A stretch of DNA of 64,000 nucleotides from positions 62,001-126,000 of the IMG/VR virus record IMGVR_UViG_3300013132_000026. One strand, given 5' to 3'. How positions within the stretch are numbered: position 1 is the stretch's first letter; each line of letters starts with the position of its first letter. Source of the DNA: a virus. Shown here one piece after another: positions 1 to 64,000 of this stretch. The notes beneath the pieces were generated by a model that was given only the letters and a program-made list of their open reading frames with translations, did not search any database and was not told the origin of the DNA. Both the position numbers and the translations under genes were made by a program.

Positions 1-785
1 CAGTTTTTGGCTCGCCCGAGAACAAGACGCTAATCGAGGTAGACTGGAAGAAGCATGGCAAGCCCTCGTTCTCGTTCAACGAAAAGGAAAAGAAGATCAA
101 TACGATCTATCCCGAAGTCATTGCTCGCGCTGCGCTCAAGCAACTTGGCGTAGACAACGATTTAGATAAGTTCAACACGATTCATATCGGAGAGCTTTAC
201 CACTCTCCAACTATTGAAATCATTCCAAACAACCTTCAGATCCACTCAATCGTAAAGGATAAAGTTTGTAACGTTCGAATGGACCTTTTCTTTGGTGAGG
301 ACGTTTTACTTTCTCTCGCGAGATACGCTTCTATCAATATCATTACTGATCGAGAGATCTCACTTGAAAAGATTTTGCAAATCAAGCAAAAGATTGTTGG
401 CTTCACGATTGTTGCGAACGATTCAATTTCAATCGCTTACCTTTCCGAGTTGAAAACTCTCGGTATTAAAGTTTCTCTAATAGCTCCAGACGGGCCAGAC
501 TGGTCTCGTTTGTGTGCGAAATTCTTCGACTTTTGTCTTGACAAGGAGGATATCATCACTAAAAACGATGTAGAAAATGCAGATCAGATCGACGACACTT
601 GCGTGTTCTCTTCGGAAAAAATCATACTTTCCGATGGAAAAGTGTATTCCAGCAAAATAGCATGGAAAAGCAATTCTCCGAAAACATCGAGAACAACAAA
701 GGTTGTAGATCACCCAGATTTCTGGGAGGAAAGCGAGCATTTTCATATCTTCAAAGATGAGCGACCAACAAACTCCAATTATTGA
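1..785 (+). CDS. Partial protein, glycosyltransferase-like (5' end outside window)
   Basis: The reading frame is open from base 3, so the gene starts upstream of the window; the first internal ATG (279) is not a likely start because convincing protein sequence precedes it. About 260 residues are visible. The stretch with TIYPEVIARAALKQLGV followed by IHIGELYHSPTIEIIPN reminds me of phage and LPS-cluster proteins annotated as heptosyltransferase-like (GT-B fold), but I see no decisive catalytic motif. The next gene starts inside it with a 29-nt overlap, so the two are probably co-transcribed. The functional call is a guess from memory of similar proteins. Confidence 0.6.
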   Translation, partial: VFGSPENKTLIEVDWKKHGKPSFSFNEKEKKINTIYPEVIARAALKQLGVDNDLDKFNTIHIGELYHSPTIEIIPNNLQIHSIVKDKVCNVRMDLFFGEDVLLSLARYASINIITDREISLEKILQIKQKIVGFTIVANDSISIAYLSELKTLGIKVSLIAPDGPDWSRLCAKFFDFCLDKEDIITKNDVENADQIDDTCVFSSEKIILSDGKVYSSKIAWKSNSPKTSRTTKVVDHPDFWEESEHFHIFKDERPTNSNY

Positions 786-1542
786 CGTAAAGGCTGACAC
801 GAAGCCACAAAATTCAAGCTTACGCGACGAGCGAGGGCTTTTAAAAGGAATAGATTACATCCTTAATAAGGACGGGACAGTAAACTGGCGAGCAATGATC
901 AACCCCGCTCACCTCTATCCAAATAAGGATTGGTTTAATCGCCGCAATCTTCCGACCCCAGAGACGAGCGAAGGATTGCGAGACGAACAGCTTTTGATTA
1001 GGCTCGGAGGAATCAAGGAACTGGCAAAGCTTCGTGGATTCGAATGCGTTGACTTCGACTTGCTTAAGCTTGAGCGAGATTACGTTGTTTCGAAATGTAC
1101 GATTAGCTGGATTCGTAATTTTGAGTGCACGTCCGAAGAGTTCTTTTGCTTCATTAAGAATTCCGACGTTGCGAACGCCACGACCGAAAATACTGACGGT
1201 TTCGGGCAAAAGTTTCTAGAGACTATCGCGGCTAACCGCTCGTTTGTTCGAGCCGTTCGTAACTTTCTTGGCATTCATATCGTTGGGGAAGATGAGATTG
1301 CGAAGAGTGGCAGCGGAGGCAAGACTCAAACGGCTGACGGGTCTGCTGACGTTACTCCACAAGCCGTGCTGTCAAAGAAGTTCCAAGAAGTGATCGGCGG
1401 CGAGTTTCCCGATTTCCGTGAGTGGCTCCGCACGCTCTGGAAGGAAGAAACGTATCGCAACGAAGAAGCGAAGAACTGGAACTCTTGGTCCGACGTGCCA
1501 AGCAAGGAAGCTCGCACGTTACTCAAGCACCTCAAGTTATGA
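757..1542 (+). CDS. Possible single-strand annealing (Rad52-like) protein
   Basis: A 261-residue soluble protein. The N-terminal part contains a conserved-looking NKDGTVNWRAMINPAHLYPN, then LIRLGGIKELAKLRGF, then KFLETIAANRSFVRAVRNF near residue 150. The last motif (A-x-x-R-x-x-V-R-A-V-R) resembles the arginine-rich helix of Rad52-type phage annealing proteins. The C-terminal third is variable and probably flexible. It overlaps the genes on both sides (ATGA with the next). If it is an annealing protein it would act in phage recombination with the endonuclease VII and RuvB-like proteins encoded further right. The family call is an inference; hypothetical phage protein is the safe label. Confidence 0.5.
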   Translation: MSDQQTPIIDVKADTKPQNSSLRDERGLLKGIDYILNKDGTVNWRAMINPAHLYPNKDWFNRRNLPTPETSEGLRDEQLLIRLGGIKELAKLRGFECVDFDLLKLERDYVVSKCTISWIRNFECTSEEFFCFIKNSDVANATTENTDGFGQKFLETIAANRSFVRAVRNFLGIHIVGEDEIAKSGSGGKTQTADGSADVTPQAVLSKKFQEVIGGEFPDFREWLRTLWKEETYRNEEAKNWNSWSDVPSKEARTLLKHLKL

Positions 1543-2009
1543 TCAAGAGGATTGAAAAAGTAACAGAGCTTCGCGAGGTTCTCGATCAGATGGAAAAGTC
1601 TGACCGTTTAGATCTCGTTCTGAAGACTCACAAGCACGTTGCGGGAGATTGGGACTTGCCTCACTTAAAGAGTGAGCTTTCGCATCTCCTGCTTTCTTTC
1701 CGAGACAACGCCGTTGTCTACGTTTACTTTCGCGACGGCAAGCCAAACTCGATCTTTGCGGGACTGATCTCGCAAGATTGGGCTTGCGGCAAAACGGGAC
1801 TCAATGAAATCATTTGGGTCACAACTGGTAAGTCTTTTCTCGATGGAGTTATTGTTTTACAAGAAATCGAGAAACTAGTGGCACAGAGAGGTTTAGATTA
1901 CTTGTCGTGCCACTGGATGTGTAACGGCGGCGATCCGCGAGTGCAGATGTTCTATATGAACAACGGCTTTCGTCTCGATACACTTACCTTTGTAAAGAAT
2001 TATAAATAA
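1539..2009 (+). CDS. GNAT-like acetyltransferase
   Basis: A 156-residue protein starting at the ATG that overlaps the upstream stop (ATGA at 1539). An upstream in-frame ATG at 1422 lies well inside the previous gene and is less likely. The C-terminal VQMFYMNNGFRLDT matches the final strand-loop of GNAT folds (F-Y-x-x-x-G-F), and the region around residues 60-115 has the strand-rich pattern expected for acetyl-CoA binding. Substrate unknown; phage GNATs can modify host proteins or virion components. Confidence 0.6.
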   Translation: MIKRIEKVTELREVLDQMEKSDRLDLVLKTHKHVAGDWDLPHLKSELSHLLLSFRDNAVVYVYFRDGKPNSIFAGLISQDWACGKTGLNEIIWVTTGKSFLDGVIVLQEIEKLVAQRGLDYLSCHWMCNGGDPRVQMFYMNNGFRLDTLTFVKNYK

Positions 2010-2010
2010 T

Positions 2011-2027
2011 CGCCAGTTGGCGGTTTT
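2011..2027 (+). terminator. Weak hairpin after the GNAT-like gene
   Basis: CGCC-AGTT-GGCG followed by GTTTT. The stem is short, so termination is uncertain. A second inverted repeat (GGCTTTA..TAAAGCC, about 2044-2060) lies just before nrdA and could be part of its leader. Confidence 0.3.
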
Positions 2028-2083
2028 ACATGGCAAATGATTGGGGCTTTATGTAAAGCCATTTACCTTATTTTACTTTTAAG

Positions 2084-4384
2084 ATGAAAAAATCAATGAC
2101 AGTTAAAAAGAGAAGCGGCGACATCGAGAAGTTCGACGCTGACAAGATTAATAAAGTTTTACAATGGGCTTGCGACGGCATTTCCGGAACCTCGTTCGAG
2201 GAGGTCGGGATGAACGCCAACGTAGCTTTCTTTGACGGTATCTCGTCCAAAGACATTCACAATACGCTAATCGAAGCTGCTGCGGGGCTAATTTCTGAGG
2301 AAAAACCTCAGTATCAATTTGTTGCGTCTCGCTTACTCAACTATCACCTCCGAAAAGAAGTTTGGGGAGGGAAGAATGCTCCGAAACTGATTGATTTTGT
2401 AAAAGAAAATATTAAATATGGCGTTTACGATCCAGACATTCTTAAGTGGTACGATGATCGCGAGTTCCATAAGTTAGACGAGTTTCTGAAACACGACCGT
2501 GACTTTGACTTCGCTTATGCTGGTATCAAGCAGCTTTGCGACAAGTACCTCGTTCAAAATCGGACAACAAAGAAGATTTACGAGACTCCACAGTTTGCGT
2601 ACATCTTGATCGCTATGACTCTGTTCAGGGGTTATAAGGAGAATCGCCTACAGTACATTAAGAAAGCTTATAGCTACTTTAGCCAGCACAAGATCAATCT
2701 GCCTACCCCAATCATGGCGGGCGTTCGCACGACGCTAAAGAGCTACGCCTCTTGCGCTTTGTTTACCGTAGATGACACGCTAAATTCGATTTTCTCGAAC
2801 AACTCGGCTGTAGGTATGGCTACGGCAAATCGATACGGAATTGGCCTTAATATGAGCCGAATCCGAGCCGTTAATGCGCCCGTTAAGGGCGGCATGGTTA
2901 GTCACACGGGTCCAATCCCATTTTTGAAGATGTTCGAGTCTACCGTAAAGAGTTGCCACCAGAACGGCATTCGCGGCGGCTCTGCTACCGTAAACGTTTC
3001 TTGGTTTCACCACGATATCGAAGATATCCTCGTTCTCAAGAACAATGCGGGTACTGACGATAATCGCGTTCGCAAGCTTGACTATTGCATCGGCTTTGAC
3101 CGCGTATTCTATGATCGCGTCCTAAACAACGAAAAGATCACTCTTTTCTCGTATCACGAAGTTCCCGAGCTTTGGAATCGATTCGGCTTCCCAGACTTTA
3201 AGGATCTTTACCTTGCCGCAGAAAAGAACGCGAAGCTGAAGTTTAAGAAGACGATGAATGCCCGCGATCTCTTTATGCTCTTCTCGAAGGAGCGTGTAGA
3301 GACGGGACGTATCTACGTCATGAACGTTGACCACGCAAACTCGCACGGTTCTTGGCTTGAGCAAGTGGACACTAGCAATCTCTGTACGGAAATAACTCAA
3401 CCATTAATTCCGATTTCAGATCTTAATGATAAAAATGGAGAGATCGGTGTTTGTATTCTCTCTGCCGTTAATCTCCTCAAGGTTGACAAAGACGAGATGG
3501 AACCCGTGTGCGACGTTATTGTTCGAATGCTCGAAGAGCTTATCGACCACCAGAACTATTTTGTTCCTGCCGCAGAGAATTTTGCGAAGCGTCGTCGTAG
3601 CCTCGGCGTTGGCGTCACGAATCTCGCCGCTTACTTGGCCGATCTTGGCGTAAAGTATTACGACAAGGCCGCGCCGAATAAGGCGGCGGCAATCATGGAG
3701 CTTGTCAGCTATAACTTGATCAAGGCGTCCGTTGAACTGGCAAAGGAAAAGGGTGCGTGCGAAAAGTTCGACAAAACAAAGTTCTCGCAAGGTATTCTCC
3801 CTATTGATACTTACTGCAAGAACATCGATGAGTTCGTAACCGAAAAACTTCATTGCGATTGGGAATCGCTGCGCAAAGACATCAAGCAGCACGGTATGCG
3901 CCACAGCACGCTCACTGCGATCATGCCCGTAGAGTCGAGTTCCGTTATTCAGTCATCGACAAACGGCATCGAGCCACCACGCTCGCTGATTTCGCAGAAG
4001 CGTTCAAAAGCTGGCATTATCCCAGTTGTCGTTCCTAATATCCGTTCGAAGAAGAACGACTACACGCTCGCATTTGAAATGCCAAATAACCACGGCTATC
4101 TTAAGGTTGTCGCGGCGCTTCAGAAGTTCACCGACATGAGCATCTCGACCAACTTGTACTATAACGTTAATCGTTATCCGAACAAGATTCCGAATCAAAC
4201 GGAACTGCTCGGAGACATTATGATCGCTTACAAGTACGGAATTAAGAACCTTTATTACACAAATACATTTGACGGCGACACACAAACCGTCTTAGATTCA
4301 ACTCCTAACCCAACCAAAGAACCCGCAAAGCAGCCAGAAACCGAAGAGGCCGATGGCTGCGCTGGTGGGGCTTGCACGCTGTAA
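2084..4384 (+). CDS. nrdA: Ribonucleoside-diphosphate reductase, class I large subunit
   Basis: A 766-residue enzyme reducing ribonucleotides to deoxyribonucleotides for phage DNA synthesis. An ATP-cone domain at the N-terminus (residues about 1-90, beginning MKKSMTVKKRSGDIEKFD) is the usual allosteric activity site. The active-site cysteines of the family are visible in SYASCALFTVDD, in NLCTEITQP and in GEIGVCILSAVNL. The C-terminal CAGGAC supplies the redox-relay cysteine pair. Length and motifs are normal and no intein or intron is seen. The small-subunit gene follows after 4 nt, so the two form an operon. Confidence 0.97.
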   Translation: MKKSMTVKKRSGDIEKFDADKINKVLQWACDGISGTSFEEVGMNANVAFFDGISSKDIHNTLIEAAAGLISEEKPQYQFVASRLLNYHLRKEVWGGKNAPKLIDFVKENIKYGVYDPDILKWYDDREFHKLDEFLKHDRDFDFAYAGIKQLCDKYLVQNRTTKKIYETPQFAYILIAMTLFRGYKENRLQYIKKAYSYFSQHKINLPTPIMAGVRTTLKSYASCALFTVDDTLNSIFSNNSAVGMATANRYGIGLNMSRIRAVNAPVKGGMVSHTGPIPFLKMFESTVKSCHQNGIRGGSATVNVSWFHHDIEDILVLKNNAGTDDNRVRKLDYCIGFDRVFYDRVLNNEKITLFSYHEVPELWNRFGFPDFKDLYLAAEKNAKLKFKKTMNARDLFMLFSKERVETGRIYVMNVDHANSHGSWLEQVDTSNLCTEITQPLIPISDLNDKNGEIGVCILSAVNLLKVDKDEMEPVCDVIVRMLEELIDHQNYFVPAAENFAKRRRSLGVGVTNLAAYLADLGVKYYDKAAPNKAAAIMELVSYNLIKASVELAKEKGACEKFDKTKFSQGILPIDTYCKNIDEFVTEKLHCDWESLRKDIKQHGMRHSTLTAIMPVESSSVIQSSTNGIEPPRSLISQKRSKAGIIPVVVPNIRSKKNDYTLAFEMPNNHGYLKVVAALQKFTDMSISTNLYYNVNRYPNKIPNQTELLGDIMIAYKYGIKNLYYTNTFDGDTQTVLDSTPNPTKEPAKQPETEEADGCAGGACTL

Positions 4385-4388
4385 TAAA

Positions 4389-5444
4389 ATGAAAACTGTA
4401 CTCAACACAATTAATCTCGACTCGTTAAAGCAGCCGCTTTTCCTTGGAGAAGACTTGGCTATTCAACGGTACGACCGTTTGAAGTACCCGAAGTTTTACG
4501 AGCTTTACGACCAGCAGATCAACTTCTTTTGGCGACCCCAAGAGATCAATCTCACAAAAGATGCCGCCGATTACAAGACTCTCTCACCAGAAGAGCGTTT
4601 TGTTTTCGATAGCAATCTTCGCTTCCAGACGATGACCGACTCGATGCTTAGTCGCAGCATCAACTCGCTGTCCGATTATGTTTCGAACCCAGAGCTAGAA
4701 ATCTGCATGAACGTTTGGTCGTTCTTCGAGACTGTACATAGCAATAGCTATACATACATTCTCCAGAATGTTCACCCCGACGCGACCAAGTTCTTCGACT
4801 CGATTCTCGAAGACAAGGAGATCGTGAAGCGTGCTCAAGCCATCTCTAGCCGCTACGATGCTTTGCTTAACACGCGAAGCACCGATCCTAAGCAGCAGAT
4901 TCTCGATGCCCTTATCGCTACACAAATTACCGAAGGCTTAACGTTCTACGTTTCGTTCGCGTGCTCGTTCTACTTTGGCTATCGCGGAAAGATGGAAGGC
5001 AACGCAAAAATTATTAATTTAATTTCTCGCGACGAGAACCTTCACGTTGCTATCACGCAAAATATCATTAAGATCTTGCGCGATCACCCGAGCGAAGGCT
5101 TCCAAGAGCTTCTCAAGAAGAACGAAGATCGAATCTACGAGGCTTACAGAATGGCAGTGGACGCAGAAAAGGAATGGGCCGATTATCTGTTCTCTAAGGG
5201 AAGCTTGATCGGTTTGACTGCCGACTCGTTGAAGCAATACGTTGAGTGGCTCGCGGATAACCGCTTGACATCAATGGGTTACAATAAAATTTATAACGCT
5301 AAGTCCAACCCACTCTCTGGCTGGCTTAATAGCTTCTACGACTCCAAGAAGGTTCAGGTTGCCCCGCAAGAAACGGAAATCTCGTCCTACGTTAAAGGCG
5401 TAGATAACAAGATTGACGAATCCGTCTTCGATATTAAGTTTTAA
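4389..5444 (+). CDS. nrdB: Ribonucleoside-diphosphate reductase, class I small subunit
   Basis: The start at 4389 (MKTVLNTINLDSLKQ) is preferred over an in-frame ATG inside nrdA. The 351-residue protein supplies the diiron-tyrosyl radical to NrdA. Metal ligands fit the E. coli-type pattern: D in TMTDSML, E and H in FFETVHSNSY, further E and H in EGLTFY and ENLHVA. The radical tyrosine is probably the Y of VHSNSYTYI. It is transcribed with nrdA. Its stop codon shares the bases TTAA with the stop of the convergent tail-tip gene, and no terminator separates them. Confidence 0.97.
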   Translation: MKTVLNTINLDSLKQPLFLGEDLAIQRYDRLKYPKFYELYDQQINFFWRPQEINLTKDAADYKTLSPEERFVFDSNLRFQTMTDSMLSRSINSLSDYVSNPELEICMNVWSFFETVHSNSYTYILQNVHPDATKFFDSILEDKEIVKRAQAISSRYDALLNTRSTDPKQQILDALIATQITEGLTFYVSFACSFYFGYRGKMEGNAKIINLISRDENLHVAITQNIIKILRDHPSEGFQELLKKNEDRIYEAYRMAVDAEKEWADYLFSKGSLIGLTADSLKQYVEWLADNRLTSMGYNKIYNAKSNPLSGWLNSFYDSKKVQVAPQETEISSYVKGVDNKIDESVFDIKF

Positions 5445-8400
5445 GTGTCGAGGTAGAGAGTATCGGCGTTCAGATCGACCCAACCTTTCGGCGTAAACTC
5501 AAGAACTACTTGTTCATTTGGTTTTACGACCGTTAAGGTTGGGGATTCTGCCGCTTCGCCACCGTCTCTATAAACAACGTAAACATCAGCAGCCTTACCG
5601 AACGCTGGCTTGTTTACGAACGTTACAGTATAACCAATTGGCGGATTCGATGGAATTTCAACCGTTGAATCGCTGATTGGCGTAACAATCTTAGTGTCAT
5701 TCAGATCGTCTGGAGATAGCGTCAAATCAATCGTGCTTTCTAGCACAACGTAGCCTCCGCTGCCAGTTATTGTTTGACCGTTGTAAACGAACACAACGCC
5801 AGCTAGTCCAGACTTTGCGCCGATAGTCGTCCAGTTAACGGTTCCTTGAACCGTGATCTTGTAGCTCCTATTAACCATCAAGTTCGAGCCTGTGGCTTCG
5901 ATTTGTGGTCTTTCTGCTGCATTTACTGGTGCAGGAGGACGCTTGCCATCAAGAATGTATTCGGTATAGGTAACTGCTGGTGGCTCGTCGGCTCTATCTT
6001 CCAGATAGCCGCTAACAACTGGGGACATTACGCCAGTGCCAAAGTCGTCTCTCGGCAGGAACTTGAAGTAGTACCATTGCTCGCGTTGAATCGTTGGCCC
6101 GCCAAGCTCAATAAGGTTCAAGTAAGAGCGGCTTGGGATAGGATAGATAGCGTGCAAGTTACTTCTCGTATCTGTGTCTGGAGTAAATGCTTCAGAACTA
6201 CCAGTATAAATGTCTACCGAAAGAACGTCTTTGTTCGAAGATGCTGAGTAACAATAGAATTTAATCGCATTATAAGACACGCGATCTTGAACGACGGAAA
6301 CTGCAACGCCCGAGAAGCCAGTTTGGTTTGCGTTAGTGATGTCGGCAAAATCGGCAGTACCCAAAATATTACCCTTTGTTCTTGGAAGAGTTCTCGCCTC
6401 TTCATAACCGTAAGTTTCCCAATGCTCTCTTCCCCAAGCGTCTTTTGTCTTTGTGCCGCCTTGCAATACTTCCGACTCATAAGCGTTCAGCAAATCGGGC
6501 CACTCGTTGACATAAGCTTCGTAGCTAGGATCGCCAAGACCAGAGTAGTTAATGTCGATACCATTTAGAGTAGCAACGCCAGCAGAGCTTAATCCTGTTG
6601 CAGACTTGAATGCTCCAGAGATATCTCTGAACGTGATTTCACGATCAGCATTCTCGCTTCTTAACAGATCTCCAGCACTTGCGCCAGCAGACCAATCTCT
6701 AATACCCGAGCCGCTAACGATATTGTTTTCCCCACTATTCCAAACTGCGACTCTTGTGAACGAAGAGTTCCCGTAGTAGCCCGAGAAAACATAATAGGGC
6801 GAGAACTGATAAGAGTCTACTACGTCAATTTGAGAGTATGCTGGAGCAACATTGTAAGCGTCGAAAGTTCCTGTAAATGGATTATTATTTACGTCTCTTA
6901 CGACGACTCTTAGTCTATAGTTTCTTTGCGCAGGAGAATCGGTAGTCTTGATGTCTGCCGTTGTGCCGCGCATCGAGTATTCTTGATTTTTCTCTTTTGT
7001 TAGCGTATACGAGAAGCCTTGATAGCCAGTATTGGATTCTAGTAAAGTTCCACCATCAGAGTATAGTTGAACAACGATATTCGGAGCGTCTGGGAAGAAC
7101 GGATTGTTTCTGAGAGAATCTGGTGAATTGATTCTGTCGCCAACGGGATCAACGTAAGACCAGCGGAACGTCAAATCTTTTGACGTGAAGTTCCCTTGCC
7201 CAACTCCCGAGAATGTTGCTCCGTAAGTAATGTTGTATCGCAAGCTTCCAGTATCCGCTGTATCAAGGTAGAAACCAGTGATCGCGACTCTATCTAACGA
7301 TGTGCCGCCAATTGTTGCGGTGGACAATGGAAGAGCGACTGCGCTTATTGATGCTGAGTCTTCGGACAAGAATCGATACGGCGTAGCTCCTTGAGCGTAG
7401 ATATCGATATCGTACTGTCCCCAGTTTGAGTTAACTGGAATCGTGTAGTCGAGAGAAGACGTTGATACGGCTTCAGTAATTGCTCCCGGTACTGAACTTG
7501 AGTAGTCTGGGCGGCTAATATAAAGCTTATAAAGTGGCGGCGAACTTGGAGAAGCTCCCCAGTTAACATAAATGCCAGTTGTGACGTTCGATTCATCTTT
7601 ACGCAAAGTAGTTGTAACGGGCGTAGTTGGAGCCTGTGGCTTTACTACAAGGTCGTAAGGAGATTGAACGTAAAGGTTTGGCGAAGTGTCCGAGATGTCA
7701 TTCTCGATAAAGTTTTCTTTATCTGGATAAAACTCGACGCCAGCTACCGAATAGTTATTCGCCTCTTCTTCTTTAACTGTTAGAGTCTTGTAAAGCTTTG
7801 GCTCAACACCAGAACCGCTCAACAGATAAATCGACCCATCTTCAATAAGATTAATCTTTGTTGGCAAGGTATCTACAGCTAGCGAATAGAAGCCTTTGCC
7901 ATAGCCAGTTCCATAAACCAATCCGCTATAGCCAACACCATCAGTTTCGCTGAGAGTTCTGATATCTGACTGTCCGAGGGTTCCGCCTCCAACATAAACA
8001 CTCAGCCCAAGCGCAGCAAACGCACCAGAAACGTGTGCGCTTGTTAAACTTGTCGTGATCGGAATCTTCGTGGAGCCATAGAAATCCTTGGGGAAACCAA
8101 TGGTTCTGTGGTCGTTAATTGTTCCGGCAATCCAGTACTTTGTCTCATCCGTAGCGAACGTTGCTGAAGACGTGTGGCCAGCCTTACAGCGGTAAATAAC
8201 GCCAGAAACATTTACGATCTTATCTATATCATAATAAACGCTCGCTCTCCAGTCGTCATACTTAGAATTCGAACTGTTTCCAACATCAACATTTAAGAAA
8301 GTATAGTACGGAGTCATCTTGCTTAAAGCTAGAAGATCTCTGTAATTGAATCTAATCTTGCCAAAGTCATTGAGCGATTTTGATGCTCGCTCGACAATTC

Positions 8401-11146
8401 TTCCCGCTCCAGATGAAACTTTAACAAGAGCCGCTAAATAACCGAAAGAAGTTGAAACTGCCGAGACATCTTTGCCGATCTTCTGAACTTCTGTTGGAGC
8501 ATAGGCCGCGAGTTCAGAAGGAGTTGCTGCATTATTTGCAACAGCTGCATTGTTAGACACAATGATAACAACGTTGCCCGCAGTGCTCGCGGTTATATGC
8601 GCAGCCGCAGTAGCTAACGAGGACGACGTTGACGTTTGATTCACAAATGCTCCAGCAGTAGTTAACTGGATCGCAGTGAAAAATCCATTAGCTGCCGCTG
8701 TCCCAACTTGTGACCCATTGACCGTCACGGTTCCGTTCGTGCCGTCAACAGCACAAGACCAATTTGTTTCGTCGCCGATTAATTGTCCCGTTCCCGCCGA
8801 GCCTTGAACGTCAATATCAATTTCATTTTCGAGCAACACACCAGAAACCGCTGCGAAGTTTAATGTTTCAAAACGAGGATTTCCCGTTACAGTCGTGTTG
8901 TCTGGGAAAACATAAACCTCTCCTGTCAAAATAGTATCGCCAGTTGTTACGCCACCACCAGAAATTCTTCCTTCGATTGGGTACGTTTCAAAGATGCCAG
9001 ATTTGAGCAAGAACTCGCCAGTGATTGTGATTCTCGATCCGTAAGTGTTACTACCGTCAACACCGTCAGCTACCGTATGAATGTTGTATCTCTGTAATTG
9101 ACGCTGGCGTCTCGCTCTAATATTGTTGAGCGTGCCAGTAAATTGACCAGCAGAACCAGTTAAGTTATTAAGATCCGATACCGAATAATTCCCAGAAGGG
9201 ACGTGGATATAAATACCCGAGTCAAGTCCGATAGTCGATGCAGTTCCTTGCTTAAACTCGCCATCGATAGTGACGACATTAGTCGCTTCGTTAACATCTA
9301 AGATGCGCCCAAATGTTCTTGCAGTGTTCTTAACTTCGTCGCTGACCGAGAAGATATCGCCCGGTTGCAGGAACGCAGCCTCAACGCCGCCAACGAACGA
9401 CACGATGTCAGACTCGAACATCGAAGAACACAAGACGTAGCGTCCAATTCTGCGAGCCTCTGAGCGTGAAGTGCAACCAGCAGCGTTGATTTTAAATGGA
9501 TTTAAGCCGAACTTACGAATGCCGTCAACATCTTCAATATACTCTACCTTGGTTTTGTAACCATCATACTTATCGTTATAAACGACTTCTACGGAAGTAT
9601 ATCTGACGTTTCGCGCCGTTTCGCTATACTCGAAAAGACCGTCTCGAACATTTGCATTCGAGAACTGCATAACAGGATCTTGTGGTCTATCGGCGTAAAA
9701 AGAGAAACCTTCCGTGTTCCAGTAAACGATGCCCTTAAATACGGCTGAGACATCGCGCAATACATTGTAAGCCTCGTCTTTATTGTAGAAGATGATGTTG
9801 TATGTGTAGCGTGGCTCTAAGCCACCTTTGCCGTCTGGAACGCCTCGAAAAATACCCTTATCATCTACAGCGTCACAATACCTACCGATATCGTAAAGCG
9901 TCCACTTGTCGAGTGACGAAAAGTCGATTTGGTTGCCCAAACCATAATTCGTATTCGTGATGATATCGTAAAGAACCCAAGCTGGATTATCGGTCCAGCC
10001 TAACTTGAACGTGCCATCCCAATCACCGTAGTAAACCTTGTTGCTATCGTAAAACTTATCGTCACAGAACTGCTGAAAATCGATATCAGAGTCGTGGAGC
10101 ATATTGAACGCACCACCATTTACTTTTGCCGAAAGTTCTCGGAATGTTCTAGTTCCAGAAGACGAAGCGTTGCTGTAGAAATAATAAAGCTGAACGCAGT
10201 TTTCAGTCGAGTATCTGAACAGAGCATCGTAAGTCGATTCGGTCATCGACTCTGGACTTGCTCCTCCGAAGAAAACAACTTTTCTTACCGTGTTCGACCA
10301 AAGAGAGTCAACAACAACCGATTCAAGCTCTTTGCCCATTTCGCGATTCGATGCGTAGAGATTCTTTCTGATTAAATATGAAACTGCTCCGACTTCACTA
10401 TAAGCGGCAGAGACGGTGCTTTCTTGCAGTAGCGTATCGAGCTTAGTAAAAAGATTTTGATTGTTTTCTCCAGCAGAATCTGGCGAGCGAACAGTTATGA
10501 ACGATTCCGAATCGTAATATGAGAAGTTCGTTAGCGTTGGGCCATTGATGACGCTATAGCTGACGCTGCTATCCACTTTCCAAATTGCTGCCCTTACCGC
10601 AGTATAACCAGCGGTCATCTTCGCAATCATTTCTTTTAAATTCCGACGAATCAAAGCCTTATTCGCAAATGTCATATTCTTGTCTACGACAAAAATAATA
10701 TCTAGATTATTTGGATTAGCCGGATAGTTTGCGCTTGGGTAAACATAACGACGGTCAAGACCGTTTCCGCCCAATGGATAGTAATTGGACGGGATCTTAA
10801 TCTTCTTCATTCGCACGTCGAATGCGCGTTCTGGAAAATTCGCAAAGGTTCGCGAATCAAACTTTACTCCAACGTGAGCTGTTAGCGGATAAGAGAAATT
10901 GCGATCAATAACTTCTGTGATACTATCTACATAAACTTCGCGCCTAACGAGCGGAGAAATAGTTTCTTCGCTGCGCTTTTCAATCTTGATGTAGCGATCT
11001 TTGCCATTTACTGATTCTGGTAAAACGATTTCATCAACTCCTTCAGATACATTCGTTGAATCAACTGACTTTTGAAAAGCCGTTTGGTTCGCGTCGATTG
11101 GATCTTCCGCTCCTCTTAAGAATCTAAATGGATTTAACATTTTCAT
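5441..11146 (-). CDS. Tail tip / host-specificity protein, central and C-terminal J-like part
   Basis: A 1901-residue virion protein that ends the leftward tail operon. After a leader MKMLNPFRFLRG, residues about 70-130 hold the J-type motif PSNYYPLGGNGLDRRY. A von Willebrand A-like segment (LDIIFVVDKNMTF, about 145-360, with a degenerate metal site DKNMT) is inserted there. The J core then resumes with YYGDWDGTFKLGWTDNPAWV and DNAYNVL-like sequence to about residue 640. The remainder is repetitive beta-rich and fibronectin-like, including a carbohydrate-binding-like module at about 960-1010. The C-terminus should contact the host receptor. The J N-terminal domain is missing here and is encoded by the separate gene at 11709-12551. 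Confidence 0.9.
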   Translation of the reverse strand: MKMLNPFRFLRGAEDPIDANQTAFQKSVDSTNVSEGVDEIVLPESVNGKDRYIKIEKRSEETISPLVRREVYVDSITEVIDRNFSYPLTAHVGVKFDSRTFANFPERAFDVRMKKIKIPSNYYPLGGNGLDRRYVYPSANYPANPNNLDIIFVVDKNMTFANKALIRRNLKEMIAKMTAGYTAVRAAIWKVDSSVSYSVINGPTLTNFSYYDSESFITVRSPDSAGENNQNLFTKLDTLLQESTVSAAYSEVGAVSYLIRKNLYASNREMGKELESVVVDSLWSNTVRKVVFFGGASPESMTESTYDALFRYSTENCVQLYYFYSNASSSGTRTFRELSAKVNGGAFNMLHDSDIDFQQFCDDKFYDSNKVYYGDWDGTFKLGWTDNPAWVLYDIITNTNYGLGNQIDFSSLDKWTLYDIGRYCDAVDDKGIFRGVPDGKGGLEPRYTYNIIFYNKDEAYNVLRDVSAVFKGIVYWNTEGFSFYADRPQDPVMQFSNANVRDGLFEYSETARNVRYTSVEVVYNDKYDGYKTKVEYIEDVDGIRKFGLNPFKINAAGCTSRSEARRIGRYVLCSSMFESDIVSFVGGVEAAFLQPGDIFSVSDEVKNTARTFGRILDVNEATNVVTIDGEFKQGTASTIGLDSGIYIHVPSGNYSVSDLNNLTGSAGQFTGTLNNIRARRQRQLQRYNIHTVADGVDGSNTYGSRITITGEFLLKSGIFETYPIEGRISGGGVTTGDTILTGEVYVFPDNTTVTGNPRFETLNFAAVSGVLLENEIDIDVQGSAGTGQLIGDETNWSCAVDGTNGTVTVNGSQVGTAAANGFFTAIQLTTAGAFVNQTSTSSSLATAAAHITASTAGNVVIIVSNNAAVANNAATPSELAAYAPTEVQKIGKDVSAVSTSFGYLAALVKVSSGAGRIVERASKSLNDFGKIRFNYRDLLALSKMTPYYTFLNVDVGNSSNSKYDDWRASVYYDIDKIVNVSGVIYRCKAGHTSSATFATDETKYWIAGTINDHRTIGFPKDFYGSTKIPITTSLTSAHVSGAFAALGLSVYVGGGTLGQSDIRTLSETDGVGYSGLVYGTGYGKGFYSLAVDTLPTKINLIEDGSIYLLSGSGVEPKLYKTLTVKEEEANNYSVAGVEFYPDKENFIENDISDTSPNLYVQSPYDLVVKPQAPTTPVTTTLRKDESNVTTGIYVNWGASPSSPPLYKLYISRPDYSSSVPGAITEAVSTSSLDYTIPVNSNWGQYDIDIYAQGATPYRFLSEDSASISAVALPLSTATIGGTSLDRVAITGFYLDTADTGSLRYNITYGATFSGVGQGNFTSKDLTFRWSYVDPVGDRINSPDSLRNNPFFPDAPNIVVQLYSDGGTLLESNTGYQGFSYTLTKEKNQEYSMRGTTADIKTTDSPAQRNYRLRVVVRDVNNNPFTGTFDAYNVAPAYSQIDVVDSYQFSPYYVFSGYYGNSSFTRVAVWNSGENNIVSGSGIRDWSAGASAGDLLRSENADREITFRDISGAFKSATGLSSAGVATLNGIDINYSGLGDPSYEAYVNEWPDLLNAYESEVLQGGTKTKDAWGREHWETYGYEEARTLPRTKGNILGTADFADITNANQTGFSGVAVSVVQDRVSYNAIKFYCYSASSNKDVLSVDIYTGSSEAFTPDTDTRSNLHAIYPIPSRSYLNLIELGGPTIQREQWYYFKFLPRDDFGTGVMSPVVSGYLEDRADEPPAVTYTEYILDGKRPPAPVNAAERPQIEATGSNLMVNRSYKITVQGTVNWTTIGAKSGLAGVVFVYNGQTITGSGGYVVLESTIDLTLSPDDLNDTKIVTPISDSTVEIPSNPPIGYTVTFVNKPAFGKAADVYVVYRDGGEAAESPTLTVVKPNEQVVLEFTPKGWVDLNADTLYLDT

Positions 11147-11162
11147 CTACTAGTAAATATTA

Positions 11163-11696
11163 TTATGTAATCGAGAATGTTCTAACCCCATCTGTGCCAC
11201 CAGTTAACTTTGTTAAGCCCTTTGGCGATTGGGCGTTGATATAAACAGTATGTGTTCCCGTAGCGAGCTTCGAAGTCACATCGGCTGGGATCGTAAATGA
11301 AAACACTCCCGTAGTGGTGTTAATGTCTGTGCCGTTTGCGTAAATGACTTGTGGCGTATTCCCATTACTAGCTGGACTATCTATATGAGCCGCCAAGGAT
11401 AATGTTGGAGTAAGAATTGTGGTAGCTCCAAGAGTCCTGTTGAACGTTGCCGTTCCGGTCAGTGTGATAGTGGCTCCCTTAGCGTAACTTGAACTAGAAA
11501 GAGCATCAAAAGTAGCGGCTGTTCCCGCACCCTCTCCAACCAAAGTATAAACATAGTTTTGTACCGTAGTGTATGGATTTGAAAATGGCGACGTTGAAAG
11601 CTTTTTTAAATAATAGATAACCCCCAAAACCGTCGAATAGTTCCGTTTATTGATTTTCGTCGCCGCTAACTGTTCTGGAGTATATTGAATAGACAT
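11163..11696 (-). CDS. Small Ig-like virion protein between the two J parts
   Basis: A 177-residue protein, unrecognised by name. The N-terminus (QYTPEQLAATKINKRNYSTVL) looks helical. Residues about 55-177 are Thr/Ser/Ala-rich and strand-rich (ATITLTGTATFNRTLG, TGTHTVYINAQSPKG), ending like an Ig or bacterial big domain. It lies between the two halves of the J-like protein, so it is very probably a tail-tip component. It could be a spacer domain split from a larger J protein. Confidence 0.75.
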   Translation of the reverse strand: MSIQYTPEQLAATKINKRNYSTVLGVIYYLKKLSTSPFSNPYTTVQNYVYTLVGEGAGTAATFDALSSSSYAKGATITLTGTATFNRTLGATTILTPTLSLAAHIDSPASNGNTPQVIYANGTDINTTTGVFSFTIPADVTSKLATGTHTVYINAQSPKGLTKLTGGTDGVRTFSIT

Positions 11697-11708
11697 TTTT
11701 TATGGGAC

Positions 11709-12551
11709 TTAAAAGCCGGGAGGAAGCGTCTTTTTAAAGTCGTCGTTCAAGTCAATTGGTGGAATATTTACTCTTGTGCTGGCTCCACCAACCGACGAAG
11801 CGGGATTGAAATTGGTATTTGTTGCCGCGTAGTAAGCACCATCAGTGGTTTCGCCTTCTGAAATCGAGTCGTCGCCGATAGTATATGCATACGGGCTTTG
11901 AACCAATCCGTAGAAACTAACATCTCTAATTTGTAAATTAGACTCTCCATCCAATCCCCAGTATAAACGCAAGAGAAGCGTCGATTCTTTGGCTGTTCCA
12001 GCTTTTGTTCCCTCATCTACAGTATCCGCCAAAGCTTCAATTAAAAAGTTTACACGAAGCTTTTTGACATCGCGGTTTCTGATTTGATGAGTAAATATGA
12101 ATGGGTCTTGTGGTGTCGTCGGCCAACCATCGGTTGAACGCGCCCAGCTTGTAAAGTTTCTGCCATCTAACTTAACGTCGTCCTGCATCGTGATCGGGCC
12201 GAGCAGTTTAAAGCTTGCTGGTTTAGAGATGTAAACGTTTTTAAAGTTGACTAAAGCTTTTTGTTTCTCTGTACCAAAGTTTACTTCGAGGAGAATGTTT
12301 CTGTAATTGTATTCTCCACTAACGTTCATAACTGGAACGCCATTCAAATAAACTCCCTTTAGCATATCTAGGCCATAAACTTTTTTGCCAAACGGATCGA
12401 CAATACCTTCGATTGGACCCTCGCAAAGCAAGTCAACGATTTCTGCCACAGAAATAGACTTCTTGAGTTTCTTGCCCTCGTCTGGCGGCAGAAGTTTAGC
12501 CTCGGATGTTCCCATCCCTCTGAAAAATCTTAATGGATTTAGAATTTTCAT
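11709..12551 (-). CDS. J-like tail tip protein, N-terminal domain as a separate gene
   Basis: The chosen start MKILNPLRFFRG lies 1 nt after the stop of the I-like gene; an upstream in-frame start would run back into that gene. The 280-residue product begins with the same leader as the large J gene and then shows SVAEIVDLLCEGPIEGIVD and GVYLNGVPVMN, the signature of the extreme N-terminus of lambda J-type proteins. A PADI-like strand region follows. In most phages this is the first 250 residues of one J polypeptide, so here J appears to be split and the parts must assemble in the tip. Confidence 0.85.
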   Translation of the reverse strand: MKILNPLRFFRGMGTSEAKLLPPDEGKKLKKSISVAEIVDLLCEGPIEGIVDPFGKKVYGLDMLKGVYLNGVPVMNVSGEYNYRNILLEVNFGTEKQKALVNFKNVYISKPASFKLLGPITMQDDVKLDGRNFTSWARSTDGWPTTPQDPFIFTHQIRNRDVKKLRVNFLIEALADTVDEGTKAGTAKESTLLLRLYWGLDGESNLQIRDVSFYGLVQSPYAYTIGDDSISEGETTDGAYYAATNTNFNPASSVGGASTRVNIPPIDLNDDFKKTLPPGF

Positions 12552-12552
12552 C

Positions 12553-15519
12553 TTAGAATATAGATGGGAGTGACTGAATCGGAGGAACGCTTCTCTCGAT
12601 GCTTTCGTTTTGCGTTGACAAGAAAGTAACGCCAACACGAATTGTCGGAGACAAATACTTATTCACTCCCTTTGTAATCTCACACTGCCAGAAAGAAACA
12701 TACTTAGCGTAGCCTGTGTCTTCACGTTCCGAAGTGAACGTCACTAGTCTTTGGCTGTCTGCTTGAACTGCCGCAAGATCGATAACTTCAGAAGCGAATG
12801 CTCCTGTGCCGGAAAATGCTGTAGAGTTCTTTAAGAACACTGTGCCAACTGTTGCCGACGTTGCGCCAACACTAGTCCAATTAGCTGCCGTGCCGACAAC
12901 ATTGATTCTGTACTTCTTGCCAGCGACCATTGAAGATGCGGCGATATCTCCGCGTTGTGTATAGATCGGAGAATTTGGAGCGATCAAATTAGAATCGGTC
13001 TTGCGGTTGAGAAGCTGATTTTCTCCAACCACAGTGAACGAAGCCGCGCCAGTCTTTCTGTAAGAAATCTTAATCTTGTTTCTGCCGACACCAGTTCTAA
13101 GTCTGGCGTAAATTCTATGATATCCGCTCGTTAGCGTAACGGGCGAAACTGTTGGAGACGAGTCTACGTCGTGACTCGACGCTAAGATTCCGTTAACGTA
13201 CAAATCGGCAAAAGCGTCGTTTGTTTCGAGACATTCGATCTTAAAGTCGTAAGAATTTACTGGCGCGACCTTTCCGTTTCCAGTTGCAGCAGTCGCGTTC
13301 TTTGTAAACGTCATGCCAACAACAGGAGGAACCGAGCCAACGCCAATCGTTGACCACTGAGCGGAAGTGCCAACTTTTGTAATCTCGTAAACAGTGCCGC
13401 TATTCGCTGAAATAACGCTAATTTCTCTCACAGCTAGCGGATCGGTCGAGATGATGTCGGTGTTCTTGTTTAATGGGATATAGAAGTAGCCCAAAAATTC
13501 GAGCGTGTAGTTGCCGACATCAGAAGCGTTACTGTTGATCTCTGAAATATTTACTGCCGAGAAGTCGCCAGTATAGAGGTTTTGATTGATTGGCAACTTG
13601 ACATAACTCAAATAAGTGTCGAAAGTGCCAGACGCTGTTGGAATAGTTTCCGCTGTCCAGAAAGAGCTGTCAGTAGGCAACTTGCCCTGAGCATTAGACG
13701 TTGCGCGGTAAATTTGCTCTCTGATCGGTGGGATAAATAGTGACCAGAAATTATTCACTCCGCTAGTAAACAATTTTACAACGGCGCTGATTTTTGTTTG
13801 ATCTAGGATATCGGCGCTTTCTGCAACTACCGTGTAAGTTTCGGAACCGCTAGGCGATCCGCTCAACGTATAAGTAAAGGTCGTGTCGCTCGTTGTTGTG
13901 ATCGTGTACGTTCCGTTAGGATCTACTGCGCCAGTCAAGTTTGCAATCTGCGCCGAAGTTCCCGTGATTTCCGAAAGAACAATCGGATTGAAAGGAGTGG
14001 CCGAGTTTCCAAGAGTGATCGTCACTACCGCATTGCTGCGAGTTGCGCTTGCAATATACGACTTAGCGAGTGGAGGGTGCGTGTTTAACACCGCTCTACC
14101 AGCGGTTACTGTATAAGTTTCCGTTCCCGTATCCAAAGTAGCTAATGTGTAAGTGAATTGATTTGCGGCAGTTACGGTAATATTGTAGTAGCCGTTTGCA
14201 TCAACATTGCCAGTGCTCAGTCCAGAGATCGTCGCTTTGAAGTTGCTTGCGAAATTATGATTCGAAGAAGTCGTAATGGTTACGGTTGCTCCAGATCGAC
14301 TCGCCGCCGAGATAGTTGCGTCGGCGGGAATACTCGTTGTGCATCTAAAGAAAATGCTACTTAACGTAACAATTTCTCCGCTAACGTATCGAGTGTTATT
14401 GTCCCAAGCCGATTTTGGCAACGCCTCGAATTGCGATGGCCCCCAAATAACCAAAGAGTTAGTCGGGTATAAAATCATGTAATTCGAATCGGTGCGGTTT
14501 TGCGCAGCGTTCGAAATTAATTGAAACTCTTGCGGGCGAGCGAAACGATAGAGCGCACCTTCAGAAAACGAGTAAGAATTTTCCTGCTGAATCGCGCTCT
14601 TTGTCGAATCTGAAGAAGACAATTGCTTCCATTTGTACGTCAAATCTTCATTGTACGTTGACAGATTTGGGTTCGAAATAATCTCACCGTCTTGCTTTAC
14701 TCGAAGCTCAACGATGTTAGACGAAACTTTTTTAGCGGACTTCGTAACGATATCAATGTACGACTGCGAGAGAGAAACATCGACAACTGAAACCGCATCT
14801 TCGAATACGGCAGTTTGATTCGAACGATACCCGTCGATTTCAAGTTCATCAATACCTTCGTAAGCTGGGATAGCGTCAATCGGCCTTGAAGTTGGCGTCA
14901 TCAAAGCCTTCACATCGTAATTTAAACGATAATTATTGATCGAGGCGCTGATTTGCGAGCTGCCGATGATTAGTCTGCCATAGCCAACTGGAACGGCTTG
15001 ACCTTGAGAAGTGTTGCTCGGCTTGCTTCCGAAAAGATAAGACTTGCCGCCCGCAGAAACTTCTTGATTAAAGTCAGGTTTGGGCGTTGGGAATAATAAT
15101 CCCATGACGCCCTGCGTCAATAATGCAGCACCAACAAGTATACCGGCTTTCGCAGCAGTTCCACTGAGAATTGCTAAACCACCAGCAGCACCGAATCCGC
15201 CCGAGATTGTGATAAGCGCAACAGCCGCGACAATCAAAAGAATATTCTTTACGCTATCTCCAGCGCCCCACACCACAGGAACCAAATGAATTTCTTGTGG
15301 CGTTTTAATGATGTCGAGTTCGAGAGGATCTTCGATAACTTGATCATCAACAACGATTCTGTAAAATACACCTTTCGCCGCCAGCTTCTTTAACGCGGCC
15401 AAAAAGCCGCGACGATTTGCATTGATCGCAGTAAACGCTTCTCTTGGTTTCGAAATGTTGTATCGAAACTCATGACCAAACAAGTTGCGTAGTTCGCCGT
15501 ATAGATAAATGTTAGTCAT
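12553..15519 (-). CDS. Tail assembly protein I-like, with long C-terminal extension
   Basis: A 988-residue protein; lambda I is only about 220. Residues 1-210 match the I family: an N-terminal ubiquitin-like strand pattern (TNIYLYGELRNLFG), a glycine/alanine hydrophobic stretch near 95-145 and FGSKPSNTSQGQAVPVGYGR. The extension carries a carbohydrate-binding-like motif split around two copies of a Thr-rich beta repeat (TVTITTSSNHNFAS and a relative). It also has a PA14-like segment (YDFKIECLETNDAFADLYVNG). It is part of the L-K-I-J operon and overlaps K by 8 nt. The extra domains suggest that it is also a structural tip protein. Confidence 0.85.
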   Translation of the reverse strand: MTNIYLYGELRNLFGHEFRYNISKPREAFTAINANRRGFLAALKKLAAKGVFYRIVVDDQVIEDPLELDIIKTPQEIHLVPVVWGAGDSVKNILLIVAAVALITISGGFGAAGGLAILSGTAAKAGILVGAALLTQGVMGLLFPTPKPDFNQEVSAGGKSYLFGSKPSNTSQGQAVPVGYGRLIIGSSQISASINNYRLNYDVKALMTPTSRPIDAIPAYEGIDELEIDGYRSNQTAVFEDAVSVVDVSLSQSYIDIVTKSAKKVSSNIVELRVKQDGEIISNPNLSTYNEDLTYKWKQLSSSDSTKSAIQQENSYSFSEGALYRFARPQEFQLISNAAQNRTDSNYMILYPTNSLVIWGPSQFEALPKSAWDNNTRYVSGEIVTLSSIFFRCTTSIPADATISAASRSGATVTITTSSNHNFASNFKATISGLSTGNVDANGYYNITVTAANQFTYTLATLDTGTETYTVTAGRAVLNTHPPLAKSYIASATRSNAVVTITLGNSATPFNPIVLSEITGTSAQIANLTGAVDPNGTYTITTTSDTTFTYTLSGSPSGSETYTVVAESADILDQTKISAVVKLFTSGVNNFWSLFIPPIREQIYRATSNAQGKLPTDSSFWTAETIPTASGTFDTYLSYVKLPINQNLYTGDFSAVNISEINSNASDVGNYTLEFLGYFYIPLNKNTDIISTDPLAVREISVISANSGTVYEITKVGTSAQWSTIGVGSVPPVVGMTFTKNATAATGNGKVAPVNSYDFKIECLETNDAFADLYVNGILASSHDVDSSPTVSPVTLTSGYHRIYARLRTGVGRNKIKISYRKTGAASFTVVGENQLLNRKTDSNLIAPNSPIYTQRGDIAASSMVAGKKYRINVVGTAANWTSVGATSATVGTVFLKNSTAFSGTGAFASEVIDLAAVQADSQRLVTFTSEREDTGYAKYVSFWQCEITKGVNKYLSPTIRVGVTFLSTQNESIERSVPPIQSLPSIF

Positions 15520-15874
15520 AACGTTTCTTTAACATATCAACGTATTCTTTCTTAACGTGCGATACCTTGGGCATCACCAAGTTGAATTCTTGAGTCTGCT
15601 TGCTGTAAATAAGATAAGGAATGCAAGAATTGTCGCAATTGAACTGGTCGAACTTCGACTCGTCTTCGCCCGTCTTTGGGTGCGAGTGATAGATCGCAAC
15701 AAGATTACCCGAACGAATCTTCTTCAAGATTTCGAGCGGATGAATCTCAAATATATTATCGGCGTAAGTGGCAATGTTCTTCGCTGGCTCAGTTTTCAGT
15801 TCGCCGTTCTCAACGGTTACGAATCCGCAAACTTCCAAATCGGACGATAAAGCGTGTTCAACGATTGTAGTCAT
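15512..15874 (-). CDS. Tail assembly protein K-like, JAB/MPN metalloprotease domain only
   Basis: A 120-residue JAMM metalloprotease. The expected zinc-site residues are present: E14 in LEVCGF, H63 and H65 in HSHP, S73 and D76 in the S-x-x-D motif. Lambda K carries this domain plus an NlpC/P60 peptidase; only the JAB half is present here. Its start overlaps the L stop (TAATG). It probably processes or chaperones tip proteins. Whether the peptidase half exists elsewhere in the genome cannot be seen. Confidence 0.88.
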   Translation of the reverse strand: MTTIVEHALSSDLEVCGFVTVENGELKTEPAKNIATYADNIFEIHPLEILKKIRSGNLVAIYHSHPKTGEDESKFDQFNCDNSCIPYLIYSKQTQEFNLVMPKVSHVKKEYVDMLKKRYD

Positions 15875-16854
15875 TACTGATTAAAATTGATCGGGTACTC
15901 CTCGGTTCCCGGAAACCCACCGAACGGTAATTCTGCATTTTCACCAAAGCGCAGCTTGCAGCCGCCGATAGACTTTGAGCACTGATCTGCCATCCAGAAC
16001 TCTTTATTGATAGATGGATTTTTGCCTGCGGTAGCAGTATGAGCCTTAACGCAAATATAGAACTTTTGAAGCGGTTTCCAGTTTGGGTTCGCGTTGATAT
16101 TCTCTTCCGAGACTTTTACATTCGTGTTTTCAACGTAAACGTAGTCGGCTATCGAGTAGCTTGTGCCGGGCGTCCAGCGTCCTTTATTCACTTTGGTTGC
16201 TAAAGACGTTGACGTGCCAGCTTCAATATTGATAGCATTCTCGAACAATTGATTATTATCGTCAGCTACTGGAGGACCATTGAATCCGCATCCGTTGCCG
16301 CGATAATGAAACGAACAGTAACGCGACATTACGATACGCTTCGGGAACGTGACGCTATCGAGTTCAAGAGGCGAAGCGAGTTCAAGCTCAACGATTGCCC
16401 GATTTTCGGACGAACGGCGCAGAACGAAAAAGACTTGATCTTCTAGCCCAGCAGTTGCATCTGCGGCACCGTATGGATTCTTCGAGTCCGAAAAGTTAAC
16501 GTTGTCCAAGAACTTAAGGAACGTTCTCTTACGGACAACTTTTGCGCCAATAAGGTTGTTATAACGGCGAATAAGGTTCGAAACAAAGAAGTCTTGGTTC
16601 GAAATAGTTAGTTTCGGGCGCGGAAGCGAGCCGTCACCCTTGGTCTCGAAGCCTGAGCTTTGGATCGGAAATGGCAAATACTCCTGACCTTGCCAGTAGA
16701 TCGAACCGTTTATCCCATTTGTGCCGCCATGAATGTAAAGTTGTTGGTCAGGTTGATTAACGTAGTCGTAATAAATAACAAAAAACTCCAAAAGAGCCGT
16801 TGGCTCTAGTGAAAAAAGCTCCGCATTGACTTTCTGGTTAGACTCCCTTGACAT
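15874..16854 (-). CDS. Minor tail protein L-like, Fe-S cluster protein with insert
   Basis: A 326-residue protein and the first gene of the leftward tail-tip operon. Two cysteine pairs, C180-x8-C189 and C292-x6-C299, match the four-cysteine iron-sulfur pattern described for lambda L. Between the pairs is an insert of about 100 residues, much longer than in lambda. It contains the motif W-T-P-G-x-x-Y..DYVYV..YICVKAHT..FW, which resembles chitin-binding CBM5/12 modules. A GTGTAA-type late box precedes the gene and a purine-rich AAAGG/AAAAGG ribosome site lies before the ATG. Confidence 0.9.
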   Translation of the reverse strand: MSRESNQKVNAELFSLEPTALLEFFVIYYDYVNQPDQQLYIHGGTNGINGSIYWQGQEYLPFPIQSSGFETKGDGSLPRPKLTISNQDFFVSNLIRRYNNLIGAKVVRKRTFLKFLDNVNFSDSKNPYGAADATAGLEDQVFFVLRRSSENRAIVELELASPLELDSVTFPKRIVMSRYCSFHYRGNGCGFNGPPVADDNNQLFENAINIEAGTSTSLATKVNKGRWTPGTSYSIADYVYVENTNVKVSEENINANPNWKPLQKFYICVKAHTATAGKNPSINKEFWMADQCSKSIGGCKLRFGENAELPFGGFPGTEEYPINFNQ

Positions 16855-16878
16855 TTCCTTTTACCTTTAGATTATATT
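16848..16878 (+). promoter_or_regulatory. Sigma70-like promoter, leaderless geometry
   Basis: TTGACA at 16848-16853 and TATATT at 16873-16878. The predicted transcription start falls on or beside the ATG at 16885. It overlaps the opposite-strand late box of the L-like gene. Confidence 0.6.
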
Positions 16879-16882
16879 ACAC
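16865..16882 (-). promoter_or_regulatory. Late box of the tail-tip operon
   Basis: Minus-strand GTGTAATATAATCTAAAG, 28 nt before the L-like ATG. It resembles boxes upstream of other structural genes in the window and also contains a TATAAT core. Confidence 0.55.
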
Positions 16883-16884
16883 CG

Positions 16885-17364
16885 ATGAGCGATAAAAACC
16901 AGATAAAAATCGAGGGTTCAGAAGCCGCTCAGATGCGACTCAACGATATTCCCGATGTTTTGAGGCTGGCGACCAAAGCTCAGGCTCAATTCAAACTTTT
17001 CCCGATAGACTCGCCATCAACGATTTTGAGGGAAATATCACTTGTTTTGCAGAAAAACTTTAGAAATTCCGTCATTTTCCACGCAGAAGACGAAGTTGTC
17101 GCTGCGTTCATTTTACGCGCCGAGACGAGCGTTTCGGCAGAACTCGTTTACAGTTTCACGTCGTCGGAAGAGCTTTTGACAGCAGAAATGGCCGAAAAGT
17201 TTAAAAAAACGCTGACAAAACTAGGATTTTTGGTAATAAATGCGAAAATTCAAACTAGCCGTAGAGACCTTGACTCGCTTTTAACGTTTTTAAAAGATGT
17301 TGGTTTCAATGAGATTTCGAGCGAAAACGATGCTTTCGTGTCAATTCGCATCAGAATAGCTTGA
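16885..17364 (+). CDS. Small protein, GNAT-like fold possible
   Basis: A 159-residue soluble protein. Residues 25-60 have the helix-rich start and residues about 65-95 the paired strands (SVIFHAEDEVVAAFILRA, SVSAELVYSFTS) expected of a GNAT core. LLTFLKDVGFNEIS near the end looks like the final GNAT strand. It has no clear acetyl-CoA loop and could be a structural relative. It opens the rightward early operon directly behind a promoter. Confidence 0.55.
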   Translation: MSDKNQIKIEGSEAAQMRLNDIPDVLRLATKAQAQFKLFPIDSPSTILREISLVLQKNFRNSVIFHAEDEVVAAFILRAETSVSAELVYSFTSSEELLTAEMAEKFKKTLTKLGFLVINAKIQTSRRDLDSLLTFLKDVGFNEISSENDAFVSIRIRIA

Positions 17365-17387
17365 CTTTTCGTTAAAAACGATAAGAT
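17361..17387 (+). promoter_or_regulatory. Promoter whose -35 overlaps the upstream stop codon
   Basis: TTGACT (17361-17366) contains the TGA stop of the previous gene. TAAGAT at 17382-17387 leaves 7 nt to the ATG at 17395, so the transcript would be nearly leaderless. The spacer is short (15 nt). Confidence 0.45.
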
Positions 17388-17394
17388 TTGCGGA

Positions 17395-17772
17395 ATGAAG
17401 TTCGACAGGCTCGTTCAGCTTGCCCGCAATCTTGTTATCTACGATAATATCGATTTGCGCTGCCGTCATTTCGCTTTTATCCTCGATAAGAAGCGGATCA
17501 TTGCTATCGGCAAGAACTCAAAAAAGTCTCACCCGATTAACCACAAGTACGGTTACTTCGACGGTTCTGGACTGCACGCCGAAGCGTGCGCAGTTATCAA
17601 GTCGGGTCACATTGACCACTCGAAACACACGCTCGTCACGTTTCGCATCGACCGAAACGATAAGGTCGCGATGGGTAAACCGTGCAAGCATTGCGAAAAA
17701 CTTCTAAAAGATGTTGAATTTAAGAATATTTTCTATTCTAATGAAGAGGGAGAGTTCGTTCGCGCCAAATGA
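17395..17772 (+). CDS. Cytidine/deoxycytidylate deaminase-like protein
   Basis: A 125-residue zinc deaminase. The catalytic pattern is visible as H61-A-E63 in LHAEACAVI and P96-C97-x-x-C100 in GKPCKHCEKLL. Length fits a minimal deaminase domain. The substrate could be a free nucleotide (feeding dUMP/dTMP with NrdAB) or nucleic acid; the sequence does not decide. Its stop overlaps the next start (ATGA). Confidence 0.85.
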   Translation: MKFDRLVQLARNLVIYDNIDLRCRHFAFILDKKRIIAIGKNSKKSHPINHKYGYFDGSGLHAEACAVIKSGHIDHSKHTLVTFRIDRNDKVAMGKPCKHCEKLLKDVEFKNIFYSNEEGEFVRAK

Positions 17773-18758
17773 ATATTTTAATTATCGAAGCTACTAGCAA
17801 ACGCAAGCCGCTTGCAGAAGACTACAGCGACACGTCAATCGTTCACTGCCGCAACAGCATTATCTTAAAGAACGCTCTAGGAGCCGATCTTCTTGACGGG
17901 GAGTACGCACTACCCCAAGTGCTCGAAAAGCAGTATGACGTGATTATATGCGCCTACGCTTCGCCTTATATGCCGCACGTTCCGTACCGCGAGATCATCA
18001 AGAAGAACCCGAAGGCTCGGTACATTTGGCTCGTTAACGATCACGACATCGAAGACAATCAACTTTTGCGTTGGGGCGTCATTGAAATGGGCCTCAAGTA
18101 CGACATGATCTGCAACAATCCGCGAAACGGATATCGGCACTGGATCTTGAACAAGAACATCGCAAATAAGAAATTGAACGACTTTATTGGCGAGTGGCTC
18201 ACGGTAAATCTCAACTCGCTGATCATGGACGACTTTGCTCCCGTAGACTTGACTGCCAAGAGCGGGATCATTTACTACGGTACTTACAGAAAGTGGCGTC
18301 AGAATTCTTTCGAGCGTTTTTTGACAAAAGGAGTTACGCTCTCGGCTTCGAACAAAAATTGGAAAAAATTTCAAGCAATCAATTGCGATTGCAATTACAT
18401 CCCGAAGCTAGAGTGGACAAAGAACAACGAAGATTTACGCAAATATAAATATTCGATATACATGGAAGACGTGCATACTCGCGACAATTATGCCTATCTC
18501 GCAAATCGCTTCTACGAAGGATTAATGGCAGACACGGTCGTGTTGTTCGACTCGGAATGCAAAAACACAATCGAGAAGTGCGGGTACTCGTTGTCCGAGA
18601 ACGTTATCGTCACGCCAGAAAAATTATCGATTGGCTTGACGAACTACGTTGAAACGCTCAACTTTGAAACTGAATTAAACCATCAGCGGTCATTTCTCGT
18701 TAAAGCTTACGGCGAAAAGCGAGACACGATCAACCAAATAAAAGATTTTATTAAATGA
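17769..18758 (+). CDS. Glycosyltransferase-like protein (GT-B type)
   Basis: A 329-residue protein. The N-terminus MNILIIEATSKRK is a Rossmann strand. FIGEWLTVNLNSLI leads to a second-domain start SGIIYYGTYRKWRQNSFERF, and YAYLANRFYEGLMADTVVLFD resembles the nucleotide-sugar-binding helix of GT-B enzymes (R-x-x-E-x-x). Phages use such enzymes to glycosylate DNA bases or virion proteins; the target here is unknown. It sits between the deaminase and small genes, which hints at nucleotide or DNA modification, but that is inference. Confidence 0.65.
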   Translation: MNILIIEATSKRKPLAEDYSDTSIVHCRNSIILKNALGADLLDGEYALPQVLEKQYDVIICAYASPYMPHVPYREIIKKNPKARYIWLVNDHDIEDNQLLRWGVIEMGLKYDMICNNPRNGYRHWILNKNIANKKLNDFIGEWLTVNLNSLIMDDFAPVDLTAKSGIIYYGTYRKWRQNSFERFLTKGVTLSASNKNWKKFQAINCDCNYIPKLEWTKNNEDLRKYKYSIYMEDVHTRDNYAYLANRFYEGLMADTVVLFDSECKNTIEKCGYSLSENVIVTPEKLSIGLTNYVETLNFETELNHQRSFLVKAYGEKRDTINQIKDFIK

Positions 18759-19054
18759 AAGCTACTGTTCGTTTCGTTATCTCAAGCGTCTCGGCGTCCG
18801 AAATCGGCATTGATTTTCGCGAACTCTACGTCGTCGAACTAAACGATTATCAATTCGAAGGAGCCGAAGGTGGACAATATGTGACTTGTAAAATCGTTAA
18901 TACCAATAAATTCGCGCCGTTTCTTCTTGAAATCGCAGAGATTTCTTTCTGCGCCCATTCTTTAGTGATTCGCGCATGGTTCGTTTACAACTTCGAGAAA
19001 GAGAAAGAGTCTCGTTTATTTCGCGGTTCACTAGAAATTCGAGGAATTCACTAA
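18755..19054 (+). CDS. Small hypothetical protein
   Basis: A 99-residue protein, start overlapping the upstream stop (ATGA). It is strand-rich (TVRFVISSVSASEIGIDF, YVTCKIVNTNKFAPFLLEI) and looks like a compact beta fold. Not recognised. Translationally coupled in the early operon. Confidence 0.7.
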   Translation: MKATVRFVISSVSASEIGIDFRELYVVELNDYQFEGAEGGQYVTCKIVNTNKFAPFLLEIAEISFCAHSLVIRAWFVYNFEKEKESRLFRGSLEIRGIH

Positions 19055-19055
19055 T

Positions 19056-19274
19056 ATGAATCGATACGCTATTCTCAAAGATATTATTGTTCAAGCCGAT
19101 TGCCCAATCGAAGACAGGTCTAGCGACCGAGTTGTTTTGCCGAGCGGTGAAGAAATTCCGGTTTACGGAGAAACATTCGACTTGTTCGACGCATCTCTTC
19201 GTTACTGGACAACTGGCAGCGGCTGGGTGTTAAAAATCACCGATAACGACTTACCTTACTTTAAAAAGATTTAA
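19056..19274 (+). CDS. Small hypothetical protein
   Basis: A 72-residue acidic protein starting 2 nt after the upstream stop. Contains SSDRVVLPSGEEIPVYGETFDLF and no recognisable domain. Its tight spacing and coding quality support a real gene. Confidence 0.65.
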   Translation: MNRYAILKDIIVQADCPIEDRSSDRVVLPSGEEIPVYGETFDLFDASLRYWTTGSGWVLKITDNDLPYFKKI

Positions 19275-19275
19275 T

Positions 19276-19932
19276 ATGATAACAAAAGAAGAAAGCGAGA
19301 AAAAAGTTTTTTCCGAATTTTTGCTTGTTAAAAACAGCGCTGAAAAAATTCTTGGCAAAACAATCAAAAACGAAGAGTTTAAACGGGCTATTGCCGACGT
19401 ATCCAAAAAGATTATTGTTTTGGCGCGAAATAAAGAAGATAAAGATAATACGCTAGTCGATGACATAAAAGCGTTTATCGAATTTTTTGACAATTGCAAG
19501 CATCTTCTCAGGAATACTGTTTGGAACGAGATACAAGAAAAGCATCTTAAAATCGAAATTTCTTACGAATCGAAAGCTATTTCGAGTTGGAAAATTCCAA
19601 TCGAAATGATGTTCTCTCATCCAGAGTCGTTCGAGGTCGGTATGCCGACACTAATCGAAAGCTTCGAAGACGTGTTTCTTTATTCGTGTCTCGACCCGTC
19701 TTACCGTCAACGAATCATGCAGGGCGACGATCAAGCGATCAAGATCTTGTACTCTGTATTCCAAAATAACGGGACAAGCAGTTGCTCCGCGATTCAGCTA
19801 ATGATCAAAGAAAATTTCCCCGAGTTTTACGATCACATCACGAAAAAACTCGATGTAATGAAGTTCGAGGAAATTCCCGAGGAATCGAAAGCTAAAAAAG
19901 GGAGAAAACGCAAGCAGGTGAAACACAAATAA
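19276..19932 (+). CDS. Hypothetical helical protein with basic tail
   Basis: A 218-residue, mostly helical protein ending in a lysine/arginine-rich tail (KAKKGRKRKQVKHK) that could contact nucleic acid. The central GMPTLIESFEDVFLYSCLD region has no match I can name. It starts 2 nt after the previous stop. Confidence 0.7.
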   Translation: MITKEESEKKVFSEFLLVKNSAEKILGKTIKNEEFKRAIADVSKKIIVLARNKEDKDNTLVDDIKAFIEFFDNCKHLLRNTVWNEIQEKHLKIEISYESKAISSWKIPIEMMFSHPESFEVGMPTLIESFEDVFLYSCLDPSYRQRIMQGDDQAIKILYSVFQNNGTSSCSAIQLMIKENFPEFYDHITKKLDVMKFEEIPEESKAKKGRKRKQVKHK

Positions 19933-19936
19933 TATT

Positions 19937-20587
19937 GTGCCATATCTAAACGCCAATATTCCCGTTTTCGCGGCCTACGTCAAAAGCGATTTTTTCTACA
20001 ACAACACCAACACAAAGACAGACTATGTTCTTTGCGAAGTGTTTGGAATCACTAGTTTAACGCGACGATGCCTCACGTTTCAAATAATGACCGAGTACGG
20101 ATCGCGACACGACCGAGTGCCGATTCACTATCTCGTTAACGAGCCTGAGCACAGCAATCTTCCGTTAGACTGGCTCCAGCTTTGGGACTGTTTCTCTTAC
20201 AACTTATCGGTTACTCGTTGGGAATATCACAAGAACGCTCAAGTTAAAATTCAATTAAAGAATCATGAATGGATCAAAGGTAAATACTTATTTACAATCG
20301 ATTGGCACGACAATCCCGATGCGGCGTATGGCTACAGCGAGATGGCGGGCGGTCACAAGTGCGGTCACGTCATTTGGGGCGTTTCTGACAAAGACGGGAA
20401 GCCAGTTAACCAACTTTTTTGCCAGCCCAACAACCGTGTCGTCTGGTCGGACGGCGGCGCGTTCATCTCGAAAAAGCTCGAAAAGCCGGATTGGAAAGTC
20501 TTCACGCAAGAGTTTTCGTGCGAAGGCGGCACGAAATGGGTAGCCGAAGATAACTGGGACCATTTTTACCAGTTCAAAGAAGAATGA
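19937..20587 (+). CDS. Conserved phage-type hypothetical protein, GTG start
   Basis: A 216-residue protein starting at GTG, 5 nt after the upstream stop. It has recognisable blocks: LWDCFSYNLSVTRWEY, GKYLFTIDWHDN, YSEMAGGHKCGHVIWG and CQPNNRVVW. I recall related proteins in other phages without known function. The conserved H-K-C-G-H block could bind a metal. Overlaps the next gene by 4 nt. Confidence 0.7.
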   Translation: MPYLNANIPVFAAYVKSDFFYNNTNTKTDYVLCEVFGITSLTRRCLTFQIMTEYGSRHDRVPIHYLVNEPEHSNLPLDWLQLWDCFSYNLSVTRWEYHKNAQVKIQLKNHEWIKGKYLFTIDWHDNPDAAYGYSEMAGGHKCGHVIWGVSDKDGKPVNQLFCQPNNRVVWSDGGAFISKKLEKPDWKVFTQEFSCEGGTKWVAEDNWDHFYQFKEE

Positions 20588-21069
20588 TCGAGGTCCAAAT
20601 AAGTAAAGATATGATCGAAGAGGCTCTGTTCCGAGCCTCGCGAGTTCCCGCTTTGCGCAACTCGGACACTCAGAATCACGGCACGAAAATTGCCGCTCTG
20701 AGCGACTTGATGGTGCAAAAAACTTGGGGCGGCAGGATCGTATCCGACATGAGTTTCGACTTCGACTGGATTTCTCCGAAGCTTTTTTTATTCGAAATTA
20801 AAGCGAAAGAGCGAAACGTTGTGCCGCAACCTTGGCACAACTGCGCCGTTAAAGAGTACAACACTCAGCAGAAGTGCGATTATTACTTGTTTACGAGCAT
20901 CTTTGGTGATTACAGCCGAGGCTGGATTCTAGGCTACGTTTCAAAAGAAGCGTTTTTCAAGCAAGCGAGGTTCTTTGAGAAGGGTCAAATTGACGACGAT
21001 CCTCGCGGAGACAAGTACGTCTTTCCATCTAATTGCTACAATTTAAAAATCGAAGAATTGATCTGTTGA
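20584..21069 (+). CDS. PD-(D/E)XK-like nuclease fold candidate
   Basis: A 161-residue protein. FDFDWISPKLFLFEIKAKER gives a D...E-x-K arrangement on adjacent strands, as in PD-(D/E)XK nucleases, followed by a helix and QQKCDYYLFTSIF. The length suits a minimal catalytic domain. The nuclease role is inferred from this motif only. Its stop codon lies within the next promoter's -35 box. Confidence 0.6.
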   Translation: MIEVQISKDMIEEALFRASRVPALRNSDTQNHGTKIAALSDLMVQKTWGGRIVSDMSFDFDWISPKLFLFEIKAKERNVVPQPWHNCAVKEYNTQQKCDYYLFTSIFGDYSRGWILGYVSKEAFFKQARFFEKGQIDDDPRGDKYVFPSNCYNLKIEELIC

Positions 21070-21094
21070 CAAGCGACGAATTGTCCGATCTTCT
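21066..21094 (+). promoter_or_regulatory. Promoter-like site before the UV endonuclease gene
   Basis: TTGACA (21066-21071) shares its TGA with the upstream stop. A hexamer 17 nt on (TCTTCT) is a poor -10 but sits 6 nt before the ATG, the same geometry as other promoters here. Confidence 0.35.
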
Positions 21095-21100
21095 CAAACC

Positions 21101-22006
21101 ATGAAACTCGCGCTTTGCTGCATCTCTAACATCCTTGCTGAACAAGGTCACAAGTTCCAAACTATGACCTACACACGTTTCGTTTCGCAGTCTCGAAACG
21201 AAGCTTTGCGCGTTTTATCTGAGCGCATTCTCAACAACTTCATCGTTACCGATTTAACGATCAAGCATTGCGCCGATCTCGGCATCGCTGGCTATCGCCT
21301 GTCATCGAGTTTGACTCCAGTCATCGATCACCCCAGCGTTGATCTTCAACTCGAACAGTTGCCCAACTGGTCCGACTTGTCTGCCGCTCTCGACAGCATC
21401 AAACGCACCATCGAGCAGACTGGCGTTCGCATCTCTGCTCACCCCTCCGAATATGTTTCGCTAACTAGCGACTCTCCGACTGTTATCGCGAACAGCACGC
21501 GAGATCTTATTTCGCACGCCAATCTTTTTGATCGCATCGGTTTGCCGAGCGATTATCGCTCACCGCTTAACATTCATTGTCGTCAAGACGGTGACGCGAC
21601 CGTGATCTCGCAGCAGTTCATTAAAAACTTCAACACGTTACCGAGCAACGTTCGCTCTCGCTTAACTCTCGAAGTTAACGACAATGTCGGCGGCACTTGG
21701 ACCGTCGCCAACTTGTTCAAGCACTTCTTCCAGACTAGCGGCATCCCAATTACTTACGATTCGCTTCACCGTTCGCTTTGCAACGACGGCAGTTCCGACG
21801 AGCAAGACTTTTTCTTGGCTCACAAGACTTGGCCTACTGTGCCGCTCTTTCACTACTCTGAAGGCATTGACGGCACGCGCAAGCACGCCGATATGCCTAC
21901 GTCCACGCCTCGTAGCTACGACACCGACGTTTACTTTGACGTAGAACTTAAAAACAAAGATTATGCCATCCTTAAAATCATCAACGATTCAAACAAAATT
22001 AAATAA
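21101..22006 (+). CDS. uvdE: UV damage endonuclease (UvdE family)
   Basis: A 301-residue TIM-barrel DNA repair enzyme that nicks 5' of pyrimidine dimers. Family motifs: GIAGYRLSSSLTP, VRISAHPSEYVSLTS, a conserved NIHC after HANLFDRIG, RLTLEVNDN (metal-ligand glutamate), GIPITYDSLHRSLC and LFHYSEG, with HADM near the end. Length and order are typical. It would let the phage repair its own DNA under UV. The next gene starts 44 nt before its end. Confidence 0.93.
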   Translation: MKLALCCISNILAEQGHKFQTMTYTRFVSQSRNEALRVLSERILNNFIVTDLTIKHCADLGIAGYRLSSSLTPVIDHPSVDLQLEQLPNWSDLSAALDSIKRTIEQTGVRISAHPSEYVSLTSDSPTVIANSTRDLISHANLFDRIGLPSDYRSPLNIHCRQDGDATVISQQFIKNFNTLPSNVRSRLTLEVNDNVGGTWTVANLFKHFFQTSGIPITYDSLHRSLCNDGSSDEQDFFLAHKTWPTVPLFHYSEGIDGTRKHADMPTSTPRSYDTDVYFDVELKNKDYAILKIINDSNKIK

Positions 22007-22307
22007 TGATAAAAATGCGGTTATCGCCGCCCTAAAAAGAAGAAAGATTCGTTTCGCTAGTGATCAGTTTGTCTGCGACAGCGAAGACGGAGAAAAGGGG
22101 TTTGGTTTTACTGTTGTTACCGAACTCGTTACCTCGGTTATCGTTCCCGACTACAGCAAGCGGAAAGTTGGATTTTTAATTTATAACCAGCGAATGGCAG
22201 ATCACCTAGAATCCGAAGGTCTTTCGTCAGAAGAGATCGAAAAGAAGGGTAAAGTCTGGTGCGTGGTGAAAAGTCGCGCAAATTTCCTTAAGATCTTGGG
22301 TTGTTAA
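21963..22307 (+). CDS. Small hypothetical protein overlapping uvdE
   Basis: A 114-residue protein. No later ATG in frame precedes the conserved-looking NAVIAALKRRKIRF, so the overlapping start at 21963 is kept. Contains VVTELVTSVIVPDYSKRKVGFLIYN. Unrecognised. Confidence 0.65.
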   Translation: MPSLKSSTIQTKLNNDKNAVIAALKRRKIRFASDQFVCDSEDGEKGFGFTVVTELVTSVIVPDYSKRKVGFLIYNQRMADHLESEGLSSEEIEKKGKVWCVVKSRANFLKILGC

Positions 22308-22310
22308 CTT

Positions 22311-22550
22311 ATGCGATCTGCCACCATTTTCTCCTCTCCGAACGTCAACGAAGTTTACGCTGCGTACAGCGAGCTTTCGGCGGTGTTTTTAAAGCAATTT
22401 AAATTCCACGCAGAGTTTGGCATTTCTCACAAGACTACCGAAAAAGACTTTTCCCTGAACGCTTACGACTTGAATGCCGTTGAGCAGAAGTTCCTCGAAG
22501 AGAAGGCTTTCGAAATTTCTCAAAAAAAGTTGAAGAAACCTGTTGACTGA
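22311..22550 (+). CDS. Small hypothetical protein
   Basis: A 79-residue protein (MRSATIFSSPNVNEVYAAYS) with a lysine-rich helical C-terminus. No domain recognised. The last codons overlap the -35 box of the rIIA-like gene. Confidence 0.6.
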   Translation: MRSATIFSSPNVNEVYAAYSELSAVFLKQFKFHAEFGISHKTTEKDFSLNAYDLNAVEQKFLEEKAFEISQKKLKKPVD

Positions 22551-22570
22551 TCCGAAAACTGTGGTAAGCT
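22543..22570 (+). promoter_or_regulatory. Promoter of the rIIA-like gene
   Basis: TTGACT (22543-22548) and TAAGCT (22565-22570), spacer 16 nt, with a leader of about 15 nt before the ATG at 22592. Confidence 0.5.
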
Positions 22571-22591
22571 TTGCGTGCAAATCCATTGCTT

Positions 22592-24730
22592 ATGATTATC
22601 AAAGAAGTCCAGCGCAAGGTTGCCCAATCAGACAATTTCAAGAGCGAAATTGCCTCTATCGATCCCGAGGAGATGCGTTACGTTTCCTCGCTGCTTCGCA
22701 ACAACTACTCGAACCCGATCCTCGCGACGGTTCGCGAACTGATCGCCAATGCTTCCGACGCGAACGTTGGCGAGCAAAAGATCGAAGTTCACTGCCCTTC
22801 GTTTTACGCTCCGACGTTCTCGGTTCGTGACTTTGGTGCAGGCTTGAGCGAAGACGATCTCTTTGGTCTCTACACGAAGTACGATCGCAGCACGAAGCGC
22901 AGCGACAATCTCGCAATTGGCGGTTTTGGCATCGGTCGCTTCGCGCCGCTCTCTTACGCCGATTCTTTCACGGTCACGTCGCGCCACAACGGTACGAAGA
23001 CTGTTGTCAATGTTTTCGTTGACGAGCACGGCGACACTCGCTTCACGAAGCTCGCCTCTTCACCGTCGAACGAAGAGAGCGGTTTGGAAGTTTCTGTTGC
23101 GATCAAGGGCGGCGACGAGACTAGCTTCAACGACGCAATCAACGTTTGTGTTGCGTTCTCCTCGAAGCAATTCAAGATCAGCAACGCGCAGTTGTCTCCA
23201 ATCAAGTGGTTGATCCGTTCCGAAAACTGGGGTTTTTACGAGCGCAATCCGCATCATACGGGTTCTTTCGTTGTTATGGGCGGCGTTCCTTATCGCATCG
23301 ACCCAAAGCAGATTTTACCGCTCGTCTCAACTGAGCGTTCTCCGCTGCTTTTCAAGAAGTTTAGCGGCAACGAGCTGACCTTTAATTACGCTCTTTGCGA
23401 GTCTAATTTTATTCTTTTTATGCCGATTGGCTCGGTTGCGATTCACCACTCGCGTGAGCAGTTAGAGTATAACGTTACCACGAAGCGAGTTATTCTCGCG
23501 GCACTCGAACGCGCCTTTGGCGAGATCGGAAACACTTTTCAAGAGAAGCTTGTCGAAAACAAAACGTTCGAAACGTTCGTTGCTAAACTCCACGAAGCGC
23601 AACAAAATTCTTCCCCGCTTCTCCGTCGAGCGGCACGGGCCTGCGTTTTCAAGTTCATCGACGCCAACAATGTTTCTCATGACGTTGAACTCCACAACGT
23701 TGGCAGCGTTGAGTGCGCTTACAAGCGGTCGAGCGTTAGCTCGAACATTCGCTCGGTCAAGCGCGCCGACTTCGACCCGTCAACGTTTATCTTGTCTCAA
23801 ATTACTAGCGTTGCGGTCATCATCGATGACCTACCTAAAAACAAGCGTTTATTCGCTCGTTCGCAGCGTCTCGCTCTTAATGACGGTTCGCTAAAGAATA
23901 TCATTGTCGTTTCCGAGAAAACTGCGCGAAAGATGCTTTACGTTCATCTCCTCGCTGACCGCAAGAGTCGCAATATCTTTTTCGCTTCCGAGATCGTTCC
24001 CTTTGTCGTCGGGAAGAACACTAACAAAGAATCGGCATTTCTTGTTTTCAATGGAAACTCCTACATGACGGTTGCGAATCGTTGCTCTATTCCAGAAGGC
24101 GAAAAGTTTTATTATGTAAAAATGCGCGACCGCAAGAAAATCGTTTCGAAGCTGTTCGCTGGCTCCGTTGATGACGTTCGCGAATTTTGCAGCGTGCTTA
24201 ATGCGCTTAATCGAAAGTTTTTCAATAACCGCTTCCAAAAGGTTTACGGTTTTCTGGAAACCGCAGAAGTGCCAGAAAATGCAGTTCTGATCGATGACGT
24301 TTTAATCCAAAAAATTAACGAACTGTACGGAAAGTTTTCCCCGTATATCTCTGCTGGAAAGTTCTCTATCAGACTGCGCAATATTTTCAACTCTGCACAC
24401 CGCATGAAGGACGTTGCAGAGAATCTTCCCGAGGGTCACAAGATTCGCGAATTTGTCTCTCTGTTCGAAATCGAAAAGAAACTTGAAAAGCTGAGCAAAG
24501 AAGATCAAAGTCTCCTCGATAGTTTCGAATCTGGCATTCACAATTACAGGCACTTGTTCCCGAGGTACGATATGCTGACCGACGAGCAGTCTGCGGCGAC
24601 ACGGCGTTGGCAGGAGTTCTTCTGCTCGAAGTATCCGATGGCAGTCTATGCCGTTGACTCGCACAATTTTACCGCTAGTCGCATCAAGGAAATAGCCGAT
24701 TACATCAATTTTGTGGACAAAAACTCTTGA
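22592..24730 (+). CDS. rIIA-like: rIIA-like GHKL ATPase
   Basis: A 712-residue homologue of T4 rIIA. An in-frame TTG at 22571 is ignored in favour of the ATG at 22592. The GHKL ATP-binding site is complete: E49 and N53 in VRELIANASDANV, VRDFGAGLSEDD, and GGFGIGRFAPLSYADSF. A transducer-like domain follows (VAIHHSREQLEYN). T4 rIIA and rIIB together affect membrane integrity and exclusion by resident prophages. The rIIB-like gene lies directly downstream, so the pair is conserved. Confidence 0.88.
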   Translation: MIIKEVQRKVAQSDNFKSEIASIDPEEMRYVSSLLRNNYSNPILATVRELIANASDANVGEQKIEVHCPSFYAPTFSVRDFGAGLSEDDLFGLYTKYDRSTKRSDNLAIGGFGIGRFAPLSYADSFTVTSRHNGTKTVVNVFVDEHGDTRFTKLASSPSNEESGLEVSVAIKGGDETSFNDAINVCVAFSSKQFKISNAQLSPIKWLIRSENWGFYERNPHHTGSFVVMGGVPYRIDPKQILPLVSTERSPLLFKKFSGNELTFNYALCESNFILFMPIGSVAIHHSREQLEYNVTTKRVILAALERAFGEIGNTFQEKLVENKTFETFVAKLHEAQQNSSPLLRRAARACVFKFIDANNVSHDVELHNVGSVECAYKRSSVSSNIRSVKRADFDPSTFILSQITSVAVIIDDLPKNKRLFARSQRLALNDGSLKNIIVVSEKTARKMLYVHLLADRKSRNIFFASEIVPFVVGKNTNKESAFLVFNGNSYMTVANRCSIPEGEKFYYVKMRDRKKIVSKLFAGSVDDVREFCSVLNALNRKFFNNRFQKVYGFLETAEVPENAVLIDDVLIQKINELYGKFSPYISAGKFSIRLRNIFNSAHRMKDVAENLPEGHKIREFVSLFEIEKKLEKLSKEDQSLLDSFESGIHNYRHLFPRYDMLTDEQSAATRRWQEFFCSKYPMAVYAVDSHNFTASRIKEIADYINFVDKNS

Positions 24731-24764
24731 CAAACAACCAACCATAACCCAACATGGTAAGACC

Positions 24765-25832
24765 ATGAATAAGATCCCGTACATTATGCGCGACGAGTCG
24801 ATCACCGTTTTCGTTGACGGCGCGCCGCACACCATCAATAACTCGCACGTTAATTTTCGTGCTTTGCGTCAGGCGATCCTTGACGCCAACTACGACGCTG
24901 TTCCCTCGCTTTTGTCTATCGAGAAGCGAGTTGAAAACATGACCTCCGGCAACATCACGATTGTCGATGGCAGACTCTTCTATCGCGGCAACGAGCTTCA
25001 CGGAGCCGTAAGCGCGAAGCTCCTCGCTCTCCTGAAGCAGGGCGGGAAGGACGCCTCGCCGCTGCTGAACTTCATCGAGCGCATCATGAACAACCCGAGC
25101 GCGAATTCGGTGAATGAACTCTACACGTTTCTCTCGTACAAGGACTTGCCGATCACTCCAGCAGGAAAGTTCCTCGCGTACAAGGGAGTTAAGAATGATT
25201 TTTATTCGAAGAGCGCAAACAAGCAAACTGTCGTAATCGAAGGCAAGGTCAACGACAAGGGCGAGATTTTCAACGGAGTTGGCGAATCGATTCGAGTCGC
25301 TCGCAACCAAGTGGACGACAACAAGGACAATCATTGTTCGTTTGGGCTTCACGCTGGCAGTTACGACTACGCTAACGATTGGGCCGGAAACAACGGACGG
25401 CTTCTCGTTGTCGAGATCGACCCTGTCGATGCCGTGAGCGTCCCGACCGACTGTAACTTCCAAAAGCTCCGCACTTGCGCTTACAAAGTTATCGCGGACA
25501 TCACCGCTTCGCGCCGCGAAATTCCCGAAGCCGTTTATTCGGGTAGCGACGACGTTGGAAACGACGACGCCGACTACGATTCGGAAACTGAAGACGATTC
25601 TCTTTCCGAGAATTCGATTGATTTTTCCGACGCGATTGACGAAGTCGAAAGTTATGTTTTTCGGCAACAGGAACAAGGTCTTCCCGCTTACGCCGAAACT
25701 GCCGAAGCGATTCTCCGCACCGTTGGACTCGCTCACATTAACTTGGGCGAAGTTCTTCTTCGTTTGGGTTTGACGAAGTTTTACGTTGTCGAAGCGAACC
25801 TCAACCTTATCGTTCACGACGATAATTATTAA
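24765..25832 (+). CDS. rIIB-like: rIIB-like protein
   Basis: The start at 24765 (MNKIPYIMRDESITVF) is preferred over an ATG inside rIIA. The 355-residue protein has the rIIB signature NFIERIMNNPSANSVNELYT, FLSYKDLPITPAGKFLAYKG and RNQVDDNKDNHCSFGLH with GSYDYA following. An acidic linker near 250-285 (DDVGNDDADYDSETEDD) is followed by a C-terminal helical domain. It is expected to act with rIIA at the membrane. A TTGACA hexamer (24727-24732) overlaps the rIIA stop, but no good -10 follows. Confidence 0.9.
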   Translation: MNKIPYIMRDESITVFVDGAPHTINNSHVNFRALRQAILDANYDAVPSLLSIEKRVENMTSGNITIVDGRLFYRGNELHGAVSAKLLALLKQGGKDASPLLNFIERIMNNPSANSVNELYTFLSYKDLPITPAGKFLAYKGVKNDFYSKSANKQTVVIEGKVNDKGEIFNGVGESIRVARNQVDDNKDNHCSFGLHAGSYDYANDWAGNNGRLLVVEIDPVDAVSVPTDCNFQKLRTCAYKVIADITASRREIPEAVYSGSDDVGNDDADYDSETEDDSLSENSIDFSDAIDEVESYVFRQQEQGLPAYAETAEAILRTVGLAHINLGEVLLRLGLTKFYVVEANLNLIVHDDNY

Positions 25833-26110
25833 TGACTAAAAATACAGTCGCCAAAACACTCGAAGACGCTTTGTCGCACGCTTCCGAGACGGAACTCGAT
25901 GTCGCTTTTGCGCTTCTCAAGTACAAGGAAATCGGCATCTACCGCAAGATCAAGTGCCTTTGCCTTGCGCTCCAACTCGATTTCGATGAGGTAGTCAAAA
26001 ATCTACCGAACGAAAATGGTCGTCTTCTCGACCGCGAGACGCGCCACTACATTCACGATTATATGCTCGCCCGAGCAAAGCAGTTTCGCCCAGCAACAAA
26101 CAACGAATGA
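25832..26110 (+). CDS. Small hypothetical protein
   Basis: A 92-residue helical protein whose start shares bases with the rIIB stop (TAATG), so translation is coupled. KIKCLCLALQLDFDEVVKNL resembles a helix-turn-helix but I cannot confirm DNA binding. Confidence 0.65.
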   Translation: MTKNTVAKTLEDALSHASETELDVAFALLKYKEIGIYRKIKCLCLALQLDFDEVVKNLPNENGRLLDRETRHYIHDYMLARAKQFRPATNNE

Positions 26111-26412
26111 ATAACTCCCTGGATCCTAAGTTCACGACCAATCGCCATTGGTTCGAAGTTTGGACAACAGAAAATGATGGCAAGCTCTTGAGTTGCGTCA
26201 ATTTCTACGACATGGCATGGAAGGACGCCGCAATATTGGCAGTTCAATGCTATTCGCACGAATCGTCACGAAACTCGGACGCTTACTACACAATCGTTCA
26301 CGCGAAGCTCGACAGCAACAGCGGAATGGTGCGCGAAGTGATTGCGCTCCCATACGATGAGTCTTCGAAGGTGCTAAATAAACTGATTAAATATCGGGAG
26401 ACACTCCAATGA
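26107..26412 (+). CDS. Small hypothetical protein
   Basis: A 101-residue protein overlapping its neighbours by 4 nt on each side. HWFEVWTTENDGKLLSCVNF and a run of strands suggest a small alpha/beta domain. Unrecognised. Confidence 0.65.
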   Translation: MNNSLDPKFTTNRHWFEVWTTENDGKLLSCVNFYDMAWKDAAILAVQCYSHESSRNSDAYYTIVHAKLDSNSGMVREVIALPYDESSKVLNKLIKYRETLQ

Positions 26413-26750
26413 TGGACCGCACCGCGCTGTTCGCTCATCACCGCGCCTTGACCGAGGCTGCGTTCAAGATCATGCAGGCGAAGAACAATGACTATGCTGG
26501 CAGCAAGGGAGACAATCCTTTCGCCAATTTCCAACGCTGCGAGGCAATGGGAATCTGCTCGGCAGAACAAGGTTTTCTCGTTCGCATCGTAGACAAGGTT
26601 TCGCGCCTTTCTACGTTCGCTCAGGACGGCAAGCTTGCCGTAACGAACGAAAGTTACGAGGACGCTATCTTGGACATTATTAACTATTGTGTTTTAATGT
26701 CGGCGTATGTTGCAGGGAAGAATGAACCTCCCTCAACAACGAACGATTAA
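26409..26750 (+). CDS. DUF1599-like / MazG-like nucleotide modification-associated protein
   Basis: A 113-residue helical protein. The pattern K-x-x-D-Y-A-G-S-x-x-x-N-P-F-A-N-F followed by FLVRIVDKVSRLSTF and YEDAILDIINYCVLMSAYV matches the DUF1599 family. That family is related to all-alpha NTP pyrophosphohydrolases and is found with nucleotide-modification genes. A role in nucleotide pool control is inferred. Its stop shares TTAA with the convergent gene. Confidence 0.7.
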   Translation: MMDRTALFAHHRALTEAAFKIMQAKNNDYAGSKGDNPFANFQRCEAMGICSAEQGFLVRIVDKVSRLSTFAQDGKLAVTNESYEDAILDIINYCVLMSAYVAGKNEPPSTTND

Positions 26751-27010
26751 AAGATCGCGATTCCAGTTATTCTGTACCCAGCATCGAAAGGCTGGATAAA
26801 TAAGCCAGTTGGCATATTCAGCCTTTCGATTTTTCTGTTATATTCTCTGATAAGGTGGTCGGAAAAGTCGCCGAAAACAGCGTTGCCGGAAGCCGCAAAG
26901 CCCGTAGCCGAGTACAGGCCCGTGATCTGCCCTCGGTAAGCGACCCAATCGCCAGAAACTAAACTATAATTGCTATGGATATCTCCTTGTAACAATCGCG
27001 GATTACTCAT
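26747..27010 (-). CDS. Isolated leftward gene, possible minor virion protein
   Basis: An 87-residue protein encoded against the surrounding rightward genes. Contains YSLVSGDWVAYRGQITGLYS and RLNMPTGLFIQPFDAGYRITG, glycine- and strand-rich like tail or fibre fragments. A GTGTAATTAATAAAAT box, typical of the structural genes here, lies 15 nt before the ATG, and the stop shares TTAA with the upstream gene. It is probably a late gene nested in an early region. Confidence 0.6.
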   Translation of the reverse strand: MSNPRLLQGDIHSNYSLVSGDWVAYRGQITGLYSATGFAASGNAVFGDFSDHLIREYNRKIERLNMPTGLFIQPFDAGYRITGIAIF

Positions 27011-27026
27011 ATTTTATTAATTACAC
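27011..27026 (-). promoter_or_regulatory. Late box before the isolated leftward gene
   Basis: Minus-strand GTGTAATTAATAAAAT ends directly at the start codon context of the 87-residue gene. It matches the GTGTAAATA family seen before structural genes. Confidence 0.5.
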
Positions 27027-27034
27027 TTTATTTT

Positions 27035-27151
27035 ATGTTATTTTCCCTGCTGTTGTTTATCGCAGTGTGCATTCACCTCTTTACCAAGAGCAACTATTTT
27101 ACTAAGAACGCGAGTCTCGACAAAAATGACCGACGCAACAAAGACGATTAA
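27035..27151 (+). CDS. Small single-span membrane protein
   Basis: A 38-residue peptide starting MLFSLLLFIAVCIHLF, one predicted transmembrane helix, then a charged tail ending KNDRRNKDD. It overlaps the start of the next gene by 26 nt. No clear ribosome site is seen; the call rests on hydrophobicity and coupling. Confidence 0.45.
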   Translation: MLFSLLLFIAVCIHLFTKSNYFTKNASLDKNDRRNKDD

Positions 27152-27431
27152 CTATAAAAAACTCCCATTGGAGATTAAAAATCACGGTTACAAAATGAAG
27201 CAAGTGAAGCGAACCGAAAACACCGCAATGTACTCGAAAGCGGGCGGATACGAAGTTCTAGTCGTGCAGCGTCACGACGGGTACGAAATCAAAGGCAACT
27301 GGATCGAGCCTGCCGAATATCTGCCGAAAGATGAAGACTTTGGGACGAAAGGCTGGTATTTTAATGGTCCCGATGGCCTGCAAAAAGCAGAAAAAAAGTT
27401 CGAAGAAATCGAACAAAAAGCTGGCGAGTAA
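27126..27431 (+). CDS. Small hypothetical protein
   Basis: A 101-residue protein (MTDATKTINYKKLPLEIKNH) with a strand-rich middle (GGYEVLVVQRHDGYEIKG) and a helical charged end. It looks like a compact single-domain protein. Unrecognised. Confidence 0.65.
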   Translation: MTDATKTINYKKLPLEIKNHGYKMKQVKRTENTAMYSKAGGYEVLVVQRHDGYEIKGNWIEPAEYLPKDEDFGTKGWYFNGPDGLQKAEKKFEEIEQKAGE

Positions 27432-27486
27432 CTAGTTTTTTAATCATAGTTCAAACGTAGCTTCAACTAAACACTAAAATCTAATC

Positions 27487-27804
27487 ATGTCCATCAACGA
27501 ATTGATCGAAGAGAGTTATCCGCAGCAGAAGGTTATCCATTTGTATGTTCGCGACCGTCAAAACCGCCGAGTTGGGGTGTTGGCAGCGGTAACGAATCCC
27601 GAGCAACCCGAGACCGTTTTTATCGGATGGTCGCGCTGCAATCGAAGTCTGGGCGACCGATTCGATCCGGTGCGCGGCACAAAGATTGCACTCGACCGCT
27701 CTTATCGGCACAAGGGAGCGGGCATTCCGTTCACAATGCTCGAACAGTATAACGAGTTTCGCGCTCGATGCGAAAAGTATTTCCGAGGCAAGAATGTCGC
27801 CTAA
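27487..27804 (+). CDS. Small hypothetical protein
   Basis: A 105-residue protein: strands VIHLYVRDRQNRRVGVLAAV, then FIGWSRCNRSLGDRFDPVRG and a C-terminal helix. Similar small proteins occur in phages without known role. Stop overlaps the next start. Confidence 0.7.
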   Translation: MSINELIEESYPQQKVIHLYVRDRQNRRVGVLAAVTNPEQPETVFIGWSRCNRSLGDRFDPVRGTKIALDRSYRHKGAGIPFTMLEQYNEFRARCEKYFRGKNVA

Positions 27805-27962
27805 TGAGAAACCTCTGGAGACTCTGGGCCAAATCAATCGGAGAAAAAGCGAGCAACGAGAACCGCGAAGCTGATAAAATCGCCGCTATTCGAACTCTCA
27901 TTGTTTTAATCTATATCGTAACAAACGTTTTCATCTGCGCCAACGTGATTCGTCATTGGTAA
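27804..27962 (+). CDS. Small membrane protein
   Basis: A 52-residue protein starting at ATG 27804, coupled to the upstream stop. A charged N-terminal half is followed by one transmembrane helix (TLIVLIYIVTNVFICANVI). Function unknown. Confidence 0.6.
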   Translation: MRNLWRLWAKSIGEKASNENREADKIAAIRTLIVLIYIVTNVFICANVIRHW

Positions 27963-27979
27963 CAATTATAAAAAATAAA

Positions 27980-28162
27980 ATGTCTTCTAGCCTCGAAGGT
28001 TCTGCGATAAACACTTTTAATTATCTGTACGAGAAATATCGAGACGAGTTCGAAAGGGCGAGAAACTACGACGAAAAGAACGACAAAGCTTACCAAAAGG
28101 AACTGCGTAGGCTGAAGCGCGAAGCTGCCAAACAAAAAGAAACCAACTCCACGGAACTCTAA
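27980..28162 (+). CDS. Small charged coiled-coil protein
   Basis: A 60-residue protein starting MSSSLEGSAINTFNYLYEKY, then a very charged helix with KKNDKAYQKELRRLKRE-like composition. An upstream in-frame GTG is not needed. Unrecognised. Confidence 0.6.
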   Translation: MSSSLEGSAINTFNYLYEKYRDEFERARNYDEKNDKAYQKELRRLKREAAKQKETNSTEL

Positions 28163-28170
28163 AGGTTTTA

Positions 28171-28246
28171 GGGTCTATGGTGAAATTGCATATCACATCG
28201 CTCTTCTAAAGCGAAATTTCGGGATGGTATCCCGATAGACCCACCA
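28171..28246 (+). tRNA. tRNA-Arg (anticodon TCT)
   Basis: Acceptor GGGTCTA pairs with TAGACCC. The D-arm stem is GTGA/TCAC, the anticodon arm TCGCT/AGCGA with loop CTTCTAA, and the T-arm TCGGG/CCCGA. The 3' CCA is encoded. It reads AGA. The T-loop (ATGGTAT) departs from the usual TTCRANN, a little unusual. Confidence 0.88.
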
Positions 28247-28253
28247 ATTTTAT

Positions 28254-28343
28254 TGTCCCGTAGCTCACGGTAGAGCAAGATGTTTTATAAACATTTCGGT
28301 AGATAACCGCTAGGTCTGGGTTCGATCCCCAGCGGGACAACCA
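28254..28343 (+). tRNA. tRNA with long variable arm, anticodon probably TAT
   Basis: Acceptor TGTCCCG/CGGGACA, D-stem GCTC/GAGC, T-arm CTGGG-TTCGATC-CCCAG and encoded CCA are all sound. The anticodon arm GATGT/ACATT has loop TTTATAA, which gives TAT (Ile, AUA). A class II-type variable arm (CGGT-AGATA-ACCG) is atypical for isoleucine, so the isotype is uncertain. Total length 90 nt. Confidence 0.75.
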
Positions 28344-28359
28344 ATTTATCAATTAATTT

Positions 28360-28560
28360 ATGAAAAAACTCAAAATCTCCATTAGCGAGCGTCGAAAAAT
28401 CCGGCAAATTAAAGCTAAAATTAACGCGCATCGAGAGCGCGAAGAACGCGAAATTCAGCAGTTGGCCGAGTCTATGGGTTTGACGGAACAAGAAGCCGAA
28501 ATCTTGTGGGATTACGTCTATAACGACTCGTCTTGGACAGTTGAAATCGAAAAACGATGA
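28360..28560 (+). CDS. Small hypothetical charged protein
   Basis: A 66-residue helical protein (MKKLKISISERRKIRQIKAK) rich in Arg/Glu, with GLTEQEAEILWDYVYND near the end. It follows the tRNA pair. Unrecognised. Confidence 0.6.
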   Translation: MKKLKISISERRKIRQIKAKINAHREREEREIQQLAESMGLTEQEAEILWDYVYNDSSWTVEIEKR

Positions 28561-28669
28561 GGCGCACGATCAAAGGCATCAAATTGTCGCCGCAGACGGG
28601 AAAGAGTATGTAATCATCGAACACACAGACGGTTTTGAGGATATCTACAAAGTTTCTAAAAAAAATTAA
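28541..28669 (+). CDS. Possible short CDS with TTG start
   Basis: A 42-residue frame ending GKEYVIIEHTDGFEDIYKVS plus KKN, which looks like genuine protein. The only usable start is TTG at 28541, overlapping the previous gene. It could instead be a frameshifted C-terminus of that gene. Confidence 0.35.
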   Translation: MKSKNDEAHDQRHQIVAADGKEYVIIEHTDGFEDIYKVSKKN

Positions 28670-28692
28670 AAAACAAATGAACTCATACGAAA

Positions 28693-29331
28693 ATGATTAA
28701 AATTCTCGCCATCTCAGACACGCACGGTAGGCACCCGCAAATAACTGCGAGCCTGCCGAACGCCGATATTGTTGTCCACGCAGGAGATTTCTGCGGAATG
28801 GGCAACATGGTCGAGTGCATTCGCTTTTTTAATTGGTTCAGTTCATTGCCGCACAAACATAAAGTTTGCATTGCTGGCAATCATGACGTTTGGCTTGAGA
28901 AGGCTAATCCGTCCGAAGTTGCTGCGATTGTTCCGCCGAACGTCCGCTACTTGAACGACAGCGGGTGCGAGATCATGGGCTTGCGATTCTGGGGTTCTCC
29001 CGTCCAGCCAACGTTCTTTAATTGGGCGTTTAACCGAGATCGCGGCGACCCGATTCAGCAGCATTGGGACCTTATTCCCGAAAAAACCGACGTGTTAATC
29101 ACGCACGGTCCACCGCAGGGCATTCTCGACAAAACGATAGACGGCGAGAATGCGGGATGCAAGAACTTGCGCGATGTAATCGCAAAAATTCGCCCGAAGC
29201 TGCACGTTTTCGGGCACATCCACTTTGGTCGCGGTTTTTTGTGTACCGCAAACACAACGTTCGTTAATGCAGCGATTTGCGACGAGAATTACGCCCCAGC
29301 GAACGCGCCGCAATTAATCGAATTAAATTAG
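28693..29331 (+). CDS. Calcineurin-like metallophosphoesterase
   Basis: A 212-residue enzyme with the full binuclear metal site: D9-x-H11 in ISDTHGR, GDFCGMG, G62-N-H-D65 in AGNHDVWL, ITHGPPQG and FGHIHFGRG. It resembles the small MPPED-type phosphoesterases that hydrolyse phosphodiesters such as cyclic nucleotides. The phage substrate is unknown; degradation of a signalling nucleotide is one possibility. Confidence 0.9.
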   Translation: MIKILAISDTHGRHPQITASLPNADIVVHAGDFCGMGNMVECIRFFNWFSSLPHKHKVCIAGNHDVWLEKANPSEVAAIVPPNVRYLNDSGCEIMGLRFWGSPVQPTFFNWAFNRDRGDPIQQHWDLIPEKTDVLITHGPPQGILDKTIDGENAGCKNLRDVIAKIRPKLHVFGHIHFGRGFLCTANTTFVNAAICDENYAPANAPQLIELN

Positions 29332-29362
29332 AAAACTGCTCCGAGAACGTTAACATTCGTGG

Positions 29363-29704
29363 ATGAAGGTTTGCCGTCGCTGCGGCGAAAAAAAAGAAAT
29401 CGAAGAGTTCCCGCTGTTCTCTGGCCCAACAAACGGGCGCAAAAACACTTGCTCAACGTGTTGCAAAAGTCTTTCGGTTCTGAGAAGAACGTTAAAAGAA
29501 GCGAATCCGCCGCCAGTTGCGGGAAACTGTCCGATCTGCGACAATCACACAACCGAATGGATTTTGGATCATTGCCACTTCACCGAAAAGTTTCGCGGCT
29601 ACATTTGCAATAACTGCAATCTTGCACTCGGACGATTTAATGACGACGAGAAATTATTGAGAAAAGCTATTGACTATTTGAGCGGGAAAGATAACGTAGA
29701 GTAA
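29363..29704 (+). CDS. Recombination endonuclease VII-like (HNH)
   Basis: A 113-residue protein. N-terminal C4-x-x-C7 and a following C-x-x-C pair, then CPICDNHTTEWILDHCHFTE and RGYICNNCNLALGRFND, the endonuclease VII signature (His-Asn-type active site plus zinc cysteines). T4 endonuclease VII resolves Holliday junctions and debranches DNA before packaging. A RuvB-like ATPase is encoded at 38.9 kb. Confidence 0.9.
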   Translation: MKVCRRCGEKKEIEEFPLFSGPTNGRKNTCSTCCKSLSVLRRTLKEANPPPVAGNCPICDNHTTEWILDHCHFTEKFRGYICNNCNLALGRFNDDEKLLRKAIDYLSGKDNVE

Positions 29705-29707
29705 TCT

Positions 29708-29795
29708 GGTCGCGTGCATGGAACGGCAGACAGGGAGCATTCAAAATGCTCTGCTCTTCGCGAGCGTGAGGGTTCGACTCCCTCCGCGACCACCA
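29708..29795 (+). tRNA. tRNA-Leu (anticodon CAA)
   Basis: Acceptor GGTCGCG/CGCGACC, anticodon arm GAGCA/TGCTC with loop TTCAAAA, long variable arm typical of leucine, T-arm GAGGG/CCCTC with loop TTCGACT, and encoded CCA. It reads TTG. It begins 4 nt after the endonuclease VII stop. Confidence 0.9.
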
Positions 29796-29799
29796 TTTT

Positions 29800-30213
29800 A
29801 TGAAGTTCACTCCAGACAACATTGTAGAATTAAAGAAAAACCAAGTCTTTGTCTTCGGTTCGAACGAGGCGGGAATACATGGGGCAGGAGCCGCGAAACT
29901 CGCCGAAAAAAAGTTTGGCGCAATCATGGGCGTCGGCTACGGACCACAAGGAAAGTCTTTCGCCGTTCCGACGAAAGACAAGTCGATTCGCACGCTTCCT
30001 CTCGAAGCAATCGAACTCTACATCAAAAATTTTCTTCTCGACGCTACGCTTTTCCCCGACAAAGAATTTTTAGTGACTAAGATCGGTTGCGGTCTAGCCG
30101 GATATTCTGAAGCGGAAATCGCGAACTTATTCAAAGGCAAAACGATCCCAAAGAACATAACGTTACCCGAATCATTTTATCGTATTATTTATGAAAACAA
30201 CGCTAGAATTTAA
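29800..30213 (+). CDS. Macro-domain-like protein
   Basis: A 137-residue protein with VFVFGSNEAGIHGAGAAKLA, GYGPQGKSFAVPTKD, LPLEAIELYIKNFL and FLVTKIGCGLAGYSEAEIA. These match small macro-like proteins of phages and bacteria whose fold binds ADP-ribose. It could remove or read ADP-ribosylation, for example in toxin or anti-phage defence, but the catalytic residues cannot be judged by eye. Confidence 0.75.
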   Translation: MKFTPDNIVELKKNQVFVFGSNEAGIHGAGAAKLAEKKFGAIMGVGYGPQGKSFAVPTKDKSIRTLPLEAIELYIKNFLLDATLFPDKEFLVTKIGCGLAGYSEAEIANLFKGKTIPKNITLPESFYRIIYENNARI

Positions 30214-30412
30214 TCTGCCCGAAGAACAGACCGAAATGTTGCACGCAGTTCATGCCTCAGATGCATGGTGCGCTTTGAGCGAAATCGACCAAAATTTACG
30301 AAGCTTGGTGAAATACGGAACATACGATGGCTACGAGGTAACAACAACAGAGCAACTCGCGTCAGAGATTCGCAAAAGAATCGGAGACGTATTAGCGAAA
30401 ATCGACTCATGA
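30191..30412 (+). CDS. Small hypothetical protein
   Basis: A 73-residue protein (MKTTLEFNLPEEQTEMLHAV) starting inside the macro-like gene. The N-terminal strand and helix pattern, with LPEEQTEMLHAVHASDAW, recurs in phage small proteins of unknown function. Overlaps the next gene by 4 nt. Confidence 0.65.
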   Translation: MKTTLEFNLPEEQTEMLHAVHASDAWCALSEIDQNLRSLVKYGTYDGYEVTTTEQLASEIRKRIGDVLAKIDS

Positions 30413-30738
30413 AAATCACGAAAAAAGATCGCGCTCTTCTCGCTGGAATCGGAGAAACGCCATCGACGCTAGTCTTTTGGGCTTTTCGTTACTTTGTCGG
30501 AAGAATGTCGATTCACACGGTCGTATTCGCTCAAAATCTCGCGTTGAATTGGGAACATCTAGACGAGCGGACGCAACTCGCAATTTGCACGCAATTAGAG
30601 TCGCTTTTCGAAGCGGACGATAAAGTTCGCGAGGCGAAGCATTACAGCGTGCCGATTTTACCGCTCGGAAACAGCGAGAACCGTCAAGCTTGGGAAAAGG
30701 TTCGCGCCGCATACAAACATTCGAATGAAAAAAATTAG
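30409..30738 (+). CDS. Small hypothetical protein
   Basis: A 109-residue helical protein beginning MKITKKDRALLAGIGE at the ATGA overlap; longer in-frame starts lie inside the previous gene. RMSIHTVVFAQNLALNWEHL and LDERTQLAICTQLESLFEAD are long helices. Unrecognised. Confidence 0.65.
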   Translation: MKITKKDRALLAGIGETPSTLVFWAFRYFVGRMSIHTVVFAQNLALNWEHLDERTQLAICTQLESLFEADDKVREAKHYSVPILPLGNSENRQAWEKVRAAYKHSNEKN

Positions 30739-30982
30739 TTTAAATTCGATTTTCCAAAACGTTGAAGCGCAAATCGCAAAATCTTCGATCCAAGAAGTTA
30801 GCAGAGCTTTTATACCTTTCCGAACGAATTGGTTTAGAGAAAGCTTTCTCGGCTATTGCGACCAAAACCGGACGCATTTCACTTCGGTCGTGAACAAAAA
30901 ACGAATCACGATACACGTTTCGGGCGCAATTAGAGATTCTTTTTATCAAGACGAAAGCAAGTTCATCGTCCCGTTTATTTGA
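30725..30982 (+). CDS. Small hypothetical protein
   Basis: An 85-residue protein (MKKISLNSIFQNVEAQIAKS) with an amphipathic N-terminal helix followed by strands (RITIHVSGAIRDSFYQD). Its layout, a helix and then a small beta unit, resembles the non-repeat members of the array at 34-36 kb. Function unknown. Confidence 0.6.
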   Translation: MKKISLNSIFQNVEAQIAKSSIQEVSRAFIPFRTNWFRESFLGYCDQNRTHFTSVVNKKRITIHVSGAIRDSFYQDESKFIVPFI

Positions 30983-30995
30983 ACTCGCAACTATT

Positions 30996-31184
30996 ATGAC
31001 CGATTCTAAATTGCGCGCCGCAACGATGGAAGATGTTAATGCTGCAACACTTGCCGCATTTCGCTGCCTAGAAGACTTAAAAGTGCTTGACGGGAACGAC
31101 CCGAAACACGATGTTCTTTTCGAAGAAATAGCCGAAACGATTTCGCGACACTTTAATTACCCAGACTACAGCAATTATAATTAA
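30996..31184 (+). CDS. Small hypothetical acidic protein
   Basis: A 62-residue helical acidic protein (MTDSKLRAATMEDVNAATLA). The stop overlaps the next ATG (TAATG). Unrecognised. Confidence 0.6.
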   Translation: MTDSKLRAATMEDVNAATLAAFRCLEDLKVLDGNDPKHDVLFEEIAETISRHFNYPDYSNYN

Positions 31185-31417
31185 TGACCTCGATTTCTGA
31201 AAAAAATCTTGTTGCTGTCCGTCAAAAGATTGACAAACAAGTGAATCGCCGCTTGTTCAAAGAAATACGCGACCGTCCTTGGATCGACTCGGAAAGATTG
31301 AGAGGTTCCGATGTTTACGACGAGTGGAACCTTTCGAGTCTCGTAATTTTCGGCAAGCTTGACAGAAGCTTAAACGTCGTTGCATTTCAAATTAAAAATC
31401 AATTTTATTCTTGGTAG
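31184..31417 (+). CDS. Small hypothetical protein
   Basis: A 77-residue protein with N-terminal VAVRQKIDKQVNRRLFKEIR, a helix whose KQV spacing recalls the NQV repeats further right, then strands (SSLVIFGKLDRSLNVVAFQI). It may be a distant member of that family, but the similarity is weak. Confidence 0.6.
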   Translation: MTSISEKNLVAVRQKIDKQVNRRLFKEIRDRPWIDSERLRGSDVYDEWNLSSLVIFGKLDRSLNVVAFQIKNQFYSW

Positions 31418-31421
31418 ACCG

Positions 31422-31595
31422 ATGAAAACCGAAGAATTTTACAAAAACATATTTTACAAAAATCGCGAAGAGATGCGTGATGCAGCGTGCAGAGTTTGCT
31501 ATTCAATCGAAAACGGCCCTCTCGATTCGTCAACTAACACGCGCATTTACAACGGCACTCAAAGAATTGTTAGTTTGGAAGTTCTTAAAGTGTGA
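31422..31595 (+). CDS. Small hypothetical protein
   Basis: A 57-residue protein starting MKTEEFYKNIFYKNREEMRD at ATG 31422. Unrecognised. It is the last gene before a promoter. Confidence 0.55.
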   Translation: MKTEEFYKNIFYKNREEMRDAACRVCYSIENGPLDSSTNTRIYNGTQRIVSLEVLKV

Positions 31596-31628
31596 ACCGA
31601 TATTCGCAGAGAATTTCTCAAAAATCGC

Positions 31629-31657
31629 TTGACACTTTTAAATCGCTGAACTAACTT
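31629..31657 (+). promoter_or_regulatory. Sigma70-like promoter of the DUF6745 gene
   Basis: TTGACA (31629-31634), 17-nt spacer, TAACTT (31652-31657). It leaves a leader of about 15-20 nt before the ATG at 31678. Confidence 0.55.
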
Positions 31658-31677
31658 ATCCTCACTTTCCGAAAACC

Positions 31678-32694
31678 ATGAGTAAGATTACGAAACTGAC
31701 CGAAGAACAGGTTGCAAAGCTAGACGTTTACGTCAACGAGTGGGTCGCCAAGGGACTCACGACCGAGCGTAAGACTCAACAGGACGCAGAGCGCGATTTC
31801 ACTGAATTTCAGCGTCACGTTCTCAAGCGCGAACCCTCCCCCGTTATTCTTCTTGACTCGCCTGCCGATTGCTGGCGCGTCGTTTTGCAGCACACGCTGC
31901 GCGAGAACGACGAAGTCAAACAGCTTCTCAACGAGAAGATCGAGAAGAAGCTGGCGTTGAAGAAGAACAAGAATGCTGCTCGCGAGAGCATCGAAGCTTC
32001 GATCTTCGAAGAAATCTTGAACGATGCGGAGAAGACGATCCCCATCGTTTACCCGTACTTCGACTGTCAGTTCTGGGCCGGATGGTTCAGCTTCTACGAG
32101 TTTTGCAGAAACGAACTGAAGATCTCGTTCGACAACATCACCGAATACACGGCGATGCTCAACTGTCAGCCTTACGGCATGGTGTGGCCCCTCGACACGA
32201 TTTGCGTCGTGTGCCAACCCCCGACCGTGATCGAGCGCAACGAGCGCAGCTTGCATTGCGAAACTGGTCCTGCGGTCTCGTACAACGGTAAAAACGAGAT
32301 TTATTCTCTGAACGGCATCGTTGTGCCAAAGGAACTCGTAACGACGCCTGCCGAAGACCTTTCGCTCGATTTTTTCACGAAGGAAAAGAACGCTGACGTA
32401 AAGGCAGAATTCGTTCGTAAATACGGGATAGAACGGATGCTTGACCTCGGCAAGCGAGTCGATTCTTACGAGAACTATGACGCCAACACGCACGAATGGT
32501 GGCACAAGAGCGAGTACGAGCTTTGGGACATGGCTGCGCTGTTTGGTATCGACTATCAGCCGTACCTAAAGATGAGGAACCAAACGACCGACATATGGCA
32601 CGTCGAAGCCGTTTCTCCCGCTTGTCGCACGCTTCGAGACGCGATCAAAGAGCGTTTCGGTGGTCGCGAGATGAAGATCGTCGCAATCTCCTAG
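31678..32694 (+). CDS. DUF6745-like protein
   Basis: A 338-residue protein. The core matches DUF6745 as I remember it: GMVWPLDTICVVCQPPTVIE, RNERSLHCETGPAVSY, IYSLNGIVVPKELV, then a region with NADVKAEFVRKYGIERMLDL, ending at a C-terminal ACRTLRDAIKERFGG. The N-terminal 120 residues are charged helices (KIEKKLALKKNKNAARES). Function is unknown. Some family members elsewhere carry runs of Q-V-x-x repeats; here such repeats are in separate genes 1-4 kb downstream. Confidence 0.72.
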   Translation: MSKITKLTEEQVAKLDVYVNEWVAKGLTTERKTQQDAERDFTEFQRHVLKREPSPVILLDSPADCWRVVLQHTLRENDEVKQLLNEKIEKKLALKKNKNAARESIEASIFEEILNDAEKTIPIVYPYFDCQFWAGWFSFYEFCRNELKISFDNITEYTAMLNCQPYGMVWPLDTICVVCQPPTVIERNERSLHCETGPAVSYNGKNEIYSLNGIVVPKELVTTPAEDLSLDFFTKEKNADVKAEFVRKYGIERMLDLGKRVDSYENYDANTHEWWHKSEYELWDMAALFGIDYQPYLKMRNQTTDIWHVEAVSPACRTLRDAIKERFGGREMKIVAIS

Positions 32695-32747
32695 TTTTTT
32701 ATGTAAATTAATTAGACAAACAGTAACATTCAATCCAATATAAGCAA

Positions 32748-33083
32748 ATGAACAGCAATGAAGTGATCCTCCACGGCGAGTGCATGGTGTTTCGTTCCAC
32801 GATCCCAGCAAACGCCAAGCCGAAGCAGAAGAGCAAGACTGGCTTCGTTATCGTCGCAGATTCGGAAACTTCTGGCAATCATCACGTTGTCGATGAAACG
32901 GTTGGCGTAGACTTTTACGAAGCGGACGGCAAGCTGTACATGAACAGCTCTGTCGATACGACGATTCGTTGTTTGCACGCCGAGCGTCACGACACGATCA
33001 AGCTGACTGCCGGAACTTACGAGTTTGGCTCGCAGCAAGAGTACGATCCGTTCACGGCTCGCCTCCAAGCGGTGCGCGACTAA
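32748..33083 (+). CDS. Small conserved partner-type protein
   Basis: A 111-residue beta-rich protein with VIVADSETSGNHHVVDE, VDFYEADGKLYMNSS and a C-terminal GSQQEYDPFTARLQAVRD. I recall similar proteins next to DUF6745 genes, which suggests a shared task. The histidine pair in GNHH could bind metal. Stop overlaps the next start (TAATG). Confidence 0.65.
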   Translation: MNSNEVILHGECMVFRSTIPANAKPKQKSKTGFVIVADSETSGNHHVVDETVGVDFYEADGKLYMNSSVDTTIRCLHAERHDTIKLTAGTYEFGSQQEYDPFTARLQAVRD

Positions 33084-33511
33084 TGGACGAGTCCGATCTC
33101 ATCAAACGCGAAAAAGTAGTCGTTGCGACCAGCGGCTACTTTAATCCGTTGCACGTTGGACACATCGAGCACCTTGAAAAAGCGAAACAACTAGGTGATG
33201 AGCTAGTTGTTATCGTCAATTCGGATCGTCAAGTTGAGCAGAAAGGCTCGAAAAAGTTTCAAACAGAAGCTGACCGACTACGGATCGTAGCGGCACTAAA
33301 GTGCGTTGATCGTGTTGTTTTGTCCGTAGACGAAGACACGACTCAATGCAAAACGCTTGCTCTATTAAAACCAAACATTTTCGCGAAAGGCGGCGACCGC
33401 TTCGCGTCAGAAATCCCAGAAACTCCCGTTTGCAAAGAACTTGGAATAGAGATTGTTGACGGTCTCGGCGCAAAGATTCGCGCCAGTTCTGAAATTTTAA
33501 AGCATATTTAA
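33083..33511 (+). CDS. Nucleotidyltransferase (cytidylyl/adenylyl, HxGH family)
   Basis: The 142-residue protein starts at ATG 33083, coupled to the upstream stop; an in-frame start at 32969 lies inside that gene. NPLHVGHIEHLEKAKQL holds the H24-V-G-H27 signature and residues about 65-100 resemble RfaE C-terminal / glycerol-3-phosphate cytidylyltransferases. It would activate a sugar phosphate or polyol phosphate with a nucleotide, perhaps for the glycosyltransferases encoded elsewhere in the window. Confidence 0.85.
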   Translation: MDESDLIKREKVVVATSGYFNPLHVGHIEHLEKAKQLGDELVVIVNSDRQVEQKGSKKFQTEADRLRIVAALKCVDRVVLSVDEDTTQCKTLALLKPNIFAKGGDRFASEIPETPVCKELGIEIVDGLGAKIRASSEILKHI

Positions 33512-33580
33512 ATGCTATTAGTTTTTGCGGCAACAGTTATTCTGCTGTTGATTCTCGTCACGGCAGAGGACACGATGTAA
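33512..33580 (+). CDS. Very small hydrophobic peptide
   Basis: A 22-residue peptide (MLLVFAATVILLLILVTAED), a single transmembrane helix, starting 1 nt after the previous stop. Its existence is supported by spacing and composition only. Confidence 0.35.
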   Translation: MLLVFAATVILLLILVTAEDTM

Positions 33581-33594
33581 TTACGAACACCAAA

Positions 33595-33720
33595 TTGCGG
33601 AAAGAAATTGAGAGTCACTTGGCGAACCAAGTGGCGGGCCAAGTGAAGAGCTAATTGGGGAGTCAAGTGGAAGAACAAGTGTGGAACCAAGTGCGGGGTC
33701 AACTGGAGAGGCAACTTTAA
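33595..33720 (+). pseudogene. Broken NQV-repeat gene
   Basis: A repeat-containing frame (HLANQVAGQVKS, stop at about 33652-33654, then LGSQVEEQVWNQVRGQLERQ) has no normal start and an internal stop. It runs directly into the intact paralogue at 33720. Read as a decayed first member of the array. Confidence 0.55.
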
Positions 33721-34052
33721 TGAATTTTTCTAAAGCGATCAAAGGTCGAGTACGGGACCATGTGAGACTGCAAGCGTTGGATCGGATTCGAATGCCGCCC
33801 CAAGTTAATCACTTGGATAATCAACTGCGGCTCCAAGTGCATGGTCAAGTACGGTCCCAAGTGTGGGAGCAAATGGGGTTCCGAACGTGGAACCAAGTGC
33901 TAAACCAAGTGCGGGGTCAAGTGTGGAGTCAAGTGGATAGCCAAGTGGATAGCCAAGTGTATCGCCAAGTGCTAAACCAAGTGCGGAACCAAGTGGAGAA
34001 CCAAGTGGGGAGACGAGTGTGGAACCAAGTGTTGCGCCAAGTGTATGACTAA
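33720..34052 (+). CDS. NQV-repeat protein 1
   Basis: A 110-residue protein. The start at 33720 begins the family leader MNFSKAIKGRVRDHV; an upstream in-frame GTG is in the decayed repeat. The N-terminal half is degenerate (RLQALDRIRMPPQV) and the C-terminal half is nearly pure x-x-Q-V (SQVDSQVDSQVYRQVLNQV). A valine every fourth residue with polar or aromatic neighbours suggests a helix or a solenoid. Function unknown. No transmembrane segment or signal peptide. Confidence 0.7.
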   Translation: MNFSKAIKGRVRDHVRLQALDRIRMPPQVNHLDNQLRLQVHGQVRSQVWEQMGFRTWNQVLNQVRGQVWSQVDSQVDSQVYRQVLNQVRNQVENQVGRRVWNQVLRQVYD

Positions 34053-34069
34053 GTGAGGAGGTGCCTTCA

Positions 34070-34339
34070 ATGAACATTTTTAAAACAATTGAAAAGCAAC
34101 TGTGGATACAAGTGTGGGACCAAGTTGTGAATAAAGTGCAAGCTTTAGGGCGGACCCAAGTGGATCGCCAAGTGGGAACTCAAGTGGTGAATGAAGCGTA
34201 TAGCCAAGTGCGGAATCAAATGACGATCCAAGTGAGGAGACGAGTAACGAGTCAAGTAACGACTCGGGTTGATGACCTAGTGGTGAATCAAGTACAGGTC
34301 TTGGTTTTACCTGAAGTGACAAACCAAGTACGCAGTTGA
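34070..34339 (+). CDS. NQV-repeat protein 2
   Basis: An 89-residue protein starting MNIFKTIEKQLWIQVWDQV, preceded by a good ribosome site (GAGGAGGTG). The repeats are more diverged than in its neighbours (TSQVTTRVDDLVVNQVQVLV), so this copy may be older or under less homogenisation. Confidence 0.7.
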   Translation: MNIFKTIEKQLWIQVWDQVVNKVQALGRTQVDRQVGTQVVNEAYSQVRNQMTIQVRRRVTSQVTTRVDDLVVNQVQVLVLPEVTNQVRS

Positions 34340-34368
34340 GTGACAAACCAAGTGCGGAGACGCCTTCA

Positions 34369-34701
34369 ATGAATTTTTCCAAAGCAATTAAAGACCAAGT
34401 GGGGGATCAAGTGCGGGACCAAGTGGATAGCCAAGTGTATCGCCAAGTGCTAAACCAAGTGCGGAACCAAGTGGAGAACCAAGTGGGGAGACGAGTGTGG
34501 AACCAAGTGTGGGAGCAAGTGCTAAACCAAGTGCGGAACCAAGTGTGGGACCAATTAGGGAACCAAGTGGGGAGACGAGTGTGGAACCAAGTGTGGGAGC
34601 AAGTGTGGAACCAAGTGTGGGACCAATTAGGGAACCAAGTGTGGAAACAAGTGCGGAGCCAAGTTCGTGCACAAATACCGCATCAAATCTCAAAATTATG
34701 A
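34369..34701 (+). CDS. NQV-repeat protein 3
   Basis: A 110-residue protein starting MNFSKAIKDQVGDQVRDQV. About 24 consecutive four-residue units, the purest of the array. It shares an identical 87-nt block with protein 1 and has an internal duplication (GRRVWNQVWEQV twice). Ends in RAQIPHQISKL. Confidence 0.72.
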   Translation: MNFSKAIKDQVGDQVRDQVDSQVYRQVLNQVRNQVENQVGRRVWNQVWEQVLNQVRNQVWDQLGNQVGRRVWNQVWEQVWNQVWDQLGNQVWKQVRSQVRAQIPHQISKL

Positions 34702-34733
34702 AAAAAATTTATAATCGAGACGAGAGCAACTCT

Positions 34734-34925
34734 ATGAATGTTTTTAAAAAATTTGAAAACCGAATACGGCTCGAATTAAGATTTTCAGAGAACATTTGGT
34801 TTAACGCTATGCGCTCCCCGAAGTGCAAAGTCGATGATTCGTTAGAATTTAGAATCTGGGGCGAAATTAAATTTAGCACTCAAACTTTGGTTGACGATAT
34901 TGTTCTTTCGTCGAGAACGCGATAA
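34734..34925 (+). CDS. Array member without repeats
   Basis: A 63-residue protein that begins with the family leader MNVFKKFENRIRLELRF but continues with ordinary sequence (KVDDSLEFRIWGEIKFSTQT). It may show the ancestral form: an amphipathic N-terminal helix plus a small beta unit. An alternative start at 34698 would add 12 residues. Confidence 0.6.
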   Translation: MNVFKKFENRIRLELRFSENIWFNAMRSPKCKVDDSLEFRIWGEIKFSTQTLVDDIVLSSRTR

Positions 34926-34992
34926 CACGCCGCCTTTGGCGCATTATCGAACAAATTTCCATTTAACGCGCCGTTTTTGACGCGCAAACATA

Positions 34993-35214
34993 ATGCCGCT
35001 TTTCGAGTCAACGGTGAGAAACGCGATTCGCGAACAAAGCGTTCGCCGTGTATGCGAAAAAATTTGTAACGCCGAAGATCATTTCGAGCGTGCAATTTCG
35101 CGCAGTTTCGATTCGAATCTATTCTACTCGCGAATAAATTGGACGATTAGCCCAGATTCTCTCGCTTTATCGACGATAATCGCCGTTATAAAACACAAAT
35201 TCGATGAGTCTTAA
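34993..35214 (+). CDS. Array-associated small protein
   Basis: A 73-residue protein (MPLFESTVRNAIREQSVRRV). An N-terminal amphipathic helix with V/I every third or fourth residue is followed by SNLFYSRINWTISPDSLALS. Probably a diverged relative of the repeat genes. The preceding 67 nt hold two short GC-rich inverted repeats. Confidence 0.6.
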   Translation: MPLFESTVRNAIREQSVRRVCEKICNAEDHFERAISRSFDSNLFYSRINWTISPDSLALSTIIAVIKHKFDES

Positions 35215-35419
35215 CGTTAAAAAAATAACATCTGAGATAAAAAAGGCCAACTATGTATCGAGCTCCGCAATTCGCGAGCAAGTTGCAACGTGCTCGACGT
35301 TCGTGACCGCTTCCGTTTCGCACGTTAAGTGGTCGCGTGAAGACGCTTTTGTTCTTTTGCTCGATGCGCGAGTTAAAATAAACTCTTCTGTGTTTATAGC
35401 CCGCCGAGGCGTACGATGA
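35204..35419 (+). CDS. Array-associated small protein
   Basis: A 71-residue protein (MSLNVKKITSEIKKANYVSS) overlapping both neighbours. TFVTASVSHVKWSREDAFVL is strand-like. Unrecognised. Confidence 0.6.
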   Translation: MSLNVKKITSEIKKANYVSSSAIREQVATCSTFVTASVSHVKWSREDAFVLLLDARVKINSSVFIARRGVR

Positions 35420-35637
35420 AACAACTTTATCTTCCGCAAATATTAAAATATCATGTCGCGCATAACGTTCGAATGCGAGTGAAAGAGCAAATGTGGCTTG
35501 TCGTTGGAGAGCAGATGAACTATGTTCGCGAAGGATTGTTGATCGGACATCGACTAGAATCGAACGTTATACTCGAATTGCAGCGCGAACTCATCATTCC
35601 AGTTGCGTCTCAAACGAGACACTCTAATCTTCTCTAA
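35416..35637 (+). CDS. Array-associated protein with degenerate repeats
   Basis: A 73-residue protein. MRVKEQMWLVVGEQMNYVRE keeps the E/N-Q-M/V spacing of the array in eroded form, supporting common descent. Starts at the ATGA overlap with the previous gene. Confidence 0.6.
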   Translation: MKQLYLPQILKYHVAHNVRMRVKEQMWLVVGEQMNYVREGLLIGHRLESNVILELQRELIIPVASQTRHSNLL

Positions 35638-35874
35638 ATGAACATTTTTGAAACGATTAAAGATCAAGTGCTAAACCAAGTGGAGAACCAAGTGTGGAAC
35701 CAAGTGTGGGACCAATTAGGGAACCAAGTGGAGAACCAAGTGGGGGAGCAAGTGCGGGACCAAATGCGGGACCAAGTGTATCGCCAAGTGGGTCGCCAAG
35801 TGGGTCGCCATCTGATGAACCAAGTGATGAACCAAGTGGAGAATCAAGTGAGAGATCGATATGAATTTAGATAA
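35638..35874 (+). CDS. NQV-repeat protein 4
   Basis: A 78-residue protein starting MNIFETIKDQVLNQVENQV directly after the previous stop. Shares about 59 identical nucleotides with repeat protein 6. Ends NQVRDRYEFR, overlapping the next start by 14 nt. Confidence 0.7.
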   Translation: MNIFETIKDQVLNQVENQVWNQVWDQLGNQVENQVGEQVRDQMRDQVYRQVGRQVGRHLMNQVMNQVENQVRDRYEFR

Positions 35875-36076
35875 AAAAATTGAAGATCGAGTGTGGGTCC
35901 AAGTGGCGCGTCAAGTGCGGAACCAAGTGCAGATCCGAGTGCGGTCCCAAATGCGGGACCAAATGTGGAACCAAATGACAAACCAAGTGTGGAACCAAGT
36001 GTGGAACCAAGTATACGACCAAGCGGTGATACGAGTGCGGAGCCGAGTCGATGACCGAGTGCGGAATCGTTTTTAA
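35861..36076 (+). CDS. NQV-repeat protein 5
   Basis: A 71-residue protein, leader MNLDKKIEDRVWVQVARQV, then units including DQMWNQMTNQVWNQV. Stop overlaps the next ATG (TAATG). Confidence 0.7.
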   Translation: MNLDKKIEDRVWVQVARQVRNQVQIRVRSQMRDQMWNQMTNQVWNQVWNQVYDQAVIRVRSRVDDRVRNRF

Positions 36077-36363
36077 TGAATTCTTCTAAAACAATTAAAG
36101 ATCAAGTGTGGAGCCAAGTGTGGGGCCAAGTGCGGAACCAAGTGGAGAACCAAGTGGGGGAGCAAGTGCGGGACCAAATGCGGGACCAAGTGTGGAACCA
36201 AATGCTAAACCAAGTGCGGGGTCAAGTGTGGAACCAAGTGTGGGACCAAGTGTGGCATCGAGTGTGGAACCAAGTGCGGAGCCAAGTGTCTCGCCAAATG
36301 AAGATCCAAGTGTCGGATCAAATGAAGATCCAAGTGGTGAGCCAAATGCAGGGCGAACTTTGA
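36076..36363 (+). CDS. NQV-repeat protein 6
   Basis: A 95-residue protein, leader MNSSKTIKDQVWSQVWGQV, with over 20 units and a C-terminal variant block (MKIQVSDQMKIQVVSQM). Stop overlaps the next ATG (TGATG). Confidence 0.72.
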   Translation: MNSSKTIKDQVWSQVWGQVRNQVENQVGEQVRDQMRDQVWNQMLNQVRGQVWNQVWDQVWHRVWNQVRSQVSRQMKIQVSDQMKIQVVSQMQGEL

Positions 36364-36506
36364 TGAAACTTTCTAAAAACATTCAAAATCAAATTCGCAC
36401 AGCAGTTAACGACAAAGTTTGGGACAAAATTTACTTTGCTATCGTTGACACCGTGTCAAAACATACGCTAACTAAATACTCTTCTCAAAGAAAACTCGCA
36501 CTTTAA
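36363..36506 (+). CDS. Last array member, short and repeat-poor
   Basis: A 47-residue protein, leader MKLSKNIQNQIRTAVNDKVW, then ordinary sequence ending SSQRKLAL. It resembles a single-helix version of the family. Confidence 0.6.
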   Translation: MKLSKNIQNQIRTAVNDKVWDKIYFAIVDTVSKHTLTKYSSQRKLAL

Positions 36507-36526
36507 ACATAATATAAGACAACACT

Positions 36527-36832
36527 ATGAATTACCAACAAGCCCTCAATAACATTGCGGCCCTTCATGCCCAAGTTCGTTTGACCCCACAGGTCCACGA
36601 AGCAGTCAAGGAATCGCTCCTTGTTTTAAACGAATTTTTTAGCCCAAAGAAGTCGGACCAGAAGTACCAGATCGGCCCGAACGACGCATTCAATAACCTC
36701 GTTGCAATGTACAACGCTTCTCAAGTGTCGCTTCAAGAACACGAAGCTCTAAAAGCAAGTTTCGAGTTTATTGCGACCGAGTTGCAAAAGGAAGCTAATT
36801 TGCCCGTTTCTAAACAATTAAACAACACTTAA
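36527..36832 (+). CDS. Small hypothetical helical protein with internal repeat
   Basis: A 101-residue helical protein. Two related halves are visible: ALNNIAALHAQVRLTPQVHE and AFNNLVAMYNASQVSLQEHE, each followed by a helix ending in a phenylalanine-rich turn. It is therefore an internal duplication of about 50 residues. Function unknown. AT-rich upstream sequence (TAATATAAG) may act as a promoter. Confidence 0.65.
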   Translation: MNYQQALNNIAALHAQVRLTPQVHEAVKESLLVLNEFFSPKKSDQKYQIGPNDAFNNLVAMYNASQVSLQEHEALKASFEFIATELQKEANLPVSKQLNNT

Positions 36833-36836
36833 TAGT

Positions 36837-37025
36837 TTGTTTTTGAACTGGGATGAGAGGAAGATTGGTAATTCAGCACGATTTCGCACGTTTTTTAACA
36901 TTCTAACAGAACAGAAGATCTTTTACGTTAAAAAAGAGAAAAGGGAGCAAGAACGTGTTGACAAGTTGACCAAAAAGCCTCAAAAAACTAGCGAGAAAAC
37001 GACTCAAAAACTGACCCAATTTTGA
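36837..37025 (+). CDS. Doubtful CDS with TTG start
   Basis: A 62-residue frame (FLNWDERKIGNSARFRTFFN, lysine-rich end) with only TTG starts. TTGACA/TTGACC hexamers near 36957-36975 and repeated TGACC motifs suggest that part of it is promoter DNA for the next gene. Confidence 0.3.
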   Translation: MFLNWDERKIGNSARFRTFFNILTEQKIFYVKKEKREQERVDKLTKKPQKTSEKTTQKLTQF

Positions 37026-37027
37026 CC

Positions 37028-37291
37028 ATGAATTTTGCACGCATTTTCGGCGCAATTCCTAGTGAATTTTTCTTCTATTTCATCCTCATTCTTTGCTTCA
37101 TCGCTTTGGTAGTTTCCCACGTTAAAACGTCGGACAAAAAGATCGAAGACTTCTACAAAAAGGCCAATCCAATCGACATGGATAAAATGCGTAAGAACCT
37201 ACAAACCAAGCACAAGCATAAGAAAGAGATCGAGTTTGGCAAAGTGTCGCCCGAAGAGGTTCGTAAGGGCTTCGCCAAGCGCAAGCGGTAA
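37028..37291 (+). CDS. Small membrane protein
   Basis: An 87-residue protein: N-terminal transmembrane helix (FFFYFILILCFIALVVSHV) followed by a basic cytoplasmic tail (KHKHKKEIEFGKVSPEEVRK). A type I or III single-span protein; could take part in lysis or membrane remodelling, but nothing specific is seen. Confidence 0.6.
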   Translation: MNFARIFGAIPSEFFFYFILILCFIALVVSHVKTSDKKIEDFYKKANPIDMDKMRKNLQTKHKHKKEIEFGKVSPEEVRKGFAKRKR

Positions 37292-37570
37292 GCCAAAAAC
37301 CACGTTCGAATGGGTTAACACAATGCCCCTTCCCCTCGAAGAATATACATAGGGGAGACGATAGACGTATAGATAGAAAAGAAGAATAGAAATATAGAAG
37401 AGAAAGACAAAAGAAAGATAAAGGAAAGATAAAGGAAAGATGAGAGAGAAGTGAGGGGGGTTAGAGATTATTTACTGTCCACGACTCCTCTATTTTTTAT
37501 TCATTTTTATTCATTCTCCCCCATTTTCGCCCACGTTATCCCGCTGCTATTCTTTCCAGTTCTTTCTAGT
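37292..37570 (+). other. Purine-rich intergenic tract
   Basis: No convincing gene. From about 37370 to 37450 the + strand is almost pure purine with imperfect repeats (AAAGATAAAGGAAAGATAAA). A weak reading frame upstream of 37571 is in frame with the next gene but lacks a good start. Mirror-image pyrimidine tracts occur at 46.4-46.65 kb. Confidence 0.6.
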
Positions 37571-37777
37571 ATGTTTCTACTTAAGTTGTTACGGCTCACG
37601 GCTTTATGCGTTGCGGCGAGCACCGTGGTTGTGCTCGGAGCGGCGGCAATCTCGGTTCTCGCTGTGTTGTTGGGCGCGGGCGCGGTCATTGTGTTGCCGT
37701 GCCTCGCAATCGAAAAAATGGTGACGAAACTCGCAGAGAAAAACAGAAGAAAATGGCCCGAAAGTGTTGACGTCTAG
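37571..37777 (+). CDS. Holin candidate (two hydrophobic segments)
   Basis: A 68-residue protein starting MFLLKLLRLTALCVAASTVV. About 40 hydrophobic, Ala/Val/Gly-rich residues could form two membrane helices with a short glycine turn (GAAAIS), and the C-terminus is charged (KLAEKNRRKWPE). This matches small class II-type holins. It lies just upstream of the spanin candidate, with the endolysin 7.5 kb away. Inference from topology and position only. Confidence 0.5.
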   Translation: MFLLKLLRLTALCVAASTVVVLGAAAISVLAVLLGAGAVIVLPCLAIEKMVTKLAEKNRRKWPESVDV

Positions 37778-37794
37778 TGTTGTTTTGATATATT
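37767..37794 (+). promoter_or_regulatory. Sigma70-like promoter upstream of the spanin candidate
   Basis: TTGACG (37767-37772), 16-nt spacer, TATATT (37789-37794). It overlaps the 3' end of the holin candidate. Confidence 0.55.
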
Positions 37795-37812
37795 CCTGGT
37801 AGGGTAAAATAC

Positions 37813-37824
37813 AAAGTGCACTTT
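37813..37824. promoter_or_regulatory. Perfect 12-bp palindrome, possible operator
   Basis: AAAGTGCACTTT, a perfect inverted repeat about 12 nt after the predicted transcription start of the preceding promoter. Its position suits repressor binding. Confidence 0.4.
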
Positions 37825-37841
37825 CTCACAAACATCTAAAC

Positions 37842-37874
37842 ATGAATGAGTTAGCCAAAATAAGCGGTTTTTAG
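37842..37874 (+). CDS. Possible 10-residue leader peptide
   Basis: ATG to TAG encoding MNELAKISGF between the promoter and the spanin candidate. Too short to judge; could be an upstream regulatory frame. Confidence 0.2.
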   Translation: MNELAKISGF

Positions 37875-37918
37875 GCGGCGAAACATGAACGCGAAAAAGC
37901 GAAACGCGAATGACCACG

Positions 37919-37932
37919 GTGTAAATACTAAC
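37919..37932 (+). promoter_or_regulatory. Late box before the spanin candidate
   Basis: GTGTAAATACTAAC directly before the GTG start at 37933. Same motif as upstream of structural genes. Confidence 0.5.
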
Positions 37933-38496
37933 GTGAAACAAGCAAATATACTATTATTGACGCTGCTGCTAAGTGGTTGCAACTCGTTCCGCAAGGCCGA
38001 CTCCGCCGATGTGAGCAAAAACGCTCCAGTTTTCATTCGTTCGCCCGCTAGTGTCGCTGCGGAGAAGAAACCGGAAGTGCCGAGATTATATTCGTTCGAT
38101 ACGGAGCCGCTAGTAATAATGAAGGAGGCCGACTTAAATAGGTTAGTTGAGCGGGCAAAGACGAACGCGCCCGGCGTAAATAACGAAAAGGTGAATGAGT
38201 CTGCGGTAAATAACGAAAAGGTGAACGACATTTTGCCAAATAAAATCGAGGAAGTCCGCCCAGTTGCTCTAACCAGCGATTTGCAAGTGCAAACCGTTGA
38301 AGTTAGCCCGTTTTTGCAAGAGCAAACAGTTGTCGATAGCAGGCGTTCTGCATTTGCAACGATCTTGCTTTACCTAACGGTAGCAGGAATCGCTTTCGGT
38401 TTCCTAACGCTCGTTAAAAAGTTTTTCTTTAGGCAGAATGAAACGGCCCCCGCCACCACCTTCCCCGCGCCCAAAACCAAAGAAGATAAAGTTTGA
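37933..38496 (+). CDS. Unimolecular spanin (u-spanin) candidate
   Basis: Starting at GTG 37933 gives a textbook lipoprotein signal, MKQANILLLTLLLSGC, with cysteine 16 for lipidation; an ATG at 37885 would add 16 atypical residues. The 187-residue protein has an extended periplasmic middle with a repeated NNEKVNES/NNEKVNDI segment and a C-terminal transmembrane helix (FATILLYLTVAGIAFGFLTL, about 140-162), then a short basic tail. An outer-membrane lipid anchor plus an inner-membrane helix in one chain is the design of u-spanins, which fuse the membranes in the last step of Gram-negative lysis. Confidence 0.65.
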   Translation: MKQANILLLTLLLSGCNSFRKADSADVSKNAPVFIRSPASVAAEKKPEVPRLYSFDTEPLVIMKEADLNRLVERAKTNAPGVNNEKVNESAVNNEKVNDILPNKIEEVRPVALTSDLQVQTVEVSPFLQEQTVVDSRRSAFATILLYLTVAGIAFGFLTLVKKFFFRQNETAPATTFPAPKTKEDKV

Positions 38497-38539
38497 CACG
38501 AAAAAGATCTTGCGCAAGCGGCGAGTCGAATCGGATTAA
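38438..38539 (+). CDS. Possible short proline-rich basic protein
   Basis: A 33-residue frame (MKRPPPPPSPRPKPKKIKFD) overlapping the spanin candidate's 3' end in another frame. The composition could be an accident of the overlap; kept as doubtful. Confidence 0.3.
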   Translation: MKRPPPPPSPRPKPKKIKFDTKKILRKRRVESD

Positions 38540-38545
38540 AAACAC

Positions 38546-38580
38546 GCAGAAAAGTCTTCTGCTGGTGGTGATTTTTTTTT
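38546..38580 (+). terminator. Possible terminator after the spanin candidate
   Basis: GCAGAA-AAGTC-TTCTGC followed, after 9 nt, by a run of nine T. The gap between stem and T-run makes it imperfect. Confidence 0.4.
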
Positions 38581-38591
38581 GAATAAAAGTG

Positions 38592-38619
38592 TTGATCTTC
38601 GAGAACACGGTGCTACTGT
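38592..38619 (+). promoter_or_regulatory. Extended -10 promoter, leaderless geometry
   Basis: TTGATC (38592-38597), 16-nt spacer, TGC-TACTGT (TACTGT at 38614-38619). The start point is predicted at the ATG 38626 itself. Confidence 0.65.
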
Positions 38620-38625
38620 CTCTGT

Positions 38626-38856
38626 ATGAACCCCGAGACACAACCCAAGCGTGGTCGCGGACGCCCAGTCGGTGCGACCTCTTTTGTTAACGTCAGCCTC
38701 GCTGACCTTCAGCAGTATGTCGGCAACAGTGCGCCCGTTCCGATTTCGCGCCTCTGGCTCGAAAAAATGCACTTGACAGTTGCACCGATTGAAGCTTCTG
38801 TACGCGAAGCATCGGCAACTCCTGTCGTGCAGTTTAAGGTCACGCAGCTCGATTAA
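38626..38856 (+). CDS. Small AT-hook-like DNA-binding protein candidate
   Basis: A 76-residue protein. The N-terminal PKRGRGRPVGATSF resembles an AT-hook (R-G-R-P) which contacts AT minor grooves. The rest (FVNVSLADLQQYVGNSAPVP) is a small ordinary domain. It probably binds DNA and may regulate or coat it. Predicted to be translated from a leaderless transcript and followed by the RuvB-like gene. Confidence 0.6.
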   Translation: MNPETQPKRGRGRPVGATSFVNVSLADLQQYVGNSAPVPISRLWLEKMHLTVAPIEASVREASATPVVQFKVTQLD

Positions 38857-38878
38857 AAAACAATAAAAATTGCTGAAC

Positions 38879-39817
38879 ATGAAAACGCCCGCTCGATTCG
38901 AAGGTCTGATCGGACAAGACGACGTGAAGAAGAAGCTCAACTTCTATCTCGACGCGCAGAACAAGACGCAACGTTTGCCCTTTATCTTGCTTGCTGGTGC
39001 CAAGGGCCAAGGTAAGACAGAATTCGCCAAGCAAGCGGCAAAGAACATCAAAGGGCGCGACGGCAAGGCGCGTCCGTTCCTCGAAGTTAACTGCGGCACG
39101 ATCAAAAACGCTCAAGTGTTTTTCGAGCAAGTGTTTGCCCCTGTGATTCAAGGTAACGAAGTCACGGTGCTTCTCGACGAGTGTCACGCTCTGCCGAAAG
39201 ACCTCATGACGACGCTTCTCACGGCCTTCAACACCGAGCGGGTAGACACGAAGCAAGTCAACTGGCGCGACGGACTCTACGAGTTCAACTTTAAGCTTCA
39301 GAGTTTCATGCTCGCCACGACCGAGGCAGATCGTCTCTTTGCTCCGCTGAAAGATCGCCTCACGTTGGTTGATTTCCAGCCGTACTCGGAAAAAGAAACG
39401 GCGCAGATCGTGCAAAAGGTTCTGAGCGAAATCAATTTCAAGGGCGACGTGTTGGAGCGTGTGGCGAAAACGGTTCGCTCGAACGCTCGCTCTTCGGTTC
39501 AGCGTGCGAAGCAGATCGAGCTCTACTGCGATAGCAAAAACAAAAACACGTTCGATTCGAAGGACTGGACCGACTTGTGCGCGAAGCTCGGCATCAACTC
39601 GTCTGGTCTGGTCAACTCGGAAATTCAAGTGCTTAAGACGCTGAAGGACCGTGGGGACTGCTCGTTGAATATGCTGTCGGCTGTCACGGGTCTCAGTCGC
39701 GGCGCATTGCAGCGCGACACGGAACTTTTCTTGTTGCAGCGCGGCTTCATGCGCATCGAAGGCACGCGCCGCATCACCGCAGCAGGCATCAAGGCTCTAG
39801 AGGAAGCCACAAAGTAA
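38879..39817 (+). CDS. RuvB-like AAA+ ATPase
   Basis: A 312-residue protein from ATG 38879 (an upstream TTG adds 3 residues). FEGLIGQDDVKKKLNFYLDA starts the AAA+ core. The Walker A is GAKGQGKTE, the Walker B LLDECHALPK, and sensor 1 lies in SFMLATTEADRLF. The C-terminal winged helix (GLSRGALQRDTELFLLQRGF plus MRIEGTRRITAAG) matches RuvB. Cellular RuvB drives Holliday-junction branch migration with RuvA and RuvC. Here endonuclease VII could be the resolving partner. No RuvA gene is seen. Confidence 0.85.
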   Translation: MKTPARFEGLIGQDDVKKKLNFYLDAQNKTQRLPFILLAGAKGQGKTEFAKQAAKNIKGRDGKARPFLEVNCGTIKNAQVFFEQVFAPVIQGNEVTVLLDECHALPKDLMTTLLTAFNTERVDTKQVNWRDGLYEFNFKLQSFMLATTEADRLFAPLKDRLTLVDFQPYSEKETAQIVQKVLSEINFKGDVLERVAKTVRSNARSSVQRAKQIELYCDSKNKNTFDSKDWTDLCAKLGINSSGLVNSEIQVLKTLKDRGDCSLNMLSAVTGLSRGALQRDTELFLLQRGFMRIEGTRRITAAGIKALEEATK

Positions 39818-39873
39818 TCTAGAGACGGCATCGAGACTGGGCAACTTGCGCTAGTGGTGGCCCACTTTTACAT

Positions 39874-40083
39874 ATGAAAACTTGGAAACTGTTTGATCAC
39901 ACGAATAAAGAAATTTTTTTCGGCACCGTCATCACGTCAATGATCGGCGCACAGTATGTTGTCGAGTCGGGCGAACCGCCGCGCCACCCTGCATCGAGCG
40001 GTCGCGTGTACGTTAAGATCGGAGAATGCACGTCAGGGTTTTTTCCTCATGTGTTTGGACTCAGGTGGGAGGAAACAACGTGA
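39874..40083 (+). CDS. Small hypothetical protein
   Basis: A 69-residue protein (MKTWKLFDHTNKEIFFGTVI), strand-rich, ending FGLRWEETT. Small phage proteins of this kind are common and unassigned. Coupled to the next gene. Confidence 0.6.
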   Translation: MKTWKLFDHTNKEIFFGTVITSMIGAQYVVESGEPPRHPASSGRVYVKIGECTSGFFPHVFGLRWEETT

Positions 40084-40262
40084 CGCCCGTCACCCTCGAA
40101 GAACTCCGCAGATACCCCTCCCACCACTATATCGAATACAACGGTAGCGATATACTAGTCTCGGACCTGTTAGAACTATTTGAAAACAAAGAGAAACGCA
40201 CGCGCCGCCGTGCCGAACGCCGCCCGCGCCAGCCGCGCAAACGGCGCGAGCGGAAAGAATGA
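40080..40262 (+). CDS. Small protein with basic tail, GTG start
   Basis: The GTG at 40080 overlaps the upstream stop (GTGA). The 60-residue product VTPVTLEELRRYPSHHYIEY ends in an arginine-rich tail (RRRAERRPRQPRKRRERK) likely to bind nucleic acid. Confidence 0.6.
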   Translation: MTPVTLEELRRYPSHHYIEYNGSDILVSDLLELFENKEKRTRRRAERRPRQPRKRRERKE

Positions 40263-40537
40263 ACGTGAACCCGTAAATAAGCAAATAATGAACGCGAAAG
40301 CTTAAATAATGAACGCGAATGTCTAAATAAAGCAAAGGGTTGGGTGGTGTGAGTGATTTGCTGGTGCAAGTCATTTGCATTACCCGGCCGGGCCTTACTT
40401 CAATTTAAATGCAATAAAAAACCCCCTTTCGGGGGTTTCGCTCAGTTCGTGATGATCTTCACCCGAAGTTCGCCGTTGATTTGCAAGACGCCCCGGCCCG
40501 GTATCGCAAACCAATTGCATTTGCGCCGGTTATAATT
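40263..40537. other. Intergenic region with dispersed repeat motifs
   Basis: Holds two near copies of TAAATAATGAACGCGAA and a CCGTAAATAAGC box. It also has two CC-GGCC-GG palindrome motifs (40383-40392 and 40491-40501) flanked by ATTTGCA/TTGCAAA words, like those at 42.3 kb and 43.7-44.1 kb. No gene supported; the two MNA-type peptides in it are 5 residues long. Confidence 0.6.
40415..40438 (-). terminator. Terminator of the leftward gene cluster
   Basis: AAACCCCC-GAAA-GGGGGTTT hairpin followed by T-rich sequence on the minus strand. It closes the leftward cluster that begins at about 43.5 kb. Confidence 0.7.
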
Positions 40538-40726
40538 TTAATTCTTTTTTTTAGGTTGACACCGCTTAACTGCCCTCCAGTAAAGTTTTTTTGCTAGTTC
40601 GTCAAGGAATTCGTCGCGAAGCAGGGGGGTACCGTTGCGATTGTAAACGGTCCAGAGACCGTTGTCGAAGTCGTACCAGTACCCCCCACGCTCGAACCAG
40701 TTAGGCGGAAGCAGATTTGGGTTCAT
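40538..40726 (-). CDS. Small hypothetical protein
   Basis: A 62-residue protein from MNPNLLPPNWFERGGYWYDF with many aromatic residues and a lysine-rich end. It overlaps the upstream gene by 26 nt. Unrecognised. Confidence 0.6.
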   Translation of the reverse strand: MNPNLLPPNWFERGGYWYDFDNGLWTVYNRNGTPLLRDEFLDELAKKLYWRAVKRCQPKKKN

Positions 40727-40928
40727 TGATCGGCTCCGCGACAAACAGCTCTTCATTGAAGCGGTAGTTTACAGCGTCGTCGCTCTCGGCAGGCCGCGCG
40801 TCAGTCGGCACGAACCAGCGCGACAAAAGTTCGGCACCGTAAAGTTCCGCCTCGCGACGAGTAGCAAAGCGCAGCGCATTAGACGCCCACTTGTTTTGAA
40901 CGCAAACTTCAGTTTTGAACGAATTCAT
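40701..40928 (-). CDS. Small conserved phage-type protein
   Basis: A 75-residue protein starting MNSFKTEVCVQNKWASNALR. The pattern NALRFATRREAELYGAELLS and DAVNYRF recurs in small phage proteins of unknown role; that statement is from memory. Starts closer to 41033 lack coding quality. Confidence 0.65.
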   Translation of the reverse strand: MNSFKTEVCVQNKWASNALRFATRREAELYGAELLSRWFVPTDARPAESDDAVNYRFNEELFVAEPINEPKSASA

Positions 40929-41048
40929 TTTTTTGATGGGGGAGGTTTCAGCAGTAAAATAAGCGTTAGAACGAAGAACAAGACAAGCATTGTTTCGGTC
41001 ATCGCAAGAAAAAAAAAGGGGGGCGGCTGTCACCCGCCCCCGTGTGCC

Positions 41049-41810
41049 TTAAACTTCGATCACTTCATTCGACACGGTGAGGCCCGCGAACGGATCGAGG
41101 ATCGAATGGAGCGACGCGGAACGGTCGCGCATCGCGATCAGGTTCCCCTTCCACACCTCGGAAAAAGCATTGTGCAGGCTCCAGAGGTTGCGGGGAGCGA
41201 AGTCGTCATGGTTCGGCTTGTCCCATTGTCCGATCACGTCGGCAATCATCGTCTTGCCGATTGCGCCAGCGTGAAAGCTGCGGATCACAAGGTCGTGAGC
41301 GTCACGCGAGTCGATCTCGACGGTCTTGTAACGCGACACGCGGTTTTCGTGAGCGATCCAGAGGTCACCAAGCTTGCCGATGGCGCGGCTGATGATCGCG
41401 GGAAGGTCGCGCATGATGTTCGTCGTGTGCTTCCGCCCGAGCGTCACCTCGTTGCTGAAACAAAGATTGTCACAAACGAACGGAGCATTGCCCGCGCAAA
41501 TGCCCGCGACAAACGACTTGTCGTGCGAGTTGCGCAGACCAATGACCGTGCCGCTCGTTGCGTTCGGCTTCGCCATGTCGATCTCGAAAAGACCGAAGTA
41601 GCGTTGGCCGTAGCGTGCGAGCGTGTGATATTCGCTGACAACGCCCAAATTCGCTTCCTTCAGTTGCGTGCGCAAGTTCTCGACCAGCGCAGCATGGGGA
41701 ATCGGGAAGTGACTGTCGGTCGCCTCGGGAGTCTTGACAAGAGCGAGGTCGGCAAGGCTGACCTCGGAGTTTTCACGTCCGCAAACGCGGAGATTAACGG
41801 TGTTTTTCAT
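41049..41810 (-). CDS. DUF932-like protein
   Basis: A 253-residue protein. GLRNSHDKSFVAGICAGNAP plus FVCDNLCFSN and VTLGRKHTTNIMRDLP form the typical DUF932 core, found in phages and plasmids and sometimes called phage/plasmid-like protein. Its biochemical role is unsettled. It is the largest gene of the leftward cluster, and the many small genes around it suggest early host-takeover functions. Confidence 0.82.
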   Translation of the reverse strand: MKNTVNLRVCGRENSEVSLADLALVKTPEATDSHFPIPHAALVENLRTQLKEANLGVVSEYHTLARYGQRYFGLFEIDMAKPNATSGTVIGLRNSHDKSFVAGICAGNAPFVCDNLCFSNEVTLGRKHTTNIMRDLPAIISRAIGKLGDLWIAHENRVSRYKTVEIDSRDAHDLVIRSFHAGAIGKTMIADVIGQWDKPNHDDFAPRNLWSLHNAFSEVWKGNLIAMRDRSASLHSILDPFAGLTVSNEVIEV

Positions 41811-41857
41811 ACGGGTACGATGTTGGGATGTTACTGGTTACTGTGCAAGAATATTTT

Positions 41858-42148
41858 TCAGATAGTTTCGCCGTTGTGACGAAAGTTTTTGATGCCCGAC
41901 AAGCGGAAAGACTTGTAGGCGTGGCCGTCACCCTCGGATTCGTTGTTCGTGCGAACGGTCAAAAACAGTTCGCCATTGCTCGACTCGACAATCGACTTGC
42001 TGACATGGTTGCCCCACTTGCGGTCGCCAAACGGCTTGTAGCCGATGACGCCGTTGCGCCGCTTGTCGTTATAGTCGAAGGACACGATGGCCGCGCCCTT
42101 GCTGACGATCTGCTCGATCTTGTTTCTGAGGATTTGGGTGTTGTTCAT
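41858..42148 (-). CDS. Small protein, WYL-like beta fragment possible
   Basis: A 96-residue protein from MNNTQILRNKIEQIVSKGAA. IVSFDYNDKRRNGVIGYKPF and LFLTVRTNNESEGDGHAYKS followed by FRLSGIKNF resemble the beta barrel of WYL ligand-sensing domains. It may be a ligand or nucleotide sensor; this is weak. The predicted promoter ends 7 nt before the ATG. Confidence 0.6.
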   Translation of the reverse strand: MNNTQILRNKIEQIVSKGAAIVSFDYNDKRRNGVIGYKPFGDRKWGNHVSKSIVESSNGELFLTVRTNNESEGDGHAYKSFRLSGIKNFRHNGETI

Positions 42149-42886
42149 GAGAAAGACAGTAACGGTCGCCGCGCCGATGTCGAAACTTTTTTTCGCGTTT
42201 CGCAAAGTTTTTTTCCGTTGCCTAGGGCGCAGGGTACAGGAAAAACACGCGAGGTCAAACCTTTTTTTCGAATAAAAAATAGGGGGGCAAACGCTTTTGC
42301 AGTTGACATGGGCAGTGTTGCAACTGGTTTGCATCGCCGGGCCGGGCCTTTTTGCAAACTAAAGACATACGCGAGGATCTTTTCGGGAGTATCAGCAATG
42401 ATCGTTTCCATGATCTGAGCAGTATCGGACGTTCGTGCAGAGTCGAGATTTATTTCGAGAAAGATTCGCCCCGCTGCTTGTCTCCTATGCGACAAGTGAT
42501 TAGAGAGACTTTTTGGGCGCTCAGTCTCTCGGTCAGCAAGAGAGAGAGTGCAGTCTTTCTCGCGAATTTCAATACTTTTCTTCAGAGAAAAGAATCGTCG
42601 CGCCGCTTTTTATGCTTGACTTTTCGATTGTAGCTCCCTTTGCCGCGCTTCGGTTCGTGCACGCTCCCCGCAAGATTCGTGCCGCTAGTGAACACCGAAC
42701 GAATTTTCTTTTGCTTTTTCATAAAGGTGAAAACGTGAACGCTAAATCATAAATAACGAAATACGAAAGGCAAACGTTAAATAGGTAAATAGGACAATGC
42801 CAGAGATTTGCAGGTGCAAATGACTTGCATTGCAAACCGCCTGCATTGCAAAAGGGCTGCATTGCAACCCCCTTGCGCAGCTGCAA
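42149..42886. other. 738-nt region without a supported gene
   Basis: Contains a CCGGGCCGGG motif at 42337-42346 between TTGCA words, several A/T homopolymers and a TGAACGCTAAAT/TAAATAACGAA stretch near 42735-42790. Near 42810-42870 the word GCATTGCAA occurs repeatedly. A minus-strand frame at 42145-42411 starts METIIADTPEKILAYVF and could be a short gene that runs into the repeats, but support is thin. Confidence 0.55.
42156..42184 (-). promoter_or_regulatory. Leaderless-type promoter, minus strand
   Basis: Minus-strand TTCGAC, 17-nt spacer, TACTGT (42156-42161), then CTTTCTC and the ATG at 42148. The -10 is identical to that of the AT-hook gene. Confidence 0.5.
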
Positions 42887-43171
42887 TCAGCAGTCTTCCT
42901 GACAAGTATCAAAGCAATAGTCCTCATCCATGCCGTGACCCGCAGAAGCGAGCGCATCCGCGTCGTCGCTCAGGTCGTGCGACTCGTAGGGTTCGCAAGC
43001 GTTGGTGGCGCGCTCGTCCGCTTCGATCTCGACCAGCTGCGCGTGCAGCGTGTCGATCACCGCGTCCAACTGCGGGAACCTCGCACCCGACGCATGAAGG
43101 TCGGCGGAGGCTTCGCGGAGGGCGGCGAGGGCAACGTAAGCCTCGGGGGTAGACATTTCGATAGTGATCAT
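42887..43171 (-). CDS. Small acidic protein
   Basis: A 94-residue protein from MITIEMSTPEAYVALAALRE, helical, with an acidic C-terminus (SHDLSDDADALASAGHG) and a closing CFDTCQEDC cysteine cluster. A second possible start lies 15 nt further in. Unrecognised. Confidence 0.6.
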   Translation of the reverse strand: MITIEMSTPEAYVALAALREASADLHASGARFPQLDAVIDTLHAQLVEIEADERATNACEPYESHDLSDDADALASAGHGMDEDYCFDTCQEDC

Positions 43172-43199
43172 AGGATAAAAAAAAAGGGGGGGTGGGGGG

Positions 43200-43340
43200 T
43201 TAGTCGAGGGCGACCTCGCCCAAAAAAATCGGGCGCGGCGGGATCGGGTACGATTCGACACCGTTCGCGAGGGCGAAGGCGGCGAGGTCGGCGGCGAGGG
43301 CGAGGGTTTCCTCGGGCGAGAGAACAAGGGCGGTTTTCAT
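43200..43340 (-). CDS. Small hypothetical protein
   Basis: A 46-residue protein (MKTALVLSPEETLALAADLA, ending FLGEVALD). Compact helix plus proline-rich segment. Unrecognised; coding quality and spacing in the leftward cluster support it. Confidence 0.5.
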   Translation of the reverse strand: MKTALVLSPEETLALAADLAAFALANGVESYPIPPRPIFLGEVALD

Positions 43341-43357
43341 GAGATTGGGCGGGGGGT

Positions 43358-43504
43358 CTATTCCGATTGCGCGAGCGTGTTCAGGTAATCGGCTTCTTCG
43401 ATTACCTGAGCGATTTGCTTGCGGGTCAACCCTTGCTTCAGCAGCGATTCGATCACCATCTTCGCAGCCAGTTCGCGGATCTCGCGGATCAGTTCGTTTT
43501 TCAT
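43358..43504 (-). CDS. Small helical protein, first of the leftward cluster
   Basis: A 48-residue helical protein (MKNELIREIRELAAKMVIES) with GLTRKQIAQVIEEADYL, a possible helix-turn-helix. The coding DNA contains a 10-bp perfect inverted repeat, CAGGTAATCG/CGATTACCTG (43382-43391 and 43399-43408). A clear leaderless-type promoter precedes it. Confidence 0.6.
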   Translation of the reverse strand: MKNELIREIRELAAKMVIESLLKQGLTRKQIAQVIEEADYLNTLAQSE

Positions 43505-43510
43505 GCTCTT

Positions 43511-43538
43511 AAAGTAGCATACTTTTCCCCGTGCGCAA
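43511..43538 (-). promoter_or_regulatory. Extended -10 promoter, minus strand, leaderless geometry
   Basis: Minus-strand TTGCGC, 16-nt spacer ending in TGC, TACTTT (43511-43516), then 6 nt to the ATG at 43504. Same plan as the promoters at 38.6 and 44.3 kb. Confidence 0.65.
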
Positions 43539-43561
43539 GTTTTTTTTTCGTGTTTTTAGAA

Positions 43562-44150
43562 AAAAGTTTCCGTGCCAACTCTGAGAAAAAACGCGTCAAG
43601 CAGAAAAAAGTTTCCGTGCCAACCGCGCAAAAAAACGTGTCAAGAGAAAAAAAGATATTTTTTTGTAATGGGCTAATTGCAAAGTAAATGATTTGCATCC
43701 CCGGCCTGGCACTTATTGCAACTCTCTTGCGTCGTATATTCGCGAAACTGGCGAAAAAACCATTATGCGCATTGCAAATAAATGGCTGCAAACAGTTGGC
43801 TTTTCGCATATTTGAAAAATGGGCCGAGTGGCAATTATGTCTTTCGTAACTGTTTTGCATTAAGACCCGGCCAGGAATTGCAAATTGTTTGCGTCGCATA
43901 TTCGGAAAACGGCCCAAAACCCGATTATGCGCGTTGCAACCCTTTTGCCGCAAAACCCTTGCGTTTCGCATATCCCCAAAACGGCCCAAAACCGCATTAT
44001 GCATTGCATCTTGTTTGCATTAGTTCCCGGCCCGGAATTGCAAATCACTTGCAACAGACCCTTGTCAAGAAAAAAACCAACTTTTTTTGTAATCGCCCGC
44101 CAGCCTGGCCAGGATGCAAATCACTTGCAACAGACCCTTGTCAAGAAAAA
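43562..44150. repeat. Repeat-rich non-coding region (origin or control region candidate)
   Basis: Contains four CC-GGCC-GG motifs (43699-43709, 43866-43875, 44026-44035, 44104-44113), many TTGCAAAT/ATTTGCA words and about four degenerate units of the type GCATAT..AAAACGGCCCAAAACC..ATTATGC. An exact 35-bp direct repeat lies at 44040-44074 and 44116-44150. GTCAAG-n-GAAAAA occurs four times and AAAAGTTTCCGTGCCAAC twice. Long open frames on both strands here are repeat translations. The region separates the leftward and rightward early clusters. Confidence 0.75.
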
Positions 44151-44271
44151 ATTTCACTTTTTTTCTAGTTCGTCTACCAAGCACGCGCCGTGCCAACCGC
44201 GCCACGAAAAAAAATTATTTTTTATTCGGCGCTTGGCACGCTTTTTTTTTCGAAAAAAACCAAAAAAAAGC

Positions 44272-44299
44272 TTGTTTCGGCGCGGGAGTGTGCTATGTT
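44272..44299 (+). promoter_or_regulatory. Extended -10 promoter, leaderless geometry
   Basis: TTGTTT (44272-44277) after an A-run, 16-nt spacer ending TGC, TATGTT (44294-44299), 6 nt to the ATG at 44306. Confidence 0.65.
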
Positions 44300-44305
44300 G
44301 TGAGC

Positions 44306-44575
44306 ATGAAAAACAACAACAGTTCAAACGGATTCGATCGAGTCGCCTTCCTTTACCTTCGCAACGTGACGGGAGAAGAGACTTGCGCCGAGTTTGAACA
44401 GAAAGTCGGTGAAAACAACTTCGCCCTTGCGGTACTCGACTACGGCAATGCCGACATCTTCCAATTGAAACAAGCTCGAACCGCTGCAAAGAATCGCGCT
44501 TACTGCGAGGACTTCCTCGCGGATGCTTACTTCACGTTCCGTCACCGTTTCGGGCACGGTCCGAAAGAGTCCTAA
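44306..44575 (+). CDS. Small hypothetical protein
   Basis: An 89-residue protein (MKNNNSSNGFDRVAFLYLRN) with a helical middle and FRHRFGHGPKES end. Longer in-frame starts extend into the repeat region and are rejected. Directly behind a strong promoter, so probably highly and early expressed. Unrecognised. Confidence 0.6.
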   Translation: MKNNNSSNGFDRVAFLYLRNVTGEETCAEFEQKVGENNFALAVLDYGNADIFQLKQARTAAKNRAYCEDFLADAYFTFRHRFGHGPKES

Positions 44576-44601
44576 AAAAAAGCTTGCTCTTCGGAGCAAG
44601 C
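44574..44601 (-). terminator. Minus-strand terminator between rightward genes
   Basis: Perfect hairpin GCTTGCTC-TTCG-GAGCAAGC. On the minus strand it is followed by T8, giving an ideal intrinsic terminator against leftward transcription. On the plus strand the A8 precedes the hairpin and the stop codon lies inside it. Confidence 0.6.
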
Positions 44602-44618
44602 GTCCCACCCTCTTTCTC

Positions 44619-45311
44619 GTGAAACTCAACCTTCTTTCGGTCGGCACGGATGCGAAAACTTCCAAGGGCGAAGCTTTCGGATGGAGCACAGCCATCCTTT
44701 ACCTTGCCCCTGCCCGCGAGGCCGGGCGCGGCGACGTTTGCGCGAACCGCTCCGCTGGATGCACGGCAGCTTGCCTGTTCTCGGCAGGACGCGGAAAGTT
44801 CTCAAACGTCAAGTCGGCGCGCATTCGCAAGACGCGCCTTTTCTTCGATGACGTTGCCGAGTTCAAACGTCAACTCTTCGCCGATATCTCGGCATTCGTT
44901 GCGAGTTGCGAGCGCAACGGCAAGCGCGCTTGCGTTCGCTTGAACGGAACCTCCGATATCTCATGGGAACGCCTCGGAGTGTTCGCCGCTTTTCCTTCGA
45001 TTCAGTTCTACGATTACACGAAAAGCCCGATTCGTGCATTGCAAGCGGCGGCGAGGTCAATCGCGCCGAACTATCACCTTACTTTTTCGCGTAGCGAATC
45101 GAACGAAGCGAACGCGCTTGACGTATTGCGGGCGGGCGGCAACGTTGCCGTGGTCTTCGCTTCTGCTCTTCCGTCAGCTTGGCAAGGGTTCCCTGTTGTC
45201 AACGGCGACGAAAGCGACCTTCGCTTTCTTGACGCTCGCAACGTTGTAGTCGGATTGAAGGCTAAGGGCGACGCGAAGCGCGACGCTTCCGGCTTTGTCG
45301 TTAACACTTAA
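44619..45311 (+). CDS. GP88-family protein, GTG start
   Basis: The start is GTG 44619 (VKLNLLSVGTDAKTSKGEAF), 18 nt after the hairpin; the in-frame ATG at 44523 lies inside the previous gene. The 230-residue protein has C41-x6-C48-x3-C52 in DVCANRSAGCTAACLFSAG, then RKTRLFFDDV, VRLNGTSDISWE, IQFYDYTKSP and SWQGF-like PSAWQGFPVVNGDESDLRF. This fits the phage Gene Product 88 family known from actinophages. The cysteines could hold a metal or cluster. Function unknown. Confidence 0.7.
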   Translation: MKLNLLSVGTDAKTSKGEAFGWSTAILYLAPAREAGRGDVCANRSAGCTAACLFSAGRGKFSNVKSARIRKTRLFFDDVAEFKRQLFADISAFVASCERNGKRACVRLNGTSDISWERLGVFAAFPSIQFYDYTKSPIRALQAAARSIAPNYHLTFSRSESNEANALDVLRAGGNVAVVFASALPSAWQGFPVVNGDESDLRFLDARNVVVGLKAKGDAKRDASGFVVNT

Positions 45312-45323
45312 GACATTTCTCGC

Positions 45324-45776
45324 ATGAAACGCTCGAACCTATCTCTCATTCTCTTCTTGTTCTTCATTCTCGCGGCGCTCTTGTTCTCTTCGCGCCAAAC
45401 AAAAGGGCAAACGGCACAAGAGTTCGTCGCGGCAACACTGATTTTAGAAGCGGGCGGCGAGCGAGACCCTCGCGCAATGGCAGCGGTCCGCGAAGTCGTC
45501 TCGAATCGCGCCAAGGCTCGCAAGCAAACGGAAAAAGAAGTTGTCTTGGCTCGCCTTCAATTCTCCTGCTGGAATGCGGGGACGGCAAGCGCGTTCGCCA
45601 AGGCAAAGCGTCACGCGAAGTGGCGCGAGGCTCTTGACCTTGCTTCCTCGCCTAGCTTGACGAACTACACTCTCGGAGCGGATCACTATCATACGGTGCA
45701 AGTTTCTCCCGCTTGGTCGCGTAAACTCTTGAAGACGAGGCAAATCGGCAATCACGTTTTTTTTCGGCAAAAGTGA
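45324..45776 (+). CDS. Endolysin, SleB-type cell wall hydrolase
   Basis: A 150-residue murein hydrolase. An N-terminal hydrophobic segment (LSLILFLFFILAALLF) is a signal peptide or signal anchor, so it can leave the cytoplasm without a holin. The catalytic domain follows: AATLILEAGGE with the presumed acid E42, AAVREVVSNRA, QFSCWN, TLGADHYHT and IGNHVFFR. This matches the SleB/CwlJ family, probably lytic transglycosylases. The lysis partners would be the holin and spanin candidates at 37.6-38.5 kb. Confidence 0.85.
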   Translation: MKRSNLSLILFLFFILAALLFSSRQTKGQTAQEFVAATLILEAGGERDPRAMAAVREVVSNRAKARKQTEKEVVLARLQFSCWNAGTASAFAKAKRHAKWREALDLASSPSLTNYTLGADHYHTVQVSPAWSRKLLKTRQIGNHVFFRQK

Positions 45777-45785
45777 AAAAAAAGC

Positions 45786-45814
45786 TTGTGACTCGGCAAT
45801 CCATCCCTTATCTT
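45786..45814 (+). promoter_or_regulatory. Leaderless-type promoter
   Basis: TTGTGA (45786-45791) after an A-run, 17-nt spacer, TATCTT (45809-45814), 6 nt to the ATG at 45821. Confidence 0.5.
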
Positions 45815-45820
45815 TTCCTC

Positions 45821-46036
45821 ATGATAAAAAACAACGTTACGGAAACTTCTTTCAACTTCTACCGCGATGCTTACCTTTCGGAGCAGAAAGCGGCTCTCGC
45901 CCTTGCTCGCGAGGTCGGAGCTTATAAGGGGATCATTGAAGCAATCTCTAGAGGTTGGGTGTCGGGGGTCACGGTGATTCACGCCGAGTCGCTCGAAAAG
46001 CTTCTGACCAACGTGCCGAACCTCGTGAATCGATAA
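45821..46036 (+). CDS. Small hypothetical protein
   Basis: A 71-residue helical protein (MIKNNVTETSFNFYRDAYLS). AALALAREVGAYKGIIEAIS is one long helix. Starts at ATG 45821. Unrecognised. Confidence 0.6.
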   Translation: MIKNNVTETSFNFYRDAYLSEQKAALALAREVGAYKGIIEAISRGWVSGVTVIHAESLEKLLTNVPNLVNR

Positions 46037-46062
46037 AAAAAAGCTTGCCCTTCGGGGCAAGC
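46035..46062 (-). terminator. Second minus-strand terminator
   Basis: GCTTGCCC-TTCG-GGGCAAGC with A8 on its 5' side, so T8 follows it on the minus strand. Nearly the same element as at 44574-44601, and again placed between a stop and a CTCTTTCTC-start sequence. Confidence 0.6.
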
Positions 46063-46080
46063 CTCTTCACTCTCTTTCTC

Positions 46081-46326
46081 ATGGAAACGATCACGATCTC
46101 CCGCAACGAAAAGAAAAACGCTTGGTACGTCAACGGCGTTGCCGTGACGGACTTTGAAACCGACTACGACGAATTTCCGTACATGATTTCGCACGTTTTC
46201 ATCGTCAATGTCGCCCTCGGAAATCGTTGGGCGACGGATGCGGAAATTTCTGCGCTGCACAAGGCAGGATTCCTTCGCTCGCAAGCAATCAATCACTCGC
46301 ATTTCGCGACGCTCGCAACGGTCTAA
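46081..46326 (+). CDS. Small hypothetical protein
   Basis: An 81-residue protein (METITISRNEKKNAWYVNGV) with strands TWYVNGV-like and a C-terminal helix (DAEISALHKAGFLRSQAINH). The sequence CTCTTTCTC precedes the ATG, as before the GP88-like gene. Unrecognised. Confidence 0.6.
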   Translation: METITISRNEKKNAWYVNGVAVTDFETDYDEFPYMISHVFIVNVALGNRWATDAEISALHKAGFLRSQAINHSHFATLATV

Positions 46327-46706
46327 GGTCAGCGACTCCCCTCCCCATTTCGGAAAAACCGAGTGGGGATTTTCCGGGGAGCGCGGCGGGGGGTGGTTTT
46401 CTGCGCGCTATACCAGCAAAATAACCCTACCCTCCCCTACCCTCTCTCTCTTTGCTTATTACCTATAATAACCCTACCCTCCCCCTTCATATCTCTTTCC
46501 CTTTTCTTTATATCTTATAAGGGCAATACATATACCCCCCCTTATTCCTTCTCTATCCCTATCTTTTTTTTTATTTTTATCAAGATATATACTATCCCCT
46601 TAACATCCCCCTTTAGATCCCCCCCCCTAATGTTTTACGCTTGTATTGTTTGTTTTTAAGGCAAAAGGGGGTACGAGGGTATAGGCTGGGGAGAGATCGG
46701 GACGAA
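46327..46706. other. Pyrimidine-rich intergenic tract
   Basis: No gene. ATAACCCTACCCTCCCC occurs twice (46421-46437 and 46468-46484) within C/T-rich low-complexity sequence. Homopyrimidine runs continue to about 46650. This lies between the rightward early genes and the convergent DUF1353 gene and could act as a transcription or replication barrier. Confidence 0.6.
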
Positions 46707-47192
46707 TTAGACTCCATATGAGGGCAAGAACGGCAGTTTGTAGAAGAGACGTTTGAGGAAGAAATAGCCCCGGACTCCCGTCTTTATCAAAAACCGCGTC
46801 GTTTTGTTAGTGTGTAGAGTTTCGAGAGCTTCGAAGAACATCTCGTTTGCCGTTTCGGGCAGCAAACAGCTCTCTTCGAGCAAGTAGTCGTGCAGCACTG
46901 CGGCGCGAGCATATCGGCCAAACGGCGGAACAACTGGCCAAAAGATGCGCGGCACCGACGCGAGGTCCGTTGTGAACCCTTTCTCGATAGTCACAACGTA
47001 TCCTGTTTTGCTCACGAACACTATCGGAGCGAGTAGCTCCCACGTTGTTTTGTTGTTCGCGTGGTGTTGGCGAACGTCTAACTCGCCCACGAAGCCCCCC
47101 TCCCCCATTTTCCAAAAACGGAAGATCTCTTCGGCGGGCGAAGGTTTGCGACTTCTCGAAAACCGGGCGGCTCTTTTTCGCTTATTCCTCAT
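46707..47192 (-). CDS. DUF1353-like protein
   Basis: A 161-residue protein. TGYVVTIEKGFTTDLASVPR, ARAAVLHDYLLEES and a helix with TANEMFFEALE match DUF1353, a family common in phages. The conserved T-D-x-A-S and H-D pairs suggest a hydrolase-like site. Often found near tail or lysis genes. It has a long basic N-terminus (RNKRKRAARFSRSRKP). Confidence 0.78.
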   Translation of the reverse strand: MRNKRKRAARFSRSRKPSPAEEIFRFWKMGEGGFVGELDVRQHHANNKTTWELLAPIVFVSKTGYVVTIEKGFTTDLASVPRIFWPVVPPFGRYARAAVLHDYLLEESCLLPETANEMFFEALETLHTNKTTRFLIKTGVRGYFFLKRLFYKLPFLPSYGV

Positions 47193-47385
47193 CTTTAACG
47201 ATTAAGCGGTCGTTCTTCCCTTCGAGAACAAAGTCGCGACCATCTATGAGTAGAAACACAAAGTCTTTCCAACCTTCGCGTGGTTGGAATGCGACATAAA
47301 CGATCATGAACGGCAAGATCATTGTGATTAAAGAAGCGGCGATCAAAAAGCGCAGCGGGATCGAAACGAACGGAACGAAGCTCAT
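47182..47385 (-). CDS. Small membrane protein
   Basis: A 67-residue protein: hydrophobic N-terminal half (FLIAASLITMILPFMIVYVA), then a charged tail. Overlaps the DUF1353 gene by 11 nt. A late box lies upstream, suggesting a role in lysis or assembly, for example as an alternative holin. Confidence 0.6.
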   Translation of the reverse strand: MSFVPFVSIPLRFLIAASLITMILPFMIVYVAFQPREGWKDFVFLLIDGRDFVLEGKNDRLIVKDEE

Positions 47386-47400
47386 ACTTTATAGTAGTTT

Positions 47401-47412
47401 AGTTGTTTACAC
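47401..47412 (-). promoter_or_regulatory. Late box, minus strand
   Basis: Minus-strand GTGTAAACAACTAAAC, about 27 nt before the ATG at 47385; a TATAAA hexamer lies between. Confidence 0.5.
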
Positions 47413-47476
47413 GTTCAACCGTAGCGGCCGGGAAAGGTTTGTCAACTCGAAAAAACTAGAAAAAACCAGCATTGGC

Positions 47477-47488
47477 GTGTAAATAAGC
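47477..47488 (+). promoter_or_regulatory. Late box before the tail-protein candidate
   Basis: GTGTAAATAAGC, 17 nt before the ATG at 47494. Divergent from the box at 47401-47412. Confidence 0.55.
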
Positions 47489-47493
47489 TGTCA

Positions 47494-48303
47494 ATGTCTT
47501 ACGTCTCGTACAGTAACATTCGCGCCGTTTTATCGACTGGGGATAGCCAAACAACGGCGACTGGGAGTTACATCCCGCTGTATGCAACGAACGTTTCGGT
47601 ATCGAATTCGACGCAACTCCAAAGAGTTCGCCGCATCGGTGCCGAGATGGACTATTATATCCAAACGGGACCAAAGAGCGCGTCAGTTAACGTTTCCGCA
47701 ATTCCCGTTACAGGAGCTGGGCTTAACCAACTCGTTAACTTCTTGGCACTTACGGGAGATTTTGTAAGCGGATCTTTTATTCAAGTTCCCGCTTACCGCT
47801 TCGAAAAGTGCTTCTTGAAGAGCTTGTCGTTTAGCCTAGAGCCTTGGCAAGTGTTGCAAGCAGAGATGCAGTTCGACTCTTACGGTTTAGCTACGGGGTC
47901 AGGGATCAATGTTGTAACGCCGCAAACGGGCGCAGCTAACATTGTTTCGCCGCTTCGTAACATGACCGTTTCAATCTCAGGCTCGTCTTTCTCTCGGCCA
48001 ATCAACGAGTACGAGAGTTTGTCCTTCGACATTGAAGTTGAGCGCGAACCGAACGTTGAGCTTGGCGACGCTTACCCGAAGAAAGTGAGTGTAGCAAGAA
48101 TTTCTAAGTCTTTGCAAATCAACGGCGCATCAAACTTAGAGTGGGTATCAGACTACGAACCAAACGATCCAGTTACCGTTACAGTGACAATGGCAGACGG
48201 TAATTCGTTCTCGGTGGTCGGTGTTTTAAGCTCTCAGAGCGTGAACATCGACTCGAACGGTGTGGCAAAAGGAGGGCTACAAGTAGTCGAAGAGATGGTC
48301 TAA
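47494..48303 (+). CDS. Putative tail tube / major tail-type structural protein
   Basis: A 269-residue beta-rich protein with no signal peptide. It has YIPLYATNVSVSNSTQLQRV near the start, a middle with GSFIQVPAYRFEKCFLKSL and regular strands (VSVARISKSLQINGASN), and a C-terminus with SVNIDSNGVAKGG. Two similar halves suggest the double-barrel of tube proteins. It is preceded by a late box and followed by phoH. The structural assignment is by composition and context. Confidence 0.6.
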   Translation: MSYVSYSNIRAVLSTGDSQTTATGSYIPLYATNVSVSNSTQLQRVRRIGAEMDYYIQTGPKSASVNVSAIPVTGAGLNQLVNFLALTGDFVSGSFIQVPAYRFEKCFLKSLSFSLEPWQVLQAEMQFDSYGLATGSGINVVTPQTGAANIVSPLRNMTVSISGSSFSRPINEYESLSFDIEVEREPNVELGDAYPKKVSVARISKSLQINGASNLEWVSDYEPNDPVTVTVTMADGNSFSVVGVLSSQSVNIDSNGVAKGGLQVVEEMV

Positions 48304-48309
48304 TTTTTT

Positions 48310-49053
48310 ATGGCAAAAAAGCCCAAGAAACCAAAAACGGTGTCTGCGGAGTCATTGATTCCGCAAATGAAAACGGAGATTAAATTCAAAGAACGCAAGT
48401 TCAAATTCACTGGAAAACAACAAGAGTTATTAAAAACGCTTTTAAACGACGCTTCCAAGATCGTGTTTATCGCTGGGCCTGCTGGGACGTCAAAAACTTT
48501 TATGGCCGTTTATGCGGCTCTAAACCTAATCAATCAGAATGACAAAGAAATCGTATACATTCGTACTATCGCAGAAAGTGCTGACAAGTCTATGGGATCG
48601 CTGCCGGGCACTGTGGCAGAAAAGTTTCAACCTTATCTACTCCCGCTTGAGGACAAAATTCAAGAAATCATAGAGCATTCTGACGCGCACCACTTGAAAG
48701 AGCAAGGGCGCATCTCTGCTACTCCGGTTAACTTCCTGAGAGGCAGCACACTAACCGACAAAATTATCATCGCTGATGAAGTCCAAAACTTCACTTTCAA
48801 AGAGATCACAACGCTCCTCACCCGCATCGGTGAAGGATCGAAGATCTTTTTGTGCGGCGATTTTATGCAACCCGATATTAAAGCCGCTAACGGGTTTCAA
48901 GACTTTTACCATCTATTTTCAGGTGAAGATTCGCAAAAACACGGTATTCACACTTTCGAATTCACGGAAGACGATATCAAGCGAAGCGAAATCTTGAAGT
49001 TCATTGTTAAGAAAATTAACAAAGGGCTGCTGGAAAAGGGCCAACGAAAGTAA
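48310..49053 (+). CDS. phoH: PhoH-like ATPase
   Basis: A 247-residue P-loop protein. Walker A is G56-P-A-G-T-S-K-T63, Walker B is KIIIADEVQNF, and TRIGEGSKIFLCGDFMQPDI and VNFLRGSTL are standard PhoH motifs. phoH is widespread in aquatic phages; it is proposed to act in RNA metabolism or phosphate stress. Here it lies between structural and regulatory genes. Confidence 0.93.
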   Translation: MAKKPKKPKTVSAESLIPQMKTEIKFKERKFKFTGKQQELLKTLLNDASKIVFIAGPAGTSKTFMAVYAALNLINQNDKEIVYIRTIAESADKSMGSLPGTVAEKFQPYLLPLEDKIQEIIEHSDAHHLKEQGRISATPVNFLRGSTLTDKIIIADEVQNFTFKEITTLLTRIGEGSKIFLCGDFMQPDIKAANGFQDFYHLFSGEDSQKHGIHTFEFTEDDIKRSEILKFIVKKINKGLLEKGQRK

Positions 49054-49059
49054 CGCTGG

Positions 49060-49087
49060 TTGAAATATTCGCGGCTATCTCTAGAAT
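49060..49087 (+). promoter_or_regulatory. Sigma70-like promoter before the zinc-ribbon / sigma operon
   Basis: TTGAAA (49060-49065), 16-nt spacer, TAGAAT (49082-49087). Leader of about 50 nt with a purine-rich ribosome site (GAGAAAGAGACG). Confidence 0.6.
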
Positions 49088-49142
49088 AGAAGTAAGTTAG
49101 TAAACACAGCGACAAGATAACAATTTAGAGAAAGAGACGAAA

Positions 49143-49547
49143 ATGGCCACGATGTTCTGTACAAATTGCGGGGGCAAACACGAATACCAAGGTTTCGCCC
49201 CAAATTTTTGTTCAAAGTGCGGCACTCCAATGAATGCTAAAACGAGTGTGCAGAACGCCCAACCTACGCAGCATAGTTTTGCGCAAAAAGCAATTACGAA
49301 AAGAAGTCGCGCCGACGAGATTGACGATCCGAGCGACGACACAACTGATGTTGAAGAGCTTCCTCAAATCGACGAACTAGATGTCGATATTGAAATCGAG
49401 GGCGGTTTTAGAGCATTCGACTTGGCATCTTTGAGGCAAGCGGGACAAAACGCTCAACCGAAGAGATTCAAGTCGAGGCGCGTAAGTGGGTTAGATGGCT
49501 TGTCGCCCACTAAATATGGAAGCCGCAAAAACTCGCAGGAAGATTAG
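49143..49547 (+). CDS. Zinc-ribbon protein
   Basis: A 134-residue protein. FCTNCGGKHEYQGFAPNFCS and KCG give two C-x-x-C knuckles about 16 residues apart, a zinc ribbon. The rest is acidic and disordered (DEIDDPSDDTTDVEELPQID), ending in a basic patch. Because it is co-transcribed with, and overlaps, the sigma-like gene, it may assist transcription, though it could equally be a DNA-binding accessory protein. Confidence 0.7.
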   Translation: MATMFCTNCGGKHEYQGFAPNFCSKCGTPMNAKTSVQNAQPTQHSFAQKAITKRSRADEIDDPSDDTTDVEELPQIDELDVDIEIEGGFRAFDLASLRQAGQNAQPKRFKSRRVSGLDGLSPTKYGSRKNSQED

Positions 49548-50229
49548 ATACGAGGACAAGCAGGACGTAATAGATAAGGTCATCGAGAAGCATAGATACA
49601 TCTGGCAACTCAAAGCAGTTGCTTGGATGGATTACGATGACGTTGCTCAAATAATTCGCTTCCATATCTTTAAAAAGTGGAAGATGTGGAAACAAGATCG
49701 TCCGCTTGAGCCTTGGATTGCGCGAATCACTTCGAACCAAATCAAAAACCTGTTACGAAACAACTACTCGAACTATGTTCGTCCTTGTTTAAGCTGCGAA
49801 CATAATCGCGGAAACGATCCGCCCGCTTGTTCGTTAACTCCGAGCGGAAAACAATGCGGCGAATGCCCGCTTTACAGAAAGTGGGAAAAAACTAAAAAGC
49901 AAGCTTACGACGTTAAGCTCGCCGTTTCTATCGAAAACCACTCTTCTTCGATTCAGTCACTGCAAGATGTTAATTTCGACATTAACGTTAGCGCAAAACG
50001 ACTTCACGAAGAGATGAAACATCGTTTAGCCCCGAAACAATATAAAGTTTACTCGCGTCTTTATATCGACGGAGCAGACGAAGAAAAGGTTGCCGCAGAG
50101 ATGGGATATAAAACGAACGAGAAAGGCAAAAAGGCAGGATACAAGCAGATCAAGAATTTTAAAAAGATTTTTCGCCAAGTAGCGGCTAAAATTCTACAAA
50201 ATGAGGATATCTTAAGTGGGCAATTCTAA
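49516..50229 (+). CDS. Divergent RNA polymerase sigma-like factor
   Basis: A 237-residue protein starting at ATG 49516, overlapping the zinc-ribbon gene. A sigma region 2-like part: MDYDDVAQIIRFHIFKKWKM, then PLEPWIARITSNQIKNLLRN. Next come five cysteines (C91, C94, C105, C114, C117) that probably bind zinc. The C-terminal helices (YKVYSRLYIDGADEEKVAAE) resemble region 4. It would redirect host polymerase to phage late promoters; the GTGTAAATA boxes are candidate targets. The GTG start of the next gene overlaps its end. Confidence 0.7.
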   Translation: MEAAKTRRKIRYEDKQDVIDKVIEKHRYIWQLKAVAWMDYDDVAQIIRFHIFKKWKMWKQDRPLEPWIARITSNQIKNLLRNNYSNYVRPCLSCEHNRGNDPPACSLTPSGKQCGECPLYRKWEKTKKQAYDVKLAVSIENHSSSIQSLQDVNFDINVSAKRLHEEMKHRLAPKQYKVYSRLYIDGADEEKVAAEMGYKTNEKGKKAGYKQIKNFKKIFRQVAAKILQNEDILSGQF

Positions 50230-51283
50230 GCATTTCCATTTTTCAGACGAAGATAAAGATAGGATTCGCCAAATTGCGGCAGAATTCCCAGATCTTAACG
50301 TTATTACGCGACGTTTCTTTAAGAACGAAAAGCTCGACGGTCGCTCGAAAGAAGGCATGGCTATTCGAGCGTTTCTCGTTTCAAATAAAATTGTTTATAA
50401 AACGTCTCAGTACCAAAAGATCGGAGATTTGCCGCTTTCCAAAGAACAAAAAACGTTTATTGAAGCTCAAGCTAAAGAAGGCAATTCGGCGTTTAAAATT
50501 GCTGAACTAGTGTTTCCCGATAGCGCCGTTTTCCCGATGGGAAGCGAGCACCGCACTGTCGCAAACTATATTCGCGATTCGGGATGCGAGAATAACGCCG
50601 ATAGTGACAACGCAAGTTTTGTCCGCTATCAAGTTCCGCGCTCGATTGAGCGAGTAGTTAACAAAATCAACGGTGCTACGGGCGAGAAATTAGATAAAGA
50701 CCGCCTTAGCCGTCATCACAAGATGTGTTGTGAAAAACTATCGATCAACTTGGGCAACTCGCGCTTCCAGAAAATCATCAACTGCTATACGTCGCTCGAC
50801 GATAGAAACATCTTTGAAGAAGAGTTTATCCGCATGACTTGGGACAAGCCTGATCTCACGGCAGACGAGGTTAACTTGTACATGAATGTTTGCAAGGAAA
50901 TCATTAATCTCGAAACAACGTCGCGCCACTTAGACAAGCTAAACAAGATGTTCGAAGAGACGCAAGAGCAGAACGAAATGAGCATTCGTTTGGCGGAAAT
51001 TATCAAGGCAAAGAGCGGCGAGTACCACCAGTGCGAAGGGCGCGTCGAGAGTCTTATTAAAAAGCTGCAAGGCGACCGTGCGGGGCGCATCTCTGCGCGG
51101 CACAAAGAAAATGCTTCGATCTTAGCTATTGTTCAACTGTTTCAAGACGAAGAAGAGCGTGCGAACATGGTCAAGATTGCCGAAATGCAAAAAGCGTTAG
51201 TTGCGGACGAGGCGAACAAGATGGAATCGATGGTCGAATGGAAAGCTCGTATTTTAGGCATATCATTAGACGACGCAATCTAA
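50216..51283 (+). CDS. Putative terminase small subunit or packaging-associated protein
   Basis: A 355-residue protein with GTG start. The N-terminus ([20 protein letters not shown]) and the region near 75-130 ([20 protein letters not shown]-like helices) could be DNA-binding helix-turn-helix units. The C-terminal half is long charged helices ([20 protein letters not shown]), likely a coiled coil. It lies upstream of the terminase large subunit gene, as small subunits do. No direct motif proves it. Confidence 0.5.
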
Positions 51284-51284
51284 T

Positions 51285-51866
51285 ATGAAGAAGATACGGC
51301 AGCGGCTAGTTCAAACAGGAAGTCCAAAGGGAACTTTTCGTCTCGGAGATTCGCACCCAACTAACAGCGAACTTTTCTTTTGTCGCTGGTCTATATCAAA
51401 AAAATACAAAGAAGAGTGGTTCTCGAAAGAAAGTTTAGAAAAGCACCGCGATAGAATTCGCAAGCGTAACGCTACTGAAAAAAGTAAGCTTATGAAAATA
51501 AATTACTGGCGTTCCGAAAGAGCAAGGTCAGTAAAAAGGGCTTGGATTAAAACAGAAAATGGGAAAGCTAGTAAAAGAAAGTGGTATGAAACTGAAAAGG
51601 GAAGAGCGTGGAGATCGTGCCAAAGAGCTTCGAGACGAATCACTTCTAAATCGAAATTATCTAAGTGTTTTAAAGAGCAGATGAGAGAGATTTACAAATT
51701 TAGAAATGAATTAGATTTAATCTCCGCTTCTGCTGGTTCCACGGCTCGTTACCATGTTGATCACATCTACCCCATAAAGGGAGAAAATTTTAGCGGCCTT
51801 CATGTTCCTTGGAATTTGCAAATACTCACTGCGGAAGAAAACTTTAAAAAAAGTAATGTCATTTAA
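51285..51866 (+). CDS. HNH homing-type endonuclease
   Basis: A 193-residue basic protein. Repeated lysine/arginine helices ([20 protein letters not shown]) in the N-terminal part probably bind [23 protein letters not shown] and [15 protein letters not shown] form the HNH site. It is a free-standing selfish endonuclease placed between packaging genes. It overlaps the next gene by 11 nt and is probably an insertion absent in relatives. Confidence 0.85.
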
Positions 51867-52821
51867 GTGTTTAGAATGCAACAACGAATTCAATTCGGAA
51901 CGGTCGCTTCACGCTCACTTGAAGAAGCATCAGTTTACGCTAGCCGATTACTATCAAAAGTATTATCCGCGCAAAAACTTATTAACTGGGACGCTTTTGC
52001 AGTTCAAGACTTTAGACACTTACTTTTCGGAAGATTTTGAAAATCGCGAGCAGTTGTTGCGTTGGTGCGCGTTCGAGGAACCTGAAACGGTCAAAGAATA
52101 CATTAAAAAACTACTTGAACGTCGAGTCAAGGAAAAAGAACTCAAGCACGCGCCGTGTCATTTAGAGATCGAGACGAGCACTTTGCCATCTATAGAAATA
52201 TACAAAAAGCTATACGGCTCTTATTCTGCTGTTTGCAAAGAAATCGGGGTCGAGTTAATTTTAAATAAATCTTTGCCGAAAGAGTTTCACGATGACTACT
52301 CGGAAATAACAATTTTTGTAGATACTCGCGAGCAGCAACCGCTTAGTTTCGTGAATGAACGCGAAGTTAAGCTCGATTTCGGCGATTATACTGCGGGCGG
52401 ATCTTTCTACGCCAAAACGTTCGTTGATCGTAAGTCCGAATCTGATTTTAAAAGTACTCTCGTTGGCGAAAACTTAGAGCGTTTCAGGCGCGAGATTGAG
52501 CGATGCAGAGAAATGGATTGTTACTTGTTTGTCGTTGTCGAATCGAGTCTCGATAAGATCGAAACGAACAACGCATTCTCGCCGCGCAAAGCAAATTTAA
52601 AATTCATTTATCACAATATGAGGCTTTTGCTTCAAGAGTTCGGCGGCTATTGTCAATTTATTTTTACGAGAAATAGAAAAAACAGCACAACGATTATTCC
52701 TAAGCTTTTGGCGATGGGTCCGAAACTTTGGAACGTAGATGTGCAATATTTTATCGACAAGGATCTTTCATGGCTTGGATCACAGGGAAACAAAAAAGAA
52801 AAAGCGTTTATCGCAAAGTAA
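51856..52821 (+). CDS. C2H2 zinc finger fused to ERCC4-type nuclease
   Basis: A 321-residue protein from ATG 51856. Residues 5-25 form a classical C2H2 finger (C5-x2-C8-x12-H21-x3-H25). Residues about 150-270 form an ERCC4 (XPF/Mus81) nuclease: VDTREQ with D156 and E159, FGDYTAGG, and [13 protein letters not shown]4 nucleases cut branched DNA. A role in packaging or recombination is inferred because the gene overlaps the terminase gene by 52 nt. Confidence 0.8.
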
Positions 52822-54635
52822 ACGAAGAAATTCTCGAAAAGAAGGGGTTCTTAGAAGAGAAGGACGCAAAAATTCTTCTCTACAAGTTCTTGCGAGCCAA
52901 TATTTCGTTTTCGTCCGAGATCGTTTGCGGAGTTAAGCTGTTTCCGTTTCAGCACATGGCAATCAAAACGATGTTCGAGACCGACTACTCGATGATGGTT
53001 TGGAGTCGCGGGCTTTCGAAGAGCTTCACTTGCGCCGTTTTCGCATCGCTCGACGCAATTTTAAATCAGGGCGTTCATATCGGAATCGTCAGCAAAACGT
53101 TTCGTCAGGCGAAAATGATTTTCCGCAAAATCGAAGAAATTGCCGAGAAGCCGAATGCCGTTTTCCTAAAACAGTGCATTACGAAAGTATCAAAAAGCTC
53201 TGACGAGTGGACAATGGAAATTGGTCGCAGCAAAATCACTTGTTTGCCGCTCGGCGATGGTGAAAAGCTGCGCGGTTTTCGTTTTCACCGCATGATGATC
53301 GACGAGTTCTTGCTGATGCCCGACCGTATTTTCAACGAAGTTATTATTCCGTTCCTTTCGGTCGTTCAGAACCCAACAGAACGCAAGCAAGTTTACGATC
53401 TCGAAACGGAATTGATTAAGCGCGGCGAAATGAAAGAGGAAAATCGCTTCATTTGGCCAAACAACAAAATTATTGTTTTGTCCTCGGCATCTTACCAGTT
53501 CGAGTATATGTACAAATTGTACAAGCAGTATGAAGCGCTTATCATGAACCCTGAAAAAGAGGGTAAAGCAACTGCTAGCCGCGCAATCTTGCATTTTTCT
53601 TACGACATTGCTCCTGAAGGGCTTTACGACGAGAGTTTGCTCGCGCAAGCGAAAGCGACAATGTCCGAATCTCAGTTTATGCGCGAATTCGGCTCGCGAT
53701 TTGTAGACGACTCTTCTGGTTATTTTAAATTAAGTAAAATGCACGAATGCACGATTAAAGTTGGAGAAGGTCAATGCATAGAAGTCGCAGGAGAAAAAGA
53801 TTCGGAATATATTTTAAGCTTCGATCCTTCTTGGTCCGAGAACGAAGCGAGCGACGATTTCGCGATGAACATTATCAAGCTCGATAAACAAACGCGAAAA
53901 GGAATTCTCGTTCATAACTACGCTCTATCTGGAACGAATCTCAAAAAGCATATCGAGTATTTGCACTACTTGCTCGCGAGCTTTAACATAGTTGCGATGT
54001 GCGGCGACTATAACGGCGGCGTTCAGTTCATTAACGCTGCAAACGAGAGCGAGCTATTTAAAAATAACAAGATCGAGGTCAAGATGTTCGAAGGTGACTT
54101 CGACACGCCCGAAACTTACCAAACGGAGCTGCGCAAAGCTCGCGGAACGTACAACTTAGGTGAGCGCCGCATTTGTTACTTGCGCATTCCAACGAGCACT
54201 TGGATTCGGTACGGTAACGAGTTGCTGCAATCGAACTTCGATCACCGTAAGATCTTGTTTGCTGCCGAAGCGGTCGATAACGATTTCACTCGTCAGAAGT
54301 CAAAAACGATTCCAATCAAAAATTTGAAGTTTTATAGAGATCAAGAAGATCAAGCAGTTGACGCCAAAATGGTCGATTTCGTTGACCACCAAGCCGATAT
54401 GATTGAACTCGTTAAGGCTCAATGCTCGCTTATCATTCCTACAACAACGCCTAATGGCCATCAAAGCTTCGACTTGCCGCCTGAATTGAAGCGTCAAAGC
54501 GGCGCGGAAAAGACGCGCAAGGACTCTTATGCCTGCCTAGTTCTCGGGAATTGGATGATGAAGGTATATTTTGACATGATGGATGTGGAAATTGCTAAAA
54601 GCCAAAGTACATTCACTCCGTTCTTCGCTCGATAA
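52770..54635 (+). CDS. terL: Terminase large subunit
   Basis: A 621-residue motor that packages DNA. The start at ATG 52770 ([16 protein letters not shown]) overlaps the ERCC4 gene. The ATPase has Walker A VWSRGLSKSFT, Walker B RMMIDEFLL and a coupling motif near IVLSSASYQ. The RNase H-type nuclease has SFDPSWSENEASDDFAM, CGDYNGG and DAKMVDFVDHQADM. The Walker A (SRGLSKSF) departs from the usual G-K-T/S ending but is consistent with terminase P-loops. Confidence 0.93.
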   Translation: MAWITGKQKRKSVYRKVNEEILEKKGFLEEKDAKILLYKFLRANISFSSEIVCGVKLFPFQHMAIKTMFETDYSMMVWSRGLSKSFTCAVFASLDAILNQGVHIGIVSKTFRQAKMIFRKIEEIAEKPNAVFLKQCITKVSKSSDEWTMEIGRSKITCLPLGDGEKLRGFRFHRMMIDEFLLMPDRIFNEVIIPFLSVVQNPTERKQVYDLETELIKRGEMKEENRFIWPNNKIIVLSSASYQFEYMYKLYKQYEALIMNPEKEGKATASRAILHFSYDIAPEGLYDESLLAQAKATMSESQFMREFGSRFVDDSSGYFKLSKMHECTIKVGEGQCIEVAGEKDSEYILSFDPSWSENEASDDFAMNIIKLDKQTRKGILVHNYALSGTNLKKHIEYLHYLLASFNIVAMCGDYNGGVQFINAANESELFKNNKIEVKMFEGDFDTPETYQTELRKARGTYNLGERRICYLRIPTSTWIRYGNELLQSNFDHRKILFAAEAVDNDFTRQKSKTIPIKNLKFYRDQEDQAVDAKMVDFVDHQADMIELVKAQCSLIIPTTTPNGHQSFDLPPELKRQSGAEKTRKDSYACLVLGNWMMKVYFDMMDVEIAKSQSTFTPFFAR

Positions 54636-54674
54636 AAATCTCTAAAGTTACTTTAATGTACTTTTGAACTTTTG

Positions 54675-54693
54675 GTGTAACTTTTAATATAGG
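54675..54693 (+). promoter_or_regulatory. Late box before the portal gene
   Basis: GTGTAACTTTTAATATAGG, 27 nt before the ATG at 54702, overlapping an AGGA ribosome site. Confidence 0.45.
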
Positions 54694-54701
54694 ATATTAA
54701 C

Positions 54702-56642
54702 ATGGCACGCCAATATAATAAAAAGTCGGACTACTGGACGCGATTCAAGTCGCCTCAAATGCCAATGGCGCAAGTTCCGGCAATCGAGCCGAAGCTTATT
54801 GGCGAGCCATTCTACAAAGAAACGGCAATCGCTTCGCGCACCGTAAATGGCGGCGAGCGTACAACGAAAGCTCGCATTCCGCGCAACGGCACGCAAGAGG
54901 TAGTTGGCCGCTACTCTCTGATTTCGCAAGGTCTTCTTCCGTTCGAATATACGAAAGATGGCGTTGACGTTCGTGACGCGATTATCCTCTGTCAAAAAGC
55001 TTACGCTAACGTAGCTATCGTTCGTAACACTATCGACATCGCTACCGAGTTTGCGAATACGGACATTTACCTCGAAGGCGGCACCGAGCGTAGCCGCGAG
55101 TTTTTTACAAAGTGGTTTAACAAGATTAAGCTCTGGAAGCTGAAGGACCAGTACTTCCGCGAATACTACCGCAGCGGAAATATCTTTCTTTACCGTATCG
55201 ATGGCAAGTTCAATGCGGAAGATTTCCGCCTCTTGTCTGGCTTGAGCGAAAACGGCATCAAGAACAATAGCGTTCCGATTCGTTACGTTCTGATCAATCC
55301 TTACGAAGTCGTTGCGAAGATCTCAAGTTCATTTGCAGAGGCTGTTTACGAGAAAGTTCTTTCCGAATACGAACTCGAAAGACTAAAGAACCCGAAGAAC
55401 GACGAAGACCGCGAGCTTCTCGCCGGATTCCCGCCCGATGTTCAAGAGCAGATCAAGAAGAAGCAGTACTTCCGCGACGGCTTGAAGATGAAGCTCGATC
55501 CGAAGTTCTTGATGTACTCATTCTACAAGAAGCAAGACTACGAGCCATTCTCGATTCCTTTCGCTTATCCGGTTCTCGATGACATCAACGCGAAGATGGA
55601 GCTGAAGAAAATCGACCAAGCGATTGCTCGCACGGTCGAGAATGTAATCTTGCTGATCACGATGGGCGCAGAGCCTGACAAGGGCGGCATCAACCCAGCG
55701 AACATGACGGCGATGCAAAACCTTTTCATGAATGAAAGCGTTGGTCGTGTTCTCGTTTCCGACTATACAACCCGCGCCGATTTCGTTATTCCTGACCTGA
55801 AGAAAGTCGTTGGCGAAGAGAAGTATCGCATTCTCAACCAAGATATTAAAGAAGGCTTGATGAACGTGATGCTCGGTGACGACAAGTACGCTGGGCAGTC
55901 GGCTAAAATCGGCTTCTTCATGGAACGTTTGAAAGAAGCTCGCAATGCTTTCTTGAACGATGTGCTGCAACCAGAGATCGTTCGTATTTCGAAAGACCTC
56001 GGCTTCCGTTCGTATCCAACCGCAAAGTTTACCGAGATCGATTCGAAGGACGAGACGCAATATATGCGCGTCGTTAGCCGCTTGATGGAAACGGGCATCA
56101 TTGCTCCAGAACAAGGCATCGAAGCGATCAAGACTGGTAAGCTGCCAGAGGCAATCGACCTCGAAGCGGGCCAAGCGAAACTCTACGAAGACCGTAAGAA
56201 GGGTTATTACAATCCTATTGTTGGCGGCATTCCTGTTATTCCAGACGATGCTTCCGCCGCCCCCGCGCCTACCCCCACGCGCACGTCCGCGCCTACGAAC
56301 TCGGGACCGGGCAGACCGCCAGTATCCTCTGCCTCGCGTAAGAATATCACTTCAACGATTTACGAGATCGATGCGCTCATGTCCGCTTCCGAGAGCTTTG
56401 CCGCTCAGAAGTTTGGCGTAGAAAAGCTAAACGATCAGCAGCGCGAGTCGGTAAACGAACTTTGCAAAAAGATCGTTGCCGCAAGTTCTCGCGAAGACTG
56501 GACCGTGAACGTGCAGAAGTGCATCGCGAATCTTGATGAGATTGAACAACTACAACCTTTGCAGGAAGTAGTGGACACTGCCGACGAATTTCTGCTAGAC
56601 GAATATTCTGCGGCTATTTTGTTCCATTCTACTGTAAAGTAA
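54702..56642 (+). CDS. Portal protein
   Basis: A 646-residue protein forming the ring through which DNA enters and the tail attaches. Typical portal features: a helical N-terminus, YRSGNIFLYRIDG, a long conserved core (VPIRYVLINPYEVV), KKIDQAIARTVENVILLITM, and the IGFFMERLKEARNAFLNDVL helix. A disordered proline-rich linker (APAPTPTRTSAPTNSGPGRP) is followed by a C-terminal helical domain. It follows terL and precedes the protease-scaffold gene. Confidence 0.88.
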   Translation: MARQYNKKSDYWTRFKSPQMPMAQVPAIEPKLIGEPFYKETAIASRTVNGGERTTKARIPRNGTQEVVGRYSLISQGLLPFEYTKDGVDVRDAIILCQKAYANVAIVRNTIDIATEFANTDIYLEGGTERSREFFTKWFNKIKLWKLKDQYFREYYRSGNIFLYRIDGKFNAEDFRLLSGLSENGIKNNSVPIRYVLINPYEVVAKISSSFAEAVYEKVLSEYELERLKNPKNDEDRELLAGFPPDVQEQIKKKQYFRDGLKMKLDPKFLMYSFYKKQDYEPFSIPFAYPVLDDINAKMELKKIDQAIARTVENVILLITMGAEPDKGGINPANMTAMQNLFMNESVGRVLVSDYTTRADFVIPDLKKVVGEEKYRILNQDIKEGLMNVMLGDDKYAGQSAKIGFFMERLKEARNAFLNDVLQPEIVRISKDLGFRSYPTAKFTEIDSKDETQYMRVVSRLMETGIIAPEQGIEAIKTGKLPEAIDLEAGQAKLYEDRKKGYYNPIVGGIPVIPDDASAAPAPTPTRTSAPTNSGPGRPPVSSASRKNITSTIYEIDALMSASESFAAQKFGVEKLNDQQRESVNELCKKIVAASSREDWTVNVQKCIANLDEIEQLQPLQEVVDTADEFLLDEYSAAILFHSTVK

Positions 56643-56645
56643 TTT

Positions 56646-58238
56646 ATGGATTTTCTGTATAAAACAAGACTGGATGACATTTCCATCTCTTGTTACCGTT
56701 ATGGAGACGCGAGATTTCAAGTTTCGAAGGCTTCGCTAGACGAATTAAAGAAACTCTCTCCGAAAATCGATTTCGAGGAGAATCCCGACTTGCTCGGTGT
56801 TTCTTTTAATTTGGCTGTGCCGAACATGATCAATAATAACGGTGACGGCATTTCCGGCGCAACGGCTCGCAATATTGCGAAACGCTTTTTGAACAAATAC
56901 TTGAATATCGAGCATAACAAAGATCGCGTCGTTGGTCACATCACGAATTACGCATTCAATAAACTCGGAACGAACGAGTTCATGACCGAAGAAGAAGCAG
57001 GCCAAACGCTCGATCCATTTTATCTTTCGGTTGCTGGCGTTATCTACAAGACAGTAGACAAGAAGTTTGCCGAACTGATGACGCGCAATTCGGACCCGAA
57101 GGACACTTTTCACAATGCGATTTCGGCAAGTTGGGAACTCGGCTTTAGCAATTACTTCATCGCTGTTGGTAACAAATCGCTCAAAGAAGCAGATATTGTT
57201 ACCGATCCAGAGATGGTAAAAGAGATGAGCAAATTGCTCAAGTCAAAGGGCGGAAACGGTAAGCTCAAAGACGGCACGCCAATTTATCGCGTTATCGTTG
57301 GCGACATTTATCCGCTCGGTGGCGGTTTCACAACTAACCCAGCCGCAGAAGTTAATGGAGTTATTGCATTCGACCAGAACACTTCGATCACACTCGAAGA
57401 TGATAAAACAGAAGAGCCGATGGAAGAAAAATCGAGCGCAAAAGTGAGCCTCGACTATACACAAGAAGTCGCGGCTTTTCTTGGCAATAAAAAAACAAAT
57501 TCCATTTTAGAGATAAAAAATGTAAAAAATATAAACCATATGGACTTAGAAAAACTAATCGCAGAACTCAAGTCTGCTCTTCTTGAGAAGAAGTTTGGTG
57601 AAGAAGCGGTTGCCTCAATGACCGCTCACTTCGCTGAAGCCATCAAGCAAAAAGATGCAGAATATCGCGAATCCGTTGCAGTTGAAAAGCTCGCCAAAGA
57701 ACAAGCTCAGAAACTGTACAACGAGACCGTCGCCTCGGTAGAAGCAATGAAAGCCGACCTCGCTGCGGCTCAAACCGAACTGAACAAGATCAAGGAAGTT
57801 CAAGCTCAAGAAGAAGCGACCGCTCGCCTCAACGCTCGCGTTGGCGAACTCGACTCGGCTTACGAGCTTTCCGACGAAGATCGCAAAGTTATTATCTCCG
57901 AAGTTCAATCGCTCGAAGCCTCTGAAGAGGCATTCGCTTCGTACAAAGAGAAGTTCGCTACCGTTTGGAAGCACAAGAACAAAGAAGCGATCAAGGTCCA
58001 GCAGGACGAAATCGAAAAGCGCATCACTGAACAAGTTGAGGCCCGCCTCAAGGAAGTTAGCAAGGCGTCGGTAGAAGCTCCGGTCGAAGAAAAGAAGGCC
58101 GATGTTGAAGCCGCGCTCGATAACGCGACTGCCACGAACAAAGCTCCCGACAGCAAAGTCGCCGTTGAGCAATCTTTCCGCGAAAAGTTCGCTAAGGCGT
58201 TCTCCCGCGAAAATATTAGCGTAAGCTATTCTAAATAA
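56646..58238 (+). CDS. Prohead protease-scaffold fusion candidate
   Basis: A 530-residue protein. The N-terminal 300 residues have mixed alpha/beta content with a conserved-looking histidine region (DRVVGHITNYAFNKLG) and HNAISASWELGFSNYFIAVG, which fits a head maturation protease. From about residue 300 the protein is coiled coil (VEKLAKEQAQKLYNETVASV), like a scaffold. Position between portal and capsid genes supports this. A second protein may start internally at 57540. Confidence 0.7.
   Translation: MDFLYKTRLDDISISCYRYGDARFQVSKASLDELKKLSPKIDFEENPDLLGVSFNLAVPNMINNNGDGISGATARNIAKRFLNKYLNIEHNKDRVVGHITNYAFNKLGTNEFMTEEEAGQTLDPFYLSVAGVIYKTVDKKFAELMTRNSDPKDTFHNAISASWELGFSNYFIAVGNKSLKEADIVTDPEMVKEMSKLLKSKGGNGKLKDGTPIYRVIVGDIYPLGGGFTTNPAAEVNGVIAFDQNTSITLEDDKTEEPMEEKSSAKVSLDYTQEVAAFLGNKKTNSILEIKNVKNINHMDLEKLIAELKSALLEKKFGEEAVASMTAHFAEAIKQKDAEYRESVAVEKLAKEQAQKLYNETVASVEAMKADLAAAQTELNKIKEVQAQEEATARLNARVGELDSAYELSDEDRKVIISEVQSLEASEEAFASYKEKFATVWKHKNKEAIKVQQDEIEKRITEQVEARLKEVSKASVEAPVEEKKADVEAALDNATATNKAPDSKVAVEQSFREKFAKAFSRENISVSYSK
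57520..57537 (+). promoter_or_regulatory. Internal late-box-like site
   Basis: ATGTAAAAAATATAAACC in an unusually AT-rich part of the gene, 20 nt before the in-frame ATG at 57540. Confidence 0.4.
57540..58238 (+). CDS. Nested scaffold protein (internal start candidate)
   Basis: In frame with the protease gene. MDLEKLIAELKSALLEKKFG begins the coiled-coil half exactly at the domain boundary and would give a 232-residue scaffold of its own, as Nu3 does within the lambda C gene. The AT-rich DNA just upstream differs from its surroundings and carries a late-box-like motif. Inferred from the sequence alone. Confidence 0.5.
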   Translation: MDLEKLIAELKSALLEKKFGEEAVASMTAHFAEAIKQKDAEYRESVAVEKLAKEQAQKLYNETVASVEAMKADLAAAQTELNKIKEVQAQEEATARLNARVGELDSAYELSDEDRKVIISEVQSLEASEEAFASYKEKFATVWKHKNKEAIKVQQDEIEKRITEQVEARLKEVSKASVEAPVEEKKADVEAALDNATATNKAPDSKVAVEQSFREKFAKAFSRENISVSYSK

Positions 58239-58248
58239 CCAAAAAAAA

Positions 58249-58266
58249 CTGTAAATAACTAAAAGG
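58249..58266 (+). promoter_or_regulatory. Late box before the decoration and capsid genes
   Basis: CTGTAAATAACTAAAAGG, 26 nt before the ATG at 58275; the last bases form the ribosome site. Confidence 0.55.
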
Positions 58267-58274
58267 ACAACTAT

Positions 58275-58895
58275 ATGGCTATTCGTCTCCTACCATTTCG
58301 TCAATATGACGATCATGATGTAGTTAATATGTATGCTCTCGTTGACGCTGCCGTCAATGAGAACGTAACCGGAGTTGGCACTGGTGATGCTGGCGTCTTC
58401 GTTAAGGTTTCCGCTGGAAACTTCGACCTCGACCCAGTTTCATATGCTACCGACTCTTATCTCGGCAAGACCGACTATCCCTTCGTCGGTGCGAACTCTT
58501 ATCCCAAGGTCAACCTCAAGGTAACGCCCGCCGCTTCCGGCGACCTTACCAACTGCCTTGGTATCACCTTGCGTCAGACTGCGAAGTTCGACGAGAACGG
58601 CGAAAAGCTTCTTTACTACCGCCAAAAGGCTGAAGAGCTGATGTGCGTACTGCCCGGTCAAGCCGTTCCAGTCGCCACACGCGGTATCTTCACGCTCTCC
58701 AAGGATGCTATCGATGGCACGCTGACAGTCGGTTCCGGCTTTAAGCTTTCCGCCAACGGTGGTAAAGTTACTGGCTGTGCTCACGACGACGCTGGCAAGC
58801 TCGGTCTTGTTCTCGGCACGGGTTCACGCTCCAACCTCACAAGCGCTCCCGACCAATTCTCGGGCGTCTTCGCGGTTGTCGGTCTCCGTATGTAA
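58275..58895 (+). CDS. Head decoration protein candidate
   Basis: A 206-residue beta-rich protein just upstream of the major capsid gene. RQTAKFDENGEKLLYYRQKA, VLPGQAVPVATRGIFTLSKD and a C-terminal GVFAVVGLRM match small capsid decoration proteins as I recall them. Strong codon quality and an AAAGGAC ribosome site suggest high expression. Confidence 0.7.
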   Translation: MAIRLLPFRQYDDHDVVNMYALVDAAVNENVTGVGTGDAGVFVKVSAGNFDLDPVSYATDSYLGKTDYPFVGANSYPKVNLKVTPAASGDLTNCLGITLRQTAKFDENGEKLLYYRQKAEELMCVLPGQAVPVATRGIFTLSKDAIDGTLTVGSGFKLSANGGKVTGCAHDDAGKLGLVLGTGSRSNLTSAPDQFSGVFAVVGLRM

Positions 58896-58918
58896 TTCAA
58901 CTAAAAGGATCTTACTAA

Positions 58919-60064
58919 ATGAAAATCACACTCAAGCGCACTCCAGAACAAGTTGAGCTGATCAAAGCGATGGCGAGCCGTAACCGCTCCGTTGCTTATG
59001 ATGCTCAAGTTGCTCTCGCTGAATTCATTGGACCGGTACTCGCGGAAGTTATCAACAATGCTCCGACACTGAGCAATCTGTTCACCAGCCTCGCGTACAA
59101 TGCTGACGATAATCCCAGCATCCCACTCGACCTCTACTACGACATCACTGACGAGGACTACATCACTGTATACTCCCAGTCCGTCGCTGGCGGTCTTCCC
59201 ACCAACCAAGTTCTTCCCACGACTTCAGAAATGAAGGTCGCTACCTACTCGCTGGATAGCGCACTCTCGTTCGACCGTCGCTATGCTGCGAAGCATCGCA
59301 TGGACGTTGTCGCGAAGACCTTCACCCGCATGGCTCAGGAAATCCTCCTGAAGCAAGAGCGCACCTCGGCTACCCTGACGATGGCCGCTCTCGCCGCTGC
59401 CACGACCAACGCCAAGCAGCACGTTCAGCGTTCGAATCAGTCTGGCCGCTTCTTGCTGGCCGACTTGAACGAGCTGCTGACCCTCGCAAAGCGTATTAAC
59501 ACTTCGTGGGCTAACGGCACGCCCGCCACGGGCGCTCGCGCTGGCCTGACCGACATTTTGGTTTCCCCAGAAATCGTTGAGCAGATCCGTGCGATGGCTT
59601 ACAACCCCATCAACACTGTTGCTGGCGTCACCGACACGACCGGAACCGAAGCTGGTTCTACCGTTGGTATCGCTGCTCCAGACGCGATCCGTATGGCCGT
59701 TTACAACAGCGCTGGTATCCCAAGCTTCTACGGCGTTTCGATCCTTGAGTTCAACGAACTCGGTAAGGGTCAGAAGTTCAACACGATCTTCGACACTGCC
59801 GCTTCCACGACCGAGTACTCCAAGGCCGATGGCACTGGCGCTGCTCAGTTCAACGGTGCGACCTCCGAAATCATTGTTGGTATCGACCGCAGCCGCGACT
59901 CGCTCATCCGCGTCGTTGCTACCGATCCAGATTCCAACTCGGAATTCACGCTCGTTGCTGACGACCAGTACAGCATCCGTCAGAACAAGATCGGCTACTT
60001 CGGCTCGCTCGAAGAAGGCCGCGTAATTCTCGACAATCGCGCCCTCGTTGGCAAGATCGTCTAA
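58919..60064 (+). CDS. Major capsid protein (HK97 fold)
   Basis: A 381-residue protein. An N-terminal helix is followed by ELINN-like EVINNAPTLSNLFTSLAYN, then the E-loop and spine helix (RMAQEILLKQERTSATLTMA), a P-domain with LADLNELLTLAKRINTSW, VSPEIVEQIRAMAYNP, and a C-terminal beta part (RVVATDPDSNSEFTLVADD). Position after the scaffold, length and a strong terminator after it agree. C-rich, uniformly optimised codons contrast with nearby genes and point to very high expression. Confidence 0.88.
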   Translation: MKITLKRTPEQVELIKAMASRNRSVAYDAQVALAEFIGPVLAEVINNAPTLSNLFTSLAYNADDNPSIPLDLYYDITDEDYITVYSQSVAGGLPTNQVLPTTSEMKVATYSLDSALSFDRRYAAKHRMDVVAKTFTRMAQEILLKQERTSATLTMAALAAATTNAKQHVQRSNQSGRFLLADLNELLTLAKRINTSWANGTPATGARAGLTDILVSPEIVEQIRAMAYNPINTVAGVTDTTGTEAGSTVGIAAPDAIRMAVYNSAGIPSFYGVSILEFNELGKGQKFNTIFDTAASTTEYSKADGTGAAQFNGATSEIIVGIDRSRDSLIRVVATDPDSNSEFTLVADDQYSIRQNKIGYFGSLEEGRVILDNRALVGKIV

Positions 60065-60089
60065 GGTTACTTAGAAAGCAAGCTCAAAG

Positions 60090-60117
60090 CCCACCCCTGA
60101 AAGGGGGTGGGTTTTTT
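60090..60117 (+). terminator. Intrinsic terminator after the major capsid gene
   Basis: CCCACCCC-TGAAAG-GGGGTGGG followed by six T. Confidence 0.88.
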
Positions 60118-60147
60118 ATTAATCAAAATCTAATGCCTCATAGAAAA

Positions 60148-60161
60148 GTGTAAATACTAAG
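60148..60161 (+). promoter_or_regulatory. Late box
   Basis: GTGTAAATACTAAG, 26 nt before the ATG at 60174 and just after a terminator. Confidence 0.55.
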
Positions 60162-60173
60162 TTAGTATCTCGT

Positions 60174-60569
60174 ATGGAAACTTCTATCGGCAAAGATCAA
60201 GAAAATGGCAAAAAGAGTCTGATCGACGAGATGAACGCGATCAAAGATAAGAATTCGTCTGAATATCGCGATAAGGTTCGTGAATTGGAAACGGCGCTAG
60301 GTATTAAAGAAGTTAATGCTTTCGGAACGGCAAACCGAAAGGTCTTCGAAGAGAACTTGGACAATATGTCTCTGATCGATATCCAGAATTTCGCCCGAAA
60401 ACTCAAGGTTGAGACTTCGGGACAAAAGGCTGCAATCAAGACTCGTTTGCTGCGTGCTTTTGACACGCAAAACACACAGAATCGAGGATACTTTTCTCCG
60501 CAACCACAGAACAAGGAGCTGTTCACAAAAGAGCAAAAAGAGAAGCTCCAAAAGATTTTAAATGGCTAA
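60174..60569 (+). CDS. SAP-domain-like head protein
   Basis: A 131-residue protein. A charged N-terminal helical part is followed by MSLIDIQNFARKLKVETSGQ, then AAIKTRLLRAF, a SAP-like helix-turn-helix that binds DNA or acts in head proteins such as completion or neck factors. Overlaps the next gene by 8 nt. Confidence 0.65.
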   Translation: METSIGKDQENGKKSLIDEMNAIKDKNSSEYRDKVRELETALGIKEVNAFGTANRKVFEENLDNMSLIDIQNFARKLKVETSGQKAAIKTRLLRAFDTQNTQNRGYFSPQPQNKELFTKEQKEKLQKILNG

Positions 60570-61038
60570 TCTTCAACAAGTCGCGAGCGGTATTTTCTTC
60601 TACGAGTTCGACGCTGATGCCAGCGAAACGAACATCAGTATGATTTCCGGCTGGATGCAGGCAAATTTGGGCGAGTTGAACAACTTGATCTTCACAGATT
60701 TCTCTGGCGCAAACGTCGATTTCTTACCAGAGCAAGCGAACATTTACAAGCAGCTTTATCTAGGCCACTACTACAAGAAAAAGTCGCGCAATGCGATCAA
60801 GGCAGTTGCTGGCGGCACTGGCAACGCAATCATCTCGATTCGCGACGAAGAGAGTTCCGTTACGTTCGTTAACAGCAACGAAATTAGCAAGCAGTTCCGC
60901 ACGTTATCTCGCGATGCGTTCGAAGAGATGAACAAGCTTATCTTTGCGTATAACTATTATCAGGCGCGTCCAACTCAAGTCATTGGTAAATCGATGATCG
61001 ATGATGTGCTACTGATGACTGGTACTGGCTTTTACTAA
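60562..61038 (+). CDS. Head-tail connector-like structural protein
   Basis: A 158-residue protein (MANLQQVASGIFFYEFDADA). SWMQANLGELNN-like helices and KQLYLGHYYKKKSRNAIKAV resemble proteins placed after the capsid gene in phages, where head completion factors lie. Assigned by position. Confidence 0.5.
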   Translation: MANLQQVASGIFFYEFDADASETNISMISGWMQANLGELNNLIFTDFSGANVDFLPEQANIYKQLYLGHYYKKKSRNAIKAVAGGTGNAIISIRDEESSVTFVNSNEISKQFRTLSRDAFEEMNKLIFAYNYYQARPTQVIGKSMIDDVLLMTGTGFY

Positions 61039-61070
61039 GTTTCCCCTGTCAGTCTAAATTAAACTCAAAA

Positions 61071-61095
61071 GCGCACCTCTTACGGTGCGCTTTTT
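61071..61095 (+). terminator. Intrinsic terminator
   Basis: GCGCACC-TCTTAC-GGTGCGC followed by TTTTT, directly abutting a late box. Confidence 0.85.
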
Positions 61096-61111
61096 GTGTA
61101 AATTTAATTAG
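61096..61111 (+). promoter_or_regulatory. Late box abutting a terminator
   Basis: GTGTAAATTTAATTAG begins at the base after the terminator T-run, 21 nt before the ATG at 61117. Confidence 0.6.
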
Positions 61112-61116
61112 CCGCT

Positions 61117-61458
61117 ATGTCCGCTTCAACGTACAATATTACCGTCGAGAGAAATGTCGATTTCTGCGTCATTTTAACATTAAAAGACGCAAACGGCGCC
61201 GCAGTTGACGTTACAAACGCTGTTATCGACGCGGAAATCAAGCAAGACTACTACTTTCCAATGTTGGCCGAGTTTACTGTGACGAAAGTTACGCCAGCTT
61301 CGGGAATCATTAAGTTAGAGTTGACTGCGGCTCAAACTGCTCTGCTTCATCCGGGCACTTTAAAGTACGACGTGTTGATCAAATACCTCAACGGCACTTT
61401 CCAGAAAATCTTAAAGGGAAATGTTGGCGTTGACACTAATATCACAACTCTTTCATAA
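61117..61458 (+). CDS. Small beta-rich structural protein
   Basis: A 113-residue protein (MSASTYNITVERNVDFCVIL). KDANGAAVDVTNAVIDAEIK and a closing KLELTAAQTALLHPG resemble small Ig-like domains of baseplate or fibre proteins. In an operon with two tail-fibre-like genes. Confidence 0.65.
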   Translation: MSASTYNITVERNVDFCVILTLKDANGAAVDVTNAVIDAEIKQDYYFPMLAEFTVTKVTPASGIIKLELTAAQTALLHPGTLKYDVLIKYLNGTFQKILKGNVGVDTNITTLS

Positions 61459-61460
61459 AA

Positions 61461-62147
61461 ATGGCCGAAGTTGTAGAAGTCATCATCTCTGGAGCGTGCG
61501 GTCAAATCGATATCGTCGAGACCGACTATTCGCTCCATAATAGCTTACCAGATCTACAAGGTGGTTCTAGCGGTCAATATTACCACATCACTAGCGGTCA
61601 GTATGCGGCACTAACTGGATTACCGGGCAAGACTGTCGATCCGCGATTCAATGTTTACTTCGAAAAAGAAGTTCACGTCTCTGGTGGCTTATATGCGGGA
61701 ACTGGCTACAGCGCGGAACTGAGCGGACTCAGAACAATTGCCGATGGCGAGTTTTACGAGAAGGGCGATGCTCAAGCAGTAGAGTTTATTCTCAAGCGCG
61801 AAACGACCGATGGCGGCACATACGAAATGGCGTTTCCAGATCAGCTGAAGAAGCTGAATCTGCCCGACACTAGCGCTTGGTCATTTAAGGTGAAGATTGT
61901 TGCTCGAACGGGCGGCGGCGACGTTGCCTCTTGGAATGCAGAAGGCACGATCAAACGCGGCCCAAGTGCCGCATTTACACAAATCGTTGGTGCATCGCAT
62001 TTAATAAACATTGCAGACGAGATCGGAACGGGCGGTGTCAGCATTATTGCAAATAGTGTTTACGGCTACTTACAGATAAACGTGACGGGCAAAGCGGCGA
62101 CAACGATACGCTGGGTAGCGTATCTCACGCTGGTACAGATTAAATAA
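61461..62147 (+). CDS. Tail or fibre structural protein
   Basis: A 228-residue protein. An N-terminal strand (VVEVIISGACGQIDIVETDY), then GQYYHITSGQYAALTGLPG, a motif typical of phage fibre attachment domains, and a C-terminal half with FTQIVGASHLINIADEIGTG and strands like GYLQINVTGK. It probably belongs to the tail fibre or adhesion device. Confidence 0.65.
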   Translation: MAEVVEVIISGACGQIDIVETDYSLHNSLPDLQGGSSGQYYHITSGQYAALTGLPGKTVDPRFNVYFEKEVHVSGGLYAGTGYSAELSGLRTIADGEFYEKGDAQAVEFILKRETTDGGTYEMAFPDQLKKLNLPDTSAWSFKVKIVARTGGGDVASWNAEGTIKRGPSAAFTQIVGASHLINIADEIGTGGVSIIANSVYGYLQINVTGKAATTIRWVAYLTLVQIK

Positions 62148-62150
62148 AAA

Positions 62151-62166
62151 GTGTAAAAATTTAACG
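62151..62166 (+). promoter_or_regulatory. Late box before the tail fibre gene
   Basis: GTGTAAAAATTTAACG, 30 nt before the ATG at 62181. Confidence 0.5.
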
Positions 62167-62180
62167 GGGGAACTTAACAA

Positions 62181-64000
62181 ATGGCAATCTACTACACGGG
62201 CGTACAAGTTGGCAATCAAGTCAACTTTACAACGGGCGACGTTACTACTGTAGCGTCGGACGTAAAAAACTACATCATCGACCAATCAGTGTCGGGCGGT
62301 CAAACTGGATTGGCCCCAAGCACAAACGCCGTTTATGTTTTTACAACTGGCGTTTCTGGATACTTTGCTGGTTTAAATGCTAGCTTGACTGGCGCAACTG
62401 GTGCGCTGTCAACATTCACTGGTACGCTCGGAACTGCTGCGTTCCGCGATGTTGCCGACACAGTCACTAACGGCGGCACGGGCCTGCCAACCTCCGATGC
62501 GGTATTCGATTTTGCAACGGGCATTTCCGGCTACCTCTATACAAACGCTGGTGGACTGTATTCGATCTCGGCAACGACCCCCGCTGCTGATGTTGCGAAT
62601 ATCAATCTTACTGGTTTAGTAAGTGGCGCTTCGTATAACGATTACATTCAGATCTCTGGCGGCGCTGGAATCGATGTTGCCGTTTCTGCCGATATCATTT
62701 CCGTTGCGCACGAAGACACTTCGAGTGTCGCGAATCTTACTGTTAACGCGACTGCTGGTTCCGCCATTACTGGCATCGCGTTTTCATTCGACGGTTTCGG
62801 TCACGTTACTGGCGCGACCGGAACAACTGCCGTTATCGTTCGCGATCAAATTCAAAGCGGCGTCACAACGACTGCTCCGAGCGAAGGTTCAGTTTTCACG
62901 CTCTCTGGTTCGCTGCAAAGCCAAATTACAAACGCTCTTAGCTTAACGCTTCAGCAAGTTACCGACAATGGTAGCGTTACGACTAATGGAATTAGCGTTG
63001 GCGGCAATTTAATTGTTAGCGGCGACGTTACTCTCGGAAACGACGCGAGCGACACGCTCACGATCAATGCCGGTCCAGTAGTTCTCGCTTCTGCGACTCA
63101 AAATTCTGAAGCGCTCGTTTTCGGCGCTAATGACGCTGATCGCGCAACGATTTACAAGCCAGATCCAAGATCGCTTCGTATCGACGGTAGCCTTACCGTT
63201 ACTGGCGATCTCTATGTCAGCGGCACGACCACTTATCTCAACACTCAGCACCTGAATGTTGGTGACAATATCATCACGCTGAATGCCGACTATACTGGCG
63301 CGACTGGTATTGAGAATGCGGGCATCGAAGTGAATCGCGGCGGCGACCCAACTGTTGCGCTTCGCTGGAACGAAGGCACGAATCGCTGGCAGTTCACGAA
63401 CGACGGTACCGGCTATTACAATATTCCAGTTGATACCGAGTTCACAACTTACAATCTGGAAATTGCTGCTGGTGGCGCGAACGATGCACGATTGATTCTT
63501 ACTGGTTCGAACGGCGATTCGAATGAAATCGCGATCAGCGGCGTTAGCGGTATTCTCGTAACAGAAATTGGAACAGGAACAGTTGTCGTTGCTCACGAAG
63601 ATACATCTTCGGCTACGAGCGTAACGAGCACAAACTCGAACGGCACTGTCATTCAGAACTTTACGGGCCTTATCGATACTTATGGCCACGTTACGGGTCT
63701 TGGCGTTCAAACTGTCGATCTTGACTCTCGCTACGCTCAAACTGGATCGGTCACGCTCGATGCGGTTACAGACAACGGCGCTTCTACCGATAACGACATT
63801 GTTGTTGGCGGATTAACTGTTTCTGGAGCAGCGAATGCAAAGTCGGATCACTTCGTTCTCTACAATCAAACGACCGACAACACGACGACTGAACTTTTCT
63901 TGCAAGGAACAAGCGGCAGAATCACGCTCGGTTCGAACTCGGCAATCTCGTTCCGTGGAAGCGTAACTGCTTTCGATACGACAAATACTGCGGCTGCTGG
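62181..64000 (+). CDS. Tail fibre protein, 3' end outside window
   Basis: Open from ATG 62181 to the end of the window (at least 606 residues). N-terminus MAIYYTGVQVGNQVNFTTGD. Long repetitive, strand-rich T/S/G/N sequence with fibre motifs such as SLTVTGDLYVSGTTTYLNTQ, LNVGDNIITLNADYTGATG, and IEVNRGGDPTVALRWNEGTN. This is the standard marine-phage fibre repeat that ends in a chaperone or adhesin. Several copies of AHEDTSS and VTDNGS show internal duplication. Confidence 0.88.
   Translation, partial: MAIYYTGVQVGNQVNFTTGDVTTVASDVKNYIIDQSVSGGQTGLAPSTNAVYVFTTGVSGYFAGLNASLTGATGALSTFTGTLGTAAFRDVADTVTNGGTGLPTSDAVFDFATGISGYLYTNAGGLYSISATTPAADVANINLTGLVSGASYNDYIQISGGAGIDVAVSADIISVAHEDTSSVANLTVNATAGSAITGIAFSFDGFGHVTGATGTTAVIVRDQIQSGVTTTAPSEGSVFTLSGSLQSQITNALSLTLQQVTDNGSVTTNGISVGGNLIVSGDVTLGNDASDTLTINAGPVVLASATQNSEALVFGANDADRATIYKPDPRSLRIDGSLTVTGDLYVSGTTTYLNTQHLNVGDNIITLNADYTGATGIENAGIEVNRGGDPTVALRWNEGTNRWQFTNDGTGYYNIPVDTEFTTYNLEIAAGGANDARLILTGSNGDSNEIAISGVSGILVTEIGTGTVVVAHEDTSSATSVTSTNSNGTVIQNFTGLIDTYGHVTGLGVQTVDLDSRYAQTGSVTLDAVTDNGASTDNDIVVGGLTVSGAANAKSDHFVLYNQTTDNTTTELFLQGTSGRITLGSNSAISFRGSVTAFDTTNTAAA

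Follow-up and report, generated by a model that had tools for sequence, protein, structure and literature searches.

The closest described relatives of the locus analysed here are DUF6745 proteins of phages. In the Mycobacterium prophage prophiGD102-1, gp38 (DUF6745) contains the same x-x-Q-hydrophobic tetrad, with variable first and second residues (x1 and x2), and has the partner gene described below next to it; its repeats lie within the DUF6745 chain, whereas those of the present locus are encoded by separate genes. The protein gp174 of Microcystis phage Ma-LMM01 (PHROG 31813) shares the DUF6745 core and has the partner directly upstream, but its 10.6-kb region showed no internal repeats and no array of small genes. 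The tetrad stretch shows a weak likeness to DUF4816 (PF16086, E=6.5e-6); membership in this family was rejected, as the score of 26.4 bits is below the cut-off of 29.4 and the match is of low complexity. In gene 'accordion' amplification, viruses under selection acquire tandem paralogues with fast copy-number change; the array described here differs in that units are also shuffled within genes and in that a domain of a protein encoded next to it gave rise to the family. Searches of open-licence full texts for DUF6745 by name, for the repeat strings and for tandem hypervariable small phage genes returned nothing, in agreement with the statement in the initial annotation that no such system was known from phages.

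The window, the whole stretch of 64,000 nucleotides that was analysed, comes from a viral record of 127 kb and carries genes for a ribonucleotide reductase, a tail protein and a rIIA homologue, which identify the virus as a tailed phage. Translation of the open reading frames in the window sequence placed 11 ATG ORFs in a head-to-tail row, together with a decayed copy, in positions 33595-36506; the initial annotation had recognized the decayed copy but counted ten intact genes. About 1 kb upstream of the array lies a DUF6745 gene (39.2 bits to PF20530, against a curated cut-off of 27), and in between are the partner, which adjoins DUF6745 directly downstream, and a cytidylyltransferase-like gene that is probably a bystander. 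The features are as follows (window coordinates):

31678..32694, + strand: DUF6745 core protein, 338 aa, both terminal domains (N and C) present, no tetrad segment (Pfam PF20530, E=6e-10)
32748..33083, + strand: conserved partner, 111 aa, GHxH...HEEH...QREY motif, PHROG 27831 (HMM; PHROG E=0.001)
33083..33511, + strand: cytidylyltransferase-like gene between partner and array (PF01467, E=5e-18)
33595..33719, + strand: decayed array copy without ATG and with an in-frame TAA (frame translation)
33720..34052, + strand: tetrad protein 1, 110 aa; TAA stop at the CAA position of a unit, followed by a 6-residue remnant
34070..34339, + strand: tetrad protein 2, 89 aa, truncated by an early TGA stop
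34369..34701, + strand: tetrad protein 3, 110 aa
34734..34925, + strand: diverged member 4, 63 aa
34993..35214, + strand: diverged member 5, 73 aa, also present in L010
35204..35419, + strand: diverged member 6, 71 aa, also present in L010
35416..35637, + strand: diverged member 7, 73 aa, ATGA 4-nt overlap with member 6
35638..35874, + strand: tetrad protein 8, 78 aa
35861..36076, + strand: tetrad protein 9, 71 aa
36076..36363, + strand: tetrad protein 10, 95 aa, predicted to form a single long helix (AlphaFold2)
36363..36506, + strand: short diverged member 11, 47 aa

Six ORFs (33720, 34070, 34369, 35638, 35861 and 36076) are made up of x-x-Q-V tetrads over nearly their whole length, and six was also the number given initially for genes of this kind. 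The near-invariance of CAA and GTG noted at that time was borne out by counting: among the 109 units of the window, the Q codon was CAA in 91 of 91 cases (61% in other genes) and the V codon GTG in 77 of 86 (9% in other genes). The periodicity is equally evident at the DNA level, with a lag-12 identity of 0.70 over 300 nt compared with a mean of 0.28 and a maximum of 0.40 in the rest of the window. The longest exact blocks common to array genes measured 92, 60, 46 and 42 nt, similar to the 87, about 59 and 39 nt first reported. From 34993 on the genes are tightly packed, with intergenic gaps of -14 to 0 nt. The remaining ORFs (34734, 34993, 35204, 35416 and 36363) hold few or no Q-hydrophobic dyads; they are thus repeat-poor, as had been stated for all of them but 35204, but the suggestion that such members retain the original fold does not suit at least 35416 and 36363, which by eye look like diverged tetrad copies. 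Genes 1 and 2 have lost their terminal residues through premature stops within units, and the remnants, VRRCLQ* (gene 1) and VTNQVRRRLQ* (gene 2), finish at the ATGA of the following gene, so that an ancestral 4-nt overlap after both genes, like that seen in other phages, is likely. Scans for promoters and terminators returned about as many sites as in shuffled sequence. Downstream of the array, positions 37360-37450 form a purine-rich GA/AAAG low-complexity tract.

When an array protein was searched against 50,697 phage records, the top match was the DUF6745 protein of a Mycobacterium abscessus prophage, which contains about 45 internal GDQL/WGQL-type units. None of the eight array proteins scanned matched PF20530, and the likeness is confined to the repeat segment of DUF6745 proteins. 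Judged by sequence, the array repeat is the same repeat that is found inside DUF6745 proteins of other phages and of bacteria. Other matches of array proteins were rejected: a PDB sequence match to an ARID protein with QMPG repeats was attributed to low-complexity chance, and Pfam/NCBIfam matches to trigger factor, SurA and GvpQ did not reach the cut-off and are of a kind common with helical sequence of low complexity.

Two queries, the DUF6745 sequence of the window and an alignment of DUF6745, were used to scan viral contigs, and the viral locus set comprises 80 of 251 DUF6745 relatives; bacterial genomes were scanned as well. The module was found in phages, actinobacteria, cyanobacteria, alphaproteobacteria, planctomycetes and Deinococcus plasmids; matches above cut-off were present in 10 of 396 sampled Actinomycetota genomes and in 23 of 292 sampled Cyanobacteriota, some of which had several matches and one eight. 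One cyanobacterial DUF6745 ORF (L258) is preceded by in-frame leucine-rich-repeat-like sequence.

A DUF6745 protein has three parts: an N-terminal and a C-terminal domain, and a segment between the two. In the first class, found in phages and bacteria (hereafter cis), this segment is made up of about 8-66 tetrads. In the second (trans), it is absent or decayed, and the tetrads are encoded in the vicinity by tandem small ORFs, as in the window and some two dozen further viral loci. All loci were scored by period-12 DNA within or outside DUF6745, which was located by HMM search. The count was restricted to viral loci found via DUF6745 alone, not via the repeats, and covered 1.5 kb on both sides. 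After clustering at 90%, 18 of these loci were trans-only, 14 cis-only, 3 both and 6 neither (Fisher p=4e-4); at 70%, the corresponding numbers were 10, 14, 1 and 5 (p=0.002). A tree of 60 DUF6745 C-terminal domain rows, with switches counted from the cis and trans rows alone, required at least five changes between the two layouts, and cis and trans loci occurred as sisters in L013/L015, L044/L088 and L219 versus L220+L222. In phylogeny-corrected contrasts all 3-4 informative pairs pointed in the expected direction, with p values of 0.125-0.25 in an underpowered sign test. The window lies within a clade of six trans rows. L013 (trans) and L015 (cis), which form the closest pair, have the unit motif TCACAAGTT in common. 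Ten of the 60 tree rows show DUF6745 with neither repeat form, and the putative rods are therefore not always needed. In L013, dozens of small tetrad ORFs flank DUF6745 on both sides (7161-19998 of a 368-kb viral contig) and overlap by 8 nt at most junctions, while another viral contig (L187, 1483-4043) carries two DUF6745 genes with trans ORFs in between.

The partner accompanies DUF6745 in the cis and trans layouts alike; its HMM matched in 144 of 168 DUF6745 loci from phages and bacteria (a redundant set), mostly adjacent to DUF6745. It belongs to a PHROG of unknown function (27831; E=0.001 for the window partner, 1e-7 for the L168 copy), and searches of Pfam and NCBIfam gave no match. With the L168 partner as query, tblastn against annotated phages returned one record only, which also holds DUF6745, and the HMM picked up the L009 and L237 copies that tblastn had missed. 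That the conserved histidines of the partner bind a metal is a guess. In Deinococcus and Streptomyces plasmids (L277, L278 and L281), DUF6745 and the partner stand beside an STM4011-STM4015 radical SAM cluster, which includes two radical SAM proteins; within open-licence full texts, STM4013 and STM4015 receive passing mentions only.

Turnover of the array could be followed in the contig L010, which is 94-95% identical to the window across long flanks. Its DUF6745 gene differs from that of the window by 6 nt (99.4% nt identity), whereas three array blocks present in the window (33663-34021, 34555-34899 and 35442-36496) are absent, the data being compatible with gain in the window or loss in L010, and array gene 2 is only 84% identical (nt) and has a different C-terminus. 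The array thus changes fast and DUF6745 hardly at all. This agrees with the initial view of a young, recombining array of variable copy number; an array that stays the same in related phages, named there as evidence against hypervariability, is not what L010 displays.

Selection on the units was assessed in L013 using 520 units chosen by matching neighbours, the units themselves being unconstrained. At the V codon GTT, in which both codon positions compared are T, 162 synonymous third-position changes stood against 6 second-position changes (p=1.6e-40), and the L013 tetrads are therefore under purifying selection at the protein level, with the Q-V positions kept. The window array, with 4 synonymous third-position changes versus 1 second-position change, is too homogeneous for such a test. 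Junctions between consecutive array ORFs showed a 4-nt overlap in 40 of 135 cases and an 8-nt overlap in 38 (together 78/135). In six cis arrays (L009, L041, L136, L141, L150 and L207) variation is largely restricted to 2 of the 12 nucleotides, namely position 1 of codon 1 and position 2 of codon 2. Across 17 cis arrays from phages and bacteria, x1 was W, R or G in 462 of 510 units (91%), and x1 is more varied in trans arrays than in cis arrays. Each cis locus encodes Arg by CGG or by AGG, never both, with AGA, CGT or CGC in three loci; since the Arg codon differs between loci, it is the residue set and not one DNA word that is shared. The exclusive use of CGG or AGG within a locus argues against random mutation at that base, a point that bears on a possible diversity-generating retroelement (reverse transcriptase plus template repeat), and random hypermutation of x1 in cis arrays was rejected because CGG and AGG are never mixed within a locus. 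We infer that cis arrays have grown by the shuffling of a small number of founder units and that selection acts on the residue set.

Structure predictions with AlphaFold2 suggest that the tetrad proteins are helical. Array protein 10 was modelled as one helix spanning residues 3-94 (mean pLDDT 81, six sequences in the alignment). In the model of the L015 DUF6745 protein, the N- and C-terminal domains exceeded a pLDDT of 90 over much of their length, and the helical middle repeat region was of low confidence (pLDDT ~37-67); a PDB fold search with this model gave nothing better than E=0.4. By simple arithmetic, successive 4-residue units on a helix are rotated by 40 degrees, and the V stripe would wind around the helix once per nine units.

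The reading that we favour, and hold to be probable, is that the array encodes a tetrad-repeat arm detached from the DUF6745 protein beside it, its rods working together with the DUF6745 core and the partner. Several points weigh against it: two genes separate DUF6745 and the array in the window, premature stops have shortened two of its six tetrad genes, the window array is too uniform to reveal selection on the protein, 10 of the 60 tree rows carry neither repeat form, the phylogeny-corrected contrast draws on 3-4 pairs only, and the repeat region of the L015 model is of low confidence. The array might instead be a mutational by-product without benefit, a slippage-prone 12-bp repeat whose frame stays open since the unit is stop-free, which would accord with unit codons that are near-invariant and unlike the codon usage of the genome, with the fast change in copy number and order, and with two genes that stop early within units and one copy that has decayed. 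We regard this as unlikely in view of the strong protein-level purifying selection in L013, the gene-by-gene start/stop overlaps that recur across many phages, the occurrence of arrays beside repeat-less DUF6745 far oftener than beside repeat-bearing DUF6745, and a W/R/G set common to loci despite their differing Arg codon. Equally centred on the repeat as nucleic acid is the idea that it acts as DNA or RNA, for example as a binding array or recombination platform, and that the ORFs are incidental; the near-fixed CAAGTG core of the window would fit, but at other loci the same residue pattern is spelled CAAGTC, CAAGTT, CAACTG, CAATTA, CAGGTC or CAGCTC, and in L013 third positions vary while the residue is kept, which makes such a role very improbable.

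Two further explanations concern the small proteins themselves. They may share ancestry with the DUF6745 repeat and now function separately as stand-alone hypervariable effectors, in line with the hypervariable early effector proposed at first, for instance as anti-defence inhibitors or decoys: turnover is quick, each phage has many paralogues, the genes are small and in tandem, and 4 of the 11 array genes of the window hold a single Q-hydrophobic dyad or none. The near-exclusive cis and trans layouts and the steady co-occurrence with DUF6745 and the partner point rather to a joint function, and PADLOC HMMs matched neither the window DUF6745 nor the 36076 protein, weak low-complexity matches being limited to L136 and an L013 array protein; we therefore consider separate effectors rather doubtful. 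That the small genes encode precursor peptides, with a leader and a repeated core to be modified enzymatically, is brought to mind by the plasmid loci in which DUF6745 and the partner adjoin STM4011-STM4015 with its two radical SAM proteins. We give this the least credence, as a non-systematic look noticed no modifying enzyme beside the phage loci examined and the cis repeat sits within a protein of 300-600 aa.

If the array is indeed a detached arm of DUF6745, each small protein would form a helical rod, as predicted, and the rods would stand in for the built-in arm by assembling with the partner and the DUF6745 core. Through recombination among the 12-bp units and among genes, the number and length of the rods and their two variable residues would keep shifting, and changing x1 and x2 residues and lengths could provide renewable binding surfaces, the target of which would most likely be the host or a rival. 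Hypervariability that serves an interaction with the host or with defence is plausible but unproven. More tentatively still, DUF6745 and the partner might represent an undescribed modular system, a conserved core that employs recombination-shuffled helical rods, either built-in or supplied as numerous separate small proteins, to offer varying pairs of residues in each four-residue unit to such a host or rival target. The initial annotation was correct in proposing rapid change but missed the source of the array, a repeat probably detached from DUF6745, whose gene stands with the partner beside it.

On this reading, a gene array that was unexplained becomes the split form of a widespread and uncharacterised DUF6745 module. 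The near-identical pair of the window and L010 shows array change in progress, and several independent switches between the cis and trans layouts would amount to a natural experiment in which repeat domains turn into separate genes.
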